Source: Enchytraeus crypticus (taxonomy: Eukaryota; Annelida; Clitellata; Enchytraeida; Enchytraeidae). Taken from it: a stretch of 64,000 nucleotides of DNA. Shown piece after piece: positions 1 to 64,000 of this stretch. Below the pieces are notes generated by a model that saw only the letters and a list, made by a program, of their open reading frames with translations, did no database searches and was not told where the DNA came from. Both the position numbers and the translations under genes were made by a program. The stretch is from the NCBI GenBank assembly GCA_905160935.1, contig CAJHZI010000534.1, forward strand, positions 407,501 to 471,500, given 5' to 3'. How positions within the stretch are numbered: the first letter of the stretch is position 1; each line of letters begins with the position of its first letter.

Positions 1-195
1 GAACCGATTTTGAAAATATTTTCAGAATTATAAAGAAGAAGAAAAGTGTTAATCTTAAATCTAGTTTTTGTGACACTTCTGGTTTATTTTAGATAATAAA
101 AGACGATTTTACAAACATAGTTTGTTTTTGTTGAAATTTTAAAATGGTGTTTACTAATGGAGATAACGCACTCATAAAAAAAACTTGTACCTCTT

Positions 196-449
196 AAAGG
201 GTGATGGTGCACTTTGGTTGATTGACGAATTTCCAACAAAAAAATGGATGCTGGGAGGGCTAGATTGCTTATTAGAGAAATTCCGCCGAAAAGAAGAAAC
301 TAAATAACGTGGACGAGTTGAAGCCACGCCTGGTGGACGTTTAGCAAGACATGCAGCAATCTGTCATTGACAACGCAAAAGATGAGCAGCGCAAGCGTCT
401 TCGTGCTTGTATTCGTGCTAAAGGAGGACATTTTGAGCATACGCTTTGA
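196..449 (+). pseudogene. Internally deleted Tc1/mariner-like transposase remnant
   Basis: Two open fragments lie back to back. 196-307 reads DEFPTKKWMLGGLDCLL, like the N-terminal helix-turn-helix of mariner-like transposases (FP-K-W--L--LL motif). 309-449 reads VDELKPRLVDV, stop, then QQSVIDNAKDEQRKRLRAC and GGHFEHTL, the usual C-terminal end of such elements. The catalytic DDE core between them is absent, as in a MITE-type deletion derivative. Recognised from memory of the family. Confidence 0.6.
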
Positions 450-736
450 CAGTTGACAGTAGCTGTATTACACTGTTTGTTTCGTGTGTTTCATTGTTAG
501 TTCCACTGGATTTGTAAACATTCTGTAGCGATTGATTCACTTAAACTGAATATTTTCAGTCGCGCATATTTTCAAGCACTGCTTCAACGCAAAAATAATA
601 ATTAACAGAGTCACTTAATGTTGTTTTATAGCAAATGTTTTCCTGATTATACCTATGCAAGAAGTTAAAAAATCGGTTCACTAATACAGAAGTTATGAGC
701 GAGAGACTGCGCACATGTTCTTTTGACTCGCAGTGT

Positions 737-763
737 ATATATAAATATATATATATGTATATA

Positions 764-813
<50 letters not shown>

Positions 814-912
814 AAATTTATGTATGTATGTATGTATGTGTGTGTGTATGTATGTATGTATGTATGTATGTATGTGTGTGTGTATGTATGTATGTATGTA
901 TGTATGTATGTA
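737..912. repeat. (TA)n then (TGTA)n/(TG)n microsatellite
   Basis: Compound microsatellite ending one base before the AG-flanked CFAP70 exon. Apparent Tyr/Ile-rich and Met/Cys/Val-rich frames across it are artefacts. Confidence 0.95.
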
Positions 913-913
913 G

Positions 914-1063
914 TTGGGCGAGTATGTTGAGGCGGAACAAGCCCTATCTGAGGCGAATGTGCTGAACAACATGGACGCAGAGGTGTGGGCCTACCTGTGC
1001 TTAATTAGTCTCAGATGCTGCAGGAAAGATGAGGCAGAACAGGCCTACAAGTTTGCTAGGAAG
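914..1063 (+). CDS. CFAP70: CFAP70 penultimate exon
   Basis: 150 nt, 50 codons, phase 0 in and out. Acceptor is TATGTAG at 907-913, directly preceded by a TGTA microsatellite instead of a pyrimidine tract. Donor is GTAGGC. Encodes a TPR helix pair ([19 protein letters not shown]). Confidence 0.87.
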
Positions 1064-2710
1064 GTAGGCCTATAACACTGTAGCTTCCATATAATATTAA
1101 ATGATAACCATCTTTACTTTAAATTCAGTTTAACTAGGTTTGGGATACGAATAGACTTTCTCCACTCCTCTCTATGCCATGCCATACCACCCGTCAGGTC
1201 CCATATAGTCTCTTCTATTCGTTGCGTTAAATATTGTAGAAATTTTTGAAGCCACGGCGCTCACCAACCAAATGCCCTTTCTGACGTTGGTTTGGATCTT
1301 AGTTTTTCTCTCTTTAACATTAAATAGTTAATATATAATCAAACTATAAAGATAAATAAGCAGTTTTTAATGGTGTGATATGGTTAAGAAGGCTGTTTCA
1401 GAATTTCCGGTACGTTGGTGGTTCCACCGCACTTCTTTTAAATGGCAGATCTTCGGGTGAATTGAACTCTAGCGGGTTCAAATCCCAGCCGCGCTGGTCT
1501 GAGAGTACAATCTCGGACGTTCACTGGACTGGTTATACGACAAATGGAATAAATTTGCTAACGGTTTAAACATTTTGTATTAAAAGTGATAGATATCGAC
1601 ATAGTTGATCATTTCACTATAATGTGTGTTTACTTTACTTTATCCTTCTTCCCATGCTAAAATAATAAAAATGCTCATGTCTCACCTAGTCAAAGCTGAG
1701 AGTAGTCAACAGCTAAAGGATATCCTCTACGGTCCCTGAAAGATTATTCGTGTAGACGCTAGCTGTTATTTGCCAACAGCAAGTTGCCAGATAATGATTA
1801 TTCGTTTATTGGATTCACTGTAGCAACTGCGTCTGTCAAGTGTACTATTAAAAGAAAATAGTCCAGAGTACTCTCAACAACTTGCTGATGTCTTGTAATC
1901 GATTGGATTGATTTATAGACCTATTGTTTTCCCGATTTATTTATTACAATGCAATCTGCAGGACTAGTACCTACCTAACGAAAACTCTTGTTAGATTGAT
2001 TGATTAATTGATTAGAAATAGCATAACCTACAGATTCAGGCGTTATTTGATGAGATCTATTGATCTATTTATCGATTGATTGACTGGTAATTAACGGCTT
2101 AACCAGCAGTATCAGGAGCTATTTAATGAGAACTCTTGACTCATTAATTGATTGACTTATAGATTGACTGATTGGTAAAAGCTTAACTTGCAAAATCAGG
2201 CGATACTTGATGAAATCTATTGATCAATCGATTTATTGATTGATTGGTGACAGCATAACCTGCAGGATCAGGCGCTACTAGGTGATAATTATTGATCGAT
2301 GGATTGATTGAGTAATTTATTGGTAGGTGTTCTGGTTGGTTGGTTGATCGATTGATTTATTGATCCATCGATTGATTGATTTATTGATTGATTGGTGACA
2401 GCGTAACTTCCAGGATCAGACGCTACTAGATGAAAATTATTGATCGATTGATTAATTTATTGGTAGGTGTGCTGGTTGGATTGTTAGTCGATTGGTTGAT
2501 GATTGATTGATTGATTTATTGATTGATTGACTTATTGATTGATTGACTGAATGAGTGGTTGATTGATTGATTGGTTGATTTAATTGATTTATACAGCTAA
2601 ACCTGCAGGATCAGACGCTACTAGATGAGATTCGACAGCTACAGACAGACGTTGGGTTTGGTGACCCGAGCTTTGCTGTATCTCCCTCTGCCTCTGCCAG
2701 CTGCTGCTAA
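914..2710 (+). CDS. CFAP70: CFAP70, 3' end (last two exons)
   Basis: Partial gene; upstream exons lie left of the window. CFAP70 is a cilia- and flagella-associated axonemal protein with C-terminal TPR repeats. Seen: exon 914-1063 (50 codons, phase 0 at both ends) reads [14 protein letters not shown], then AEVWAYLCL and [11 protein letters not shown], the typical last TPR of the family. Exon 2597-2710 reads [16 protein letters not shown] and then VGFGDPSF, matching the conserved GFGNPSF-type end of vertebrate CFAP70. Here a 12-residue Ser/Ala-rich tail (SPSASASCC) follows before TAA at 2708-2710. Donor is AAG|GTAGGC at 1064. The acceptors are odd: the first is TGTA microsatellite running into TAG, and the second follows a long TTGA-rich tract with degenerate copies of the exon start. 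Identity comes from remembered family sequence and is confident; expression is not shown. Confidence 0.88.
1115..1310 (+). repeat. Dispersed repeat C copy
   Basis: Copy of a family of about 300 bp that recurs throughout the window. Its order is CATCATCTTCCC head, TTTAACTAGGGTCGGGAT, GCGCTCACCAACCGAATGCC, then GACACGTGCAG and CCGGACACAACACGG at the far end. This copy covers the front two thirds. Confidence 0.75.
1375..1640 (+). repeat. SINE family A copy
   Basis: Contains a pol III B-box-like GGTTCAAATCCC, then GAGAGTACAATCTCGGAC, GACTGGTTATACG and GTGATAGATATCGACATAG, ending in a TTTACTTTACTTT tail. The same order recurs at 5819, 15225 and 31560, showing a tRNA-derived retroposon. Confidence 0.75.
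2004..2445 (+). repeat. Degenerate tandem copies of the CFAP70 last-exon start
   Basis: Five copies begin (first codon after the acceptor-equivalent position) at 2022, 2098, 2182, 2254 and 2402. Each is open for 13 codons in the real exon's frame and stops at TGA (2061, 2137, 2221, 2293, 2441). Translations are [52 protein letters not shown] and [13 protein letters not shown], against [13 protein letters not shown] in the real exon. Four of five keep AG at the acceptor; copy 2 has GG. TTGA-rich tracts separate the units. Confidence 0.85.
2597..2710 (+). CDS. CFAP70: CFAP70 last exon
   Basis: 37 codons plus TAA. Acceptor is TTTATACAG at 2588-2596. Contains the family's C-terminal VGFGDPSF motif followed by a short Ser/Ala-rich tail. 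The upstream 580 bp carry degenerate copies of its first 13 codons. Confidence 0.87.
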   Translation, partial: LNLQDQTLLDEIRQLQTDVGFGDPSFAVSPSASASCC

Positions 2711-3525
2711 ATAGTCCTTCAAGAGACCAACTGTTTGATAGTCATTCAATGGCTTCTCGCTATTTTATAGATTAATGGATTAAAGTATGATATAAGTTAA
2801 GAGATTGATTGCTAATTTACTAGGATTGATTGATTGATTCATTCATTCATTCATTGAAATGAATTGTTTCATTTTATTTGTTCATTGAATTAAAATTGTT
2901 TAATGGATCTATTAATGGATTGATGGATTGATGGATGACAAGTCAGATACCAGGTTCAGATCACTCATAGACATGGCGAATATTCCATAGTCCAGCCAGT
3001 GATTCGGGTCTCCTCTCTCTCTCGAGCAATTCTCTGCGGTGAATCAAAACATACACACAGGCGTTTCAGCAATTCATCAATCAATCAATCGATTAACTAT
3101 ACAAATTTGTATTCACGTATTGTGTTCGACTAAATAAGAATATAAGAACCGTAAACTGCACGTGCAATAGACGCCTACGCACGGACTAAGAAAGACAAAA
3201 GGCAACCGCATCAGGACACATGGTACACTTGTGCCGGAATACTTATGCACACACATAAGATTCAGCAATTCAGCAATCAAACGATCAAATAAACTGTAAA
3301 AATATGTATTATGATGTTGTGTCCGGGGATTGCTGAAGAATAGACGAACCGGACACTGCATATGTAATAATAGGCTACCAAAGAACTAAGGAAGACGAAG
3401 GGAAACCACCTCAGCATATAATTCATGGACACTGAATGATAGTTACGAGCGAACACTTATAAGTATCACATATTAAGTATTGCATATATAACATACACAC
3501 ACGCATATAGATATATGTATATGTG

Positions 3526-3530
<5 letters not shown>
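2711..3530. other. CFAP70 3' flank
   Basis: GATT/ATTC tetranucleotide-rich sequence, then reverse-oriented pieces of repeats C and E (for example GTCCGGGGATTGCTGAAG at 3322). No gene was found; AATAAA at about 3288 is a possible but unsupported poly(A) signal. Confidence 0.5.

Positions 3531-3534
<4 letters not shown>

Positions 3535-3590
<56 letters not shown>
3535..3590. repeat. (TA)n microsatellite
   Basis: Long uninterrupted AT dinucleotide run. Confidence 0.95.
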
Positions 3591-3593
<3 letters not shown>

Positions 3594-3662
3594 CATACAT
3601 ATATGTATATATATTTGTATGAATATATATATTTATATATGTATATTATTTTAAAGGTAATT

Positions 3663-4640
3663 ATGATGAAATTAGAATGTATATAAGGAGTAATAATTTA
3701 TTTCTGTTCTGTAAAGATACTAATTTTAAAAATGTGGATGAATTATGGAGTTGCATTAGTGTGAATCTCAAGTTGATTAGAAATGATTTCATTAAATTAA
3801 AAGCTAAAAGTAAAGATAGATGTAAATGGATAACAAAAAAGGTTCAAAGCACGAGGAAAGCAAAGAAAGCAGCATGGAATTTATATAAAAACAGTAACAA
3901 TGATGAAAATTTATTCAGAAACTATCAAAATTTAAGAAATAAATCTGTAACTGAAAATAGGAGAGCCAAAGTTAATTTTGAAGAAAAATTAGCTAATAAT
4001 ATTAAAACTGATCCAAAAAGTTTCTTTGCCTATTCAAATACAAACAAAAAAGTGAACAAAAGAGTTGGCCCATTGAAAGGCAAAGATGGAATTATGATAG
4101 AAAATAATCAACACGTAGCTGATCTTTTAAATAATTATTTCACATCTGTTTTTGTAGAGGAAGATATGTTAAATATGCCTATACCAAATAAAATATTAAA
4201 GCTTAGTGATGATATGGCATTAAAGCATATTGAGATAGATAATAATATGATGCACAAACTAAGTTTATTACATGTATGTAAAAGCACGGGGGGGTCCTGA
4301 TGAAATTTATGGAAAATTGTTAGCAGAACTAAAAGAAGAGTTGGCTCCACTATTTGTACAGCTTTTCAGGGCTACTTTAGAAACAGGGTCTGTCCCTCAA
4401 GACTTGCAGGACTCACGAGATGCAAACGTAACCCCTTTACATAAAAAGGGAGTAGGAACAAGGCAGAGAATTACAGACCAATTAGTTTAACCAGTATTAT
4501 AGGGGAAATTTTTGAAAGTATAATTAGAGATAAAATTGTTTCTTTGTTTAGACAAACACAACCTAATGTACGAGTCAGGATGTTCTCGATCGGCTTGCAT
4601 TGCGTCATATATAAAAAGATATTCTCTCAAAATTACATCT
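3663..4640 (+). pseudogene. Broken non-LTR retrotransposon ORF2 fragment (CR1/Jockey-like)
   Basis: 3677-4290 is open and encodes the basic linker before a LINE reverse transcriptase: WNLYKNSNNDENLF, then KTDPKSFFAYSNTNKK and VADLLNNYFTSVF. A frameshift at the G run near 4290 leads to GPDEIYGKLLAELKEELAP and VTPLHKKG. A second shift near 4470 leads to NYRPISLTSIIGEIFESI, the start of the RT domain. The catalytic YADD region is missing. The element is 5'- and 3'-truncated and not functional. Confidence 0.8.
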
Positions 4641-4779
4641 TTTGTTTCAGGGTTTGTTAAACAAATTTACTCTAATGTAGTTCTAATGTCTGCAGAGATT
4701 CCCTACTGATGCCACTGCCGTCGCTTTTGTTTGATGAACTCCGCTGGTACCCTTCCTTGGACTGATTAATAATAATAAC

Positions 4780-6360
4780 AATAACAACTAGAGTGCTACA
4801 GTCATCAATGACAACATCGAGCACTATTGAGACAAAATCAAGCCGGCGAGCAAAAAAAGAAGGTCCAAAAACAGTGCAAATTCCAAAATTCAGAAATTCA
4901 GTCCAAAGTAAAGGAAGTTAAAGAAAAGGTGGTTTAGGCGCAGGTCGCTGCTCATGGACACTGGATGGAAAGGAGAGATGGAAAAGATAGGTCTTCAACT
5001 GCTTATGGAACTGCTCATAGGAAAGCAAAGGCTGATGTGATTCAAATGAAGATTTCCGAAGATTGGATGGAAGAGAATTCCAGATCTGAGGTGCAGCATG
5101 CTGGAAAGAACGATTAGATAGCTTAGAGCGTGAAGGTAAGCTAGATCTCACAAGAGTAATTAACTTGGAAGACCGAGTAACAGTAGGCTGCATCACTTTA
5201 ATCAAGTGAGACATGCAAGTTTGTCCAGGGATGATAATGGACTTATAGGTTAACGAAGCTGTTTTGTAAATGATACGCTCTTTAAGCTTAAGCCAGTGCA
5301 AAGATTTCAAAATAGGCGTAACATGTGAGTACTTGGAACTACAAGAAATTGCTCGCGCAAGAGAATTCTGAACAAACTGCAACCGATCAATCTCACAGCC
5401 AGGGATATTTAAAAACAGGGAATTGCAGTAGTCCAACTTCGATTACATAAGAGCAGCACCAATTGTAACAGCTGTCTCACGTAACAAATATGGACGTATT
5501 CGACGAAGATCTCGGATATGAAAGAAACATGCTTGTGAAGTTTTAGTTCTGTGTTCGTGGAAGGTTAGGTGTTTACCAAGGATAACACCGAGATTTCTCA
5601 CAGAAGAAACACCTAGATGATATTTTAACACCCGAAGATAACGAAAGAGTTTTCCCATTCAGCTTCAGAAGCTGTTGAGGTGTCCCGACCAACAAGAATT
5701 CAGTCTTAGATGGATTAAGTGCTAAGAAATTAACAGACATCCAAGAGAATATAGACTGAAAACTTTGTTGCAGGAGGGTCTCAGCATTAGAGTAGGAGTT
5801 TTGAATGTCTAAATAGCGTAGGGGTAACGTCATGAAATTTTAAATGACAAATCCTAAGGTGATTTGAATCCTCGTGGGTTCGAACCCCGGTCGCGCTGAT
5901 CTGAGAGTAAAATCTCGGACATTAACTGGACTGATTATACGGAAAATGGTCTAAATTGCCTAACGGATTAAACATGTGGTTTTAAAAGTGATAGATATCA
6001 ACATAGTTGATTATTCACTATAATGCGTGTTTTAGGGGTGAAACAAGTGTACATTTGAGTGTCATCAGTATATAGTTCATGATCAAGAGAATGAGAAGAG
6101 ATTAGAGTGCTTAAGGGTGTTGTATAGAGGTTGAAGAGAATAGGATCAAGAACGAAGCCTTGAGGCACACCGTACTTTAAGTGAGAAGGCGAAGAGATGT
6201 ACTCCATCACTTTCACACTAAAAGAACGATCAGTCAGATAGGCAGAAAACCAATCAAGAACAATTCCACGAAACAACAAACCAGGAAGAAAGACGTTCCA
6301 GAAGAATATTGTGATCAATGGTATCAAAAGCGGACGAAAGATCAAGCATACATGTACATA
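4780..6360 (-). pseudogene. Broken LINE copy 1 (RT to C-terminus and 3' tail)
   Basis: Read on the minus strand: LDLSSAFDTIDHNILLERL, YGVPQGFVLDPILFNLYTT, then LDHELYTDDTQMY (YTDD at the catalytic box), then LALNPSKTEFLLVGTPQQL, then MDYCNSLFLNIPGCEIDRLQ and HVTPILKSLHWLKLKERI. Several frameshifts split the frame, and a SINE A copy interrupts it at 5819-6031. The 3' tail (about 4780-4917) recurs alone elsewhere. Same family as 59616-61145. Resembles the L2/CR1/Daphne group of the Jockey superfamily. Confidence 0.85.
5819..6031 (+). repeat. SINE family A nested in LINE copy 1
   Basis: Carries GGTTCGAACCCCGG (B box) and the family's downstream blocks. It is flanked by TAGGGGT on both sides (about 5819 and 6031), a candidate target-site duplication. 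Confidence 0.75.
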
Positions 6361-6376
6361 AAGATAAGCATATACA

Positions 6377-6386
<10 letters not shown>

Positions 6387-6433
<47 letters not shown>

Positions 6434-6465
6434 GTATATATATATATTATATATTATAATATATA

Positions 6466-6532
<67 letters not shown>
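6387..6532. repeat. (TA)n/(TG)n compound microsatellite
   Basis: AT runs at 6387-6427 and 6475-6498, then a GT run to about 6531, at the 5' truncation edge of LINE copy 1. Confidence 0.95.
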
Positions 6533-6535
<3 letters not shown>

Positions 6536-6539
6536 ACAG

Positions 6540-7666
6540 TCTATGTATGTATAGGTGTAGTGCAGCCGATCCAAGCTGGTATTGGGGTACGCAGTGGTGG
6601 ATCCCTGTGTGGCGATTTGGAGTTTTGGAAAATCACCATCTATATTGCACAAAACGTTCACATTATCCAGTTCCATTCTGGTGAAATTTCACCAAAACGT
6701 AGCTGGATAATATGGATTGCCTATGTTCATGATTTTTTCTAGCATTTATGGACCATAGGTGTAAAAGAAGTTTTCTCTACTACTTCGTTGTTCTGGACTA
6801 TCTCAAATAGATGTATTTGGACTGCTTTTAGGTACAGTTAAACTGAAGTATTGTTTACATCCGGCCACGCTAATGTTTACGTTTGGAAATTTGTATTGAC
6901 TAGTTATTAAAATTATTAATTCACTAGATTTAATGTTGTCATTTTAAAATTTTTTATCATAAATTTTCTGATAAAAGCTGTTAGACGATTTAAAGTAATG
7001 ACTTGTGGTGTTGCGTGTTTACTTTTTACTTTACTGCATAAATAAATATCATACATTCACAGGACTGGTTATACGAAAAACGGACTAAATAGCCTAATAG
7101 CCGATCTTATAAACGAAAAGATAATCTCGCCGATATCAATCTCTACCATTTGACTTTATCCTCGAGATAACTACAAATCTGCTTCTTGTATCTTATTTTC
7201 TATTCTCAACTTTATCTTGAGCCTGTTATATCATATTTCAAGAATTCAAAACGTTTGCGCGGATTTCGCGCTCTCCTATTGGCTGGAGCCACCTGTGACG
7301 GTTGAAAGTCAGCCTCCTGGCGACGACTTTGTTTTAATCTAATGGTGACATTATCCGCCCGATCTCGACAAGATACAGTTCCGTCACATGTAGCTGAAGT
7401 CAGCTCAGATGCCGAGCGACATCTCGTTCATAGTATGCAAAAGCGACTTTCGGCGACGATAACCTTCTGATTGAAACTTCATAGGATTGCCAATAAGGGA
7501 TCATTTTAAACATGTGATATTAAAATTGATTGATATCAACTTAGTTGATAATTTCACTATATGGCGTGTTTAATTTCTAGCCTACATATTGCACAGTTTT
7601 ATATTGAAAAGTTGATGCATAAATGAAATTATCTTTTATGATGAGAGCATATCTGTTTCGTTAAAT

Positions 7667-7716
<50 letters not shown>

Positions 7717-8100
7717 TAGAGAGAGAGAGATGAATTTCTTGTTGGAAATTACTGAAATTAATTTGCATAACTAATTAAATTATATTTGGACTGGTTTTTT
7801 GGATTTTGCACCATTTTTGGACCTTCATTTTACTTGCCTGGATGGATATGTGTCAATATTGCTCGATGTTGTCAGGGACGACAGTAGACTCTAATTGTTA
7901 TATATGTTATGCAGAATTATTAAATTAAAACTGCTATGCCATTAATCTTTACAATTATACAACACAGCTATATATGGTGCTCGACAATACTTATGAAGTG
8001 CTATGTCCCAAAATTCCGAATACCCGTCTAGGGATGTGACAGGATATCAGAAAAATATAGTACTCAATTATAATTGGCTTTGCTTTCATAGTCCTCGATG
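6540..8100. other. Intergenic, SINE and LINE-tail fragments
   Basis: SINE A fragments at about 7058-7110 and 7485-7575 with some 375 bp of unrelated sequence between. AT/AGAG microsatellite at 7667-7730. A LINE 3'-tail copy at 7780-7905 (GACCTTCATTTTACTTGCC, then GCTCGATGTTGTCA). No coding region was recognised. Confidence 0.6.
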
Positions 8101-8104
8101 TCTT

Positions 8105-8185
8105 CTCTCTGTCTATCTCTCTCTCTCTCTCTTAGTGCAATGCCTACTGGCAGGTCCACAGTATATAACTCATCCACTCCTCTCT
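8105..8185 (+). repeat. Dispersed repeat D fragment
   Basis: (CT)n followed by TTAGTGCAATGCCTACTGGC and AGGTCCACAGTATATAAC. The family recurs at 13995, 14620, 38780 (-), 45290 (-), 49560 and 51535 (-). Confidence 0.75.
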
Positions 8186-8274
8186 TCCTGGAGTCATATT
8201 ATAGAATAATTAATGCTAATACATAATTGTATGTTTCTTTTGTTTTAATTCATTACTGCCTTTACACTGATTTT

Positions 8275-8281
8275 CTGATTG

Positions 8282-8312
<31 letters not shown>

Positions 8313-8450
8313 TTTTTTTTTTTAATGCCCTGGGCTGTAAAGGGCCCTGGGCTAAAAATAAGATAAAAGAGACTTTATTTAATTAAAAGTTTTTTTAAAA
8401 AGCGATTAAAATAATTCCTCTGCACTCTGGGAAGCCGCTTTAGCCAAAGT
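8275..8450 (+). repeat. Dispersed repeat F copy just upstream of COG2
   Basis: (ATT)n, then CTGTAAAGGGCCCTGGGC, AATAAGATA and GACTTTATTTAATTAAAA. A second copy is at 23640-23885. Confidence 0.7.
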
Positions 8451-8750
8451 GCCACTGAAGCAGACTGCATTGAATCGCTGGAGAGCAATAGACAGTCGCT
8501 GCCACAGAAAAGATTTTTCGCGCTTATCACCAGTAATGGCGCTGGTCCTCCTAATTATTATTATTATTATTATTACTATTATTATTTCTATTTTACCATT
8601 TCTTCCAATTTCTATTTTCCTTGTTATTTGCTGTACAATTTTATTATGCCTCCCTCTTCTTGATAGACCACTTAGTATTACTGTGATGTCTTTCTTGTTT
8701 ACAGTAAAAGTTAATACTCGTAACTAGCTTGTGGTCTATAAACAGTCAAT

Positions 8751-8819
8751 ATGCAAGAAACAGCTAAACTTCCTAGTGGTCCTCAAACTCTGTGTTTCAA
8801 TAAGGAAGACTTCATGAAG
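8751..8819 (+). CDS. COG2: COG2 exon 1
   Basis: 23 codons, from ATG to GT at 8820. Reads LPSGPQTLCFNKEDFMK, like the vertebrate N-terminus (GPDTLCFDKDEFMK). In-frame TAA at 8739. Its last 25 nt and the following intron start recur in degenerate form at 9103-9150. Confidence 0.93.
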
Positions 8820-11800
8820 GTTTACACTTGTTTATATTAATTATATATGAATCTCTTTATTCCCCATACAAAGCTGACAGATAAAAGCAAAAAGGTTATT
8901 AATGCCAAAAAAAGCTAATGTTAGTTTCCTCACTCGAAAGTGATGTCAGTGATCAGGATTTGAACCTCGCATATACTGATCCGTGGTCGAATAACTTACC
9001 GACTTCGCCACTGGCTCCAGCCACTCTATAAGGAAGCAAAAGCAGTATATAATGAATCTTAAAGCGTGCAAGTAAACAAAAAAGTAGTTTTGCAATTTTA
9101 TATTTCAATAAGAAAGATTTCTTGAAGGTTGACACTTGGCTATATTAAGTGTACAACTTTATGTCTATTTTTGTATTATGCTTCAAGTAAAATCGTGTTG
9201 CCTTGTTGTGCCTGAGTTGCTGAAGATTAGACCAACCGTGGACTGCATGTGTTTTAAAAAGCTACAAAGCAATAAGACCCAAACCAACCTCAGGAAGGGA
9301 ATTCGGTTGGTGAGCGTCTAAGCTCTAGAAATTTCTACAGAATTTTCTTATCCCGGTCCCGGTAAAACTGGGATCCAAGGGAAGACGATGATTGTAATTC
9401 ATGCAAAACATTTCTTTTGGTTATTTGGAATGATTGATTAGTTCTTATTAATTTGTTTTTTTATTAAGTTTGATTAATTTGCTTTTATGAAATTATGCCT
9501 GTTATACTACTCATAAATAAAATAACACAAAAAATAAATAGAATAAAAAATGCTAATATTAAAAATAACAAGAAAAATCTATAATTACCATCTCTTATTA
9601 CTGTGCTGATTACTTATTCTCTATTACTTCTCTAATTACTTACCTCTAATTACTTCTCTAATTACATATCTCTAATTACTTATCTCTAATTACTTATTCT
9701 TTAATTGCTTATCTCTAATTACTTCTCTAATTACTTATCCCTAATTACTTATTCTTTAATTACTTATCTCTAATTACCTCTCTAATTACTTATCTCTAAT
9801 GACTTATTCTTTAATTACTATCTCTAATTACTTCTCTAATTACTTATCTCTAATTTACTTATTCTTTAATTGTGTGTCTCCTATATCGTATCAAACTGCT
9901 AAATCTCTGAAAAATGTAAGTTTTTAAACATTTGTAATAAAAGATTAATTGTTTGTAGGAAGACTTCAACGTCGAGAACTTTGTTGTGGAATGTCGACGC
10001 AAGGTTTCGCTGGACACTCTGAGGAATGATCTACACATTTATCTCAAGATACTCCAGAACGCTATGATTGAGCTCATCAACAAGGACTACGCAGATTTCG
10101 TCAACCTCTCTACCAACTTGGTACGAAATACTTGCCGAAGACTTTTGTACCTAACTTTACACAAGTTCTGTACATTACTTTACACCAGTTCTGTACATTC
10201 ATTACATCAGTTCAGTACATTCATTACATATATAACTTTACACCAGATCTGTACATTCTCTAAACCAGTTCTGTGCATTCTTTACACCAGTTATACTACA
10301 TTGAACTACATTGTTTTGATCTCGCTTTCTCCTGTGGTCTCTCTAAACCCAGTCGTCATCATGTGGTGCTTTGGCGCCTGTTTGTGTAGAGTCTGTAAGA
10401 GATGCCCCTGAATTTGCCTTATGGCGAGGAACCGGACATTAAATTCTTATTGATTGTTTGATTGATTGAACGGGTATAGACCATTTATAATATGTAGTGG
10501 CTGCTCTGCTCACATGATAAACAAAGCCGGGTGGGGCAGTGGCGGGGAGTGGTGTGTGTTTATTTTGACGGCTGGCAATGGCCTATATATACGCATATAT
10601 TTGCTATGTAATTCTTCATTTAAAACTGAATGGCATTAAATAAATTAGAAAGAAAATTATATTTCAATTACTTATCAAATGACGATAAAATAACGGTGTA
10701 ATTTACATTTAATATATGTCTAGATAAAGTATCTAGAGAGGATATCTTGCATTTATAGAATATCTTACACTAATTGAATGCCTTCCTTAAAGCAATCAGC
10801 TGATGATTGCACAGTGGCGCCTCCAACGAATGAGAAAAATGCAAGGAGATTTTTTCAAAGTAAACAATTTGTGTAAAAATCTTTAATTCAATACTTTGAA
10901 CCTGTTCAAAGCGGTATATTACAAATTGTGTTTATTTTCTGTTTTTGCATTTCTGTAGGTTGGAATGGACAAAGCAATAAACAATCTAATACATCCACTA
11001 AGCAATATGAAACTAGAAGTAGTGGTAAGTACATGTTATATATACTTGAATTATATATATAATATGTTATATGTATATATATATAGTGTTCGTTGTGGAA
11101 ATTTAAGGCTTGATCAATCAAAACCTGCGTATTTCGTGAAAGCCAACGCTGCAAAAATCTGCGTTATTTAAATATGTGTGTTATTAAATAATAAAAGTCA
11201 TCTATATGCTGTTGCTTAGAATCATCATACAAGTATACTAGCTTAGAAAATTAATACCACATTGGTTCAATGTCAGCTTAAAAAGTGGAAAAACCATCTC
11301 AATTCTGCTCTCTAAGATTTTGTTAACTTTTTACGTTGAAGTTGAGAATTTTGTTACAAATCGTATTTTTTGGAATTTACATTACATTTACATGCATATT
11401 CAGCTTCGTACTATTTTCATTTTTCAGAATGTTCGTAACGTTATTGCCGAAACAGAGAAGCTAGTTGACGACAAGATAAAATATCAGGTGCAGATACAGG
11501 AAAGAAAGGTAGGCAATTTTGTAATGACGGATACAACATTATAGTCTTAGAGGATCAGAAGGAGATGAAGCTCAGATGATGCTTTTAATAACTGATGTGG
11601 TTAAATGGTTTGTGGAATCACCAAATTACTAATCAATTTTAAAAGATACTCTGTATCTTCACTGACGACCGATTTTTCACGTGTTAGATGTAGGAATTGC
11701 TGTTGATGCATTGTATGTCGTTTATGCATTTGGTGTCTTGCTGAAATAAACATATTATCTCTTTACTAGCTCTTAAATTCACATTTGTCGTTTTATTGAA

Positions 11801-14800
11801 GTTACTACTAGACGAAATTCGTTTTCTTCGCAAGCCATTTTTACCGCCAGATACAAATTTAATGTTCTTTAATTAAATTAAATTTTAATTTTAATATTCT
11901 GAGATGCAGAGAATCAAATTTGAATTCTGTTTGACCATCTCAAGGTTATATTTTTCAATTTAACTGTAATATGCCTAATATTACATCGTTAGATATAAAT
12001 TTAAATGTGATTTTTATTTAGCTTATTGTTATTGAACTGTTTCTGTTAAGTAGTCTCGAAGACGATTTCGGCCGTGACACTGCTATATAACTTTTCGTTG
12101 TTAATAATAATAATAATAGTAATATGTGTTTGATAGACATGCATATCAAACCCACAATGACAACAGAAAGTTATGCATTTTAAATTGAAGCAAAGCTCTA
12201 TTTAATATTTGATTTATGTGGATATTTGATAAACTACTGCAAAGTAGATATTGTGAGATTTATGAAATATACATAAATATACATATATACATATATTTTA
12301 TTAAAAAAATATGTTATCAATGTTAAAAACGAAATAAATATAAAGTTTTGGTACAGCTATGATTATATACTAATCCTAAAAATACTGGAATATGCACTGA
12401 ATTTGTATCATGGTATAACATAACAACATTTTATATTAGAGTGCTAATGTTATATATTGCAACGTAGCATAACATAGCAACAATTAGAGTGCTACTGTTA
12501 TATATTGCAACGTAGCGTAACATATCAACAATTAGAGTGCTACTGTTATATATTGCAACGTAGCATAACATATCAACAGTTAGAGTGCTACTGTTATATA
12601 TTGCAACGTAGCATAACGTAGCATAACATAACAACAAATAGAGTGCTAATGTTATATATTGCAACGTAGCATAACGTAGCATAACATAACTTTTTAAATG
12701 AAAAATTGTTATCTTTATTGGTAATTTTATTTTCAAATAACTGCGGAATATTTAAGCGCTAATCTTTTAGCATTTATTACCGCTTCACACATGTATGCAA
12801 TTTGTGGTGAGCCTTTTCGCCTGTGCTGACATAATACCCTGTATGTTGTGATAAATTGATTCAGACTAAGATTAAATAAATTGAAAGTAACAACAATTAG
12901 AGTGCTACTGTTAAAACATCTACCAGCACTATTGAGATAGATCTAAGCCGATAAGCTAAAATAATGGCAAAGTGATGCAAATTCCAAAATCTGGAAAATC
13001 AGTTAAAATATACTACGTTAACATACTTGTGTACATTCATACTTAAAACGTACTTGTGTTGCAGGAAATGGTGAAGATGATGATGAGCATGGCGGAGTCT
13101 GTGGAGAAGATGGAGAAGCTTCTTGGCATTCAGTCTTCCAGCGGTTCTGATGGTGCTCCGCATAGCAGGTTAGTGACTTTGTGTGGAATCATGTGACCAG
13201 GTCATGTGACCAGGTCATGTGACCAGGTCATGTGACCAGGTCATGTGACCAGGGATTTCTTTCTGTAAAGCAATAAAGCTAACGTTTGATTCCTTGTTAC
13301 ACCTCATGATTTTAGTGAGGGAGGGAGAGAGAGAGAGAGAGAAATATGTTTTATTTTCACAAAATTTCGCAGAGTAATCACATCAATGAATGCGTGAAAA
13401 ACTTAAATAGGCATTATCAGAATCTAAGTAATAAGTGCAATACAAAAAAAAGAAATTAGTGCTATATATATATCTCTTTCTCTCTCTCGTGTTGTATTAG
13501 TAACATGATTCGAGATATGTATTCCAATTATCCGTAAGAATGTATATGTGTGTGTATTTGTACATATATACATGTGTATATATGTATATATATATGTGTG
13601 TATATAGAGAATTATATTACCGTGTTATTTATTATTAAATATTGTTTGTTTTAGACTAATTGGACAGTCACATTGTAAATGTTTATGTGTTATATCACTT
13701 TGCATCTACAACAAGCCTAACTCTTGTCGTTTGCAACTCATTTTTTCCTATTAACGGCTTCATATACAAGTTGAACCTTTTTAAATATTTCCTTTCCATC
13801 TCTTGTCCATGTGTTGCACTCAATTTGTAAACCTTCTTTCCTAAGTTTTTTATTATTACCTTTGGATTTATTTTCTGGATATTGAATTTGCTTATGTTTC
13901 GGAAACTGACATTAAACTTGCGTATTTTATTTATTTTTAAGTTAATTATATCTCTGTGTATTTATACGTAGAGAGTTAAAAGTAAATACTTATTCTCTCT
14001 CTCTCTCTTAGTGCACTGTCTTATGGCAGGTCCACGGTATATAACGCCTTCACTCGTGTTTATCTTCTGTTTTCCTCTTCATATCCACGTATTAGTGGAT
14101 CTTTAAATCATCTAACATACCTTATCTCATGCATCTGCCTGCATCTGCCACTGCTTCCTTCGATTTCTATGACCTCTTTTAGTTGGCCTTCCCCCTTAGG
14201 TTGTGTCCCATCCAGCTCATCTTCCTATATCTGAATTATCAACTGCTATATGTAACATACCTAATCTCGGCCTGCCTTCACTTATCTTTCCTTCCATACT
14301 ACCTTCTATGACATCTTTTAATAAACCACCTCCCCTATATTTATTTTAATTGCAAAATATTTTCTCTTTTCTTATTTTCTTATTTTTCAAAATATTTTCT
14401 TATTGGTTTTCTTTTTTTACATTTTTCATTCTGTGTATAGGGAGTTAAATGGCCAGTTGGTAGAGCGCGTGGCCACAGAGTTCAACAAGCTGCAGTTCTA
14501 CGTCAGCAAGAGTCGAGGTCTTCCTATAGTGGAAGATCTAAAACCGGTTAGTAGGCACTCTTTAATATAGAATTACCACTCTTCTTTAAAACCTATCATC
14601 ATCATCATCATCATCATCTCTCTCTCTCTCCTACTGCACTGCCTACTGGCAGGTCCATGGTGTATAACGCCTCCACTCTTCTCTATCTTCCGTTTTCCTC
14701 TACACGTCCATATACAAGTAGATCTTTAAACCATCTATAACATTCCCTTTGATATACCATTATTCTTGGAGATTCTGCTTATCATCATCATCATCTTCCC

Positions 14801-17800
14801 TTAAATCCCAGTTTAGCCAAGGTCGGGATACGAATAAGCTTTCTCCAGTCCTCCCTGTCCCACGCCATATCATCAGTCAATTTCCTATTTTTCATGTCCT
14901 TCTTAGTTACCACATTTTACTTCAGTTGTGGTCTACCTCTTCTGGGAAACCTATAAAATCTGGAATTGCCAGGGCATTCCTTGTGTCTGGAAATATCAGG
15001 AATTGTCAGGGAATTTTACAATGTGACAGTGAAAAAGTCCAGAAGAATGGCATCCCTATAATATCACTTTGTTGCCCTGGATATTCCCGTCAAGGCGAAC
15101 CGAAAATTCAATGTATTATAACCCACAAATCCTAATAACGTAGAAGGCAATTAAAATCCCTTTCCGCCACAGTGCAATATTCTGACCCTGTTGCCTCCAA
15201 TCTCAGTAAATGTCTCAATAGTGCAATGGTTAGAGGTGTAGATAACGTCATGGAGTTTTAAATGACAGATCCTTATGAGAATTGAACCCTCGTGGGTTCA
15301 AATCCCTGCCACGCTGATCTGAGAGTAATATCTCGGACATTCACTGGACTGGTTATAAGGAAAATGGAATAAATTGCGTAACTGTTTAAACTTGTGGTAT
15401 TAAAAAGTGATAGATATCAACATAGTTGATCATGTCACTATAATGCGTGTTTATTTTTTTAATCTCATACTTGTACTTTGTGGATCTCGTCTTCTCTTCG
15501 TTCTTTGATTACTCAGTCGTCATCGTATGGTGTTTTGGCGTCTGTTGTGCAGAGTCTGCAAGAGATGGCCCTGACATTGTCTTATGGTGAGAAGTCGGAC
15601 GATAATTCCTATTGATTGATTGATCTCAGAAGTCATATTTTTGGATTAACGTCGATCTTGATTAACAGTTGTGAATGTCTAAGGATTATAATGTCCGGTT
15701 TCGGTATTTAAGACTGTCAAATGCAGCAATGCTACAACTTTTATCATTCTGCAAATTTACCTTCCTGACCGTTACTGCTCTGGTATGTATTGGTTCCCTA
15801 GTATTTATCTTTCCACGTCTGCATGTTTTTCTAAGTTATTTTTTCTTTATTAAATGTGTTTACAATTTTATTGTTTTCTTACTTATAATTAAATGGGTTT
15901 ACCATTTTATTGTTTTCTTACTTATAATTAAATGGGTTTACCATTTTATTATTTCACTGTATATTATTTCAGGATTCACTTTTTAATACGTTTAATATCA
16001 CTTTTCATACATTTCAGGCTACAACTATTGCATTATGATTTCTCTGTAGCGAGTGCATGATATAAAAGCTGGTGTTTTCTTGCTGATTTCTGTGTAGAGA
16101 ATTGCCAACATAACTCAGATGTTGCAGTATAACCTGGAGGGCTCGTTCAGGGAAGGCCTGACTGAAGGCAACCCTGAGGTTCTGCTGGAGTGTCTCCGCA
16201 CGTACGCCACGATAGACAAGATGAGGGACGCGGAAAACCTGTTCAGATCCCTCGTTGTCAAGCAATACATGGAAGAGGTTGGTTATGCTCTTTTCTTTCT
16301 CTTCAACACAAGTTGTTTTTTTTCAGATCGTTTTGGGTGAATCGATTTGTAGTGACATGTGATGGGGGGACGTCCCTGACATCATTCTTGTATGGGGAAA
16401 CGGACGTTAAATCTTTATTATTATTATTATTATTATTATGCTGGTGACCGAATGGATAACAGGCTAGCCTGAGAAGCAGGAGGCCATTGGTTCGTATTCA
16501 GGCTGGATCGTATCTGACAGTGTTCATTGCTATGTGAAAACTTATTAAACTTAGTGTTTAAAGTTTTGTTCAGTTTCACGATCTGCTTATTACTTTTGAT
16601 CTGAGTACGTAATTTCAATCACTATCTTATAGAAGTTAGACTGGTTTTTAGATGTAGTTTTTATGATATAATATATTTAAATTAATTCATTTATTATATT
16701 TATATTTACATGTATTACTGCATTTTATGTGTATTTTTATTATATATTTTTATTATTCACTTTTTTGATATTTAATTTTTATATGATAGTTTACTTTTGA
16801 TAAGATTGTGATATTTTCCGTTAATAAAGTTTTCTCGTTTTGCATTTCCTTTTGCATCGACTAAGCGAATAGTATAAAATATAAGAATTTTGTTGTACGT
16901 AGTGATATGTTCAGTATACCTAAGGAAGAAAATGGAATTAAATCTTTAAAACTCTTAGTAGTTCTTAATAGTGTCGCTTTTGTAACTTGGACTATTGAAC
17001 GTTAATATAAATTTCCTTAAGTAAAACTGAGAAAAGCAACGTAAAACCATCTCTATATTTTCCAAAGATATAGTCCACGTAAGCTATAGTTAAAGAATAA
17101 CCTTTAGTGATGAGAATAACGTGTTGATCTATGGAGTGCTTCATATGGAGCATGAAACAGACCGTGAGTATGAATATCTTTGATCTGCCACTTGGCAGAA
17201 CAATAAAGAGCGAAAATTTAAATGAACAATGAACACCTATTTAATAAATGAATATTAGAGTTTTCAGGTAGATCGCTAATAAATGTGTTAAGAAATAAAA
17301 GAAATAAAGCTGGGTAAACACTAGAGGGGATGATTTTCTGTGGGATGCAACAGAAAGAAGAATGCAATAAGAAAGAGTTACAGGTGTACCAGATGTTGGA
17401 TGATTTGATAACGAATTCATATAGAGATGAAACGGAAGGCTGTTGGGATAGAATTGGTTGAAAGAAGTATATGGCATGGACCTGCCTTTAGGCAGTACAT
17501 TAGAAGAAAACGTCCAGTTTATCGTTAAATTGATTTGTAATCATCATCACCATCTTCCCTTAAATCCCAGTCTAACTAGGGTCGGGATGCGAATAGACTT
17601 GATCCATTCATTTAAGTTTTTGTAGCAATTTCTGGAACCTAGGCACTAACCAACCGAATGCCCTTTCTGACGTTGGTTTGTATCTAGTTTCTACATGTAT
17701 GTCGCCTTCTACGACACGTGCATATTTATACAGTCTATTCTTCAAACAACCCGGACACAACACGGTGAAAATTGATTGTAATACTTTTTCTTATTGATCA

Positions 17801-20800
17801 TTGTAGACCATCAACGAGCAGTTTATTCGCAATCACCCGCAAGGTCTGGTCGGCATGCTCGAGGCTGTCATGGACTTCTTTCCGAAGCACTACGTAAAGT
17901 TACGAGATGTTACGACTGGGTCTTCAAAAGGGTGAGTAGTACTCTTTGTTAAAGACTCTATGGTGAGTTGTGCTCTTAGTTAAAGACTCTATGGTGAGTA
18001 GTGCTCTTTGTTAAAGACTCTATGGTGAGTTGTGCTCTTAGTTAAAGACTCTATGGTGAGTTGTGCTCTTTGTTAAAGACTCTATGGTGAGTTGTGCTCT
18101 TAGTTAAAGACTTTATGGTAAGTTGTGCTCTTTGTTAAAGACTCTATGGTGAGTTGTGCTCTTAGTTAAAGACTCTATGGTGAGTAGTGCTCTTTGTTAA
18201 AGACTCTATGGTGAGTTGTGCTCTTAGTTAAAGACTCTATGGTGAGTAGTGCTCTTTGTTAAAGACTCTATGGTGAGTTGTGCTCTTAGTTAAAGACTTT
18301 ATGGTAAGTTGTGCTCTTTGTTAAAGACTCTATGGTGAGTTGTGCTCTTTGTTAAAGACTCTATGGTGAGTAGTGCTCTTTGGTGCGACCTGTGCTTAAA
18401 TTTCCATTTCTGGATTTCCCTTCACTTTGGATTTACTTTCTGGATTTTGGAATTTGCACCGTTTTTGGACCTTCTTTTTGCTCGCCGGCTTGAATTTGTC
18501 TTAATGGTGCTCGATGTTGTCATTGATGACTGTAGCACTCTAATTGTTGTTATTATTATTATTATGGTTATTATTTGCTAAAGACTCTAAGGCTCATTCC
18601 TGGTGTGAGTTTCATGACTCAATCTGATGGTTGATTTGTGCCCACAATATTGGAATGACTTTTTTCTTTACTACTTTTAGAAAACAAAAGATTTTAATTT
18701 TTAGAAATTGTTACAAAATTTCTAAAATGAATGGGAGAGATTTTCATAGTGTATGGGACTGAGAGGAGTGGAGAACGTCCATTCCTATCCCACCCCTAAT
18801 TAAACTGGGATTAAAGGGAAGATGATGATGACTTGCAGAAAACGATACCTTAAAAGAGTTTGATTGGTGACCATATTTGCTAATTATAATCTTCCCCTGA
18901 ATTGCAGCTCAGCCAAGTTCATCATCCTCATTATAATCATCATCATCTTCCCCTGAATTGCAGCTCAGCCAAGTTCATCATCCTCATTATAATCATCATC
19001 ATCTTCCCCTGAATTGCAGCTCAGCCAAGTTCATCATCCTCATTATAATCATCATCATCTTCCCCTGAATTGCAGCTCAGCCACGTTCATCATCCTCATT
19101 ATAATCATCATCATCTTCCCCTGAATTGCAGCTCAGCCAAGTTCATCATCCTCATTATAATCATCATCATCTTCCCCTGAATTGCAGCTCAGCCAAGTTC
19201 ATCATCCTCATTATAATCATCCTCATCTTCCCCTGAATTGCAGCTCAGCCAAGTTCATCATCCTCATTATAATCATCATCATCTTCCCCTGAATTGCAGC
19301 TCAGCCAAGTTCATCATCCTCATTATAATCATCATCATCTTCCCCTGAATTGCAGCTCAGCCAAGTTCATCATCCTCATTATAATCATCATCATCTTCCC
19401 CTGAATTGCAGCTCAGCCAAGTTCATCATCCTCATTATAATCATCATCATCTTCCCCTGAATTGCAGCTCAGCCAAGTTCATCATCCTCATTATAATCAT
19501 CATCATCTTCCCCTGAATTGCAGCTCAGCCAAGTTCATCATCCTCATTATAATCATCATCATCTTCCCCTGAATTGCAGCTCAGCCAAGTTCATCATCCT
19601 CATTATAATCATCATCATCTTCCCCTTGCAGCTCAGCCAAGTTCATCATCCTCATTATAATCATCATCATCTTCCCCTGAATTGCAGCTCAGCCAAGTTC
19701 ATCATCCTCATTATAATCATCATCATCTTCCCCTGAATTGCAGCTCAGCCAAGTTCATCATCCTCATTATAATCATCATCATCTTCCCCTGAATTGCAGC
19801 TCAGCCAAGTTCATCATCCTCATTATAATCATCATCATCTTCCCCTGAATTGCAGCTCAGCCAAGTTCATCATCCTCATTATAATCATCATCATCTTCCC
19901 CTGAATTGCAGCTCAGCCAAGTTCATCATCCTCATTATAATCATCATCATCTTCCCCTGAATTGCAGCTCAGCCAAGTTCAGCCAAGTTCCATCATTCAT
20001 TAATCATCATCATCTTCCCCTGAATTGCAGCAAGTTCATCATCCTCATAATCATCATCATCTTCCCCTGAATTGCAAGTCATCATCTTCCCCTGAAGCTC
20101 AGCCAAGTTCATCATCCTCATTTAATCATCATCATCTTCCCCTGAATTGCAGCTCAGCCAAGTTCATCATCCTCATTATAATCATCATCATCTTCCCCTG
20201 AATTGCAGCTCAGCCAAGTTCATCATCCTCATTATAATCATCATCATCCTTTATCATTCCTTAAATCTCCGTTTAATTAGGTTCGTGATTAAACATTTCC
20301 ATTCGTTTTAGAAAATTTTGCTGTAATTTCTGGAGCAAAAGCGCTCACCAACCAAATGCTCTTACTGACGTTGGTTTGGATCCTTTTGCTTTGTCGTCTT
20401 TTATGACTTGTGCAGTCTACGGTTGGTCTATTCTTCAGCAACCCAGTCACAACACTGGCTAGTTATAATAAAACAGAAAAATTGCATTAATAATATCTAT
20501 TGCATTGATCGGCCTAAAGTTACGCTTGATATGATTAACTATGTATTATTGATTGATAGATTATATATTGATTGACTGATTGATATTAATTGAAAATTTA
20601 TGTATTAATTAAATACATGGGGTTGTAAAGTGTGTAACAAAATACCAAAAAAAGGTGAATAGATTGATTGATTGATCGATCGATTGAGTGATTGATTGAT
20701 TTGATTGATTAATTAATAGATTCATTGATTGACTGACTGAACGATTGATTGATTAATTTGTTGATTGATTGACTGAATGAGTGATTGATTGATTAATTGA

Positions 20801-23800
20801 TTGATTGACTGAGTGATTGATTAATGGCTTTATTGATTGATTGAATACAGCACTAGGACGGACACAGTTGGTGGATATGACTTCGTAGTGAATGCTGTAT
20901 TTCCTGAGGTTGTATCAAACATGGAGGCAAGGACTCCATCGATATTTGCTCCAGGGAATCCCAATGTATTTCACGAGGTAAGAAAACAATTCTCTCCATC
21001 AGTCGTTCTGTAATATTAATCAATGAGTAATAAATAAGTTATTTGTAAAAATATTAATAATTAATAATGTTAATCAATTCAACGTCAGAAAGGGCATTCG
21101 GTTGGTGAGCGCTTAGGCTCCAGAAAATTGCTACAAAAATTTAAACGAATGGAAAAGTCTCAAATTGGAGATTGACTGATGGATGATATGATGTAGGACA
21201 GAGAGGATTTGAGACAGACAGTCTATATTGTATCCCGACCCTAGGTAATCTGGGATTCAAGGGAAGATGATGACGATGATGAATGATGTTAATCAAAATG
21301 CTACAGTTGTGCTAAATGATCATGCAAAGAATCTCTCGTTTAATTTACTATTATTAATTATTGTGCTATGTAATTATGCGGATCAGTAGGTGCAGGGTTC
21401 AGATCCAGTGCTTTCCTCGTCACTGAGCCACTATCCAGCTGGAAATTGAATCAAATGGTCGACTTGTCTTTAGCTTTTTTATGCTACTGGTGTAGCTACG
21501 TAGCCAATATGGTGTTAGGACTATACTGCGATTGACTAGTTTCCAATTTCCAATAATATTGGTCATACTGTATGGGTTTTCACTAGAATCTGACTTAATT
21601 TCATACATTCTATTTGTTTATATTACATTCTACTCTTACATTCTTACATTCTATTTCCTACAGCCTATTTCTTAATTAAATGTTCTCATATACTGGTTCA
21701 ATTGCATGTTCAAATGCAGCCTATTTGTTAATTAATTGTTCTCATATACTGGTTCAATTACATGTTCAAATGCAGCCTATTTGTTAGTTAATTGTTCTCA
21801 TATACTGGTTCAATTTCATGTTCAAATGCAGCCTATTTGTTAATTAAATGTTCTCATACAACATATACTTGTACGTAAATTAAATTTTCTCATACAGCAT
21901 ATACATGTATGTAACATTATATGAATTTAATGTTCAGCTTATATTATTTCTGTTTTTGTTCGTCAGAAATACACGGCGAGTATGAGGTTTTTGGAGAGGT
22001 TTGAACAGCAGTGCTCCAGTCAGGCGAGTGTGAAAGCATTGAGAGCTCACCCCAGCTACAACACCTTCATGAGCAAGTGGAGCCTGCCCGTCTACTTCCA
22101 AATCAGGTTTCATCTGGTGCTTTTCTGCTGCTTTGGCTTGCATTTTGCTGCTTTATCGAGTGCTTGTGTGCTCTTTTATCTGGTGCTTTTTTAAATTAAT
22201 TATTTGGTGCATTTTTGCTGTTTTAGCTGATACTTTTTAATTGTATTATCTGGTTCTATTCTGTTTTATATGATGCTTTTTTGCAATTTTATCTGGTAAT
22301 TTTTGCTGTTTTAACGCTTCTGGTGATGTGAAATAGTTCTAAAGAAGAGCTGGATAGGACATATATGGGGGTGGGTACTGAAGGATGTAATGGAAGGAAA
22401 AATTCTAGGAAAGATGGTTAGAAGGATTCCAAGACTGCTTACAAATTACAGTATTTATTCGTTGTTCTTTCTTGCCTGTTGTAATGTGGACCATGTTAGT
22501 TAGTCATATTTGTATTGATTTGCTGCCTTTTGGTGAAATAAAGATTGATATATTAGGTTTTGGTCTTTTTCTGGTACATTTCATCTGCTGTTAAGCTTCA
22601 ATAAATTTTAAAGCAATGAACTTTAAAAAATATCTAACTTTATTGAAATATTGAACTTTGTATACTTAAAAACTTCATTTAGCTTATAACTTATTGAAAA
22701 TGTTAATAATTTTACTAATTAATGTTAAAATGTTACTAATATTTTATAAAATCTAAATTCTTAAGTATGTAATAGAAAATCGGTAAGATATCCGACCGTG
22801 GGTCAATATGTTGGGGTTCAAATCCTGGGCTCGCCCCTCTTGAAACTGTCATCCATCAAAGTGCATTTTATTTTCTTCTGTTGTGCATATTGTAGATTTC
22901 AGGAAATCGCCGGCGCTCTAGAAACATCTCTATTGACGCCATTCACAGAATGCAATGGTTGGTAGCTTTCGTACAATATAAAATTCACTTGTGATATTTG
23001 ATTTAAAAACTTTATGCTCTTCTTCTTCTTCTATTCTCTGTGTAACGTCACTTTGTGGACACCAAAGCAGCCTCATTTACCTTCTGTCTCCACTGATACC
23101 GGTCCTGGGCAAGATCATAGACATCACTCTGTGTAAGGTTACATTTAATGTCTATTGGTCCTATATAGGAGCAATAAGCAAATAATAAAATGAAATAGGA
23201 TATAAATATATATCTATATCCTAAGAGTATTTTCATCCAATCTTAAGCATATGTCCGATCCAACTGAATCTTTATGCGAGATCACATTTATAAATGGGAA
23301 AAACAAAATTGCAGGATCAATCTGGTCTGTCTTAATGATAGACTCTGCTTTATCATCGGTGCTAAATGAATACTTCAGTAGGTTCATGCTGCTTGCAATT
23401 GAGATTTTAAATATTGTAATTGATTGATTAACATTAATCGTTTTAGAAAATTTTGTAGCAATTTCTGGATCCTTGGCGCTCACCAACCGAATGACCCTTT
23501 TGACGTTTTTTGGATCTTGTTGTCGCCTTTTACGAAACATGTTGTCACGGGTTAATCAATTCTTCAGCAACCCCGAATACACGACGTGTAACTAATATTG
23601 CTACTTCCAGTTATTACTATAATTAATACTACTATTTGTTAATAATATTATTGGTATTAAATTGCCCTAGGCTGCATAGGGCCTTGTTCTACAAATAAGA
23701 TAGGATAATTATATTATTATTATTGTTATTATTATTATTATTATAAAAATTAATTCCCTGGACTGTATAGGGCCCTGGGCTCTTATTTTTAATATGATAA

Positions 23801-26800
23801 AAGAAGGACTTTATTTAATTAAAATAAAGATGAAAAGAAATGTTTAAAATAATTTCTCTACGCGTTGGCAGGCCGCATTCGCTATGGTATGGATCTTAGT
23901 GCTTTAGTCGCCTTCTACGACTACACATGCAGTCGCCGGTTGGTCACTTCTTCAAACAACCCTGACACAACACGGTGAACTAATATTTGGATACTACTGG
24001 TAGTTAATATTCAACAATTATTAGTATTTTGCTATCTTTATTAATATGTTTTGCTAAATTTCAATTATACATTTATGTATGGCTGTTCTTGCGTGATTGC
24101 TGGCTGTAAACTAGATCGGGTATATATACCATCTTTGATGACCTTATGATTGTATGTATACTTGTACGAGTACTTCTATAAACAAAGTTCTCTCTCTCTT
24201 ATTAATATTACCTATTAATTTTGATTTATTTCAGACGGGCGAGATTTTAAGCTGGAAGTAAGTAGAGTATTGTGGGAGTGTTTGGAACGCTGCTGGGACT
24301 CAGACGTCTTCCTCTCTGCGCTTTGTCATCGGTTCTGGAAGCTCTCTCTGCAGCTCATCTCCCGATACTCCACCTGGATGGAAGACGTCGCACTAGAGGT
24401 ATTATCTCTCTCTCTTCAGTGCACTGCCAAGTGGTCGGTTCAAGGTACATATTCATACTCAAAGTCTGTTTTCTCGCTCCATAAGAGCACTCTATAGATC
24501 AACAAATTAATCCCTTCACAAAGTCTGTGCCTTATCCATACCTTTTGAAGCCTATAGCTTGGGAAAAGTATGGCTTCTGAGGTGGTTTCCTGTTGCCTTT
24601 CTCATATTATAAAAGCCGGTAAAACTAAGGTTAACGTCAGTTTCCTCACTCGAAAGCGATGTCAGTGACGGGAAAGCCCAGGATTTGAACCCCGCACATA
24701 CTGATACGCGGTCGAGTATCTTACCGATATCGTCACTGGCTCCAGCAAGCGGGATTAGATTTATTTGTTTGGTTTAATTAGGTTTATTTTGTTTGGTTTA
24801 GGACCTAAACCAAACAAAATAAACCAGATTTAAATAAACCTAATTAAACCAAACAAATAAATACTGATACGCGGTCGAGTATCTTACCGACATCGTCACT
24901 GGCTCCAGCAAGTGGTTTTAGATTTATTTGTTTGGTTTAATTAGGTTTATTTAAATCTGGTTTATTTTGTTTGGTTTAGGACATAACTTCTCCTCAGCAC
25001 ATTTCTTTTGCAGATTGGTCTGGGTGAATTGATCTGTAGTAATGTATGCTGTGGGGACGTCCCTTACATCATCCCAGGATGAGGAAATGGACTTTAAACC
25101 TGTATTAATTTTTTAAATTATTTATTTAATTAAAACACCAGTAAGTTTGGATTATCCTGTGCAGTTAACGTTCTGTAAAAATACTATATCAAATTAATGT
25201 CAAAATATTAAACAGATATACTGAACCGTGATGGTTCAAGAACTATTCTTAACTGAACTCTTAGCCCCATATTGGACGATTTACAAAGTATATAGCTATA
25301 TACATAAAATTTTGGGCCTCTGTGTAAAAGGCACATGCATTTTATGGGCTTGGCAGATGCATGTGCTTCAGTGAATCCTTTCCATGTTTAATGGTATCTT
25401 TTCTATTGCTTGCTCCAAATGGTAGCCAGCTCCGATACATGATTAATCTTCAATGGGCTGTAGGGTAGGGATATCTGTTTGTAGTTGTCTGACGAGGGTT
25501 TTGAACCTGGGCCACTTGCTTCCGTGGCGAACATTCTAACTGTGACGTCATATCCCTTTCCCAAATTAAGTGTGCAATTTGTATGAACAATATGTATGAA
25601 CAGCCTATATTAATAATTTTTTAAAACGATCTGCACATCTGCTCATCTGTATCTGTATTGTAATGAACAATATGCTTGATATGTATGGACACAGTTAAAC
25701 AAGCAGAGCGCTGCTACAACGTTAACAAAATCAGACTCGTCGTCTGGTCTACAACAGCTAGCCGCTAAATCACAGAACGGTGCTGAGATTCCAAATAATT
25801 TGCCCATGGCTTCATCTGTAGCAGTCATGCAGACAACAGTGCCCGAGACGTCCACGACAATATCTGTGAGAAACGTTGCAGCTCTTGTTACTGATTCGCA
25901 GATCATACTTAGCAAGGTATTATTGTAACTATCTTTTATCTTTTTTCGTCACTTTCATCGCTGTCGAGTGACGAAACTGACTTTAACCTTAGCTTTACCA
26001 GCTTTTTATCCATTTTTTACTAATATTATTATTCTACTTTTCATTTAGTATTATTTTCACTTAGGCATTAGAGCTTTTTTATATTGATAATTTCTATAGG
26101 TGTTTTAGATTAATGGTACAAATTATCGTTTTTTGGTATTATTTTCGTTTCATGTATTATTATTTAATGCTTCTGGTAGTCTGGTAGCTTTGTAATGTAT
26201 ATAACGGCTGTAAGCTCCTTGTAAAGTCTGACTAACGTAGATAGAGAAATTATAAATAGTAATAACAGTAGCAACCTCAGGCAATTTATATAGCAGTGTC
26301 ATGGTCGATGAGACTGCTTTGTAGGTTCTTGTCAGTGTAATTATTATCAATTTCTTCGACGGTTTATCATATATTTGCTATTTATGGCTTCAACTGCCAA
26401 CATACTCTGATACAAGATTAACTTTCCATGGCCCCAAGGTCAATCCATATGTTCTCGACTGATCTGATCTTTGAACCCAGGCCACTATCATCCGAGGCGA
26501 ACAATCTAACTCTTGCTTCATTTCCCCTCTGCAATTAATGATATGACTAGTGTACGTAAAGGCAGTGGGAAACTACCTGGAGATGTATTTTAATTTATCG
26601 CAACAAATGAGGCGGTTCAAATGCCCTAAAAGCTTTTTGCAGCAATCGTTCAAGTTGATGTTTTTATAACTTGAACTTTGATATGAGGAGAAAATCATAG
26701 GATAGAAATATGTGGAGGAGATATACGCCATTTACATGCTAATAGGCACTAAGATGGAGAGAGAGAGCGAAGCTGATTGATAATAATAATAATAAAGGTT

Positions 26801-28627
26801 GAACGTCCGTTTGCTAATACAAGGACAATGTCAGGGACGTCCCCCATCACATGTCACTACAAATGATTAGTAACAGACAATTTATTGATTTATTTCAGTT
26901 GGGCATCTTCTTCGACTCGACTGTTTTTCCTCATTTGTCTCACGCAGGTGACGACACCATCAGACAGCTGAGAGGTTGTAACTATTTCTAGTCTAAATGC
27001 CACGACTTTGTGTAATATATGCGAGCAATACCTTTCTAATGAAATTGTGTAATTATTCTATTTTACGCTAAAAAAGCTAAGGTTAACGTCAGTTTCCTCA
27101 CTTTAAAGCGATGTTTGTGACGGGCGAGGACAGGATTAGAACCCCCCACATACTGATCCGCGGTCGAGTATCTTACCGACATCGTCACTGGCTCCAGTGC
27201 AGTACTGGCTCCAGTACAGTACTGGCTCCAGTACAGTACTGGCTCCAGTGTAGTACTGGCTGTAGTACTGGCTCCAGTGCAGTACTGGCTCCAGTGCAGT
27301 ACTGGCTCCAGTGCAGTACTGGCTCCAGTGCAGTACTGGCTCCAGTGCAGTACTGGCTCCAGTGCAGTACTGGCTCCAGTGCAGTACTGGCTCCAGTGCA
27401 GTACTGGCTCCAGTGCAGTACTGGCTCCAGTGCAGTACTGGCTCCAGTACACTATTCTATAGAAGAACCAGGTCCAGAACATTCATAACATTATGATTTG
27501 TATATTATTCTCTATTATCGCATTAAATATTTAAATATATGTCTATGTTAATATTTGTCTACTTAGTAGTGTATACTAACGTTAATATTAATATTTTGAT
27601 TAATTAAATTAATTAAATTTTTCATTAATATACTGTATATTATTTGACTACTATATTGAACAATACATAGTTACATTATTTTCAATGTTTTTGTTAGTAA
27701 TTAATGCATTTTTATTGTATTTCTACTGTTTATTGATATTCGGTGTTTTTGCTCTTTAGCTGTTTTTAATTAAAAGTTTAAAATTTTAATTTATTGTGTT
27801 GTTTGTTTTTTATTTTTTTCTTGGTTTTCTTATTATGTTTTCTTGATTTTTTCTCTTTTAGTATTATTATGTTTTCTTGATTTTTTTTCTTTTAGTATTA
27901 TTATGTTTTCTTGATTTCGTATTGATAAATCTGTTCTTTCGTTATTATTCACTTGATATTCTTAATTACAAAAATTCTTTTGGTTCTATTTGCGACTTGA
28001 TTTTCTTTGCTTTATTGGTGATTTAATTTATATATTCATTGATTTCTGTTTCTAATCTGAGATCGATGTCTTCTTCCTCAGTGCACTGCCAAGTGGCAGG
28101 TTCAAGGTACATATTCATACTCAAAGTCTGCTTTCTCGCTACATAAGAGCACTCCTTAGATCAACGAGTTAATCCCTTCATGAAGTCTGTGCCTTATCCA
28201 TGCATTATGTAACCTATAGCTTGGGAAAATATGGCTTCTGAGGTGGTTTCCCGTTGCTTTCCTCAGTTTTGGTGGATTAATTACCACTTAATCCTGGGGG
28301 AAAATATTTCATGGTGAGGTGGGTCCCCTCTTGCCATCCTCAGCTCCTGCCTTTAGTCGCCTCTTACGTACACGCGGCAGATTGTTTGCGGTTGCCCAAT
28401 TCTGCAGTGGTCCAACCACACCCGAGCACAACACGGGGAGATCAATGTATGTCCTTTAAACTTTAGGATTATTTTGGAGTTTTTTTGGGTTGTGATCTAT
28501 TTATTTTGTGTTCTAAGTTGGCAAATGATTGTGAGTTCTTGATGTTATGTTATTGAAGTTTGACTTTAACACTGTTGAGTTGTGATTGATTGTGTTCTTT
28601 TAATTTATGTTAATACTATCATCGTAC

Positions 28628-28660
<33 letters not shown>

Positions 28661-31600
28661 TATTTTTATTATTTGATAATTTAGTATATGATATATATTT
28701 TTAGCATTGGATTGATTTGTGTTTGACATTGGATTGATATTGTGTTTGTATAATATATTTATATATTAATTTATTAGTATATTAATTGACTTTTAGATTA
28801 TTTTATTTTATTTGAATAGTTTATTTTAATAATATTTTTAATTTTCGACCCTATAATCAGTTTTATTTTCAGGATTTGTCTTGGTGAATTTGTTAATATT
28901 GTCTGTTCTTGATGTGTGTACTCTTCAGAGAGTCTGGTTGACTGCACGTGTTCGCTAGAGGCGCCCACACCACGACTGAGCGAGCACATAATAACAGAGA
29001 TCAGTTCAATCTGCTCCTCTCACCTCAAAGCCGTCAACGACATTCCTCGTCTTTACCGCAGAACCAACAGAGAGGTGCGTCGTGCGTGCGTCATACGTGC
29101 GTCATGCATGCGTCATGCGTGCGTCATGCGCGCGTCATTCATGCGTCATGCGTCGTGCGTGCGTCATGCGTCGCACGTGCGTCGTGCATGCGTCACGCGT
29201 CGTGCGTGCGTCATGCTTCCTAAGTCATCGTCATCATCATCATCATCATCATCTTCCCTTGAATCCCAGTTTAACTAGGGTCGTGATGCGAATAGACTGT
29301 TTCAAATCCTCTCTGTCCCACACCATATCATCCATTAGTCAATCCCCTATTGGAGACTTTGCCATTAGTTTAAATTTGTGTAGCAATTTCTGAAGCTTAG
29401 GCGCTCACCAACCGAATGCCCTTTGTGGCGTTGATATGGATCTTAGTGCTTTAGTCGCCTTCTAGGACACGTGCAGTCACTGGTTGGTCAATTCTTCGAA
29501 CAACTCGGACACAACACGGGGATATCATGCTTCCTAAATCGAAAGTTCAAAAAGAGGGCGGATTTAGCACACTTGGTTTAACTGCGCGCCAAATAAAGAA
29601 TTTAAGCTGCGTCGGCCCAGTTAGTTCATGGATGAGTGATTAGCTTTAAAGACCGAATGTCGATAGCTTAGAATGAAAATATCTTCCCCTGGTGTAGGAA
29701 GATTTTTTTTAAAGCCGTGCCAGTTGAAATCAGTGCTCAAATAAAAGGCAACTATTAATATTACCCATGGAGTTAAGAAAAAAATTAACGGCAGTTAAAA
29801 AATTAACGATTTAAAAAAATCATTGGCATTTTAACATAATAACTGATTGAAAGGAAAGCATTAAACTGAACGTAACGCTGTTTTCATTCAAGAACTTTGT
29901 TTACATTTCATTTTCTGTATCTATTATCTATCTCTATTACCCAGCTGATAAAAATCAAATGGGCATGTATGATTCTAAAACTTGCAAATGAATCTAAGGG
30001 CAGCAGAATAGGACATGGTATAGTAAAAAGGTGTAGGCTATGTTTTGTAAGTTTCATACACACGACACTGGTATTTACAAGTATTGCAATGCAGAATTCA
30101 TGTAGCCCAACAGTAACTCGTCGCTGTCGTATCACTTGCGTACAAAAGCGTTTTCAGAGGACAGCACTACATTACAATCTCCTGTTCCAGTGCTGTAGCG
30201 TCAGCCGCAGCAGTAATGTATCACACACGACTCAGTCCAAATTTCTTCTGCTGGTAAATTACTTTAATTTTAGCCCTGAAATATTTAGGTTCGCCAGCCT
30301 AACCTGTGCCAATCGAGAGCCTATCTTAAATTGCTGACCTTAAAATAAATAAAAAGAGAGCCCCTCTCTCAGCTGATACCGTAAATGAACTTTTGTGTCA
30401 TATCAATTAGCTCAATAAATAAACAGTAGAGAGACATCTCTGTCATCATCCTTTGCTGCAAAACAAACGTTAAATCTTAACAATTATCAATATAAATATA
30501 TGCTAGTATACATGACAATAAATTACAGGTTTATTAGTCCAAAAATCCAATTTTACAATAAAACATATTTTCGATTAAAATATCGATTAACTGCGCGATT
30601 AATTGATTAATTGTACGATTAATCGCGATTAATTTTTTAATCGATCTGCAGTCCTAATTTTTATTAAATTTATTTCTGTCTAATTATTATTCTATTGTAT
30701 TGCAGATGCCCACAAAACCTTCCTCATACATAGCGCTGACAGTGAAGCCTATCTCAGAGTTCCTTCAGGAGCTCAAGTCCATCGTGTCCGAGAAGAGTCG
30801 AGTTCTGTGGGTCTCAAGAATCCTACAGTCTGTCACTGAGCAGTTAGTACTAGTGTAGTAGTAGTACTTGTGTACTAGTTCAAGTGTGCTAGTAGTACTA
30901 GTGTACAAGTTCAAGTGTAATATTACTAGTGTAGTAGTAGTACTAGTGTAATAGTTCAAGTGTAATATTACTAGTGTAGTAGTATTACTAGTGTAATAGT
31001 TCAAGTGTAATATTACTAGTGTAGTAGTAGTAGTACTAGTGTAATAGTTCAAGTGTAATATTACTAGTGTAGTAGTAGTACTAGTGTAATAGTTCAAGTG
31101 TAATATTACTAGTGTACCAGTAGTACTAGTGTAGTAGTAGTACTAGTGTAATAGTTCAAGTGTAATATTACTAGTGTACCAGTAGTACTAGTGTAGTAGT
31201 AGTACTAGTGTAATAGTTCAAGTGTAATATTACTAGTGTAGTAGTAGTACTAGTGTAATAGTTCAAGTGTAATATTACTAGTGTAGTAGTAGTACTAGTG
31301 TAATAGTTCAAGTGTAATATTACTAGTGTACTAGTAGTACTAGTGTAGTAGTAGTACTAGTGTATTAGTACAGATGTAGTAATACAGGTGTATAAGTAAA
31401 AGTGTATTAGTAGTGGAGGTGTAGTAGTAGTACAGGTATATTATTTCAAGTGTACTGGTACAAATGTATTAGTACTAGTGTGGTCCTCTTACTACAAGTG
31501 TTTCAGAACACACGTTCTATTACACGTGTATTAGTATAAGTGTTTTAATTTACTACTTTTTAGAATGTCTAAATAACTCAATGTGTGTGCTAGGAAGTTT

Positions 31601-34059
31601 CAATTTCCAGTAGAGGTGATCGGAGAGTAAAATCTTTGACATTCATAGGACTGGTAGAGTGAATAATTTGGCTAAGCTGCCTAATGGTTAAATAATATGT
31701 TATATTAAAAGTGATAGATATCATCTCATACGACCATTTCTGCATAATCATCTCATACGACCATTTCTGCAAAACCATATGTTTTTATCTATCGACGTGT
31801 ATTTAAAGCAAAACTGGTAAAGCTATGGTTAACGTTAGTTTCTTCACTCAAAGGCGATGTCAGTGACGGGCGAGCCCAGGATTTGCACCCCTCACATTCT
31901 GATCCGCGGTCCAGTATCTAACCGACTTGCCACTGGCTCCAGTGAGTCATTTACTCTTACTATACAGAGTGACCGACCCATATCTGGACGCACTACACGG
32001 CAGACTGACACACAGACAGACTGAGAAACAGACATTCTGACAAACAGACAGGCTGACACAGACAGACTGACACACTAACAGACTGACACATTGACAGACT
32101 GACACACAAACTGACACACTGACAGACTGACAAACAGACATTCTGACAAACAGACAGGCTGACACACAGACAGACTGACACACTGACAGACTGACACAAA
32201 GACAGACTGACACATAGGCATACTGACACACATATAGACTAACACATAGGCAGACTGACACACAGACAGACTTACACATAGGCAGACTGACGCAGACAGA
32301 CTGACACGCAGACGGACTGAAACATAGACGGATTAACATACTGGCGGACTGACACACAGACGGACTGACAAACAGACAAGCACACAGACAGACTCAGACA
32401 GACGGACACACAGATGGTTTGACGACCAGACTGGAGGACATACAAGACGAGCGATTTAACTAATGATTGATAAAAAAGCTGAAGCAAAGGTTTACGTCAG
32501 TTTCCTCACTCGAAAGCGACGTCAGTGACCGGCGAGCTCAGGATTTGAACCCGTCACATACTGATCCGCGGTCGAATATCTTAACGACTTGGCCGCTGGC
32601 TCCAGCCAATGATTGATTGATACTTGTGACAGATACCTGACTATAGATTGACTGATACTTGCTACAGAAACCTGACTATAGATTGATTGATACTTGTGAC
32701 AGATACCTGACTATAGATTGATTGATACTTGTAACAGATACCTGACTGTAGATTGATTGATACCTGTGACAGATACCTGACTGTAGATTGATTGATACTT
32801 GTGACAGATACCTGACTGTAGATTGATTGATACTTGTGACAGATACCTGACTGTAGATTGATTGATACTTGTGACAGATACCTGACTGTAGATTGATTGA
32901 TACTTGTGACAGATACCTTACTATAAATTGATTGATACTTGTGACAGATACCTGACTATAGATTGACTGATATTTGTAACAGATACCTTACTATAGCCAC
33001 GGACGTGTTGACGTCAGTGCGTAAGATGGAGGAGAGTTTGAAGAGGTTGAAGGCTGCTCGGGGCACTACGACGGGCGGGGGGGCTCACGGGGCGACCGAC
33101 GATGATAAGATCAGACATCAGCTACTGCTCGACGTCAAAGAATTCTCCAGACAGGTACGAGCTGCTGTATAGAGACAAAATCAAGTTTAAAAAAAAATTA
33201 TTAGAGCTACGTTCAGTATAGAGCTACGTTCAGTATAGAGCTACGTTCAGTATAGAGCTACGTTCAGTATAGAGCTACGTTCAGTATAGAGCTACGTTCA
33301 GTATAGAGCTATGTTCAGTATAGAGCTACGTTCAGTATAGAGCTACGTTCAGTATAGAGCTATGTTCAGTATAGAGCTATGTTCAGTATAGAGCTATGTT
33401 CAGTATAGAGCTATGTTCAGTATAGAGCTATGTTCAGTATAGAGCTATGTTCAGTATAGAGCTACGTTCTGTATAGAGCTACGTTCAGTATAGAGCTACG
33501 TTCAGTATAGAGCTACGTTCAGTATAGAGCTATGTTCAGTATAGAGCTACGTTCAGTATAGAGCTACGTTCAGTATAGAGCTACGTTCAGTATAGAGCTA
33601 TGTTCAGTATAGAGCTATGTTCAGTATAGAGCTACGTTACTGCTGTAATTGTAGTTTTAATATGAATAATTGACTTTGCAAAGATTTAAAGCAATCTGCT
33701 TCAGCAATTCTTTTAAGCAGCTAGATAGCCTCGAGTAGCCGGGCGACGATTCAGGACGTATTGCTCGAAATTTCTTTCCGCAGCGAACTTCATCTAATTT
33801 TCTTTCTCCTAACCTTTCAAGTACTGTTTCATGTTTGATGTGCTCCCAATATTGAATTTTTAGGATTCGTCTGAGGCATCTTTGGGGAAAACAGTTAATT
33901 AATTTATTATTATTGCAATTAATAAATTTATTTAATATTACATTTCAGATAAAGAACTTGAATGTGGCACTGACAGATGTTGAGGCGTATGGCAGACTAC
34001 TCGAGTTTGTGGAAAGTTCCATCAGCACTGCTGCTGTGTCAACAACAACAACAGCATGA
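8751..34059 (+). CDS. COG2: COG2, conserved oligomeric Golgi complex subunit 2 (18 exons)
   Basis: Complete gene. COG2 belongs to lobe A (COG1-4) of the COG tether, a peripheral Golgi complex that captures vesicles recycling Golgi enzymes. Exons: 8751-8819, 9959-10120, 10959-11024, 11428-11508, 13065-13168, 14441-14546, 16098-16277, 17807-17931, 20851-20977, 21967-22106, 22896-22957, 24235-24398, 25695-25916, 26899-26974, 28929-29074, 30706-30842, 32983-33154, 33949-34059. They sum to 2250 nt, 749 codons plus TGA, with all phases matching; the human protein is about 738 residues. Recognised blocks include NKDYADFVNLSTNLVGMDK near residue 70, LRTYATIDKMRDAE near 230, PGNPNVFHEKY near 340, QASVKALRAHPSYNTF, RCWDSDVF with HRFWKLSLQL, VNDIPRLYRRTNRE, and SVRKMEESLKRLK near the end. 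The start is supported by an in-frame TAA four codons upstream. Many introns carry tandem repeats touching the splice sites. Confidence 0.95.
8905..9025 (-). repeat. SINE family B copy
   Basis: Minus-strand copy of a tRNA-derived repeat: GGAGCCAGTGGCGA, GTCGGTAAG, GACCACGGATCAGTAT, then GTTCAAATCCTG (B box), ending in GAGGAAACTAAC. It sits between COG2 exon 1 and its degenerate copy. Confidence 0.75.
9103..9150 (+). repeat. Degenerate copy of COG2 exon 1 end plus donor
   Basis: Aligns to 8795-8842, including the start of the intron. The coding part reads FNKKDFLK against FNKEDFMK in exon 1, and GT is kept at the donor (9128). An upstream in-frame TAG (9086) and no acceptor suggest a decayed duplicate. 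Confidence 0.75.
9210..9385 (-). repeat. Dispersed repeat C copy
   Basis: Reverse copy: GGTTGGTGAGCGTCTAAGCT, then CCCGGTAAAACTGGGAT and GGGAAGACGATGA. Confidence 0.75.
9600..9865 (+). repeat. CTAATTACTT-type pyrimidine-rich array
   Basis: Imperfect tandem units of CTCTAATTACTTATCTC in COG2 intron 1, about 90 bp before the exon 2 acceptor. Confidence 0.9.
9959..10120 (+). CDS. COG2: COG2 exon 2
   Basis: 54 codons, phase 0/0, acceptor TTTGTAG, donor TTG|GTACGA. Holds the best conserved N-terminal block (AMIELINKDYADFVNL). Confidence 0.94.
10141..10300 (+). repeat. ACACCAGTTCTGTACATT array after COG2 exon 2
   Basis: Imperfect units of about 20-25 bp (TTACACCAGTTCTGTACAT), beginning about 20 bp inside intron 2. 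Confidence 0.85.
10310..10475 (+). repeat. Dispersed repeat H with TTGA tail
   Basis: Order: GATCTCGCTTTCTCCTGTGG, CCAGTCGTCATCATGTGG, GGCGAGGAACCGGACATTAA, then ATTGATTGTTTGATTGATTG. Other copies are at 15475, 48325 and 55985 (end only). This suggests TTGA tracts can be retroposon tails. Confidence 0.75.
10959..11024 (+). CDS. COG2: COG2 exon 3
   Basis: 22 codons, phase 0/0, acceptor TTCTGTAG, donor GTG|GTAAGT. Reads VGMDKAINNLIHPLSNMK. Confidence 0.93.
11428..11508 (+). CDS. COG2: COG2 exon 4
   Basis: 27 codons, phase 0/0, acceptor TTTTTCAG, donor AAG|GTAGGC. A predicted coiled-coil segment rich in E, K and Q. Confidence 0.88.
12425..12690 (+). repeat. Minisatellite seeded from a LINE 3' tail
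   Basis: About five units of 48-63 bp with TTAGAGTGCTACTGTTATAT and TTGCAACGTAGCATAAC. The opening words equal the reverse complement of the LINE 3' terminus (compare 39045-39085). Confidence 0.88.
12885..13015 (-). repeat. Solo 3' tail of LINE family
   Basis: Reverse of the tail found at 18380-18575: TTAGAGTGCTACTG, then AGCACTATTGAGATAGAT. A 5'-truncated retrotransposition product. Confidence 0.7.
13065..13168 (+). CDS. COG2: COG2 exon 5
   Basis: 104 nt, leaves phase 2. Acceptor TGTTGCAG, donor CAG|GTTAGT. Continues the coiled coil (MAESVEKMEKLLG) into a Ser/Gly linker. A 13-bp array with CCAGGT motifs begins about 20 bp into the intron. Confidence 0.9.
13189..13252 (+). repeat. 13-bp array GACCAGGTCATGT after COG2 exon 5
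   Basis: About five nearly perfect 13-bp units. Each contains CCAGGT, resembling the AG|GT junction of the exon 5 donor 20 bp upstream. Confidence 0.92.
13310..13620. repeat. (GA)n, (CT)n and (TA)/(TG) microsatellites
   Basis: Short runs at 13320-13342, 13464-13490 and 13540-13610 in COG2 intron 5. Confidence 0.85.
13995..14340 (+). repeat. Dispersed repeat D, longer copy
   Basis: (CT)n, GTGCACTGTCTTATGGCAG, GTATATAACGCCTTCACTC, GTCCACGTATTAGTGGATC, and a partly duplicated downstream portion. Confidence 0.7.
14441..14546 (+). CDS. COG2: COG2 exon 6
   Basis: 106 nt, enters phase 2, leaves phase 0. Reads LVERVATEFNKLQFYV, matching LERIATEFNQLQF of vertebrates. Donor CCG|GTTAGT. Confidence 0.93.
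14596..14930 (+). repeat. (ATC)n, repeat D and repeat C in COG2 intron 6
   Basis: ATC run at 14598-14617, repeat D at 14620-14740 and a repeat C head at 14780-14930. The open frame across it has no protein character. Confidence 0.75.
15225..15465 (+). repeat. SINE family A copy
   Basis: Full-length-looking copy: GGTTCAAATCCCTGCC, GAGAGTAATATCTCGGAC, CACTGGACTGGTTATA and GTGATAGATATCAACATAG. Repeat H follows at 15475-15630. Confidence 0.78.
15840..15960 (+). repeat. 48-bp repeat, about 2.5 copies
   Basis: Units of TTATAATTAAATGGGTTTAC and ATTTTATTGTTTTC, upstream of COG2 exon 7. Confidence 0.85.
16098..16277 (+). CDS. COG2: COG2 exon 7
   Basis: 60 codons, phase 0/0, acceptor TGTGTAG, donor GAG|GTTGGT. 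Contains LRTYATIDKMRDAENLF. Confidence 0.94.
16280..17806. other. COG2 intron 7
   Basis: Apart from repeat G, it holds AT-rich sequence without recognised content (16520-17100), a repeat E fragment (-) near 17100-17210 and repeat C at 17540-17770. No exon seen. Confidence 0.6.
16300..16435 (-). repeat. Dispersed repeat G copy
   Basis: Minus copy: TTTAACGTCCGTTTCC, GATGTCAGGGACGTCCCCC, then TCGATTCACCC. Tail is (ATT)n at 16418-16440. A tRNA-like SINE (GAGGCCATTGGTTCGTATTC) follows at 16440-16520. Confidence 0.7.
17807..17931 (+). CDS. COG2: COG2 exon 8
   Basis: 125 nt, phase 0 in, 2 out. Acceptor ATTGTAG, donor AAGG|GTGAGT. The donor is the first member of a 31-bp array in which GTGAGT recurs. 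Confidence 0.92.
17932..18385 (+). repeat. 31-bp array of splice-donor-like units after COG2 exon 8
   Basis: GTGAGT (GTAAGT twice) occurs at 17932, 17963, 17994 and on to 18366, 15 positions at exactly 31-bp spacing with no indels. Unit: GTGAGTTGTGCTCTTAGTT then AAAGACTCTATG. Two unit types (CTCTTAG, CTCTTTG) largely alternate, giving a 62-bp higher-order period. The first GTGAGT is the real donor. Confidence 0.97.
18386..18575 (+). repeat. Solo LINE 3' tail
   Basis: GCACCGTTTTTGGACCTTC, CTCGCCGGCTTGAATTTGTC, GTGCTCGATGTTGTCATTG, then (ATT)n. Directly follows the donor-like array. Confidence 0.75.
18740..18830 (-). repeat. Dispersed repeat C head, reverse
   Basis: Ends AAACTGGGATTAAAGGGAAG then GATGATGATG. 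It points away from the 56-bp array that follows. Confidence 0.7.
18885..20250 (+). repeat. 56-bp minisatellite in COG2 intron 8
   Basis: About 24 units, nearly identical, with a few deleted ones (19621, 19980-20100). Unit: CTTCCCCTGAATTGCAGCTC, AGCCAAGTTCATCATCCTCA, then TTATAATCATCATCAT. The unit resembles the head of repeat C, and a full repeat C copy follows at once. Each unit also contains a pyrimidine-rich tract and GCAG, like a 3' splice site. Confidence 0.97.
20251..20470 (+). repeat. Dispersed repeat C copy flanking the 56-bp array
   Basis: CTCACCAACCAAATGC, GACGTTGGTTTGGATCC, GTGCAGTCTACGGTTGG, and CAGTCACAACACTGG. Confidence 0.78.
20640..20845 (+). repeat. TTGA/GATT tetranucleotide tract before COG2 exon 9
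   Basis: GATTGATTGATCGATCGATT-type repeats run to within about 6 bp of the exon 9 acceptor. TTGAT fits the animal branch-point pattern YTNAY. Confidence 0.93.
20851..20977 (+). CDS. COG2: COG2 exon 9
   Basis: 127 nt, phase 2 in, 0 out. Acceptor TTGAATACAG, directly after a TTGA-rich tract; donor GAG|GTAAGA. Contains GGYDFVVNAVFPE and PGNPNVFHE. Confidence 0.93.
21085..21285 (-). repeat. Dispersed repeat C copy
   Basis: GGGCATTCGGTTGGTGAGCG, then TCCCGACCCTAGGTAATC and GGGAAGATGATGACGATG. Confidence 0.75.
21665..21870 (+). repeat. About 63-bp array before COG2 exon 10
   Basis: Three to four units of TCTCATATACTGGTTCAATT and GTTCAAATGCAGCCTATTTG. Confidence 0.92.
21967..22106 (+). CDS. COG2: COG2 exon 10
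   Basis: 140 nt, phase 0 in, 2 out. Acceptor TTCGTCAG, donor CAG|GTTTCA. Contains QCSSQASVKALRAHPSY and WSLPVYFQIR. Confidence 0.94.
22110..22895. other. COG2 intron 10
   Basis: Begins with imperfect TTATCTGGTGCTTTTTGCTG repeats (22108-22310). Contains a non-LTR 3' end (TTTTGGTGAAATAAAGATTG near 22526-22548, as near 47212) and a partial SINE B (22765-22850). Confidence 0.6.
22896..22957 (+). CDS. COG2: COG2 exon 11
   Basis: 62 nt, phase 2 in, 1 out. Acceptor TATTGTAG, donor ATG|GTTGGT. Continues FQEIAGALETSLLTPF, matching FREIAGSLEAALTD of vertebrates. Confidence 0.88.
23440..23975 (+). repeat. Repeat C - repeat F - repeat C cluster in COG2 intron 11
   Basis: Repeat C parts at 23440-23590 and 23890-23975 flank two repeat F segments (TGCATAGGGCC near 23670, TGTATAGGGCCCTGGGCTC near 23765) with (ATT)n tails. 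Confidence 0.7.
24235..24398 (+). CDS. COG2: COG2 exon 12
   Basis: 164 nt, phase 1 in, 0 out. Acceptor TTATTTCAG, donor GAG|GTATTA. Contains LWECLERCWDSDVFL and HRFWKLSLQLISRYSTW. Confidence 0.93.
24405..24605 (+). repeat. Dispersed repeat E copy
   Basis: CAGTGCACTGCCAAGTGG, AGGTACATATTCATACTC, CCATAAGAGCACTC and GTATGGCTTCTGAGGTGG. The same order is at 28078 and, reversed, at 37030. Confidence 0.78.
24605..24910 (-). repeat. SINE B copy with inverted duplication
   Basis: Full SINE B at 24605-24750 and a second copy of its 5' part at 24861-24910, joined by duplicated and inverted AT-rich sequence (see the 59-bp palindrome). Confidence 0.8.
24804..24980. repeat. Perfect 59-bp inverted repeat
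   Basis: Arms 24804-24862 and 24922-24980 are exact reverse complements; the 59-bp spacer contains the duplicated SINE B end. A third, shortened direct copy lies at 24763-24804. Confidence 0.95.
24985..25110 (-). repeat. Dispersed repeat G copy
   Basis: CTCCTCAGCACATTTCTTTT, GTGGGGACGTCCCTTAC and ATCCCAGGATGAGGAAATG. Confidence 0.75.
25400..25565 (-). repeat. SINE-like repeat I (with a second copy at 26370-26530)
   Basis: The two share GATTAA, CCATGG or CAATGGGC, TTGAACCTGGGCCAC or TTGAACCCAGGCCAC, and GGCGAACATTCTAAC or GGCGAACAATCTAAC. TTTGAACC reversed is a B-box-like GGTTCAAA, so minus-strand tRNA-derived SINEs are likely. Confidence 0.6.
25695..25916 (+). CDS. COG2: COG2 exon 13
   Basis: 74 codons, phase 0/0, donor AAG|GTATTA. 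The Ser/Thr-rich first two thirds match the poorly conserved linker of vertebrate COG2; the end (NVAALVTDSQIIL) fits the following helix. The acceptor is weak: ACACAG at 25694 or AAGCAG at 25706, both in frame, a four-codon difference. Confidence 0.78.
26780..26870 (+). repeat. Dispersed repeat G fragment
   Basis: AATAATAAAGGTTGAACGTC, then AATGTCAGGGACGTCCCCC, just before COG2 exon 14. Confidence 0.72.
26899..26974 (+). CDS. COG2: COG2 exon 14
   Basis: 76 nt, phase 0 in, 1 out. Acceptor TTATTTCAG, donor GAG|GTTGTA. A weakly conserved helical segment; chosen for phase, splice sites and position. Confidence 0.72.
27065..27198 (-). repeat. SINE B copy that runs into a minisatellite
   Basis: Minus copy whose 5' end (ACTGGCTCCAGT) becomes the unit of the following array. 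Confidence 0.85.
27184..27452 (+). repeat. 17-bp array ACTGGCTCCAGTGCAGT
   Basis: About 16 units, mostly identical in the second half. ACTGGCTCCAGT is the terminal word of the adjacent SINE B. Open frames in several phases are repeat artefacts. Confidence 0.97.
27453..28070. other. COG2 intron 14, AT-rich part
   Basis: T-rich sequence with two or three copies of TTATGTTTTCTTGATTTTTT (27833-27920). No gene or known repeat was recognised. Confidence 0.6.
28078..28440 (+). repeat. Dispersed repeat E, long copy
   Basis: Continues past the usual block into TTAATCCTGGGGG, CATGGTGAGGTGGGTCCCC, GCCTCTTACGTACACGC, GGTCCAACCACACCCGAG and CACAACACGGGG. A reverse copy of the far part is at 40695-40870. 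Confidence 0.75.
28929..29074 (+). CDS. COG2: COG2 exon 15
   Basis: 146 nt, phase 1 in, 0 out. Acceptor CTCTTCAG, donor GAG|GTGCGT. Contains VNDIPRLYRRTNRE, a family hallmark. The intron opens with repeats of GTGCGT. Confidence 0.94.
29075..29215 (+). repeat. GTGCGTCATGC-type array beginning at the COG2 exon 15 donor
   Basis: The first six bases of intron 15 are GTGCGT, and GTGCGTC / ATGCGTC units of about 7-11 bp continue for 140 bp. Confidence 0.95.
29228..29520 (+). repeat. Dispersed repeat C, near-complete copy
   Basis: (ATC)n head, TTTAACTAGGGTCGTGATGC, CGCTCACCAACCGAATGCCC, then AACTCGGACACAACACGGGG. A good reference copy for the family. Confidence 0.82.
29530..30705. other. COG2 intron 15, remaining part
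   Basis: A low-repeat stretch that may be a DNA-transposon relic. It ends with ATTAATCGCGATTAAT, a perfect 16-bp palindrome near 30619-30634, and CGATTAA words, as seen at some hAT termini. No transposase was found. The 441-bp open frame at 29897-30337 shows no family features. Confidence 0.4.
30706..30842 (+). CDS. COG2: COG2 exon 16
   Basis: 137 nt, phase 0 in, 2 out. Acceptor TATTGCAG. Reads MPTKPSSYI, then LQSVTEQ, which joins to YLTIATDVL of exon 17 without a gap against vertebrate COG2. Donor is GTTAGT at 30843; an alternative GTACTA three bases on would break the phase. The intron starts directly in a GTAGTA-type array. Confidence 0.88.
30843..31365 (+). repeat. About 45-bp array beginning at the COG2 exon 16 donor
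   Basis: Units of AGTAGTAGTACTAGTGTAAT and AGTTCAAGTGTAATATTACT start directly at GTTAGTACTAGTG, the first bases of intron 16. About 11 units, then irregular GTAGTA/TACAAG sequence to about 31560. Confidence 0.95.
31560..31740 (+). repeat. SINE family A, diverged copy
   Basis: GGAGAGTAAAATCTTTGAC, ATAGGACTGGTAGAG and AAAGTGATAGATATCA. The B box is degraded. Confidence 0.65.
31810..31942 (-). repeat. SINE B copy left of the CAGACTGACA array
   Basis: GAGCCAGTGGCAAGTCGG, TCCTGGGCTCGCCCGTCAC and AAACTAACGTTAACC. Confidence 0.8.
31980..32420. repeat. CAGACTGACACA-type array
   Basis: Imperfect 10-18 bp units (CAGACTGACACACAGA) for about 440 bp. Minus-strand frames rich in Cys, Val, Ser and Gln are artefacts. 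Confidence 0.95.
32473..32607 (-). repeat. SINE B copy right of the CAGACTGACA array
   Basis: GAGCCAGCGGCCAAGTCG, GTTCAAATCCTGAGCTCGCC. Its end touches the GATTGATTGATACTTG array. Confidence 0.82.
32610..32982 (+). repeat. 35-bp array of acceptor plus exon-start units before COG2 exon 17
   Basis: AG occurs at 32631, 32666, 32701, 32736, 32771, 32806, 32841, 32876, 32911, 32946 and 32981, exactly 35 bp apart. Unit: GATTGATTGATACTTGTGAC, then AGATACCTGACTGTA. The exon itself starts ATACCTTACTATA. Spliced at any upstream copy, the frame meets TGA (in GATTGA) after about five codons. Confidence 0.97.
32983..33154 (+). CDS. COG2: COG2 exon 17
   Basis: 172 nt, phase 2 in, 0 out. Acceptor GTAACAG at 32976-32982, the last of 11 copies at 35-bp spacing; donor CAG|GTACGA. 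Contains SVRKMEESLKRLKAAR and DDDKIRHQLLLDV, with a Thr/Gly-rich insert between. Confidence 0.93.
33200..33645 (+). repeat. 17-bp array AGAGCTACGTTCAGTAT in COG2 intron 17
   Basis: About 26 units with a C/T variant (TACGTT, TATGTT). Starts about 45 bp after the exon 17 donor. Confidence 0.97.
33717..33881 (-). pseudogene. Non-LTR retrotransposon C-terminal fragment
   Basis: Minus strand stays open and reads RCLRRILKIQYWEHIKHETV, then LERLGERKLDEV, the C-terminal region of many animal LINE ORF2 proteins. Same type as 58385-58577. Confidence 0.75.
33949..34059 (+). CDS. COG2: COG2 exon 18 (last)
   Basis: 36 codons plus TGA at 34057-34059. Acceptor ACATTTCAG. C-terminus ends in a Thr run (AVSTTTTA). 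Confidence 0.9.
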   Translation: MKNLNVALTDVEAYGRLLEFVESSISTAAVSTTTTA

Positions 34060-34108
34060 GACTGTGTACGACTTGAAGTGGACCAAGCTGTTGATATTTG
34101 TTATTTTT

Positions 34109-34181
<73 letters not shown>

Positions 34182-34264
34182 CGGTGTGTGTGTATAATAT
34201 ATATGTGTGTGTTTATATAATATATTTATATATATATATGTATGCACGTATATGTGTGTGTGTT

Positions 34265-34312
<48 letters not shown>

Positions 34313-37300
34313 CATAAAATATTAATAATTATTATGATTATTATATTATAACAATATTATATTATATTTTTATAATTTGATATCTCTCCATTTAAAGAAG
34401 TGATGAAGTTATGTTAAAACTATTGCAGCTGAAGTTAACTTCTCTTTCCATTCAACGTATTAATAATTCCTAATTCTATTGTCTGTAAATCTCCCGTGTC
34501 GTGTCCGGGCTGCTGAAGAATTGACCCACCGTAAACTTCACGTGTCGTAAGCGGTGACTGAGCAAGAACTGAAGAAGGCAAGGGGAAACCACCACTAAAG
34601 TTATTCGCAAACTATAGGCTACATATTGATAATGCGTAGTCTTTTGTGATGGGATTAACTAGCTAATCGAGTGAGTGATCTTTATTGAGCGTGAAAGAAT
34701 ATAATAAGAATATGTACCTTGTAGCTGCTACCTGGCAGAACTCAAGAAGTAATATATATTGTATTAAATATAAATCTTTTAAAATTTAAGTTAGTTCAAT
34801 AGGCTAAATCATCTGCGATTTAATTTAGTTCAATAGGCTAAATCATCAGCGTCATCTTCCCTTGAATCAAAGTTTAACTATGGTCGGGATACGAACAGTC
34901 TCTCAAATCCTCTCTGTCCTACATCATATCAGTCAATCCCCTATGTGACACTTTTTTGTTCGTTCAAATTTTTGTAGCAATTTCTGGAGCCTAGTCGCTC
35001 ACCAACCCAATGCCCTTTCTGACGTTGATTTGGATCTTAGTGCTTTAGTCGCCTTCTGCGACACGTGCAGTCACCGGTTGGTGAATTCTTCAAACAACAC
35101 GGGGAGGCTAAATTTATTTCAATAAGCTAAATAAATTTAATTAAATAATAAGTGTAATTTAAATCTCTAATATAATTGTAAATTCTAACACTATGTTATC
35201 AGAGAAAGAAAGTTAGAAAGTTAGGTTGATTGAGAATACTTTAGATAACATTTACATGGGTACCTTTGAGCATATTCGAATGTTCGACGTAAAATAAACT
35301 TTCTATTCTAATTTGTAGCTATTGTATTCGAATTTTACATCCACTCGGTGGAAACTATATCGAGAGGAAGATGGGATGTTTGACGTGTATGATAATAGAA
35401 TTGGAATGTTTGACGTATATGATAACAGAATTAACAAATTAGAATCTGCAACGTCTGCTTCGGTTCCTTTTCTCAGTTGTTTTTGTACTTTGATGAATTA
35501 ATTTGCTCGTTTCTGTTTTACTCGAGAACGGTTTTGATATTGTACGATGTTTGTAAATAAAATGTGTAAATAGTTAATTATGACGATGTTAACGAGGTGT
35601 TAGTTTATTGTGAATATTTTGATGTTTTCTATCTGACTGGCATAACCTGATCTGTGGCAGGTTTTTTCTGAACCGATTGAGGCCATTTTCAAGCTGCTGT
35701 AGTAGTCGGAGAAGTTGTGAAATCTGTGTGAATGTTACGTTAATGAACTTCTACATGCCTGTTCTATGCATCATGGGCTGCAATACAGTGTCGTTAGATT
35801 TCCTACTGGATTAGCTAATAAATCCCTCATATTGTTGTTGTTGTTATTGTTGTTGAATGCTGTTATTTTGTCTGACGGATGAATTGAAGGCTAACCTAAT
35901 CGCATGAATGTTAAGCTATTTGAATCTACGAGGATTAACTATGAGAATAAATTGAAATGAAAGTTCAGTTGTAATTGAATTATCATTTTGGTTATTCAGT
36001 AATTAAACAGAAACGTCTAATACACTACTATAGGTACAAAGTATGCAGAATAAAAAAGAAAAAATGTTTCTAGTGAAATGATCAGTTTTCGCATCTTTGT
36101 TATCAATATCACCTGACATTAGATTGTCCGAGATTTTCCATTCATCTCCATATCCACATTTCCAGCACTTCATTACATCTTCCTTCCTTAATGTTCTTGA
36201 AGCAGTTTAATTCTTGGAATACGTCACTGATGACTTAACGCACATGTTTACAACTAATTTCTTATATCTTTAGGTTGTTGAACTTTGACTGGTGTCTATG
36301 CTTAATGCTATTTAACATAGACACCGTCATAGACACTGGCTGGAGCTAGTGGCGACGTCGGTAAGATACTCGACCGCGGATCAGTATGTGAGGGTTTCAA
36401 AACCTGGGCTTGCCCGTTACTGACATCGCTTTCGGGTGAGGAAACTGACGTTAACATAAGCTTTACCAGCTTTAAAGCTTTCCTCACTCGAAAGCGATGT
36501 CAGCGATTTAAGCGATGTTAGTAATCAGTCAACCATTGAATCAGTCAGTCACTCGCTCCTGAGACACTAAAGTCAGATAATCAATAAAACAGTAAATAAT
36601 TCACTCACAACAGTCTTGTATTTAGTCAGTCCGTCTGTTTCTTTCCTCTAGAAATCTGACGTCCATATATATACATATGTTTACTGCTTACATAAATTCT
36701 ACAAAGTTAAGCTAAGGGCGTATATAAAAAAGTTTTTATTATACTTTTTTTTGTTTTTGTTCGTATAGTTACAAACATGACATGCCGCATGTGCTACATG
36801 GTTTCCTTTCTTAGTTTCTGTTTTTGTAGTTTTCGCTATTTTCTCCATTCCCCTCCATGGTTATTAGTAATGGTTGCCTTTTGTTGGCTCATAAAGATAT
36901 TCATTTCTTTATTCATTTTATTTATTATTATTTATTTTATTTTAAATGAAGAAAGAATATTGAAATTGACTGCAACAGAAGAAATGAACATTAAATCAGC
37001 TCTGCTGTGAGCATTTTTGAATATCATAGATCATAGATCAGTCAACCGGAAGGCAACGGGAAACCACCTCAGAAGCCATAAAGCCATACTTTTCCCAAGC
37101 TATAGGCTACATAAGGCATAGACTTTGTGAAGGTATTAACTTGTTGATCTAAGGAGTGCTCTTATGGAGCGAGAAAGCAGACTTTGAGTATGAATATGTA
37201 CCTTGAACCTGCCACTTGGCAGTACACTTAAGATACACTGAAGATAAGATCAGTCAACTAACGTAAGATTCAATCGATTATTTGTAGCTCTCAGCCTTTT

Positions 37301-37721
37301 ACTCTTTCCATATTTTATTTAATCAATAGGCATAATCGAAATATCATTCAATCAAGTGATCGCTCTGGTATTTTAAGAGGGTTTTGATCAATGTGTTGTG
37401 TCTGGGACACTGAGAAATAGAACACTCGTTGCCTTCACATGTTATAAGAGGCGAGTGAGCAAGAATTGGTAAGGGCAATGAGAAACCACGTCGGAAACCA
37501 TATATTTTTATCAAGCTATAGGCTAGGCTTCATGTACCTAATGTATTGAGGGGACATAACCGTTGTGAAGAGATTAACCTGCTGATCTATTTAGTGCTCT
37601 TTGTGGAGAGTTAAAGCTTAGTGGTGAGGATGTATGCCTCTACCTTGGATCTCCCGCTCTGCAGAACGCTATATATACATGTATATATAGATATATATAT
37701 ATATATACATGTATATACATG

Positions 37722-37753
<32 letters not shown>

Positions 37754-37856
37754 TATATGGTGTGTGTTTTATTCGTGTAGGTGTGACTGCATAGTTCAAT
37801 TGTACTGCATAAATGTTGAGTAATTTTAAATTACATTTACATATACATGGATATAA

Positions 37857-37901
<45 letters not shown>

Positions 37902-37918
37902 GTGATAAATATGGTATA

Positions 37919-37970
<52 letters not shown>

Positions 37971-38095
37971 CAACCTGATTTAACGACGGTGGCCCGACTC
38001 TGCACGAGCTTTGTATGTTCTCTGTAAAATATGCGGTCAGTTTGTGAACTTGACGCTAGGAACCTATCTGCTCGATGTTATTCTTATGCAGCTCG
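34060..38095. other. Convergent intergenic region COG2 / DHDDS
   Basis: Contains (TA)n runs (34117-34175, 34270-34302, 37735-37757, 37860-37900, 37930-37968), reverse E/C repeat pieces near 34495-34745, repeat C at 34850-35105, SINE B at 36345-36480 and reverse repeat E at 37030-37240 and 37390-37660. AATAAA at 35556-35561 is a possible COG2 poly(A) signal. No further gene was recognised; 77- and 120-codon open frames here are AT-rich or TA-repeat. Confidence 0.6.
36345..36480 (+). repeat. SINE B copy, plus strand
   Basis: GCTGGAGCTAGTGGCGACGT, CGGTAAGATACTCGACCGCG, GAAACTGACGTTAACATAAG. One of the clearest copies of the tRNA-like head. Confidence 0.85.
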
Positions 38096-38398
38096 CTACT
38101 TAAGGAATTCAGCCTGTAAATCGTCGATATAACTTTTCTCGTTTTGAAGCAGAAAGTTTAGAAATGCTTCAATTCTCATCTTCTTTTCTTCCTCTTTAGT
38201 CGATGGTAGAATATGGCCATTCTCATAAAGATGTTGTAGTTCTCTCTTTTCTTTCTCCTGTGATAACACTGTTGTTGCTTTTGATGATGACGATTTTAAA
38301 GGCGACGATGGTAATGATGACGATGCTGATGATGATGGAATGTAAGATGAGCGAACTTTCTGAGCCCTATTTGCATTGCTTTTCTCTTCTCGGGCTCT
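38096..38398 (-). CDS. DHDDS: DHDDS exon G (last)
   Basis: 100 codons plus TAG (38098-38096). Acceptor GCTACTACAG. Basic, Ser-rich and Glu/Lys-rich helical tail, as in the human C-terminus (compare [17 protein letters not shown] with RREERVQGFLQAL). Sequence conservation is low, but position and phase fit. Confidence 0.78.
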   Translation of the reverse strand, partial: RAREEKSNANRAQKVRSSYIPSSSASSSLPSSPLKSSSSKATTVLSQEKEKRELQHLYENGHILPSTKEEEKKMRIEAFLNFLLQNEKSYIDDLQAEFLK

Positions 38399-41300
38399 CT
38401 GTAGTAGCAATAAGTTTAAAAGCGTTCAGACCGTATTAAAATAATTATGCACTATCCTATAGGATTACTTTACATAGATGCGAGGGTCGAGAGCGGATGA
38501 CGTTTATTAACAGTCTTAGCAAATGAATGCAGTTAACTGAAACAGAGATGATCAGAGCAACAATGAACAGAGACATATGGAGGAATATGACCATGACCGC
38601 CCAGGCCTGGAACAGGCACGGCTCTTAGAGAAGAAGAAGACGATCCTATACGATTACTATTTACATAGAGATTGAGCCGGTGTCCTAATGTGGTAGGCTT
38701 TCTATATTTTCTACATTTTAAGGATTCTACCGTCTGATTCTCCGTTGTGATTAAATTAACGTTAATATCAATTTTATGGGTAAACAGGATTGTTTTCTCA
38801 GGGAATGACGCCCCTGCTCAATGAATGTTAATCGAAGGTGAGGAAGGCATAGGGACCTCGTCATAAGCAGAATCCCCAAAACAACAAGAATGAGTATTAT
38901 TTAAAGTTCCACTCGTATGTATACATGAAGAGGAAACAAAACATTGAGAAGAGTAGAAGCGTTATGTAGGGCCTACCATGGGTCTGTCAGTATGCAATAC
39001 ACTAGGAGAGATAATATTGATTTTAGCATTTTAAACAATATTTAGAGTGCTACTGTTGTTCATTGCAACATCGAGCGCTACGAAGCCAAAATCTAGCTGT
39101 CTAGCTATGTAGGTAAACTAAACGGTGAAAAATATCAAGATCTGATAAACCCGTTCAAATCGTGAACCTACAGTTAAATAAGTCGGTTTTGTATAGAAAC
39201 TTTATCCAGTTGCAGTGAAATATTTCACATAATTATTCTTTATAGATCAAGTAGGCCTATTTCATTAATTTCATTAAAGAGCATTAAATTAATGCGAGAG
39301 TAACTATTAATTCCATGGCTGTAGCTATTGGTTAATTTAATTCCCACTGTCGTAGTGAATAACTTTCTGAAATTAATCAATTCATGATCATTGTCATCAT
39401 CATCATCAACATTACCCTCATCATCATCATTGCCATCATGATCGTCATCATCATGATCATCATCATCAACATCATCATGAACGTCATCATCAACTTCATC
39501 ATCATCATTATCATCAGCGTCATCATCATCGCCATCATCCCTTGAATTTCAGTTTATCAAGGGTCGGGAATTCTAATTTTTTCTGTTCGCTTTAAAACAT
39601 TTGTAACAATTTCTGGAGTATTGACACTCAACAACCGAATGCCCTAATGTTATGCCATAATGACATAAAAAGAATGACGACGATGATAATAACGTTCAAG
39701 CGACGATGATGATGACGATGACGAAGATAGTGACGATGACGATGATGATGATGATGATAATAATGAAGATGGCGGTGACGATGACGATGATGATAATAAT
39801 GATGATGATGATGATGTTGATGAGGATGATGATAACGATGATGAAGATGATCACGATAACGATGACGATGATGACGATGATGATGATGGTGCTACATCAA
39901 ACCTTGATCACCGGATAATGTCTCTGGTAGAAGATGATGCAGGTAATGAAGTCCCACACGTTGAACTGAGGCCAAAGGACGTCCACGAATGAGAGGACTG
40001 AATAGCTGGTCTGCGAAGTGGAAAATAAGACAGACTTCTTAAAACTAACTTCTTAAGACATACATCCTTCTTCTTACTTCTTAAGACTTACGTCCTTCTT
40101 TCTTCTAACTTCTTAAGACTTACGTCCCTGATATCATTCTTGTATGATGAAACGGACGTTAAACCTTTATTATTTTAATATTATTATTAATACGATTATT
40201 ATTATTATTATTATTAAAGCTTAAAATTTGTATAATAGAACTTGTAAAAAATATTTTATCTTTGATTGATTCAAAGAGAGAATTCCATAAAGAGTGATTG
40301 AAAATATTAGTGGTGTTTATCACAAGTTCAGTTCAATAGGTAAAAGATCAGAGACATTCAGCGGGATTTCAATTCTAGGCTTTCGCTTCGAAGAAAAGAT
40401 AAGCTGAAAGACTTCTTGTTACTTTGGAATAATGCAAGGAAAAGGTGTTATGCACTGAGAGGGTATGGTTTTTCTAAAGAAGTATTTGAGGGAAGAATGG
40501 AATAAAATGGTTTAGAGGAAGACCGAGACTAGGGATGCTGACTGTTTTGTTAATTAATTCATATGTTGATATGAAGAGAAAGACAGAGGACAGAAAAATG
40601 TGGAGGAGTTATATACCATGGACCTTCCATTAGGCAATGCACTAAGAGAGATAGAGAGAGAGAAAAGTCTCACAAGAAGATTCAGGTTAAGGACTTACGG
40701 AAATCCCCCGTGTTGTGCTCGGGTGTGGTTGGACCACTACAGAATAGGGCAACCGCAAACAACCTGCTGCGTGTCGTAAGAGGCGACTAAGGCAGGAGCT
40801 GAGGATAGCAAGCGGGGACCACCTAACCATGAAATATTTTCCCCCAGGATTAAATGGTAATTAATCTTTCTAACTGAGGAAGGCAACGGGAAATCATCTT
40901 AGAAGTCAAACTTTTATAACATTAATTGTCAAACCTGCCACAACATAAAATCGCTGAGTCTGACTTCTCCAGACGTACGAACAAGAAGATCAGGTGGAGA
41001 GAGCTTGTGCGCGTAGAAACATTCCTCTATCAGTTTCTCGTCTATATCACTGCGTCAATCAATCGACCAATCAATCAATCAATCAATCAATTAATCAATC
41101 AATCAATTAATCGACCAATCAATCAAGCTATTAACTAAACCATGATTCTTTAATCAATCGGTCGATCGGTAGGCTACTCCATTAAATGAAACAGTGGGCC
41201 TACGTCATCATCATCGTAATCCTCCCTTTAATCCCAGTTTAACGGGATCGAGATAATTAAATGTATCAAGAAAAATAAATGAATCAATAAATCAATATTT

Positions 41301-41701
41301 CGGTTGGTCACTATCAAGTAATCCATCCATCGATCTATCGGACTGGCAATAGATTATGTGACTAATCGATCAATCGATCTGTCGCTATATTGAATAGTCA
41401 GACAGCTAGCCGTTAATCTTCAATCAATACATCAATCAGTTCTCTTAATAGAACTAGTGGCGTAGAATTATTCCAGATTTCCTTACCTTTCTAGAATCAG
41501 ACCCTTGGAGAAGCCTCCTGCAATCTCTCTAGCAGCTCTCGTCATCTCATCTCTGGACGTGTAGGCGATACACACGTTGAGGACAAACTTTCTCTCCCTT
41601 CCTCTATAGTAGCTGTGTCGTTCACAAGTCAAAGAACGTTAAAACAGGCAGAAGAGTGAAAAGTACCTGTTATGATAGCTAAAATTTTTAGTATATAGTT
41701 G

Positions 41702-41765
<64 letters not shown>

Positions 41766-42336
41766 TTATTTCACCACTTGGACAAACAAAACACATACAG
41801 GACAAAAAACTCAAATATGTAACAAACAAACAATGCTACAGGTTTAGTTTAGTTTTTAATCCATTTTACCAGTCCTTTGAATGTTCGAGAATTTACTCTC
41901 TAATCAGCTCAACGCGGATTTGAACCCACGCTTGCTGAACAGGCATTTAAAACTGCATGACGCTACCTAACGCATGTACACACTGCGTCATTTGGCCATT
42001 CCACAGAAACTTGTATATAGGCCTACACGTATATTTGCATGTGCATGCTGAGCAAGCACTATGCACTAATACTAAATAGACTTGTTCGCTCAGTGAACTT
42101 TATTGCTCTCTTATTTTTATTAAGATTTTCTAATTTCATTTTTAAGCGTCACTCTTGATTATTTGATTGTATACGTATGCCTATTATCAATACTTATGTT
42201 AACCTTATTGCTTAACTTTTTCATTTTAGTTCGCATTTAGTTCGTGTTTTGTTTGTTATTTGTGCTAGAATGTCTGCGTTGTTTGTTTGAACTGTACAGT
42301 GCCTATAGGCCTACACTGTATATATACATGTGTGTG

Positions 42337-42396
<60 letters not shown>

Positions 42397-42913
42397 AAAG
42401 CTATTTCTTGACCGTTTTTATATTATAGGCTACACTTGTAGTGTATGCTTGGTCTATTCTACAATACAACACTAGGCCTACTTACGAATGTATATCCTTG
42501 GCTTTCGTCGAAAAACTTACGTACAGCTTTCGGTAGTTCGTTTTGAATATCGTTAATAAATCTGTAATCACGCCAGATATCTTGGAGCGTGTGTGCTCGG
42601 GTACAAACCTTTAAAAAGCAATAATTACGTCATTGCATTAACATCCGGATCCTTAATACGACATCATGTAGTATACATATATAGGACCTACACGTAGGCC
42701 TATCTATAATTTACAGTAGGACTATATAATATGCCTGTAATATACATATAATATATATATATACATTATACATGTGTGTGTATATATATATATACATTAT
42801 ATATATTATATAAATATATATATGGGTCCATTATATATTGGACCTATATATATATAAATATATATACAGTATATATATACATGTATATATATATAAATAC
42901 ATGTATATAATAT

Positions 42914-42963
<50 letters not shown>

Positions 42964-43015
42964 AGTATTTATATATAAATATGCATATATATATATAGAA
43001 TTGTATATAAATATG

Positions 43016-43057
<42 letters not shown>

Positions 43058-45334
43058 GTGTACTTGCATGTCACAGTGTGTGTTTGCCAAACATGATATT
43101 ATGAGAGTTGTAAGCAAGCAAAATACATACGACGACTTCCTCGGTTCAGCTTTTGTAATACTGTCAGAAATTCCTGATCTTTTTGAAGTTTCTGGAAAAA
43201 TTTCTCTTATATTCCCTGAAACTTCGATATATATGCGGTTCTGCAAGAGCCATTTTCTGCAAAAGTGAAAATGTAATGACTGTACTAGAAAAAGTATAAG
43301 CCTAGAATTGTGTAATGAAACAACAAGTAGCAACAACAACAACAAAACCAATTATTGTGAAGTTGTCGTCAAAGACAACATTGTGCACTGTTGCATTGTA
43401 GCCAAATCTAAGTCGATCATCATAAAAAGATTCAAGACGGTTCAGAATCCCAAATTGTGAAATACAGTAAGAAGTAGGAAATTAAAGAAAAGGAGAGTTT
43501 CATACTATCGATAGTCAAGGACACAAGGAGAGAAGGGAGACATGGAAAAATTGGTTCTTAACTGCCAGTGGAACTTTTCATTATATGTTTAGCAAATAGT
43601 AAATTTACCCGTGTTGCGTCAGGACCACTGAAGAATAGACCAACGGAAAAGTGAATTTGTCGTAAAAGTTGGCTGAACAAGAACTAAGGAAGAAAATGGG
43701 AAACTACAGCGGGAGCGTTCTATTTCTAATGTATGAACCACATTAAGGCGTATGTAGGCATAGCTTTTTGCGAAGGGATTGTTCGTTAATCCATTCACAA
43801 GAATAGCCTTTTCTGTAAAGATTAAGTGCTCTTTATGAAGCGCGAAAGTAGACCGCAAACAAGAATATGTATCTTGGACCTGCCATTTGGAATGTCTTTA
43901 TAGAGAGAAGCCATATTATTTCAGTAAATTGCAGTATACATGTACAGTATATTACTGAGCAAATTAAATATAATACTGTAGATCTAACCAAGGGTTGGAT
44001 AATATTAATATATAGCTATAAATACTATGAATATATTTTCATGGATTAAGTGGTCTCAATAAGCGTGCTTATAAATATTTGTAATAAACAGGGTGGAATT
44101 TGATGGAGATTAGGTGGTCTACCCCTTCTATAGATGTTTGACCCCTCCGAATAATCTACTACCCCCTAGTTTTAGAACCTTATTATTTAGACCTCTAGTT
44201 TTAGGCACCTATGTTTTAGACCCCTAGTGTTAGAACCTTATTCTTTAGACCTCTAGTTTTAGGCACCTATGTTTTAGACCCCTAGTGTTAGAACCTTATT
44301 CTTTAGACCTCTAGTTTTAGGCACCTATATTTTAGACCCCTAGTGTTAGAACCTTATTCTTTAGACCCCTAGTTTTAGACCCCTATGTAAGAGCCCTATG
44401 CTTTAGACCCTTAGTTTTAGACCCCCATAGCTTTAACCCCACCCCTATTTTAGAGCCTTGATGACTCTGTCCCAGGCAGGCCTTAAATTTTACTCTAACG
44501 ATCCCTTGGAAAAATGTAAACAACTCATCCCTGGTCTTACCTAACGGTTTCATCCAGCAGCTTTTCCCCCAATAGCTCTATCAAAGCATCCACCTCTTGT
44601 TGGGTCCGTTTGAAATTTTCTAGACTAAACGCGAACACAGACACCTCTGATATTCCAATCTCTAGGCAACTTTCTACAACCTGCAATGTACACAAGCCCG
44701 GAGAGCAATGTTTGCAAGGCTACGATGAATTAAAGTTATTAAATGAATTTATAATCAACAACATCATCCCGTGAATCCTAGTTTAACATTTTAAAGCAAT
44801 TTCTAGAGCCTAGACTCTCACGAACCGAATGATCTTTCTGGCGATGGTTTTAGTCTTAATGCTTCTTCGCCTTTTACGACACGTGCAGTTTACGATTGGT
44901 CTATTCTTCAGCAACTCAGTCATAACATAACAATAAGTATATTGCTTAATTAATTTTAAGCTAATTAATTAATAAATATATATGCTACTGTGTAACTTTG
45001 AAGTCATTTTTATCTTGATTAACTTCATTGCAATGTTCCTTAATTGTTTCTAACTTTCGTTAGCAGTGGACAAAACTAATAACAAAACTAATACCAACAT
45101 CCATGGTTAGTAGTTTATTTATAAGATAGTTAGTACCTTAAATGCATGAAAATAATTAAATTAGCTATTGAGAAATTCTAAACCTAATTAATATAAAATC
45201 AGTAGCATTAATACTGGTCATATGCAGACATTAAGAGGTAACTGAAGAATTACAGTTAAATTCACCTCTGTGTTAAAACGGAAGACAACTGTAGTAGAGG
45301 CTCTATGCCATGGGCCTGCTAGAAGGCAGCGCAC

Positions 45335-45379
<45 letters not shown>

Positions 45380-45631
45380 ATTAATACCAACTTTAGTTAG
45401 CGTATCATATCCCAACTTGTGTCCTATCGTGCATTCGTAGTTTCTCTGTCTGGCAAATCTCCTATTCCCGTCCATTATGAATGCCACGTGACGTGGAATG
45501 GGTCCTGAACGCAGAATCCGTATGAGAACGTGATAGAGACAGTTCCACGGAATCGTAAATCCAAATTTCACGATCTGCGAGATGTGAAATTTGATCCAAT
45601 CGGAAATCTTTTCCAGATCCGATTTCCGCAT
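38096..45631 (-). CDS. DHDDS: DHDDS-like cis-prenyltransferase (dehydrodolichyl diphosphate synthase subunit)
   Basis: Minus-strand gene convergent with COG2. The enzyme elongates farnesyl diphosphate with isopentenyl diphosphate in cis to make dolichol precursor at the ER. Exons in coding order: A 45631-45392, B 44680-44541, C about 42608-42486 (doubtful), D 41612-41487, E 41049-40935, F 40010-39903, G 38398-38096. Diagnostic motifs: [15 protein letters not shown] in A (catalytic Asp in DGNRR, residue 54), [10 protein letters not shown] in [17 protein letters not shown] in [16 protein letters not shown] in [11 protein letters not shown] in F, and a charged helical tail in G. ATG at 45631 is preceded in frame by TAA. 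The N-terminus is about 20 residues longer than human. No RxG appears near the C-terminus, as in eukaryotic DHDDS, so a NUS1/NgBR partner is expected (inference). The segment between B and D is unclear. Confidence 0.88.
38780..39030 (-). repeat. Dispersed repeat D, long reverse copy
   Basis: Shares with 51535-51805 the blocks CAGGGAATG-CGCCCCTGC, GTCATAAGCAGAA, CCACTCGTA and TAGGAGAGA. Confidence 0.75.
39035..39150 (-). repeat. Solo LINE 3' tail
   Basis: TTAGAGTGCTACTGTTGTTC, then GCAACATCGAGCGCTACGA. Confidence 0.72.
39390..39900. repeat. Opposed (ATC)n and (GAT)n arrays next to DHDDS exon F
   Basis: 39390-39535 is ATC-rich on the plus strand and 39690-39895 is GAT-rich, so the two can pair around a repeat C fragment (39540-39650). 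The right array ends about 8 bp from the exon F donor. Confidence 0.9.
39903..40010 (-). CDS. DHDDS: DHDDS exon F
   Basis: 36 codons, phase 0/0, acceptor CACTTCGCAG, donor AAG|GTTTGA. Reads [16 protein letters not shown], matching TSHSCLVFQPVLWPEY of human. The intron opens into ATC repeats. Confidence 0.9.
40690..40900 (-). repeat. Dispersed repeat E, far part reversed
   Basis: CCCCCGTGTTGTGCTCGGGT, GTGGTTGGACCACTACAG and CCAGGATTAAATGGTAATTA. Confidence 0.75.
40935..41049 (-). CDS. DHDDS: DHDDS exon E
   Basis: 115 nt, phase 2 in, 0 out, donor CAG|GTTTGA. Contains [19 protein letters not shown], the substrate-binding RTSGE motif. The acceptor GACGCAG follows a TTGA tetranucleotide tract. 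Confidence 0.92.
41058..41140 (-). repeat. TTGA tract before DHDDS exon E acceptor
   Basis: Plus strand CAATCAATCAATCAATCAAT; on the gene strand TTGATTGA ending 6-8 bp before GACGCAG. Confidence 0.9.
41487..41612 (-). CDS. DHDDS: DHDDS exon D
   Basis: Reads [16 protein letters not shown], then [14 protein letters not shown], matching [21 protein letters not shown] of human. Leaves phase 2 (AG|GTAAGG). The start is uncertain: CACAG before 41612 or TATAG before 41603 (both phase 2), or a phase-0 AG before 41593. Confidence 0.82.
41704..41763. repeat. (TA)n microsatellite
   Basis: Thirty or so AT dinucleotides in a DHDDS intron. Confidence 0.95.
41845..41985 (-). repeat. SINE family A copy, reverse
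   Basis: CCAGTCCTTTGAATGTTCGA, GATTTGAACCCACGC (B box reversed) and AAACTGCATGACGCTACC. Confidence 0.68.
42350..43060. repeat. Cluster of (TA)n runs in DHDDS intron
   Basis: Runs at 42350-42391, 42724-42870 (imperfect), 42915-42962 and 43018-43055. They flank the doubtful exon C. Confidence 0.92.
42486..42608 (-). CDS. Possible DHDDS exon C (frame uncertain)
   Basis: Only candidate found for the missing middle of the enzyme. In one frame it reads VCTRAHTL, then [14 protein letters not shown], loosely like VCIRVLG and LPLDLQELIAQAV of human, and ends at a perfect GTAAGT donor. That frame needs phase 0 in, while exon B leaves phase 2. Another frame (to 42521, donor GTACGT) satisfies phases B-C-D but shows no family similarity. 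Either a small exon is missing, or this call is wrong. Confidence 0.35.
43330..43905 (-). repeat. LINE 3' tail and repeat E, reverse
   Basis: 43375-43560 matches the plus-strand reading of 4800-5000 (CAAATTGTGAAATACAGT, GAAGGGAGACATGGAAAA). 43600-43905 is a reverse repeat E copy. Confidence 0.65.
44150..44440. repeat. About 59-bp array, TAGACCCCTAGTGTTAGAAC
   Basis: Four to five units in the DHDDS intron after exon B. Built from shorter TTTAGACCYCTAGTTTTAG words. Confidence 0.93.
44541..44680 (-). CDS. DHDDS: DHDDS exon B
   Basis: 140 nt, phase 0 in, 2 out, acceptor ACATTGCAG, donor AG|GTAAGA. Reads [17 protein letters not shown], then EVDALIELL. Confidence 0.9.
44765..44935 (+). repeat. 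Dispersed repeat C copy
   Basis: CTCACGAACCGAATG, ACGACACGTGCAGTTTACG and CAGCAACTCAGTCATAACA, in the DHDDS intron after exon A. Confidence 0.72.
45290..45378 (-). repeat. Repeat D end with (CT)n, after DHDDS exon A donor
   Basis: Reverse copy: CAGCGCACTAAGAGAGAG, with an AG run at 45341-45378 that starts about 13 bp inside the intron. Confidence 0.85.
45392..45631 (-). CDS. DHDDS: DHDDS exon A (start)
   Basis: 80 codons, ends phase 0 with donor AAA|GTTGGT. Contains [11 protein letters not shown] and [14 protein letters not shown] microsatellite begins about 13 bp into the intron. Confidence 0.9.
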
Positions 45632-45864
45632 GTTGTTGTAAGAATTAGCTAATTAATTAAGGAATAGGATTGCTGATAATTAATGAAGGAACAGGACCTA
45701 AAGCAAAAGATTTTATCTATTTAATTAAGGAACTGGTAGTTTGCTAATTAATAAAATGGAAATATTAGCCAATCATTGTAATTAAAAAACAATAACTTAG
45801 ATAATTTATAAAGCAACAAGAATGAAAATACCAGCTTAATATTTAAGATTCTATATAATAATTT

Positions 45865-46115
45865 ATGTCCGGTAAAACTGGAAAGGACAGAATGAAAAAT
45901 GAATATGTGAGGATGAATTTGAGTGCTGAGGGTTTCAAGGATAAGTTGACTCGGTTGAGATTGAGATTATAAGGGCATATTGTGAGAATGGCAGATGAGG
46001 ATGTAGTATTGAGAGTTTGGAGGGAAGAGCTGGCTGTTAAGCTAGAGAAAGGTAGACCACAACTGACGTGGGATTCGGTAATTAAGAAGGACATGAAAAA
46101 TGAGGATATGGTTAT
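45865..46115 (+). pseudogene. Non-LTR retrotransposon C-terminal remnant
   Basis: Reads MNLSAEGFKDKLTRLRLRL, stop, GHIVRMADEDVVLRVW, then GRPQLTWDSVIKKDM. This is the usual GH-xRM...GRPxxxW end of LINE ORF2. A reverse repeat C tail follows at 46120-46230. Confidence 0.7.
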
Positions 46116-46429
46116 TGACTGATGATATGGTGTGAGACTGAACGGATTTGTCTATTTTATTTATTTGTGGAATGTCTATTCGCATGCCGAGTCCTTACCT
46201 AACTTAAACTGGGATTAATTAATTAATGATGATGATTATGATGATGATGATGATGATAATGATGATGATGATGATGAACAACGGCATTGTTTAACGATTT
46301 AATAATTTCATAAAATAATTCTTACGCTAAGCGAAATCCTATTAGTATTAGGCCAACGTACAACTCTTCTATTATTCCTGTAATAATATATTTTTGATTG
46401 AAAGCATAAGTTATTTCCTATTATTTGCA

Positions 46430-46535
46430 CCGCTTTGGCCACTCTTTGCTCACCGGCTTGGATTTGTCTCAATAGTGCTCGATGTTGACATGGACGACAG
46501 AAGCACTCTAATTGTTGTTGTTGTTATTATTTCCT
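46430..46535 (+). repeat. Solo LINE 3' tail with (TTG)n
   Basis: GCTCACCGGCTTGGATTTGT, AGTGCTCGATGTTGACATGG, GCACTCTAATTGTTGTTG. Confidence 0.75.
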
Positions 46536-46649
46536 GCTCCAACCGAAACATACACCCTAAACTGCGTTAATTCAGTATAATAAAGAGTTGATTCTGCCGA
46601 GTGCTTTGTCCACGTGTTATCTATGACCTAGTGCCATGCTATTACCACA

Positions 46650-47116
46650 TTTTTTGCTGTATGATCTGATACGTACAACTAATGGAGATATAGCTTGGGT
46701 AAAGGAAGCAAGATATCTTGGAATAACAATTGTAAGCAATAGGCGTTTTAAGGTTTCCTTTGTGTTGTAAAATGTAAATGTTACGCATCATTTAATACAA
46801 TGTATTCTAAGTTAGGTAATATCACGGATCCTAATGTTTAGATTCATTTACTGGAGTCCATAGCTGTACCGATATTAATATATGGGGTAGAAGCGTTTAA
46901 TCTAAATACTTCAGAGATTAATAATCTTGAATTTACTTTTAAAAAAGTTCTTTTTAAAATATTTCGCGTGAATAATGTAGAAAATTTATTGTATTGTATG
47001 CATGTGTACAATATCTTCAGTATAAAATATAGATATACATGGAGAAGAAATAGGTTTTTGTTAAAAGTAAAGGCACTAGGTCTACATAATATTAATTTAG
47101 GCAATATAAACATTTG
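46650..47116 (+). pseudogene. Non-LTR retrotransposon ORF2 3' end
   Basis: Reads WVKEARYLGITIVSNRRFKV, then after a shift ESIAVPILIYGVEAFNLNTS and VLFKIFRVNNVENLL, ending in TGA near 47114. This is the post-RT region of LINE ORF2 (RYLG, then PILLYGLEA, then LFKLF-TNN). Its tail has TTTGGTGAAATAAAGATT, then (TA)n at 47229-47276. Confidence 0.78.
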
Positions 47117-47224
47117 AGGTATCTAATGTGTTATTTTATTCTCTATTTTTTGTTTGTTTTTTGCACCTACATGTGTATATATTTTTTTTCTTTTGATTTA
47201 TTTCTACCATTTGGTGAAATAAAG

Positions 47225-47279
<55 letters not shown>

Positions 47280-48777
47280 TAATAAAAAATATAAGATATG
47301 AAAAAGTTAAAATGCGATGAAGTCATTTATAGACTCCTTCTTCGGTTTAACCCAAACAAACTGCCTTAAAGGCCTTAACTCTAATAAACCGCCGAACGTA
47401 ATGATAAGTAGACAACTGAATACAGGAGGGTTAAATGTTTACAACTTAACTTTAATAAACTTTATATACCGCGCACTAATATTAGCCGATTGATGAGGAT
47501 CTATATTAAATACGAACAGTGTTGTCGTTTCATCCATTTTATTTAAACAAGATCACAAGCTCCCATATTTCAATGAATGACGTAGATATAAAATAATAGA
47601 CAAAACATAGACAGAATTATTCAAGTTCTTATCAATGTACAATATTGATGGAATTTTTTGTTATATTATAATTTTTCTAATAAATTAAGTAGGCCTACAT
47701 TAGGCCTGATATAAGCAAGTTACTATTATCTTTGAAGATATATCATTAACGAATTTATAAGTTCATAGCAAAGATGCACTTGATTAATAATACGCATAGA
47801 CTATGCAAATTACTATGTAGCTTATTATTTCTGACATCATCATCTTAAATTAACATGAATAAGAGTAAACTAAATGTAAATTGCATACGTTTTCTGAAAT
47901 GATAGGAATAAATGCTTAAACTATTTGTATAGTAACTTTGTTATAGAAAATGATTTGTAAAATAGTATATTGGTCAGCATATTTATATTCTCCATATTTT
48001 AGCCTCTTCCTAAAACAGGCTTTTTGACAGTATTTGGCATAGCTATGAGGCATGAAATTACATGCACCTTAACTTATACCCAAAACTGCTCAAAGGCTGA
48101 TTTGGGTAGTTTTTGTTCTTGTTTAAGCTAAGGAAAGGAAATTTTCAAATATTTTCAAACCCTCAAATAATGTCAAAAATAGCCTAAACACCCTAAAACC
48201 AGTTTTAATCAAAAAGTTTAAATTACACCAGCTTAAATTGTTTTGAAACCTTGGTGTAAACTAAATCTACTCTTTCTGCTCTTAGTCTAAATATTGACCT
48301 TCCTGCCTTGGATGTTGGATTTGCACTGTTTTGAGCTCGCTTTCTCTTGAGGTCTTTGTATACTCAGTCGTCATCGTGTGGAGCCAACTGATGCATAGTC
48401 TTCTTGAGACGTCCCTGACATTAACTTATGGCGAGGAGCAGGACTTTAAATTCTTATTGATTAATTGACTGATTGATTGGATGATTGATGAATTGACTGA
48501 TTGATTGATTGAATGAGTGAAAACGATCTAGCTCTAAACCTGTCAACCCAGACTATGAAATAAGCGTCACATTATAATTAACAAAGAACAGTGGAGTATG
48601 TTGGATTGCGAAGGCTTTTCAATCGAATAGCTGAAACTACATCTGTTACACAGGCCAGGATATAATAATGCGTCACTGACAATGCTAGGGTCATCTGTGA
48701 AGCTTTTCATTCTCAATTATTCAATCTGCGCCAGTCTAAAAAAAGTTTAAATCATTATACCTAAAGACTTAACTGAA

Positions 48778-48858
<81 letters not shown>

Positions 48859-49330
48859 AATGATGCTTAATATCAGCCACATAATTGCATATAGTGTATT
48901 AATTGCTGAAGTATAGTGAAATGCCTAAAATAATCTGCATTGACAATTGTGCGTTTAAGAACACTGTACAATTGCTCTCAGCTGAGTAGATCGACAGCTG
49001 GCTCCATTGCAATTTCAAGCTATTATTCGTTTACATCGTACATGTAGAGTGAAAATTATAAATCTGCAGTGGAAAATTTCGTACTGAAGAGCAATAGGAA
49101 AGTTGTGGCAAGAGTCATGCTCCGTTAGATTTACAACTGGTGGCTAGTGCGTGTTCGAATCAAATACGGGACTTACCCGTCACTGGTATGCCTTCAGGAG
49201 ATGAAACTGACATTTAATGAACTAATGAATATATGTAATTTTTACTGTAATATTATGTAATATTTCTTGTAATATTATGCAGTATTAATTGCAACATTGA
49301 TTATCGGTATTAAATTATGTAACTTAGCAT
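47280..49330. other. Intergenic, few landmarks
   Basis: 47280-48310 is AT-rich with no recognised content. Repeat H is at 48325-48520 with a TTGA tail, and (TA)n at 48781-48854. No coding signal was seen. Confidence 0.55.
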
Positions 49331-49349
49331 CACTTTTATTTTGATTGCT

Positions 49350-49379
49350 AACTCTCTCTCTCTCTCTCTCTCTCTCTTT

Positions 49380-49424
<45 letters not shown>

Positions 49425-49445
49425 ATATCTCTCTCTTTCTCTAGT
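49350..49445. repeat. (CT)n microsatellite
   Basis: CTCTCT runs, feeding into a repeat E copy. Confidence 0.9.
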
Positions 49446-49536
49446 GTTCTGCTAGGTAGCAGGTTCAAGGAACATATTCATACTCTTCGTCTGCCTTTAA
49501 GCTCCATATATTGCACTCTATAAATCAATAAGTTAT

Positions 49537-49727
49537 TTAACGAGAATAACTTATTGATCTATCTCTCTTAGTGCACTGCCTACTGGCAGGGCCATGTTAT
49601 ATAACGCCTCCACTCTTCTCAAGGTGGAAGACAGAGAAGAGTGGAGGCATTATATACCATGGACCTGCCAGTAGGCAGTGCACTAAGAGAGACTAAGAGA
49701 AAGAGATCAATAAGTTATTCTCGTTAA
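49537..49727. repeat. Large palindrome built on repeat D
   Basis: Left arm from 49537 and right arm ending at 49727 pair over about 85 bp (ACGAGAATAACTTATTGATC to CTCCACTCTTCTC), with a short interruption (GACTAAGAGAAA) in the right arm. The unique flank TTAACGAGAATAAC is included in both arms. Confidence 0.88.
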
Positions 49728-50109
49728 AAATCTAAGCCTTATCCATACCTCGTGCAGCCAATGAAAAAAAAAATATTCTCATTGTCTTCCTCAGTTCTTG
49801 CTCAGTCGCCTCTTACGACACTTGCAATTAGAGGTTGTCTTATTCTTCAATGTTCAGGACCCAACACGAAAAATATTGACTATAATATTGAATAAATATT
49901 TCATGTTATTTTTGGTTCACTTTTTGCACTAATCCTTTATTGTTGCAAAACTTAATTAATTGACCCTAGGAATTACTGGTAGATACTCTTCATTGTTATT
50001 TAGTGTCCTGCATTATTCGTGGTAATTCTTAGGCGGTTGTAAAACAATCTTGTAATCGTAGTAAAAAGTCAAATAAATAAGTATGCAGTGTTCTTCGTTA
50101 ATGGAAGTA

Positions 50110-50350
50110 GATCTTAACACCTCGTTGCCCATACCATATCCACAGTCATTCTCCTATAATTTCTTCCATTAGTTTCAGATTTTCATATAGCAATTTCTCG
50201 AGCCTAGGCGCTCACTGGAGCCTAGGCGCCCACTAACTGAATGCCCGTCTGACGTTGGTTTGGATCTTAGTGCTTAAGTCGCCTTCTGTGACAAGTTCAG
50301 TCAACGGTTGGTCTATTCTTCAAACAACCCGGACACAACACCGGGAATTA
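50110..50350 (+). repeat. Dispersed repeat C copy
   Basis: GAGCCTAGGCGCTCACTGGA duplicated locally, then CAACCCGGACACAACACCGG. Confidence 0.75.
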
Positions 50351-51355
50351 ACTCTACTAGATTTAAACTCCTACTGTGATGGATAAAATTTAGTTCCTTC
50401 AGCGGCATTTTAATTACAGAAAATCGGAGAAATGAGCCTGTAATCCGATCTGTGTTACAAGCCTCCTGCTGCGTTAATTCGTAGCCTACGGGATTTCGAA
50501 TTCCCTCAAATTAAGCAAATAACATTAGGTTCAATTTATTCCATTAGTCTTGTGAAAGTTATTATTTATTTTTCTGAAATTGTCCGGGAAGTGTATATGT
50601 AGACCTCAAGACTCTGACGGGCGTTTGAATACTAAGGTATGAAATATGGATAATAAGTATTAATTAATAAAAAGATACATCAATAAACGCAAGGACAATT
50701 ACTTATATATTTGTTAGGAAAGCCTCTGGAGTCTCCAGGATTCTAATCTTTTCGCTTGGTAGAGGCGGTTGATTAAATCTTGCAGACGAATCTTTTAATA
50801 CTCAATCTCACATGGAAAATCTTCTGCTCGATTGCGTTTTGATCAGTGAGTATCCAGAATTTTTTTCATATGGTGGCAGTGATGTGAATTGGGCATTCGT
50901 AGATAACCACAGTAAATTGCCTTTGGACTAAGGGGCAGCTGGGGTGGCAGTCCTTTCATTTTGGGGGTCAGCAGCCCCCCCCCTCCGTTTCGCCCCTAAT
51001 TTTAATAGAAGATTTGAGGCCTCCTACTATTCCCAGAACTGAAGCGATGGAGAAACGATTTCTAGAGTCTAGGCGCTCACTAACTGAATGCCATTTCTGA
51101 TGTTGGTTTGGATCATAGTGCTTTGTCGCCTTTTACGACACGTGTAGTCCACGGTTTGTCGGCAACACGAGCAGAACACGGGTACTCTAAAGCAGAAGCA
51201 TGCAATGAAATTTTGCTGTTCCGTTCCACACTCCAAAGAGATGCAACGGACATCTAAAAGAACACTCACGTCGATCAAACACACGTTCCAGATACATTTA
51301 AAAACATCTTATGTTCAATTTCAGAGGCATCATTTTCTCGCATTTGAATAAAAAG
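50351..51355. other. Intergenic between repeats
   Basis: No gene recognised. Includes a C run (50979) and another repeat C piece at 51050-51180. Confidence 0.5.
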
Positions 51356-51359
51356 CTGG

Positions 51360-51485
51360 TAAAGTTAATGTTAACGTCAGTTTATTAACTAAAAAGCTAT
51401 TTCAGTGACGGACGACCCCAGGATGTGAACCCCACACAAACTGACCCGCGGTCGAGTATCTTACCGACATATCCACTGGCTCTTT
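51360..51485 (-). repeat. SINE B copy
   Basis: GAGCCAGTGGATATGTCGG, GTCGAGTATCTTACC region and AAACTGACGTTAAC. Confidence 0.75.
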
Positions 51486-51534
51486 CTAGTGAATGAATAG
51501 AATCATTCTCACAATGATATCATATCACGTATAG

Positions 51535-51775
51535 AAAGACAGGATTGATTTCTCAGGGAATGCCGCCCCTGCCCAGTAAATGGTAGTCAAAGCTAAGGAA
51601 GGCATAGGAGGCCCACCCCGTCATAAGCAGAAACCTCCAAGATTAATGGTATATATACAAAAGGAATATTTAAAATATTTTAAAGATCCACTCGTACGAG
51701 GACATGAATAGTAAGACGGAAGATAAAGATGAGTAGAGGCGTTATATACCATGGACCTGCCAGTAGGCAGTGCAC

Positions 51776-51810
<35 letters not shown>
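51535..51810 (-). repeat. Dispersed repeat D, long reverse copy with (AG)n
   Basis: Ends ATGGACCTGCCAGTAGGCAG, GCACTAAGAGAGAGAG. Immediately downstream of the lectin gene's last exon on the gene strand. Confidence 0.8.
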
Positions 51811-51950
51811 ATATAACGTTTGCTAGAGGTAACTGAATGTACAAGTGAACATCAATACAAAAGCATTTGAAAAGATTTGACTCAATATATATTGAACTTA
51901 ACATGCCCTGCGAAAATCGATTTTTTATAAAGCTGTAGACAAATCTGTCT

Positions 51951-52270
51951 TCACATTAGTGGAAGCTGGCATACAAAGCACATGTGAGATGCACAATCCA
52001 TATTGCTCCACACAAAACCCCGCGAAGGAATTTGTCTGTAGACCACGCACATTTCGGGTGATCCATCAGGGCAACCTTCTGCTTTTGGATCCCACGGGTC
52101 TGAGGAAAAATATGAGTAGTTCAACGGCTTTTTGTTTAGCCGACCTTGCCAATTAAAATCTTTCCCTAATGATAGATCACAGCCGCTCGCGGGAAATTTG
52201 AACACGAGACTTGTGAAGAACGTAGGCATCCTAACGCCATCTGTGTACTCCGCAGTACAGCCAGTTTTCG
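51951..52270 (-). CDS. Lectin gene, last exon: second half of C-type lectin domain
   Basis: 105 codons plus TGA, acceptor ATTTTATAG. Shows FNWQGR, then a long NYSYFSSDPWDP loop, then CVVYRQIPSRGFVWSN and CFVCQ. The paired Cys spacing of the C-terminal half is typical; the WND-like position reads WSNMD. Confidence 0.75.
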
Positions 52271-55200
52271 CTATAAAATATCAACAACATACTTAAATGG
52301 ATCAAAATAAAAAAATAGGCAAAAACGTTTATTATCTGCATTGCTTTATTTTTATTTTATTCGTTGCTTGATGTTGCCATAAACGACGATGACGGTTATG
52401 GGTTGTAACTGTTAATTTATTTTTATTTATGTAAATATAAAGGGAAGAGTACAATCAAGAGAGTAAGAAAGACTGGGGTATTAAGTTGTTATGTTCTATA
52501 TTGAAGGTGATGGAGAGAGTAGTGGACAGTTGGTAGAGAGGTTAGACAAACATCTAGGGTAACCAGTTTAGACATCAGAGCCGATCTTTATGTTGAGGAA
52601 ATATATGGAGATGAATATGAGGAAGAAAAATATGCAGATGGAATTTGTTACGCGGAGAAGGATATGATAAGGTTCCAAGAGATCAGGTGTGGGACTTTCT
52701 GAGGAAGAGGAATTGAACAGATGGTATGGTGGGGTATTCAAAGATATGTACAGCAGGGTGAGAGAAGGGAGAGAGTATATGTATATTTCGACAACAACAT
52801 CAGTGTAAAGCCGTATACAAAAAGAGAAATAAAATTCAAAGTTTACAACAAAGAAACTGAATGATGCAGTTAATTAAAACTAGCCCATCACTATTCAATC
52901 GGTCCCTAGTGAGAGCGCTGCTCTAACTAGCTAGTCGCAGAGACGGTATGGGAAAGTGCTTCTCTCAGTATATTTTACTAGTTCTTAAATAAAAATGCTT
53001 TACATGGGATACTAAAATTCTATACGCTTAGAGACGCTTATATGGAAGCGGGTACACTATTCTATAACTGAACACTAGAAAAAATAAGCGAATTAAAAAT
53101 TTTAAGATTGGAATGAAAATATAAATATATTTAGTTTGTGACAGTCTATTCTCATACTCAAGGTTTGCAGTTCTGTTGACAAAATATTCTTTATTAATAT
53201 TAGAAGCAGGCCCGTTGCTATCAGATTGAATATATTTGTATTTTAGTTTACCATTTGCTAATCTAAATAATAAATTAACAGGAAGTACATTGAAATTTTC
53301 GTGTAATACTTTAAAATTGAAAAATTTACTTTGCTCTTGAAGGTTTTTTAGTACCTTATTCTTTGTAATTTGCAAATAATGTAACATCCATCAACTAGTA
53401 TTGCCGTATATTTCAATACTGTAATTAATGCGTGAATATATAAGTGCGTGAAATAACATTAAGCGACAATTTATGGTAAGAATTTTTTAAGATTGAATAG
53501 CATTGAATTCAAAGGATTAATGTTTTAGCTAATTGATATTAGAGATGGGAGTTCTATGAATTTCCAGAGTTCGGTTCCTTTCGGTTCGTTGAAAATGAAA
53601 GTTTGGTTCGGTTCGGGTTCGGATAGCAGTTGACATTTTGAGAGTTCTGTTCGGTTCGTCGAAAATGAGAGTTATGTTAGCAGTTGACAATTCGAGAGAT
53701 CGATTCGGTTCGGTACCCTTATAACAAGGGTTCGGGTTCGGTTCCGATGCGGCTGGCCTTCCCCACACAAGAGTTCAATTCGAGTTCAAAATGGTTTGGT
53801 TTGGATACTGTAGCAATTGTTTAACATTACTTATAATAATCATGGTTATGATAAACATGTTTAAAATGGTTTATTGTAAATGTGCTAAAAAATACATATA
53901 CATGAAGTCATAAAAACTGCAAAATTTTTTTACCTGGGTAAAAGTATGACAATGTACAAAGAAAAGAAGTGGTATTTATTCTTGTATATTTCCTAAAATA
54001 TTGTAAGTTGACCAACAACTATTCGTAAAATAGGTATTTCGCTTTATTACTGTATCTGAAATATTATCCTTAATTATGATCAACAAATAGAATGCTTCAT
54101 CAATTTAAAAATAAATTTTGCCACTAGGCCAACATTAGAAACGTTTATAATTAAGTGGAAATGTCTTGGCTAAAATTAGGTCCAATATTTCAGAGACAAA
54201 GTGCAATTTAGTAACATAAAAATGTCAAATAAGGACAATTTGGTATAAACGTGTACTTCCACAGGGTTTCAAATGTGAAATTCCCAGATCAATAATGAAA
54301 TTACGAAATTAGTTATGGCAATTAATGCAATGATATGTTGCAAAATTATTTACACCAGAAAGCCGTAACACATTTATAATGTCATATAGAAATATTTGTA
54401 AATCTGGGTGCAAAAATATTAAGATGGCACACTAAAATTAGAAAAATTTCATAATTTGAATTTAATAAGACCAGATTCACCTAGATTGAGTCAAACATTT
54501 CCAGATTTTTATGGGATACACTCTCATCACTTTTGTCTCTTTGATGTTAATCTTCATTCCATGTGTCAATGCCGTCTCATTCAGACTATTCATTATATTC
54601 AGTAGACCCGTCTCGCTTCCTGCTACCATTCCTTTGTAACGATATATGTTATTTTAAAATGTCGGAACCAGCCTTACCTGAATATATGCTGTTAGATACT
54701 GTAAGACATGTGAATGCAAAAACTAATATATATGTGTATTATTCTTACTATCTTTGCATAATGTCAAATATTCTCCATAAGATCTTAATGCAGACTTTGA
54801 ACAATAGCTCAAAAGAAAACTGTTCATTTCTTCTGAGGCTGGCGAAGGAGAAAAGAACTTCCAGAATTATTGTCGGAACCAGCCTTACGGTTCGGTTTGG
54901 ACTTCATCCAAACCGAACTTACGGTAATAAGACCAGACCTTACAACCGTAAGGTTGGTATCAAAGTCTGCATTAAGATCTTTTGGAGAATGTTTGACATT
55001 ATGCAAAGATAATTTTAAGATTAGTGGTCTTAATAATTGCATTATCTAGATTAGAGGGATAAAAAAATGAAAGTCGATTTGGCATTACTAACAGTAAATC
55101 GATCACAATTGAATCAATTCAATAATTTATAACATGCATAGTTACTTGTCTTATATAGCTCTACAATGTTATATTAAAAAACAAAAACAGTTGTATCATC

Positions 55201-55546
55201 AACAAATAGTTTTAACTTAGCGTTAATGTACGAATGTTGTATGTCATTAAATGACTAGTATGACAGTGGAGAATCTGAGAGTTTTCGGGTGAAGATTGCC
55301 CTACACTAAGAGTGCAAACTATTTACAGATGATTTGGTGATAGTAGGAGACTCTGTGAAAAACGTAAACTAGATGTTGAAATCCGTGAGAAAGGAATTGA
55401 TGAGTAAAGGACTGAAGGTTAATAAGGAAAACAGAGCAATTGGAGAGTAGATGGAATGGTGAGATGATAAACGGAGATAGATTAATATGTCAGGGGGTGA
55501 AGGTAAGGAAAGTATTTTTTGTCTCTAGGGCCAAATAGATGATAGA

Positions 55547-55594
<48 letters not shown>

Positions 55595-56967
55595 TGTATA
55601 TAATAGAAACGGTCAGGCCGGGATTCTAATCGATGGCCTCTTGCTTCTCATACCAAAGTGCAATACTATCGGCAATCTGGCCAGTTCAGAATAGATGAGT
55701 CATAAACGGTACCGGTGAGTAATCAAAGGATAGATTTTATACATAGAAGCTGAAAGATGTTGAATATGTCTAACAGTAAAAAGTGAAAAAATAAGAAAAA
55801 AGAGCCATAAGATCAGAAAACAGATGCAGAGATGAGCAACGCGCATAAAAAAAGCCATATACATGTATGTACACTGCTGCGAAAATTTAAAAAAAAATTA
55901 TATTAATAAATAATGTTATTATAAATTTATTCATAATGTTAATAAAATCATTCGGTAATTGTTCATGTTAGAAATCATATTTTGATGATTTAATTTGACT
56001 GTCTCATTCAGCGCCAGGAACCGGACATTAAATCTTCATTTAACTGCCCTGAAATCGAATTAGAAAATGCGAAGTTGCTATAATAGAATTAGTATAATCT
56101 AAGTGTAGTCAAAGCGAATGTCTCGATTATCTCACACGGTATTAAAATTGATATGTACATGTATAACCAGAGTTGATCAGTTCACTCTATTTTATTTTAT
56201 TATAATTATACGTATAATCTACCATATGCATGCAAAAAATAATTTCAAATAATTTAATGAAAACAAAATGAACGGTTACATACAAAGCACTAGAGTTACA
56301 GTTGTGAAGATTTTTTAGAAATTGAAATTTAATAAGAAACACTACCAAACGTATTTTGAAAAGTATTTTTATAAGTAGGCAATTTGTACTATCCCATTAA
56401 ATCTTTGTTAAGTATTTGAAAATACAAAAAGTAAAATACTCTGTCGAAATATTTTAAATTGAAAAGTAAAATTTTATACACAAATTTCAAAATTAAATTT
56501 CAACTTTAAAATAAATTTAGTGCCCATCATTGGATGTTAGCACATATATCACGCGTTATGATAGATTTGTATTATAATTTTTTTATTAGGTATACTTACT
56601 TGCATTTACTTGTTGGAGCCAGTGACGACGTCGGTAAGATACTCGACCGCAGATCAGTATGTGTGGGATTCAAATCCTGGGCTCGCCCGTCACTTACAGA
56701 GCTTTCGAGTAAGGAAACTGACGTTAACCTTAGCTTTAGCACAGCTTTCAATAAATAATTTTACTTAAAATTATTTCTATTTTTGTTTTTTATTATTTAG
56801 AAATACAGAATTTACATTAATAAAATAAAATGATCACATTCCAGTTTACAAGTTATGAATTAACTGATAGATTAATTTATCCAGACCATAGCTAAACTGA
56901 TATTCAAAGGAAGATGATGGTGGCGATGAGGATGATGATGACGATGATTGTAGTGATGATGATGATA

Positions 56968-57010
<43 letters not shown>

Positions 57011-58248
57011 CGATGACGACGACGACGACGACGACGACGATGATGATGATGATGATTGTCAGGGACCTGATTCTACAATTTCTATCTGAGGTAAAATGAG
57101 GTACTGAGATTAAAGGTTATAGGGTTAAATTCCAAATAATGTACCTTTAACAATTATTATGGAAACTTTACCTGCACTCGATTTGACTGACTATAGATAT
57201 CCTACTAAGTGAGTGATAGCTTCATCGACTGTATTAAATTAAATACTGATTTAATACGAAAAGAAATAAAATAATACACGGATATATAGCACGAAAATTA
57301 AAACGATTTCAAATAGCACATGGAAACGAATTTCATATAACTTAAATTATGCTTTTCTATGAAATTAAAGTTCAATTTAAATATCGTAAAGGTAAGTACT
57401 GTACATTACACACAATTGCTTTTAACACAAAAATTGCTACTACGTTCTCTAGCTCAAATTCCTATGCTTTACTTTACTTTCCTCTCGACTATTCGCCTAC
57501 TAGGATCCCTTCGAATATATTCCATTGGTTAGAATTGTTCGATGGAACTCTCTTCCCAATTTGATCCTCTACAGATCACTCTCTTCTCATCGACTGCTCG
57601 ATGGACTACTAATTAGTTCGATTAACCGAACCCTTCGAATTGCTCTCAATTTGTCTACTGTTGAGATTCCTTAAATCTAGTAAATCTCTTTTCAACTTGG
57701 CACGTTTTATGTCCGTGTTGTCACTCTTCAATTTTGAATCTCTCTCCACTTCCTGTTTAGGCATGCCCTCATTGGTCACTTGCCATCGTCTAGCTACCAC
57801 CTAGGCTCACACTTTACTAAAACTCAATACTTTAAATCTTAACTTTACTTATACAGCAGTATTACTAAATACTTTACTAGAAATTCAATTAAATATATAA
57901 ATACGTACTAAATTGATGATGATGATGATGATGACTATGATGATGATGATGATGACTATTATGATGACGATGACGATGACGACGACGATGATGATAGAGA
58001 AAATGGACTCTAACCAATTTTTTTCAGAAATGATTCAGCCGCAACTTCAAAGCTCTTTTGAAGTTCATGGGTGTTAGCAATGAGAAGTTGCGTATTCATA
58101 GCCCTGCAGAAATCTTTGGCATCATTGAAGCTTTTTTCTTCTTCTACAAATCTTAAACACTGCCCAGAACTGGCAATGTAGCCGTCCGAACAAGCTGTGC
58201 AATAAGTAGCAAACGTTTGAGACTAATAAATCAGTCAAACCAATAAAG

Positions 58249-58284
<36 letters not shown>

Positions 58285-58571
58285 TGAGTTCCTTGCGTTC
58301 TGTACAGAACATTAGGCGGCAACAGTCCTCCATTTCTATCCATAATCAGCAATATTCACAGCGTATTCCCATGAAATGTATAATGTTTGTTGATCGTACT
58401 TAGCCAAGTACTTCTAGGTCTTCCTCGTTTCCCTTTTCCCTGAGTTGGCTTCCAGTTAACTGCAGTCTTTGCGTATCTATCCTCAGACATTCTCAGTAAA
58501 TGACCTAAAAACCTCAACCTTCTTCAGAAACTATTGCATCTAATTTTTTTGTCCACTCTCTTCGAGTACTG

Positions 58572-58639
<68 letters not shown>

Positions 58640-58730
58640 TATATATATATATACAGTATCTATATATATATAATTTAAAAATAAATAAAGTTAATTTTTA
58701 CACTTGCATATATATATAATGCATATATAA

Positions 58731-58775
<45 letters not shown>

Positions 58776-59058
58776 GGCTTAACATCTGTTTTCTCATCCA
58801 TGGATGATGTCAGAGACTTTCACACCGCACACATCACTGCAGATCAATTCACCCAGAAAAATCTGCAAAACAAATGTGCTGAGGAGCAGCAAAGGTCCAA
58901 ACGAAAGCCAGTCCGGTGCTCGCAAATGGTCAGGGTAGATTGATTATATCTACCGAGGGTAAAGGTAAGTGTGGATTGTGGGTGCTTCGTATGAATTCTA
59001 TATACATGTAAATTTATACATGCATATAATATATATTAATAAAAATTATATATATATC

Positions 59059-59089
<31 letters not shown>

Positions 59090-59124
59090 TATATAGATAT
59101 ATTTATATATATATAATATATATA

Positions 59125-59175
<51 letters not shown>

Positions 59176-62100
59176 AAATTCACATATTTATGTTTATATA
59201 TTTTATTTATTTATTTATTAATATTTGCTATCTGTATATGTTAGCGAACATGTTCGTGTGTATGTGTGTGTGTGTGTGTGTGTGTTTAGTATGTGTTTAG
59301 TGTGTGTTTCAGCTTGTAAGCATGCTTTTGAACGTGTCTAAATCATTTCCATGTAGACGAAACAGTTTATTGATTTGTCAAATATCGAACTACTTAAGCA
59401 ATTCAATTTTGGAATTAATCATTTGCCCAGCATTTAGTCAATCAAGCAATCGAATAACCGAACAATTGATTGTAAGCTGTACGGATATATATGATTAATT
59501 TCTTAAAACACTCACTCATTATCATTCCAACTGGACGTCATCATTTATTAACAAATATTCATTTAATTAATTATTATTTGACAGACAAATTTATTTATTT
59601 TTAATTAATTAATATTTGACTGGGGAGAAATTATTCATAGCAAGAAGGAAAAGGGATCAACATCCTATTACAAAGGCAGTAAAGTTTGTTGACTCTCCAC
59701 TCATATTGAGTCTAATTACCTCTTCAGTAAAGCCAATCTGCATATACCAAAAATCGCTCTATTTAAATGTTCTTCTTTCTGTCTGTAACACTATTACTAA
59801 CGCCATGTGCACTCAATCTGTCACTGGACTTTGTACTCTCGATCTTTCTGCTGCTTTCGACAACATCGATCACCAAATCCTCCTACAGCGTCTTTCCTAA
59901 AGCTTTGGTATCCTCGGCGATGCACTTGCCTGATTTACATCATACCTCGTCGATCGTACTCTCATCGTCAAAGTGCAAGAGTATGCCTATCCGCTTTCCA
60001 TCCTCAAGTACGGTGTGCCTCTGGACTCTGTTCTTGGTCCTATCCTCTTTAACTTATATACTACTCAACTAAGCTCCTTGATCTCTTCACATTCATTAGA
60101 CCATCAACATCTCGCTGATGACACTCACCTGTACACATGCTATACCCCCAACTCCAATCCTGATGCAAAGGCTTGTCTACGGCAATCCTTTCAGCGGTTA
60201 TCATCCTGGATGACTGCCAATTTCTTGCACTCAATCCATCTAAGACTGAGTTCGTGCTATTTGGAACACTTCAGCAAATTTCAAAACTGAAAGAGGAGTC
60301 CCTGGCTCTCTCTTCCGATACTACAGTCACACCAGTTTCTTCTGTGAAGAATTTCGATGTTGTCCTTGACCGCCACCTCACATTCCACGAGCACTACACT
60401 AAAACATAACAGGCATGTTTCTTCCGTATTCGCGATCTTCGTCGAATAATACCATTTCTTTCTCTCGAGACTGCCACTACAATTTGTGCTGCTATTTTTA
60501 AATCTTCCCAGTTGCGAGACTGATAGGTTGCAGTTCATTCAGAATTCCCTTCCACGTGCAGTCTTTCATAGCTTCAAATATGCTCATGTTACACCAATCC
60601 TCAAGTCCTTGCACTGGCTCAAAGTTAGAGAACGCATTTTATACAAGACAGTTTCTCTAACATATAAGTCCATCACCACTCCCGGCAATAGTTATATGTC
60701 CCACTTACTACGCACCCTACCTCCCGGCAGTCATCTACCAGGTCCTCTAAGTTAGTTACTCTAGAGAGACTTCACCTAGAAAGCTGTCTAGGCGCTCCTT
60801 CCAGCATGCTCCTTCCAGCATACTTCCACTTCCTCATATCTAGAATTCTCTTTCTTCCACTCTGCGCACCCTCTCATCTATTCATGATCAGCCTTTTCTA
60901 CTCTACGAACAGTTTCATAGGCGGATGGAAAAGCTTTTCTCTTTGACTTTTCCTATCCACCAAACGTCCACGAACTGAGACCAACACGTAAACCTCCATT
61001 CCGCTAGTACCCTTCCTTGGACTGATTACCCGGATTTTGTCTCGCACGGTTTTGGACCCCTCACTCCGCTCATCGGCTGAATTGGTTCCACAGTGCTCAA
61101 TGTTATCATGGATAAAGTAGCACTCTAATCGTATTGTTGTTGTTGTTGTTGACATCATTGTTGATATTTTTGCGTAAATCTGACATTTTCAATTTAGAAT
61201 CTGCGCCACCAGTCCAATCAATCATAATCATGTTACTTATCTATAGTATGAGACGTTGTATATTCTACCCGAGCAGGTTCTGGAAAATGAAGAATTGAAC
61301 CTACCGACACCTGAACGTGTTCGTAATAGATGACCGGCTGACATAGATATTACAACGATTAGACTTCTAGTCACGTGGTGATGATTTATGTAACTTAGTT
61401 CGATTTGTTAGTCACGTTAAACATTTTCAGAGTTCTAGCCACTACACTGATTATGGCTTTATACCAACAGACTAGTTAACGTTCACTGTCTATTTAGCGC
61501 TATTGCAAAAGTTGACATAGAGCGACGCTTTATTGATATATACATGTATATTGATTGATTGAAAATAGTCATAAGATAAGATTATAAATTACAAATGTGT
61601 TTAACATTATTCTTAAGTCCACTCGAGAACTCTTCGACTTCGATCCAAAGTCACACTAATTGGAACTTATTAATGTACCAGTGATTGTAGTACCTAGCAC
61701 AAATTAGCACTGTTATACAATATATTATCATTGTGTCTAAACTAAATACATAATTATAAATCGAATCCTTACTACTGTCCTTTGTAACAGTTTCCAGTGA
61801 AGTTGATGCTGAAATACAAATAAAATAACGACATATTTGATGATTTGTGTTTAAAGGTATTAAAGTTTATATAGTGAGCTTTTTAAAGCCACATTGTTAA
61901 TTTATTTAATTAGCCAATTTTTTGTTTTGTTTTGTAGAGTAACGCATCAGCGAAACAGCCAAGGCAATTAAGTGTAAAATCAGCTTGTATATAAAACTAA
62001 ACACGAATTATAGTAAAATGATCAATTATGTTGATATTATTACCTATTACCTATTACCTATCACTTTTAATAGGACCTACCATATGTTTACAGCCTTAAG

Positions 62101-62761
62101 TATTTTATATAATTCTCCGTTCAACCTGTAAAGTGATTGTACAAGATTTTACTCTCAGATCTGCGCTGCCGGGAATCGAAAGTAAGAGAGTTCAATTGGC
62201 ATAATTAATTAATCTAAGGCACCAGGAACTCATATGGACCTTTCATCATAAAAAATTTTGTGTTAATATGTAACCTGTGCAAACATGCACACTAATATAT
62301 GTGTAAATAGAGGGTAAAGTGCGGTTATTTAATTACGTATTCAATATACATGCACATATTTTTGCAGACATAAATCTACTTTACGATTTGAATAAATTAA
62401 ATGCTCAAAAAGTGGTTTCAAGAAATGGATCTTATAGTTATCAATCATGGCGCTGGATTTTTTAGATATTTTTAAAACAGAAAGCTTATTAAAATAAAAT
62501 AACTATGGAACGGTTAATTCCTTGCAGCGATTACATTTCCGGAAAATTGAACGATTTACACAAACTGAGAAAATCCGATCAATTCTTACAATCCTTAACG
62601 AGCCTATCATTATGTAATGTATACCACAAGGAAGATTCATAAAAAAACTTACACAGCAGAGATAAAGATTTCAACGTAATTAAGTTTAACTGATATAATT
62701 AATCGTAAGGGTATTGTAAGTAATGTTATTGTAAGGTGGATGTCGTCGTCGTCCTCGTCGG

Positions 62762-62794
<33 letters not shown>

Positions 62795-63003
62795 TACCGT
62801 CATCGTTACTATTATTATAGTTGTTGCTGTTGTTGTCGATTACCTTTGTGTTCTTTTTCGAGAGCCTCTGGCAGGAACATGAAGAGGAGGATGAAGAAGG
62901 CCATGAGAGCCAGCACGAGGATGGCGACGACGTGCCAGTACTTGAGCATGAACAGTGAGAACTCGCTCCGAGGTCTGACTTGTTCTGCAGTGTGGGGTCT
63001 GTA
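51951..63003 (-). CDS. Type II transmembrane C-type lectin-like protein (5' end not found)
   Basis: Three minus-strand exons with matching phases: 63003-62844 (phase 0 in, 1 out), 58194-58015 (1 in, 1 out) and 52270-51951 (1 in, TGA at 51953-51951). The first encodes a basic segment, then a hydrophobic helix (YWHVVAILVLALMAFFILL) and a short stalk. The second starts CSDGYIASSGQCLRF and holds SFNDAKDFC, the first half of a C-type lectin-like domain. The third ends MCVVYRQIPSRGFVW, then MDC and CFVCQ, the second half. Basic residues before the helix favour a type II topology with the lectin domain outside or in the lumen (inference). No EPN or QPD motif is visible, so calcium-dependent sugar binding is doubtful. 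The N-terminal exon may lie beyond 64000. Confidence 0.72.
52440..52800 (+). pseudogene. Non-LTR reverse transcriptase remnant (RT first half)
   Basis: Fragments in shifting frames: VMERVVDSW, then YDKVPRDQVWDFLRK. YDKVPR is a conserved RT word in several animal LINE families. Lies inside the lectin gene's last intron, with the fragment at 55262-55515 possibly its continuation. Confidence 0.65.
52810..53520. other. Intron, unassigned
   Basis: A minus-strand open frame at 53028-53387 (119 codons) has Asn/Leu-rich LINE-tail-like words but no firm motif. A SINE-like segment may lie at 52895-52960. Confidence 0.35.
53528..53790. repeat. TTCGGTTCG-rich irregular repeat
   Basis: Units of GTTCGGTTCGTCGAAAATGA and GCAGTTGACATTTTGAGAG occur two to three times. 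GC content is higher than in the flanks. Confidence 0.75.
53791..54560. other. Intron, AT-rich, nothing recognised
   Basis: No repeat family, open frame or motif could be supported here. Confidence 0.5.
54660..55015. repeat. Fold-back structure with nested hairpin
   Basis: Outer arms 54750-54800 and 54960-55010 are inverted repeats of 51 bp with two mismatches. Inside, GGTTCGGTTTGGA and TCCAAACCGAAC (about 54890-54920) form a second hairpin. GTCGGAACCAGCCTTAC occurs at 54661 and 54872. Confidence 0.9.
55262..55515 (+). pseudogene. Non-LTR reverse transcriptase remnant (catalytic box region)
   Basis: Reads FRVKIALH, then LFTDDLVIVGDSVKNVN, then SVRKELMSKGLKVNKEN. The F-DD box is followed by the usual GLK-N--K. 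A deletion removed the QGS...SP block between the first two. Confidence 0.7.
55557..55593. repeat. (TA)n microsatellite
   Basis: AT dinucleotide run, followed by a SINE-like tRNA relic at 55615-55700 (reverse; GAGGCCATCGATTAGAATCC). Confidence 0.88.
56612..56745 (+). repeat. SINE B copy
   Basis: GGAGCCAGTGACGACGTCGG, ATTCAAATCCTGGGCTCGCC, GAAACTGACGTTAACCTTAG. Close to a consensus. Confidence 0.88.
56908..57056. repeat. (GAT)n/(GAC)n microsatellite
   Basis: GATGATGATG runs with an inner GACGACGACG block. Confidence 0.95.
57057..57910. other. Intron of lectin gene, nothing recognised
   Basis: No repeat family or coding region supported. (GAT)n resumes at 57915-57992, just after the donor of the lectin exon at 58015. 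Confidence 0.5.
58015..58194 (-). CDS. Lectin gene, first half of C-type lectin domain
   Basis: 180 nt, phase 1 in and out, acceptor TTGCACAG, donor TTG|GTTAGA. Contains the N-terminal Cys pair (CSDG with GQC) and SFNDAKDFCRAMNTQLL. An alternative acceptor TTATTAG would start at 58229 in phase 0. Confidence 0.75.
58385..58577 (-). pseudogene. Non-LTR retrotransposon C-terminal fragment
   Basis: Minus strand reads RLRFLGHLLRMSEDRYAKTA, then KGKRGRPRSTWLSTIN, the GHxxRM and GRPxxxW words of LINE ORF2 C-termini. Preceded by ETVLE, as at 33717-33881. Confidence 0.75.
58577..58634. repeat. (TA)n microsatellite
   Basis: Uninterrupted AT run. Further runs at 59057-59090 and 59128-59170, and (AAT)n at 58731-58773. 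Confidence 0.93.
58725..58990 (+). repeat. Dispersed repeat G copy
   Basis: (AAT)n, ACATCTGTTTTCTCATCC, CAGATCAATTCACCCAG, ATGTGCTGAGGAG, AACGAAAGCCAGTCCGGTG. Confidence 0.8.
59616..61145 (+). pseudogene. Broken LINE copy 2 (RT, C-terminus and 3' tail)
   Basis: Same family as the copy at 4780-6360. Reads TLDLSAAFDNIDHQILLQRL, YGVPLDSVLGPILFNLYTTQ, HLADDTHLYTC (LADD at the catalytic box), LNPSKTEFVLFGTLQQ, then LPSCETDRLQFIQNSLPRA and HVTPILKSLHWLKVRERI. At least four frameshifts. The 3' tail ends CACTCTAATCGTATTG, then (TTG)n at 61131-61150. 5'-truncated before the endonuclease. Confidence 0.85.
61160..62740. other. Lectin intron, mostly unassigned
   Basis: Only a reverse SINE A fragment at 62140-62200 (TACTCTCAGATCTGCGCTGC) was recognised. 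AT-rich otherwise. Confidence 0.5.
62750..62800. repeat. (ATC)n microsatellite near lectin TM exon donor
   Basis: CATCATCATC run preceded by GTCGTCGTCG. Lies about 45 bp inside the intron after the TM exon. Confidence 0.92.
62844..63003 (-). CDS. Lectin gene, transmembrane exon
   Basis: 160 nt, acceptor ATATTTCAG, donor AAG|GTAATC. Basic N-terminal stretch (EQVRPRSEF), a helix of about 23 hydrophobic residues starting at YWHVV, then LPEALEKEHK. GC-rich compared with the flanking DNA. Confidence 0.75.
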
Positions 63004-63009
63004 CTGAAA

Positions 63010-63530
63010 TATTCAACAGTTCAATAGAATCCAAAGTGTTTATCTTACATGTAATGTGTTAATGTAGTTTTTGTATATTTTACATTGTTTTATTGTACTT
63101 GTTATATGTTTGTATAATTGTTGTTTATCACACATTGCTTTTCCTACTTGTTATATGTTTGTGTGGTTTTTGTATAGCTTAAATTGCTTTCTCTTACCTG
63201 TTATATGTTTATCTGTTTTTCATAGGTTTATATTGTTTAATCTTAGGTATTATGTGCTTGTATGATTTAAAAAATATATTTTATGTTGTTTTATCGAGAA
63301 ATCGACATTTATAATTTGTTGCATCCATTACAAGTTTTTGCAATAGCGTAATCCCTCTATTTTTGCTATGTTTGTTTGTCAATCATGCTGTATGGCTGAG
63401 TAATTTTTGTCGTACATTTAAAAAATCAAGCTAATTTTGAATTAAATTTTTGATAAGAGGATGAATAAAAGGAGCCTGATAACAAATTGTGAATAGAAAA
63501 ATATAGGCCTACCTTGGACCTGTCATTGAC
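63010..63530. other. Upstream of lectin TM exon
   Basis: Imperfect repeats of TTACTTGTTATATGTTTGT (63060-63250). No earlier exon recognised. Confidence 0.5.
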
Positions 63531-63579
63531 TCATCACGGTAGAGATAGAGAGTGTGTTTGGGTGAGAGAGATAGTGAGA

Positions 63580-63617
<38 letters not shown>

Positions 63618-63660
63618 AAGTATGAAAGAGAGAGATATTGATTGAGAGATAGATAACTTT
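63500..63660 (-). repeat. Repeat D fragment with (AG)n
   Basis: GACCTGTCATTGACTCATCA, then GAGAGA/GATAGATA runs. Confidence 0.75.
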
Positions 63661-63679
63661 AGGAAGATAGATAATACTA

Positions 63680-64000
63680 ATAATAATAATAAAGGTTTAA
63701 CGTCTGTTTCCTCATCCAGGGATGATGTCAGGGACGTCCCCAACAGCACACATCACTACAGATCAATTCACACAGACCAATCTGCAAAAGAAGAAATGTG
63801 CTGAGGAGAAGTAAGGTCCTAAACGAAAGCCAGTCCGGTGATCAAAAAATGGTCAAGGTGGATTGATTATGTCTATGGTGGGAAAAGGCAAGTTTTAAGC
63901 TTGCTAGAGAAAGTTGAAAGAGAAAAACAAGAGCGGAGATTAGCAGGTAAAGAGTTCCAGATTGTGGGTGCTGCGTAAGAAAATGAACGTCTGCCCAATG
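63680..64000 (+). repeat. Dispersed repeat G, longest copy (runs off the window)
   Basis: TAATAATAATAAAGGTTTAA, CAGGGATGATGTCAGGGACG, GACCAATCTGCAAAAG, GAAAGCCAGTCCGGTGATC, then AACAAGAGCGGAG and TTCCAGATTGTGGGTGCTGC. Confidence 0.82.

Follow-up and report, generated by a model that had tools for sequence, protein, structure and literature searches.

Five short segments of the last intron of a gene in Enchytraeus crypticus resemble the start of the exon that follows them, and all five are open in its reading frame, raising the question of whether they provide alternative ends for the protein or are the traces of a repeat that grew at the splice site. We analyzed the window in which they lie (a 64,000-nucleotide stretch of contig CAJHZI010000534.1, positions 407,501 to 471,500 of the forward strand) together with further stretches, and conclude that they very probably represent a decaying splice-boundary minisatellite of the 'mirage' type that is rooted at the acceptor of the last CFAP70 exon, and is probably tolerated since its repeat unit suits an acceptor.

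The last CFAP70 exon and its upstream copies

The preliminary description assigned the gene to CFAP70, which encodes a ciliary protein, and comparison with the PDB bears this out. The peptide joined from the exon at 914-1063 and the exon at 2597 matches the CFAP70 chain 9ijj_k (E 4.4e-22) over 75 residues without gaps, extending to the C-terminus of that chain; the alignment crosses the splice (FARK/LNLQ), and the tail VGFGDPSF corresponds to VGFGNPSF in 9ijj_k. This continuity across the splice identifies 2597 as the true acceptor. The exon peptide is common to distant CFAP70 proteins, and hence the copies derive from the exon start rather than the exon start from the copies. The features at this end of the gene are listed below (window positions, all on the plus strand).

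771-912: TATG array before the acceptor of the penultimate exon, from the tandem-repeat table
914-1063: penultimate CFAP70 exon, with donor GTAGGCC after 1063; part of the joined-peptide match to 9ijj_k
1950-1988: u0, likely sixth and most decayed unit; AA at the acceptor, reads CNLQD and then a stop; 20/36 nt identical to the exon
2022-2060: unit u1; AG kept in a weak acceptor context; 26/36 nt
2098-2136: unit u2; acceptor AG lost (GG); 26/36 nt
2182-2220: unit u3; AG kept in a weak acceptor context; 27/36 nt
2254-2292: unit u4; strong acceptor-like site; 30/36 nt
2402-2440: unit u5; strong acceptor-like site; 30/36 nt; ACG at codon 7 as in the exon
2159-2589: tandem (GATT)n array of composite structure, oriented in gene sense (merged TRF rows); its end lies 7 nt short of the last intron base
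2597-2710: coding sequence, including the TAA, of the authentic last CFAP70 exon, from the alignment to the 9ijj_k C-terminus up to GFGDPSF
2779-2784: candidate poly(A) signal ATTAAA (motif)

The five copies reported previously (u1 to u5) are all present, with 26 to 30 of 36 nt identical to the exon start at 2597, and each is open from the acceptor through to a TGA. Other parts of that account hold only in part. The acceptor AG is copied in u1, u3, u4 and u5, but not in u2, and the copied part of the exon comprises about 12 codons (~36 nt) rather than 13. It ends at approximately GATGAGAT, with GATT-type repeat following in every unit, and codon 13 (TAT or TCT) and the TGA are themselves (GATT)n sequence where the exon has CGA CAG. 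The stop shared by all five copies is genuine but uninformative as evidence of design, because by its sequence alone (GATT)n presents a TGA once per 12 nt in each reading frame. Each copy is an exon start of ~36 nt set in a (GATT)n array, with 14 GATTGATT words located within 2238-2572.

The units, counted from u0, are spaced at 72, 76, 84, 72 and 148 nt, and the last lies 195 nt from the real exon because of extra GATT repeat. Identity to the exon forms a gradient from 20 to 30 of 36 nt, with the nearest copies (2402 and 2254) best preserved and the farthest (1950) most decayed, and the AG is retained in four of the six upstream units (four of five if u0 is excluded). Three copies have GCG (Ala) at codon 7, matching the residue of the vertebrate protein 9ijj_k, whereas the exon itself now has ACG (Thr).

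The sixth unit, u0, is likely to be genuine: it is in register exactly 72 nt upstream of u1. It has AA where the acceptor AG would be, and its sixth codon is a TAG in frame. It is outscored by no position outside the array in three plus-strand weight-matrix scans and its register is the best of 22 offsets, although in a both-strand scan it is only the fourth-best position outside the array. Local alignment does not find it significantly (76 of 1,000 shuffles for an alignment falling there) and reveals no significant further unit upstream of 2003, such that u0 is recovered only with the in-register profile.

The units appear to be restricted to this array. A consensus pattern allowing at most three mismatches matches three of the six sites (five copies and the exon) with none expected, and matches nowhere else in the window; a six-unit profile finds all six, with E values from 5e-11 to 3e-9 and no other window match below E 5. 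We considered and rejected a dispersed element, there being no other good unit match in the window; in the both-strand scan the minus-strand position 36836 scores 12.1 bits compared to 44-54 bits for the units. A search of the 524-Mb assembly (802 contigs) with a 96-nt query, skipping simple repeats, recovered two locations, each within this array, and gave no sign of a second allele.

The same assembly provides a view of the mitochondrial genome. Its best COX1 match is a contig of 15,205 bases in which 12 TGA codons are read through, and the order on one strand is nad3, nad2, cox1, trnN, cox2, trnD, a gap fitting atp8, trnY, trnG and cox3. This order was read by eye from open reading frames and ARAGORN predictions, discarding as chance four further ARAGORN hits, three of them on the other strand; gene names other than cox1 and the tRNAs are putative assignments. 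PMC2639372 indicates that nad3 beside nad2 and the block cox1-trnN-cox2-trnD-atp8-trnY fit annelids and Sipunculus, and PMC4866719 describes a protein-gene order common to many annelid families; from the mitochondrial evidence we read the host as an annelid in the broad sense. Five short COX1-like matches lie outside the mitochondrial contig (C361, C424, C796, C373 and C166), four of them with in-frame TAG or TAA codons, and are probably nuclear copies of mitochondrial DNA.

Tandem arrays at other splice sites

Arrays also meet splice sites elsewhere in CFAP70 and in the two neighboring genes COG2 (plus strand) and DHDDS (minus strand). Approximately 5.6 kb upstream of 2597 there is a second structure of the same kind, in which exon Y starts at 7012 (upstream-stretch numbering) with AACGTGGAGGCG following the intron end GATGAACAG. 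The intron contains GATGAGCAG joined to AATGTGGAGGCG 52 nt before exon Y, followed by GATT-type repeat, and GATGAGCAG again, without the exon part, 58 nt farther upstream. At exon X (6154 in the same stretch), a 32-bp GATT-based array ends 4 nt before the last intron base; this exon was read by eye, with one of the three frames of the stretch giving a CFAP70 exon. A search for further CFAP70 exons in stretch L004, using three frames against the PDB, gave no CFAP70 match and a single chance match to a nanobody chain (E 0.022).

We mapped 17 exons of COG2, with a joined frame that is open throughout and Pfam support for some exons. Its arrays start no more than 2 nt from the donors after 17931, 29074, 30842 and 31999, the last a GC donor according to the exon model, and end at, or no more than 10 nt from, the acceptors before 20851 and 32997. 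The individual features are as follows (window positions unless stated).

6848-7023 of the upstream stretch (L003): second CFAP70 mirage; one copy holds the acceptor together with 12 nt of exon start, and another only the acceptor
17931-18382: donor-side COG2 array of 31-bp head-to-tail units, 14.6 copies (TRF), with 15 GGTRAGT words (GGTGAGT or GGTAAGT)
29075-29216: donor-side COG2 array of GTGCGTCATGC units, beginning no more than 2 nt from the donor
30844-31481: donor-side COG2 array of TAGTACTAGTGTA-like units, beginning no more than 2 nt from the donor
31968-32414: 32-nt COG2 exon and adjoining 16-bp array; no adjoining GT donor, the frame fitting a GC donor (ACG/GCAGAC)
32611-32996: acceptor-side COG2 array, 11 copies of a 35-bp unit with GATTGATTGATA; 10 ACTRTAG words, the last being the real acceptor before 32997
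41055-41126: DHDDS array (minus-strand gene), (GATT)n in gene sense; its end lies 5 nt short of the last base of the intron preceding the exon at 41049

For the 32-nt COG2 exon, either the donor is non-canonical or the exon has been modeled wrongly. A large array at 18889-20076, with 21 copies of a 56-bp unit (96% matches), also lies in a mapped COG2 intron, away from splice sites.

For CFAP70 and COG2, the end of an array lies no more than 10 nt from 7 of the 37 splice sites, namely from 3 of 19 acceptors and from 4 of 18 donors, counting arrays with a TRF score of at least 100, a length of at least 60 nt and a period of at least 3. Circular shifting leads one to expect 0.44 such sites, and placing the arrays at random in introns 0.55; the observed count is reached in 0.00041 of shifts (a control that includes the zero shift) and in none of 3,000 placements. 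The thresholds and tolerances for these two genes were chosen after the arrays had been seen; other settings give 5 of 37 within 5 nt versus 0.23 expected, with the main CFAP70 site not among them, and 10 of 37 versus 1.80 expected with looser arrays and a tolerance of 30 nt. DHDDS and the upstream CFAP70 exons are nearer to a hold-out. DHDDS has 1 of 12 sites within 10 nt versus 0.08 expected (P 0.07, weak alone) and 2 of 12 at 15 nt (P 0.008), while the upstream CFAP70 exons have 1 of 4 within 10 nt versus 0.045 expected (P 0.04) and 2 of 4 at 15 nt (P 0.013); TRF merging places the array at exon Y 12 nt over the boundary, leaving it uncounted at 10 nt. Summed over the three neighboring genes, there are 9 of 53 sites versus ~0.57 expected, or 8 of 52 excluding the main CFAP70 site.

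Exon edges in COG2, DHDDS and upstream CFAP70 were set by open frame, GT/AG signals (with one GC) and the known features of the human proteins, with Pfam or PDB matches for some exons only. In DHDDS, exons D2 and D3 do not fit in phase, a small exon is probably missing, and the acceptors of D3 and D4 are uncertain.

The GATT repeats are strongly oriented. In the stretches searched, GATTGATT occurs in gene sense 40 times in CFAP70, 26 in COG2 and 9 in DHDDS, compared to 0, 0 and 1 occurrences of AATCAATC. These words cluster, and tracts are a fairer unit of count: all eight dense tracts (at least four words) in mapped introns are in gene sense, six of them belonging to arrays that end at an acceptor. 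The tract count covers mapped introns, leaving out tracts for which gene sense is unassignable or that are non-intronic (for example 2803-2839, and those in stretches L004 and L005). In the sense orientation (GATT)n contains no AG and approximately one YTRAY branch-site-like word per unit, and in antisense it has no YTRAY.

This composition could point to a non-coding role, in which the array would supply multiple branch sites and a U-rich tract and so reinforce or adjust splicing of the last intron. In sense, (GATT)10 has nine YTRAY words and no AG, against zero YTRAY in antisense; the sense bias across the three genes is 75 to 1; and there are eight YTRAY words in the last 60 nt at the acceptors CF2 and COG2 exon h, with 0-3 at the other 17 acceptors. 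However, mere tolerance also predicts a sense bias, and most acceptors of these genes have no such tracts, and we regard the role as improbable. The data suggest that sense GATT arrays survive at acceptors because they are compatible with acceptor function, not necessarily because they help, in keeping with a tolerated minisatellite.

Coding and splicing potential of the copies

A second alternative is that the copies provide alternative 3' splice sites, from which genuine CFAP70 isoforms would arise that carry 13 other residues in place of the VGFGDPSF end. With a stop inside the last exon such an mRNA would be expected to escape exon-junction-dependent decay, and an altered tail is presumably not obviously lethal, because in mouse the C-terminal TPR half of CFAP70 is described as dispensable for ciliary localization (PMC6162463). 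A literature search for CFAP70 and alternative splicing returned no paper on that subject by title.

We evaluated coding potential by parsimony over 105 topologies, pairwise pN/pS, comparison with the two other frames, and neutral simulation. An even spread of substitutions over codon positions had been set beforehand as one of two observations that together would count against decoy exons, and this one was found: the 28 changes on the most parsimonious topology fall 9, 10 and 9 at positions 1, 2 and 3 (P 0.96), and two equally short trees give 10, 9 and 9. The comparison of synonymous and nonsynonymous change that had been proposed is more equivocal. Pairwise pN/pS is low in frame, at 0.48 for all six sequences (0.47 under another path rule) and 0.51 for the five copies, relative to neutral simulation means of 0.76-1.15 overall and 0.76-1.08 for the six; the corresponding P values are 0.011-0.13 for six and 0.027-0.20 for five, the ranges depending on transition bias (ts/tv) and tree. 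However, pN/pS is 0.42 in the +1 frame (and 1.81 in the +2 frame), and because the +1 frame is just as low the signal is not tied to the coding frame. The five open frames and the low in-frame ratio speak for the isoforms, but under neutral simulation the probability that all five copies are open is 0.31-0.42. Weak constraint may act on the in-frame copies, but we infer that they are not maintained as coding sequence, and a coding function was set aside on this mixed result lacking frame specificity.

The capacity for splicing differs among the units. We derived an acceptor weight matrix from CFAP70 and COG2, using 18 further acceptors in these genes, and scored sites against 1,099 intronic AGs. 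The sites at 2254 and 2402 fall at percentiles 99.2 and 99.5 and the real site at 98.8, although two of the 18 matrix acceptors follow GATT-based arrays (COG2 exons h and q) and may favor such sites; those at 2022, 2098 and 2182 reach percentiles of only 62, 54 and 75. The best AG of the last CFAP70 intron by this matrix is at 1824 (9.8), outside the array. An inner CAG (+12) was rejected as an alternative acceptor, lying between the 9th and 69th percentiles in the five units and the real exon, and at the 85th in u0.

There is no AATAAA or ATTAAA between 2022 and 2596, so no copy has its own poly(A) signal, and splicing to a copy would consequently lengthen the existing terminal exon through an alternative 3' splice site rather than create a separate terminal exon. 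The proposal of alternative terminal exons with a 13-residue end thus lacks support, with two of the six units also lacking an AG (u0 in addition carrying a stop) and only 2254 and 2402 of the five copies being acceptor-like. Some cryptic or occasional splicing at these two sites is possible, but a functional decoy-exon reading is unlikely, and isoforms of the kind described above are decidedly so. That the array is an artefact of assembling or sequencing low-complexity tandem DNA, which is generally hard to assemble, is scarcely credible given that each unit departs from the exon at 6-16 of 36 nt, a divergence that neither collapse nor duplication errors create, and that the array lies within a 2.19 Mb contig, although our search of the same assembly is no independent check.

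The minisatellite reading is better than the decoy-exon reading, and it had been anticipated as a relic seeded at the acceptor; the composite units of GATT, acceptor and exon start, the broken likely sixth unit, the even spread of substitutions and the recurrence at other sites all agree with it. We envisage that a (GATT)n microsatellite at the acceptor slipped or recombined and that, judging from unit anatomy, a block of GATT, acceptor and ~36 nt from the beginning of the exon gave rise to several upstream duplicates, with copying proceeding from exon to intron. The end of the copied part, GATGAGATT, would offer microhomology to GATTGATT. The array would probably be tolerated, as sense (GATT)n by its composition is free of AG and repeats the branch-site-like TTGAT. 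Splicing most likely takes place at 2597, and 2254 or 2402 would be used now and then at most.

Mirages, related systems and wider implications

The closest parallel that we found is in amphioxus, where units of 150-160 bp in the gene BflGb6, each comprising the 3' end of an intron and the 5' part of an exon, are described as tandemly duplicated (PMC3087553). In that paper such structures are called 'mirages', after the Adh3 case, RT-PCR is described as suggesting that splicing is undisturbed, and degenerate mirage repeats are proposed as a route to new introns; imperfect mirages are reported in PGBD5, with troponin C also mentioned (PMC3902484). The CFAP70 structure fits this class in layout, as far as sequence comparison can establish. 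As in BflGb6, tandem units span the 3' intron end and exon start beside an authentic boundary; many but not all mirage units keep the AG or GT, as do four of six here; imperfect copies are known (PGBD5); and units at the cluster boundary escape homogenization. Mirage units range from 10 to 160 bp, which includes the CFAP70 spacings of 72-148 nt but not the final one of 195.

There are also clear differences from the amphioxus examples as described. The CFAP70 unit is built on a (GATT)n microsatellite with only ~36 nt of exon copied, and its copies are more diverged, the BflGb6 units being 81-100% identical. The evidence in amphioxus includes haplotype length variation and RT-PCR, whereas we draw the likeness from a single assembly. 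Mirages are reported from cephalochordates and the host here is an annelid, outside that range; in the portions considered of the literature searched on boundary repeats, none is described beyond amphioxus.

Other systems share individual features. The minisatellite of human IFI6 (6-16) provides several splice donors (Turri 1995, cited in PMC4526556), and from this brief account it similarly is a tandem repeat that multiplies a splice site; it lies on the donor side, with downstream units used as donors, while the CFAP70 array is on the acceptor side and its units are at most candidate splice sites. The COG2 array at 17931 is closer to IFI6 in layout than is that of CFAP70, so far as IFI6 is described there. 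Minisatellites in human segmental duplications likewise are tandem repeats that change exon-intron structure (PMC2812944), and the part of that paper considered contains no copies of an acceptor plus exon start. Intron gain by tandem genomic duplication, as in Rogers' model (cited in PMC3087553) and as the subject of PMC4974935, resembles the CFAP70 case in that a boundary is duplicated together with its splice signals, but differs in that no new intron or exon is shown at CFAP70.

Taken alone, the CFAP70 array is one more splice-boundary minisatellite. Its importance is raised by recurrence, with arrays meeting donors and acceptors of three neighboring genes far above chance placement. We tentatively suggest that splice junctions may perhaps be systematic birthplaces of tandem arrays in this annelid genome, with donor-copying arrays (GTGAGT, GTGCGT) downstream of exons, and AG-free, branch-site-rich (TTGA)n sense arrays upstream of acceptors that sometimes include exon starts. 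Intron ends would then be rebuilt from repeats of their own splice signals, and introns would keep fossils of earlier exon states, such as the GCG (Ala) at codon 7. If this is true genome-wide, mirages would be no amphioxus oddity but a general mode of intron-end turnover, with a bearing on the origin of introns and of alternative splice sites.
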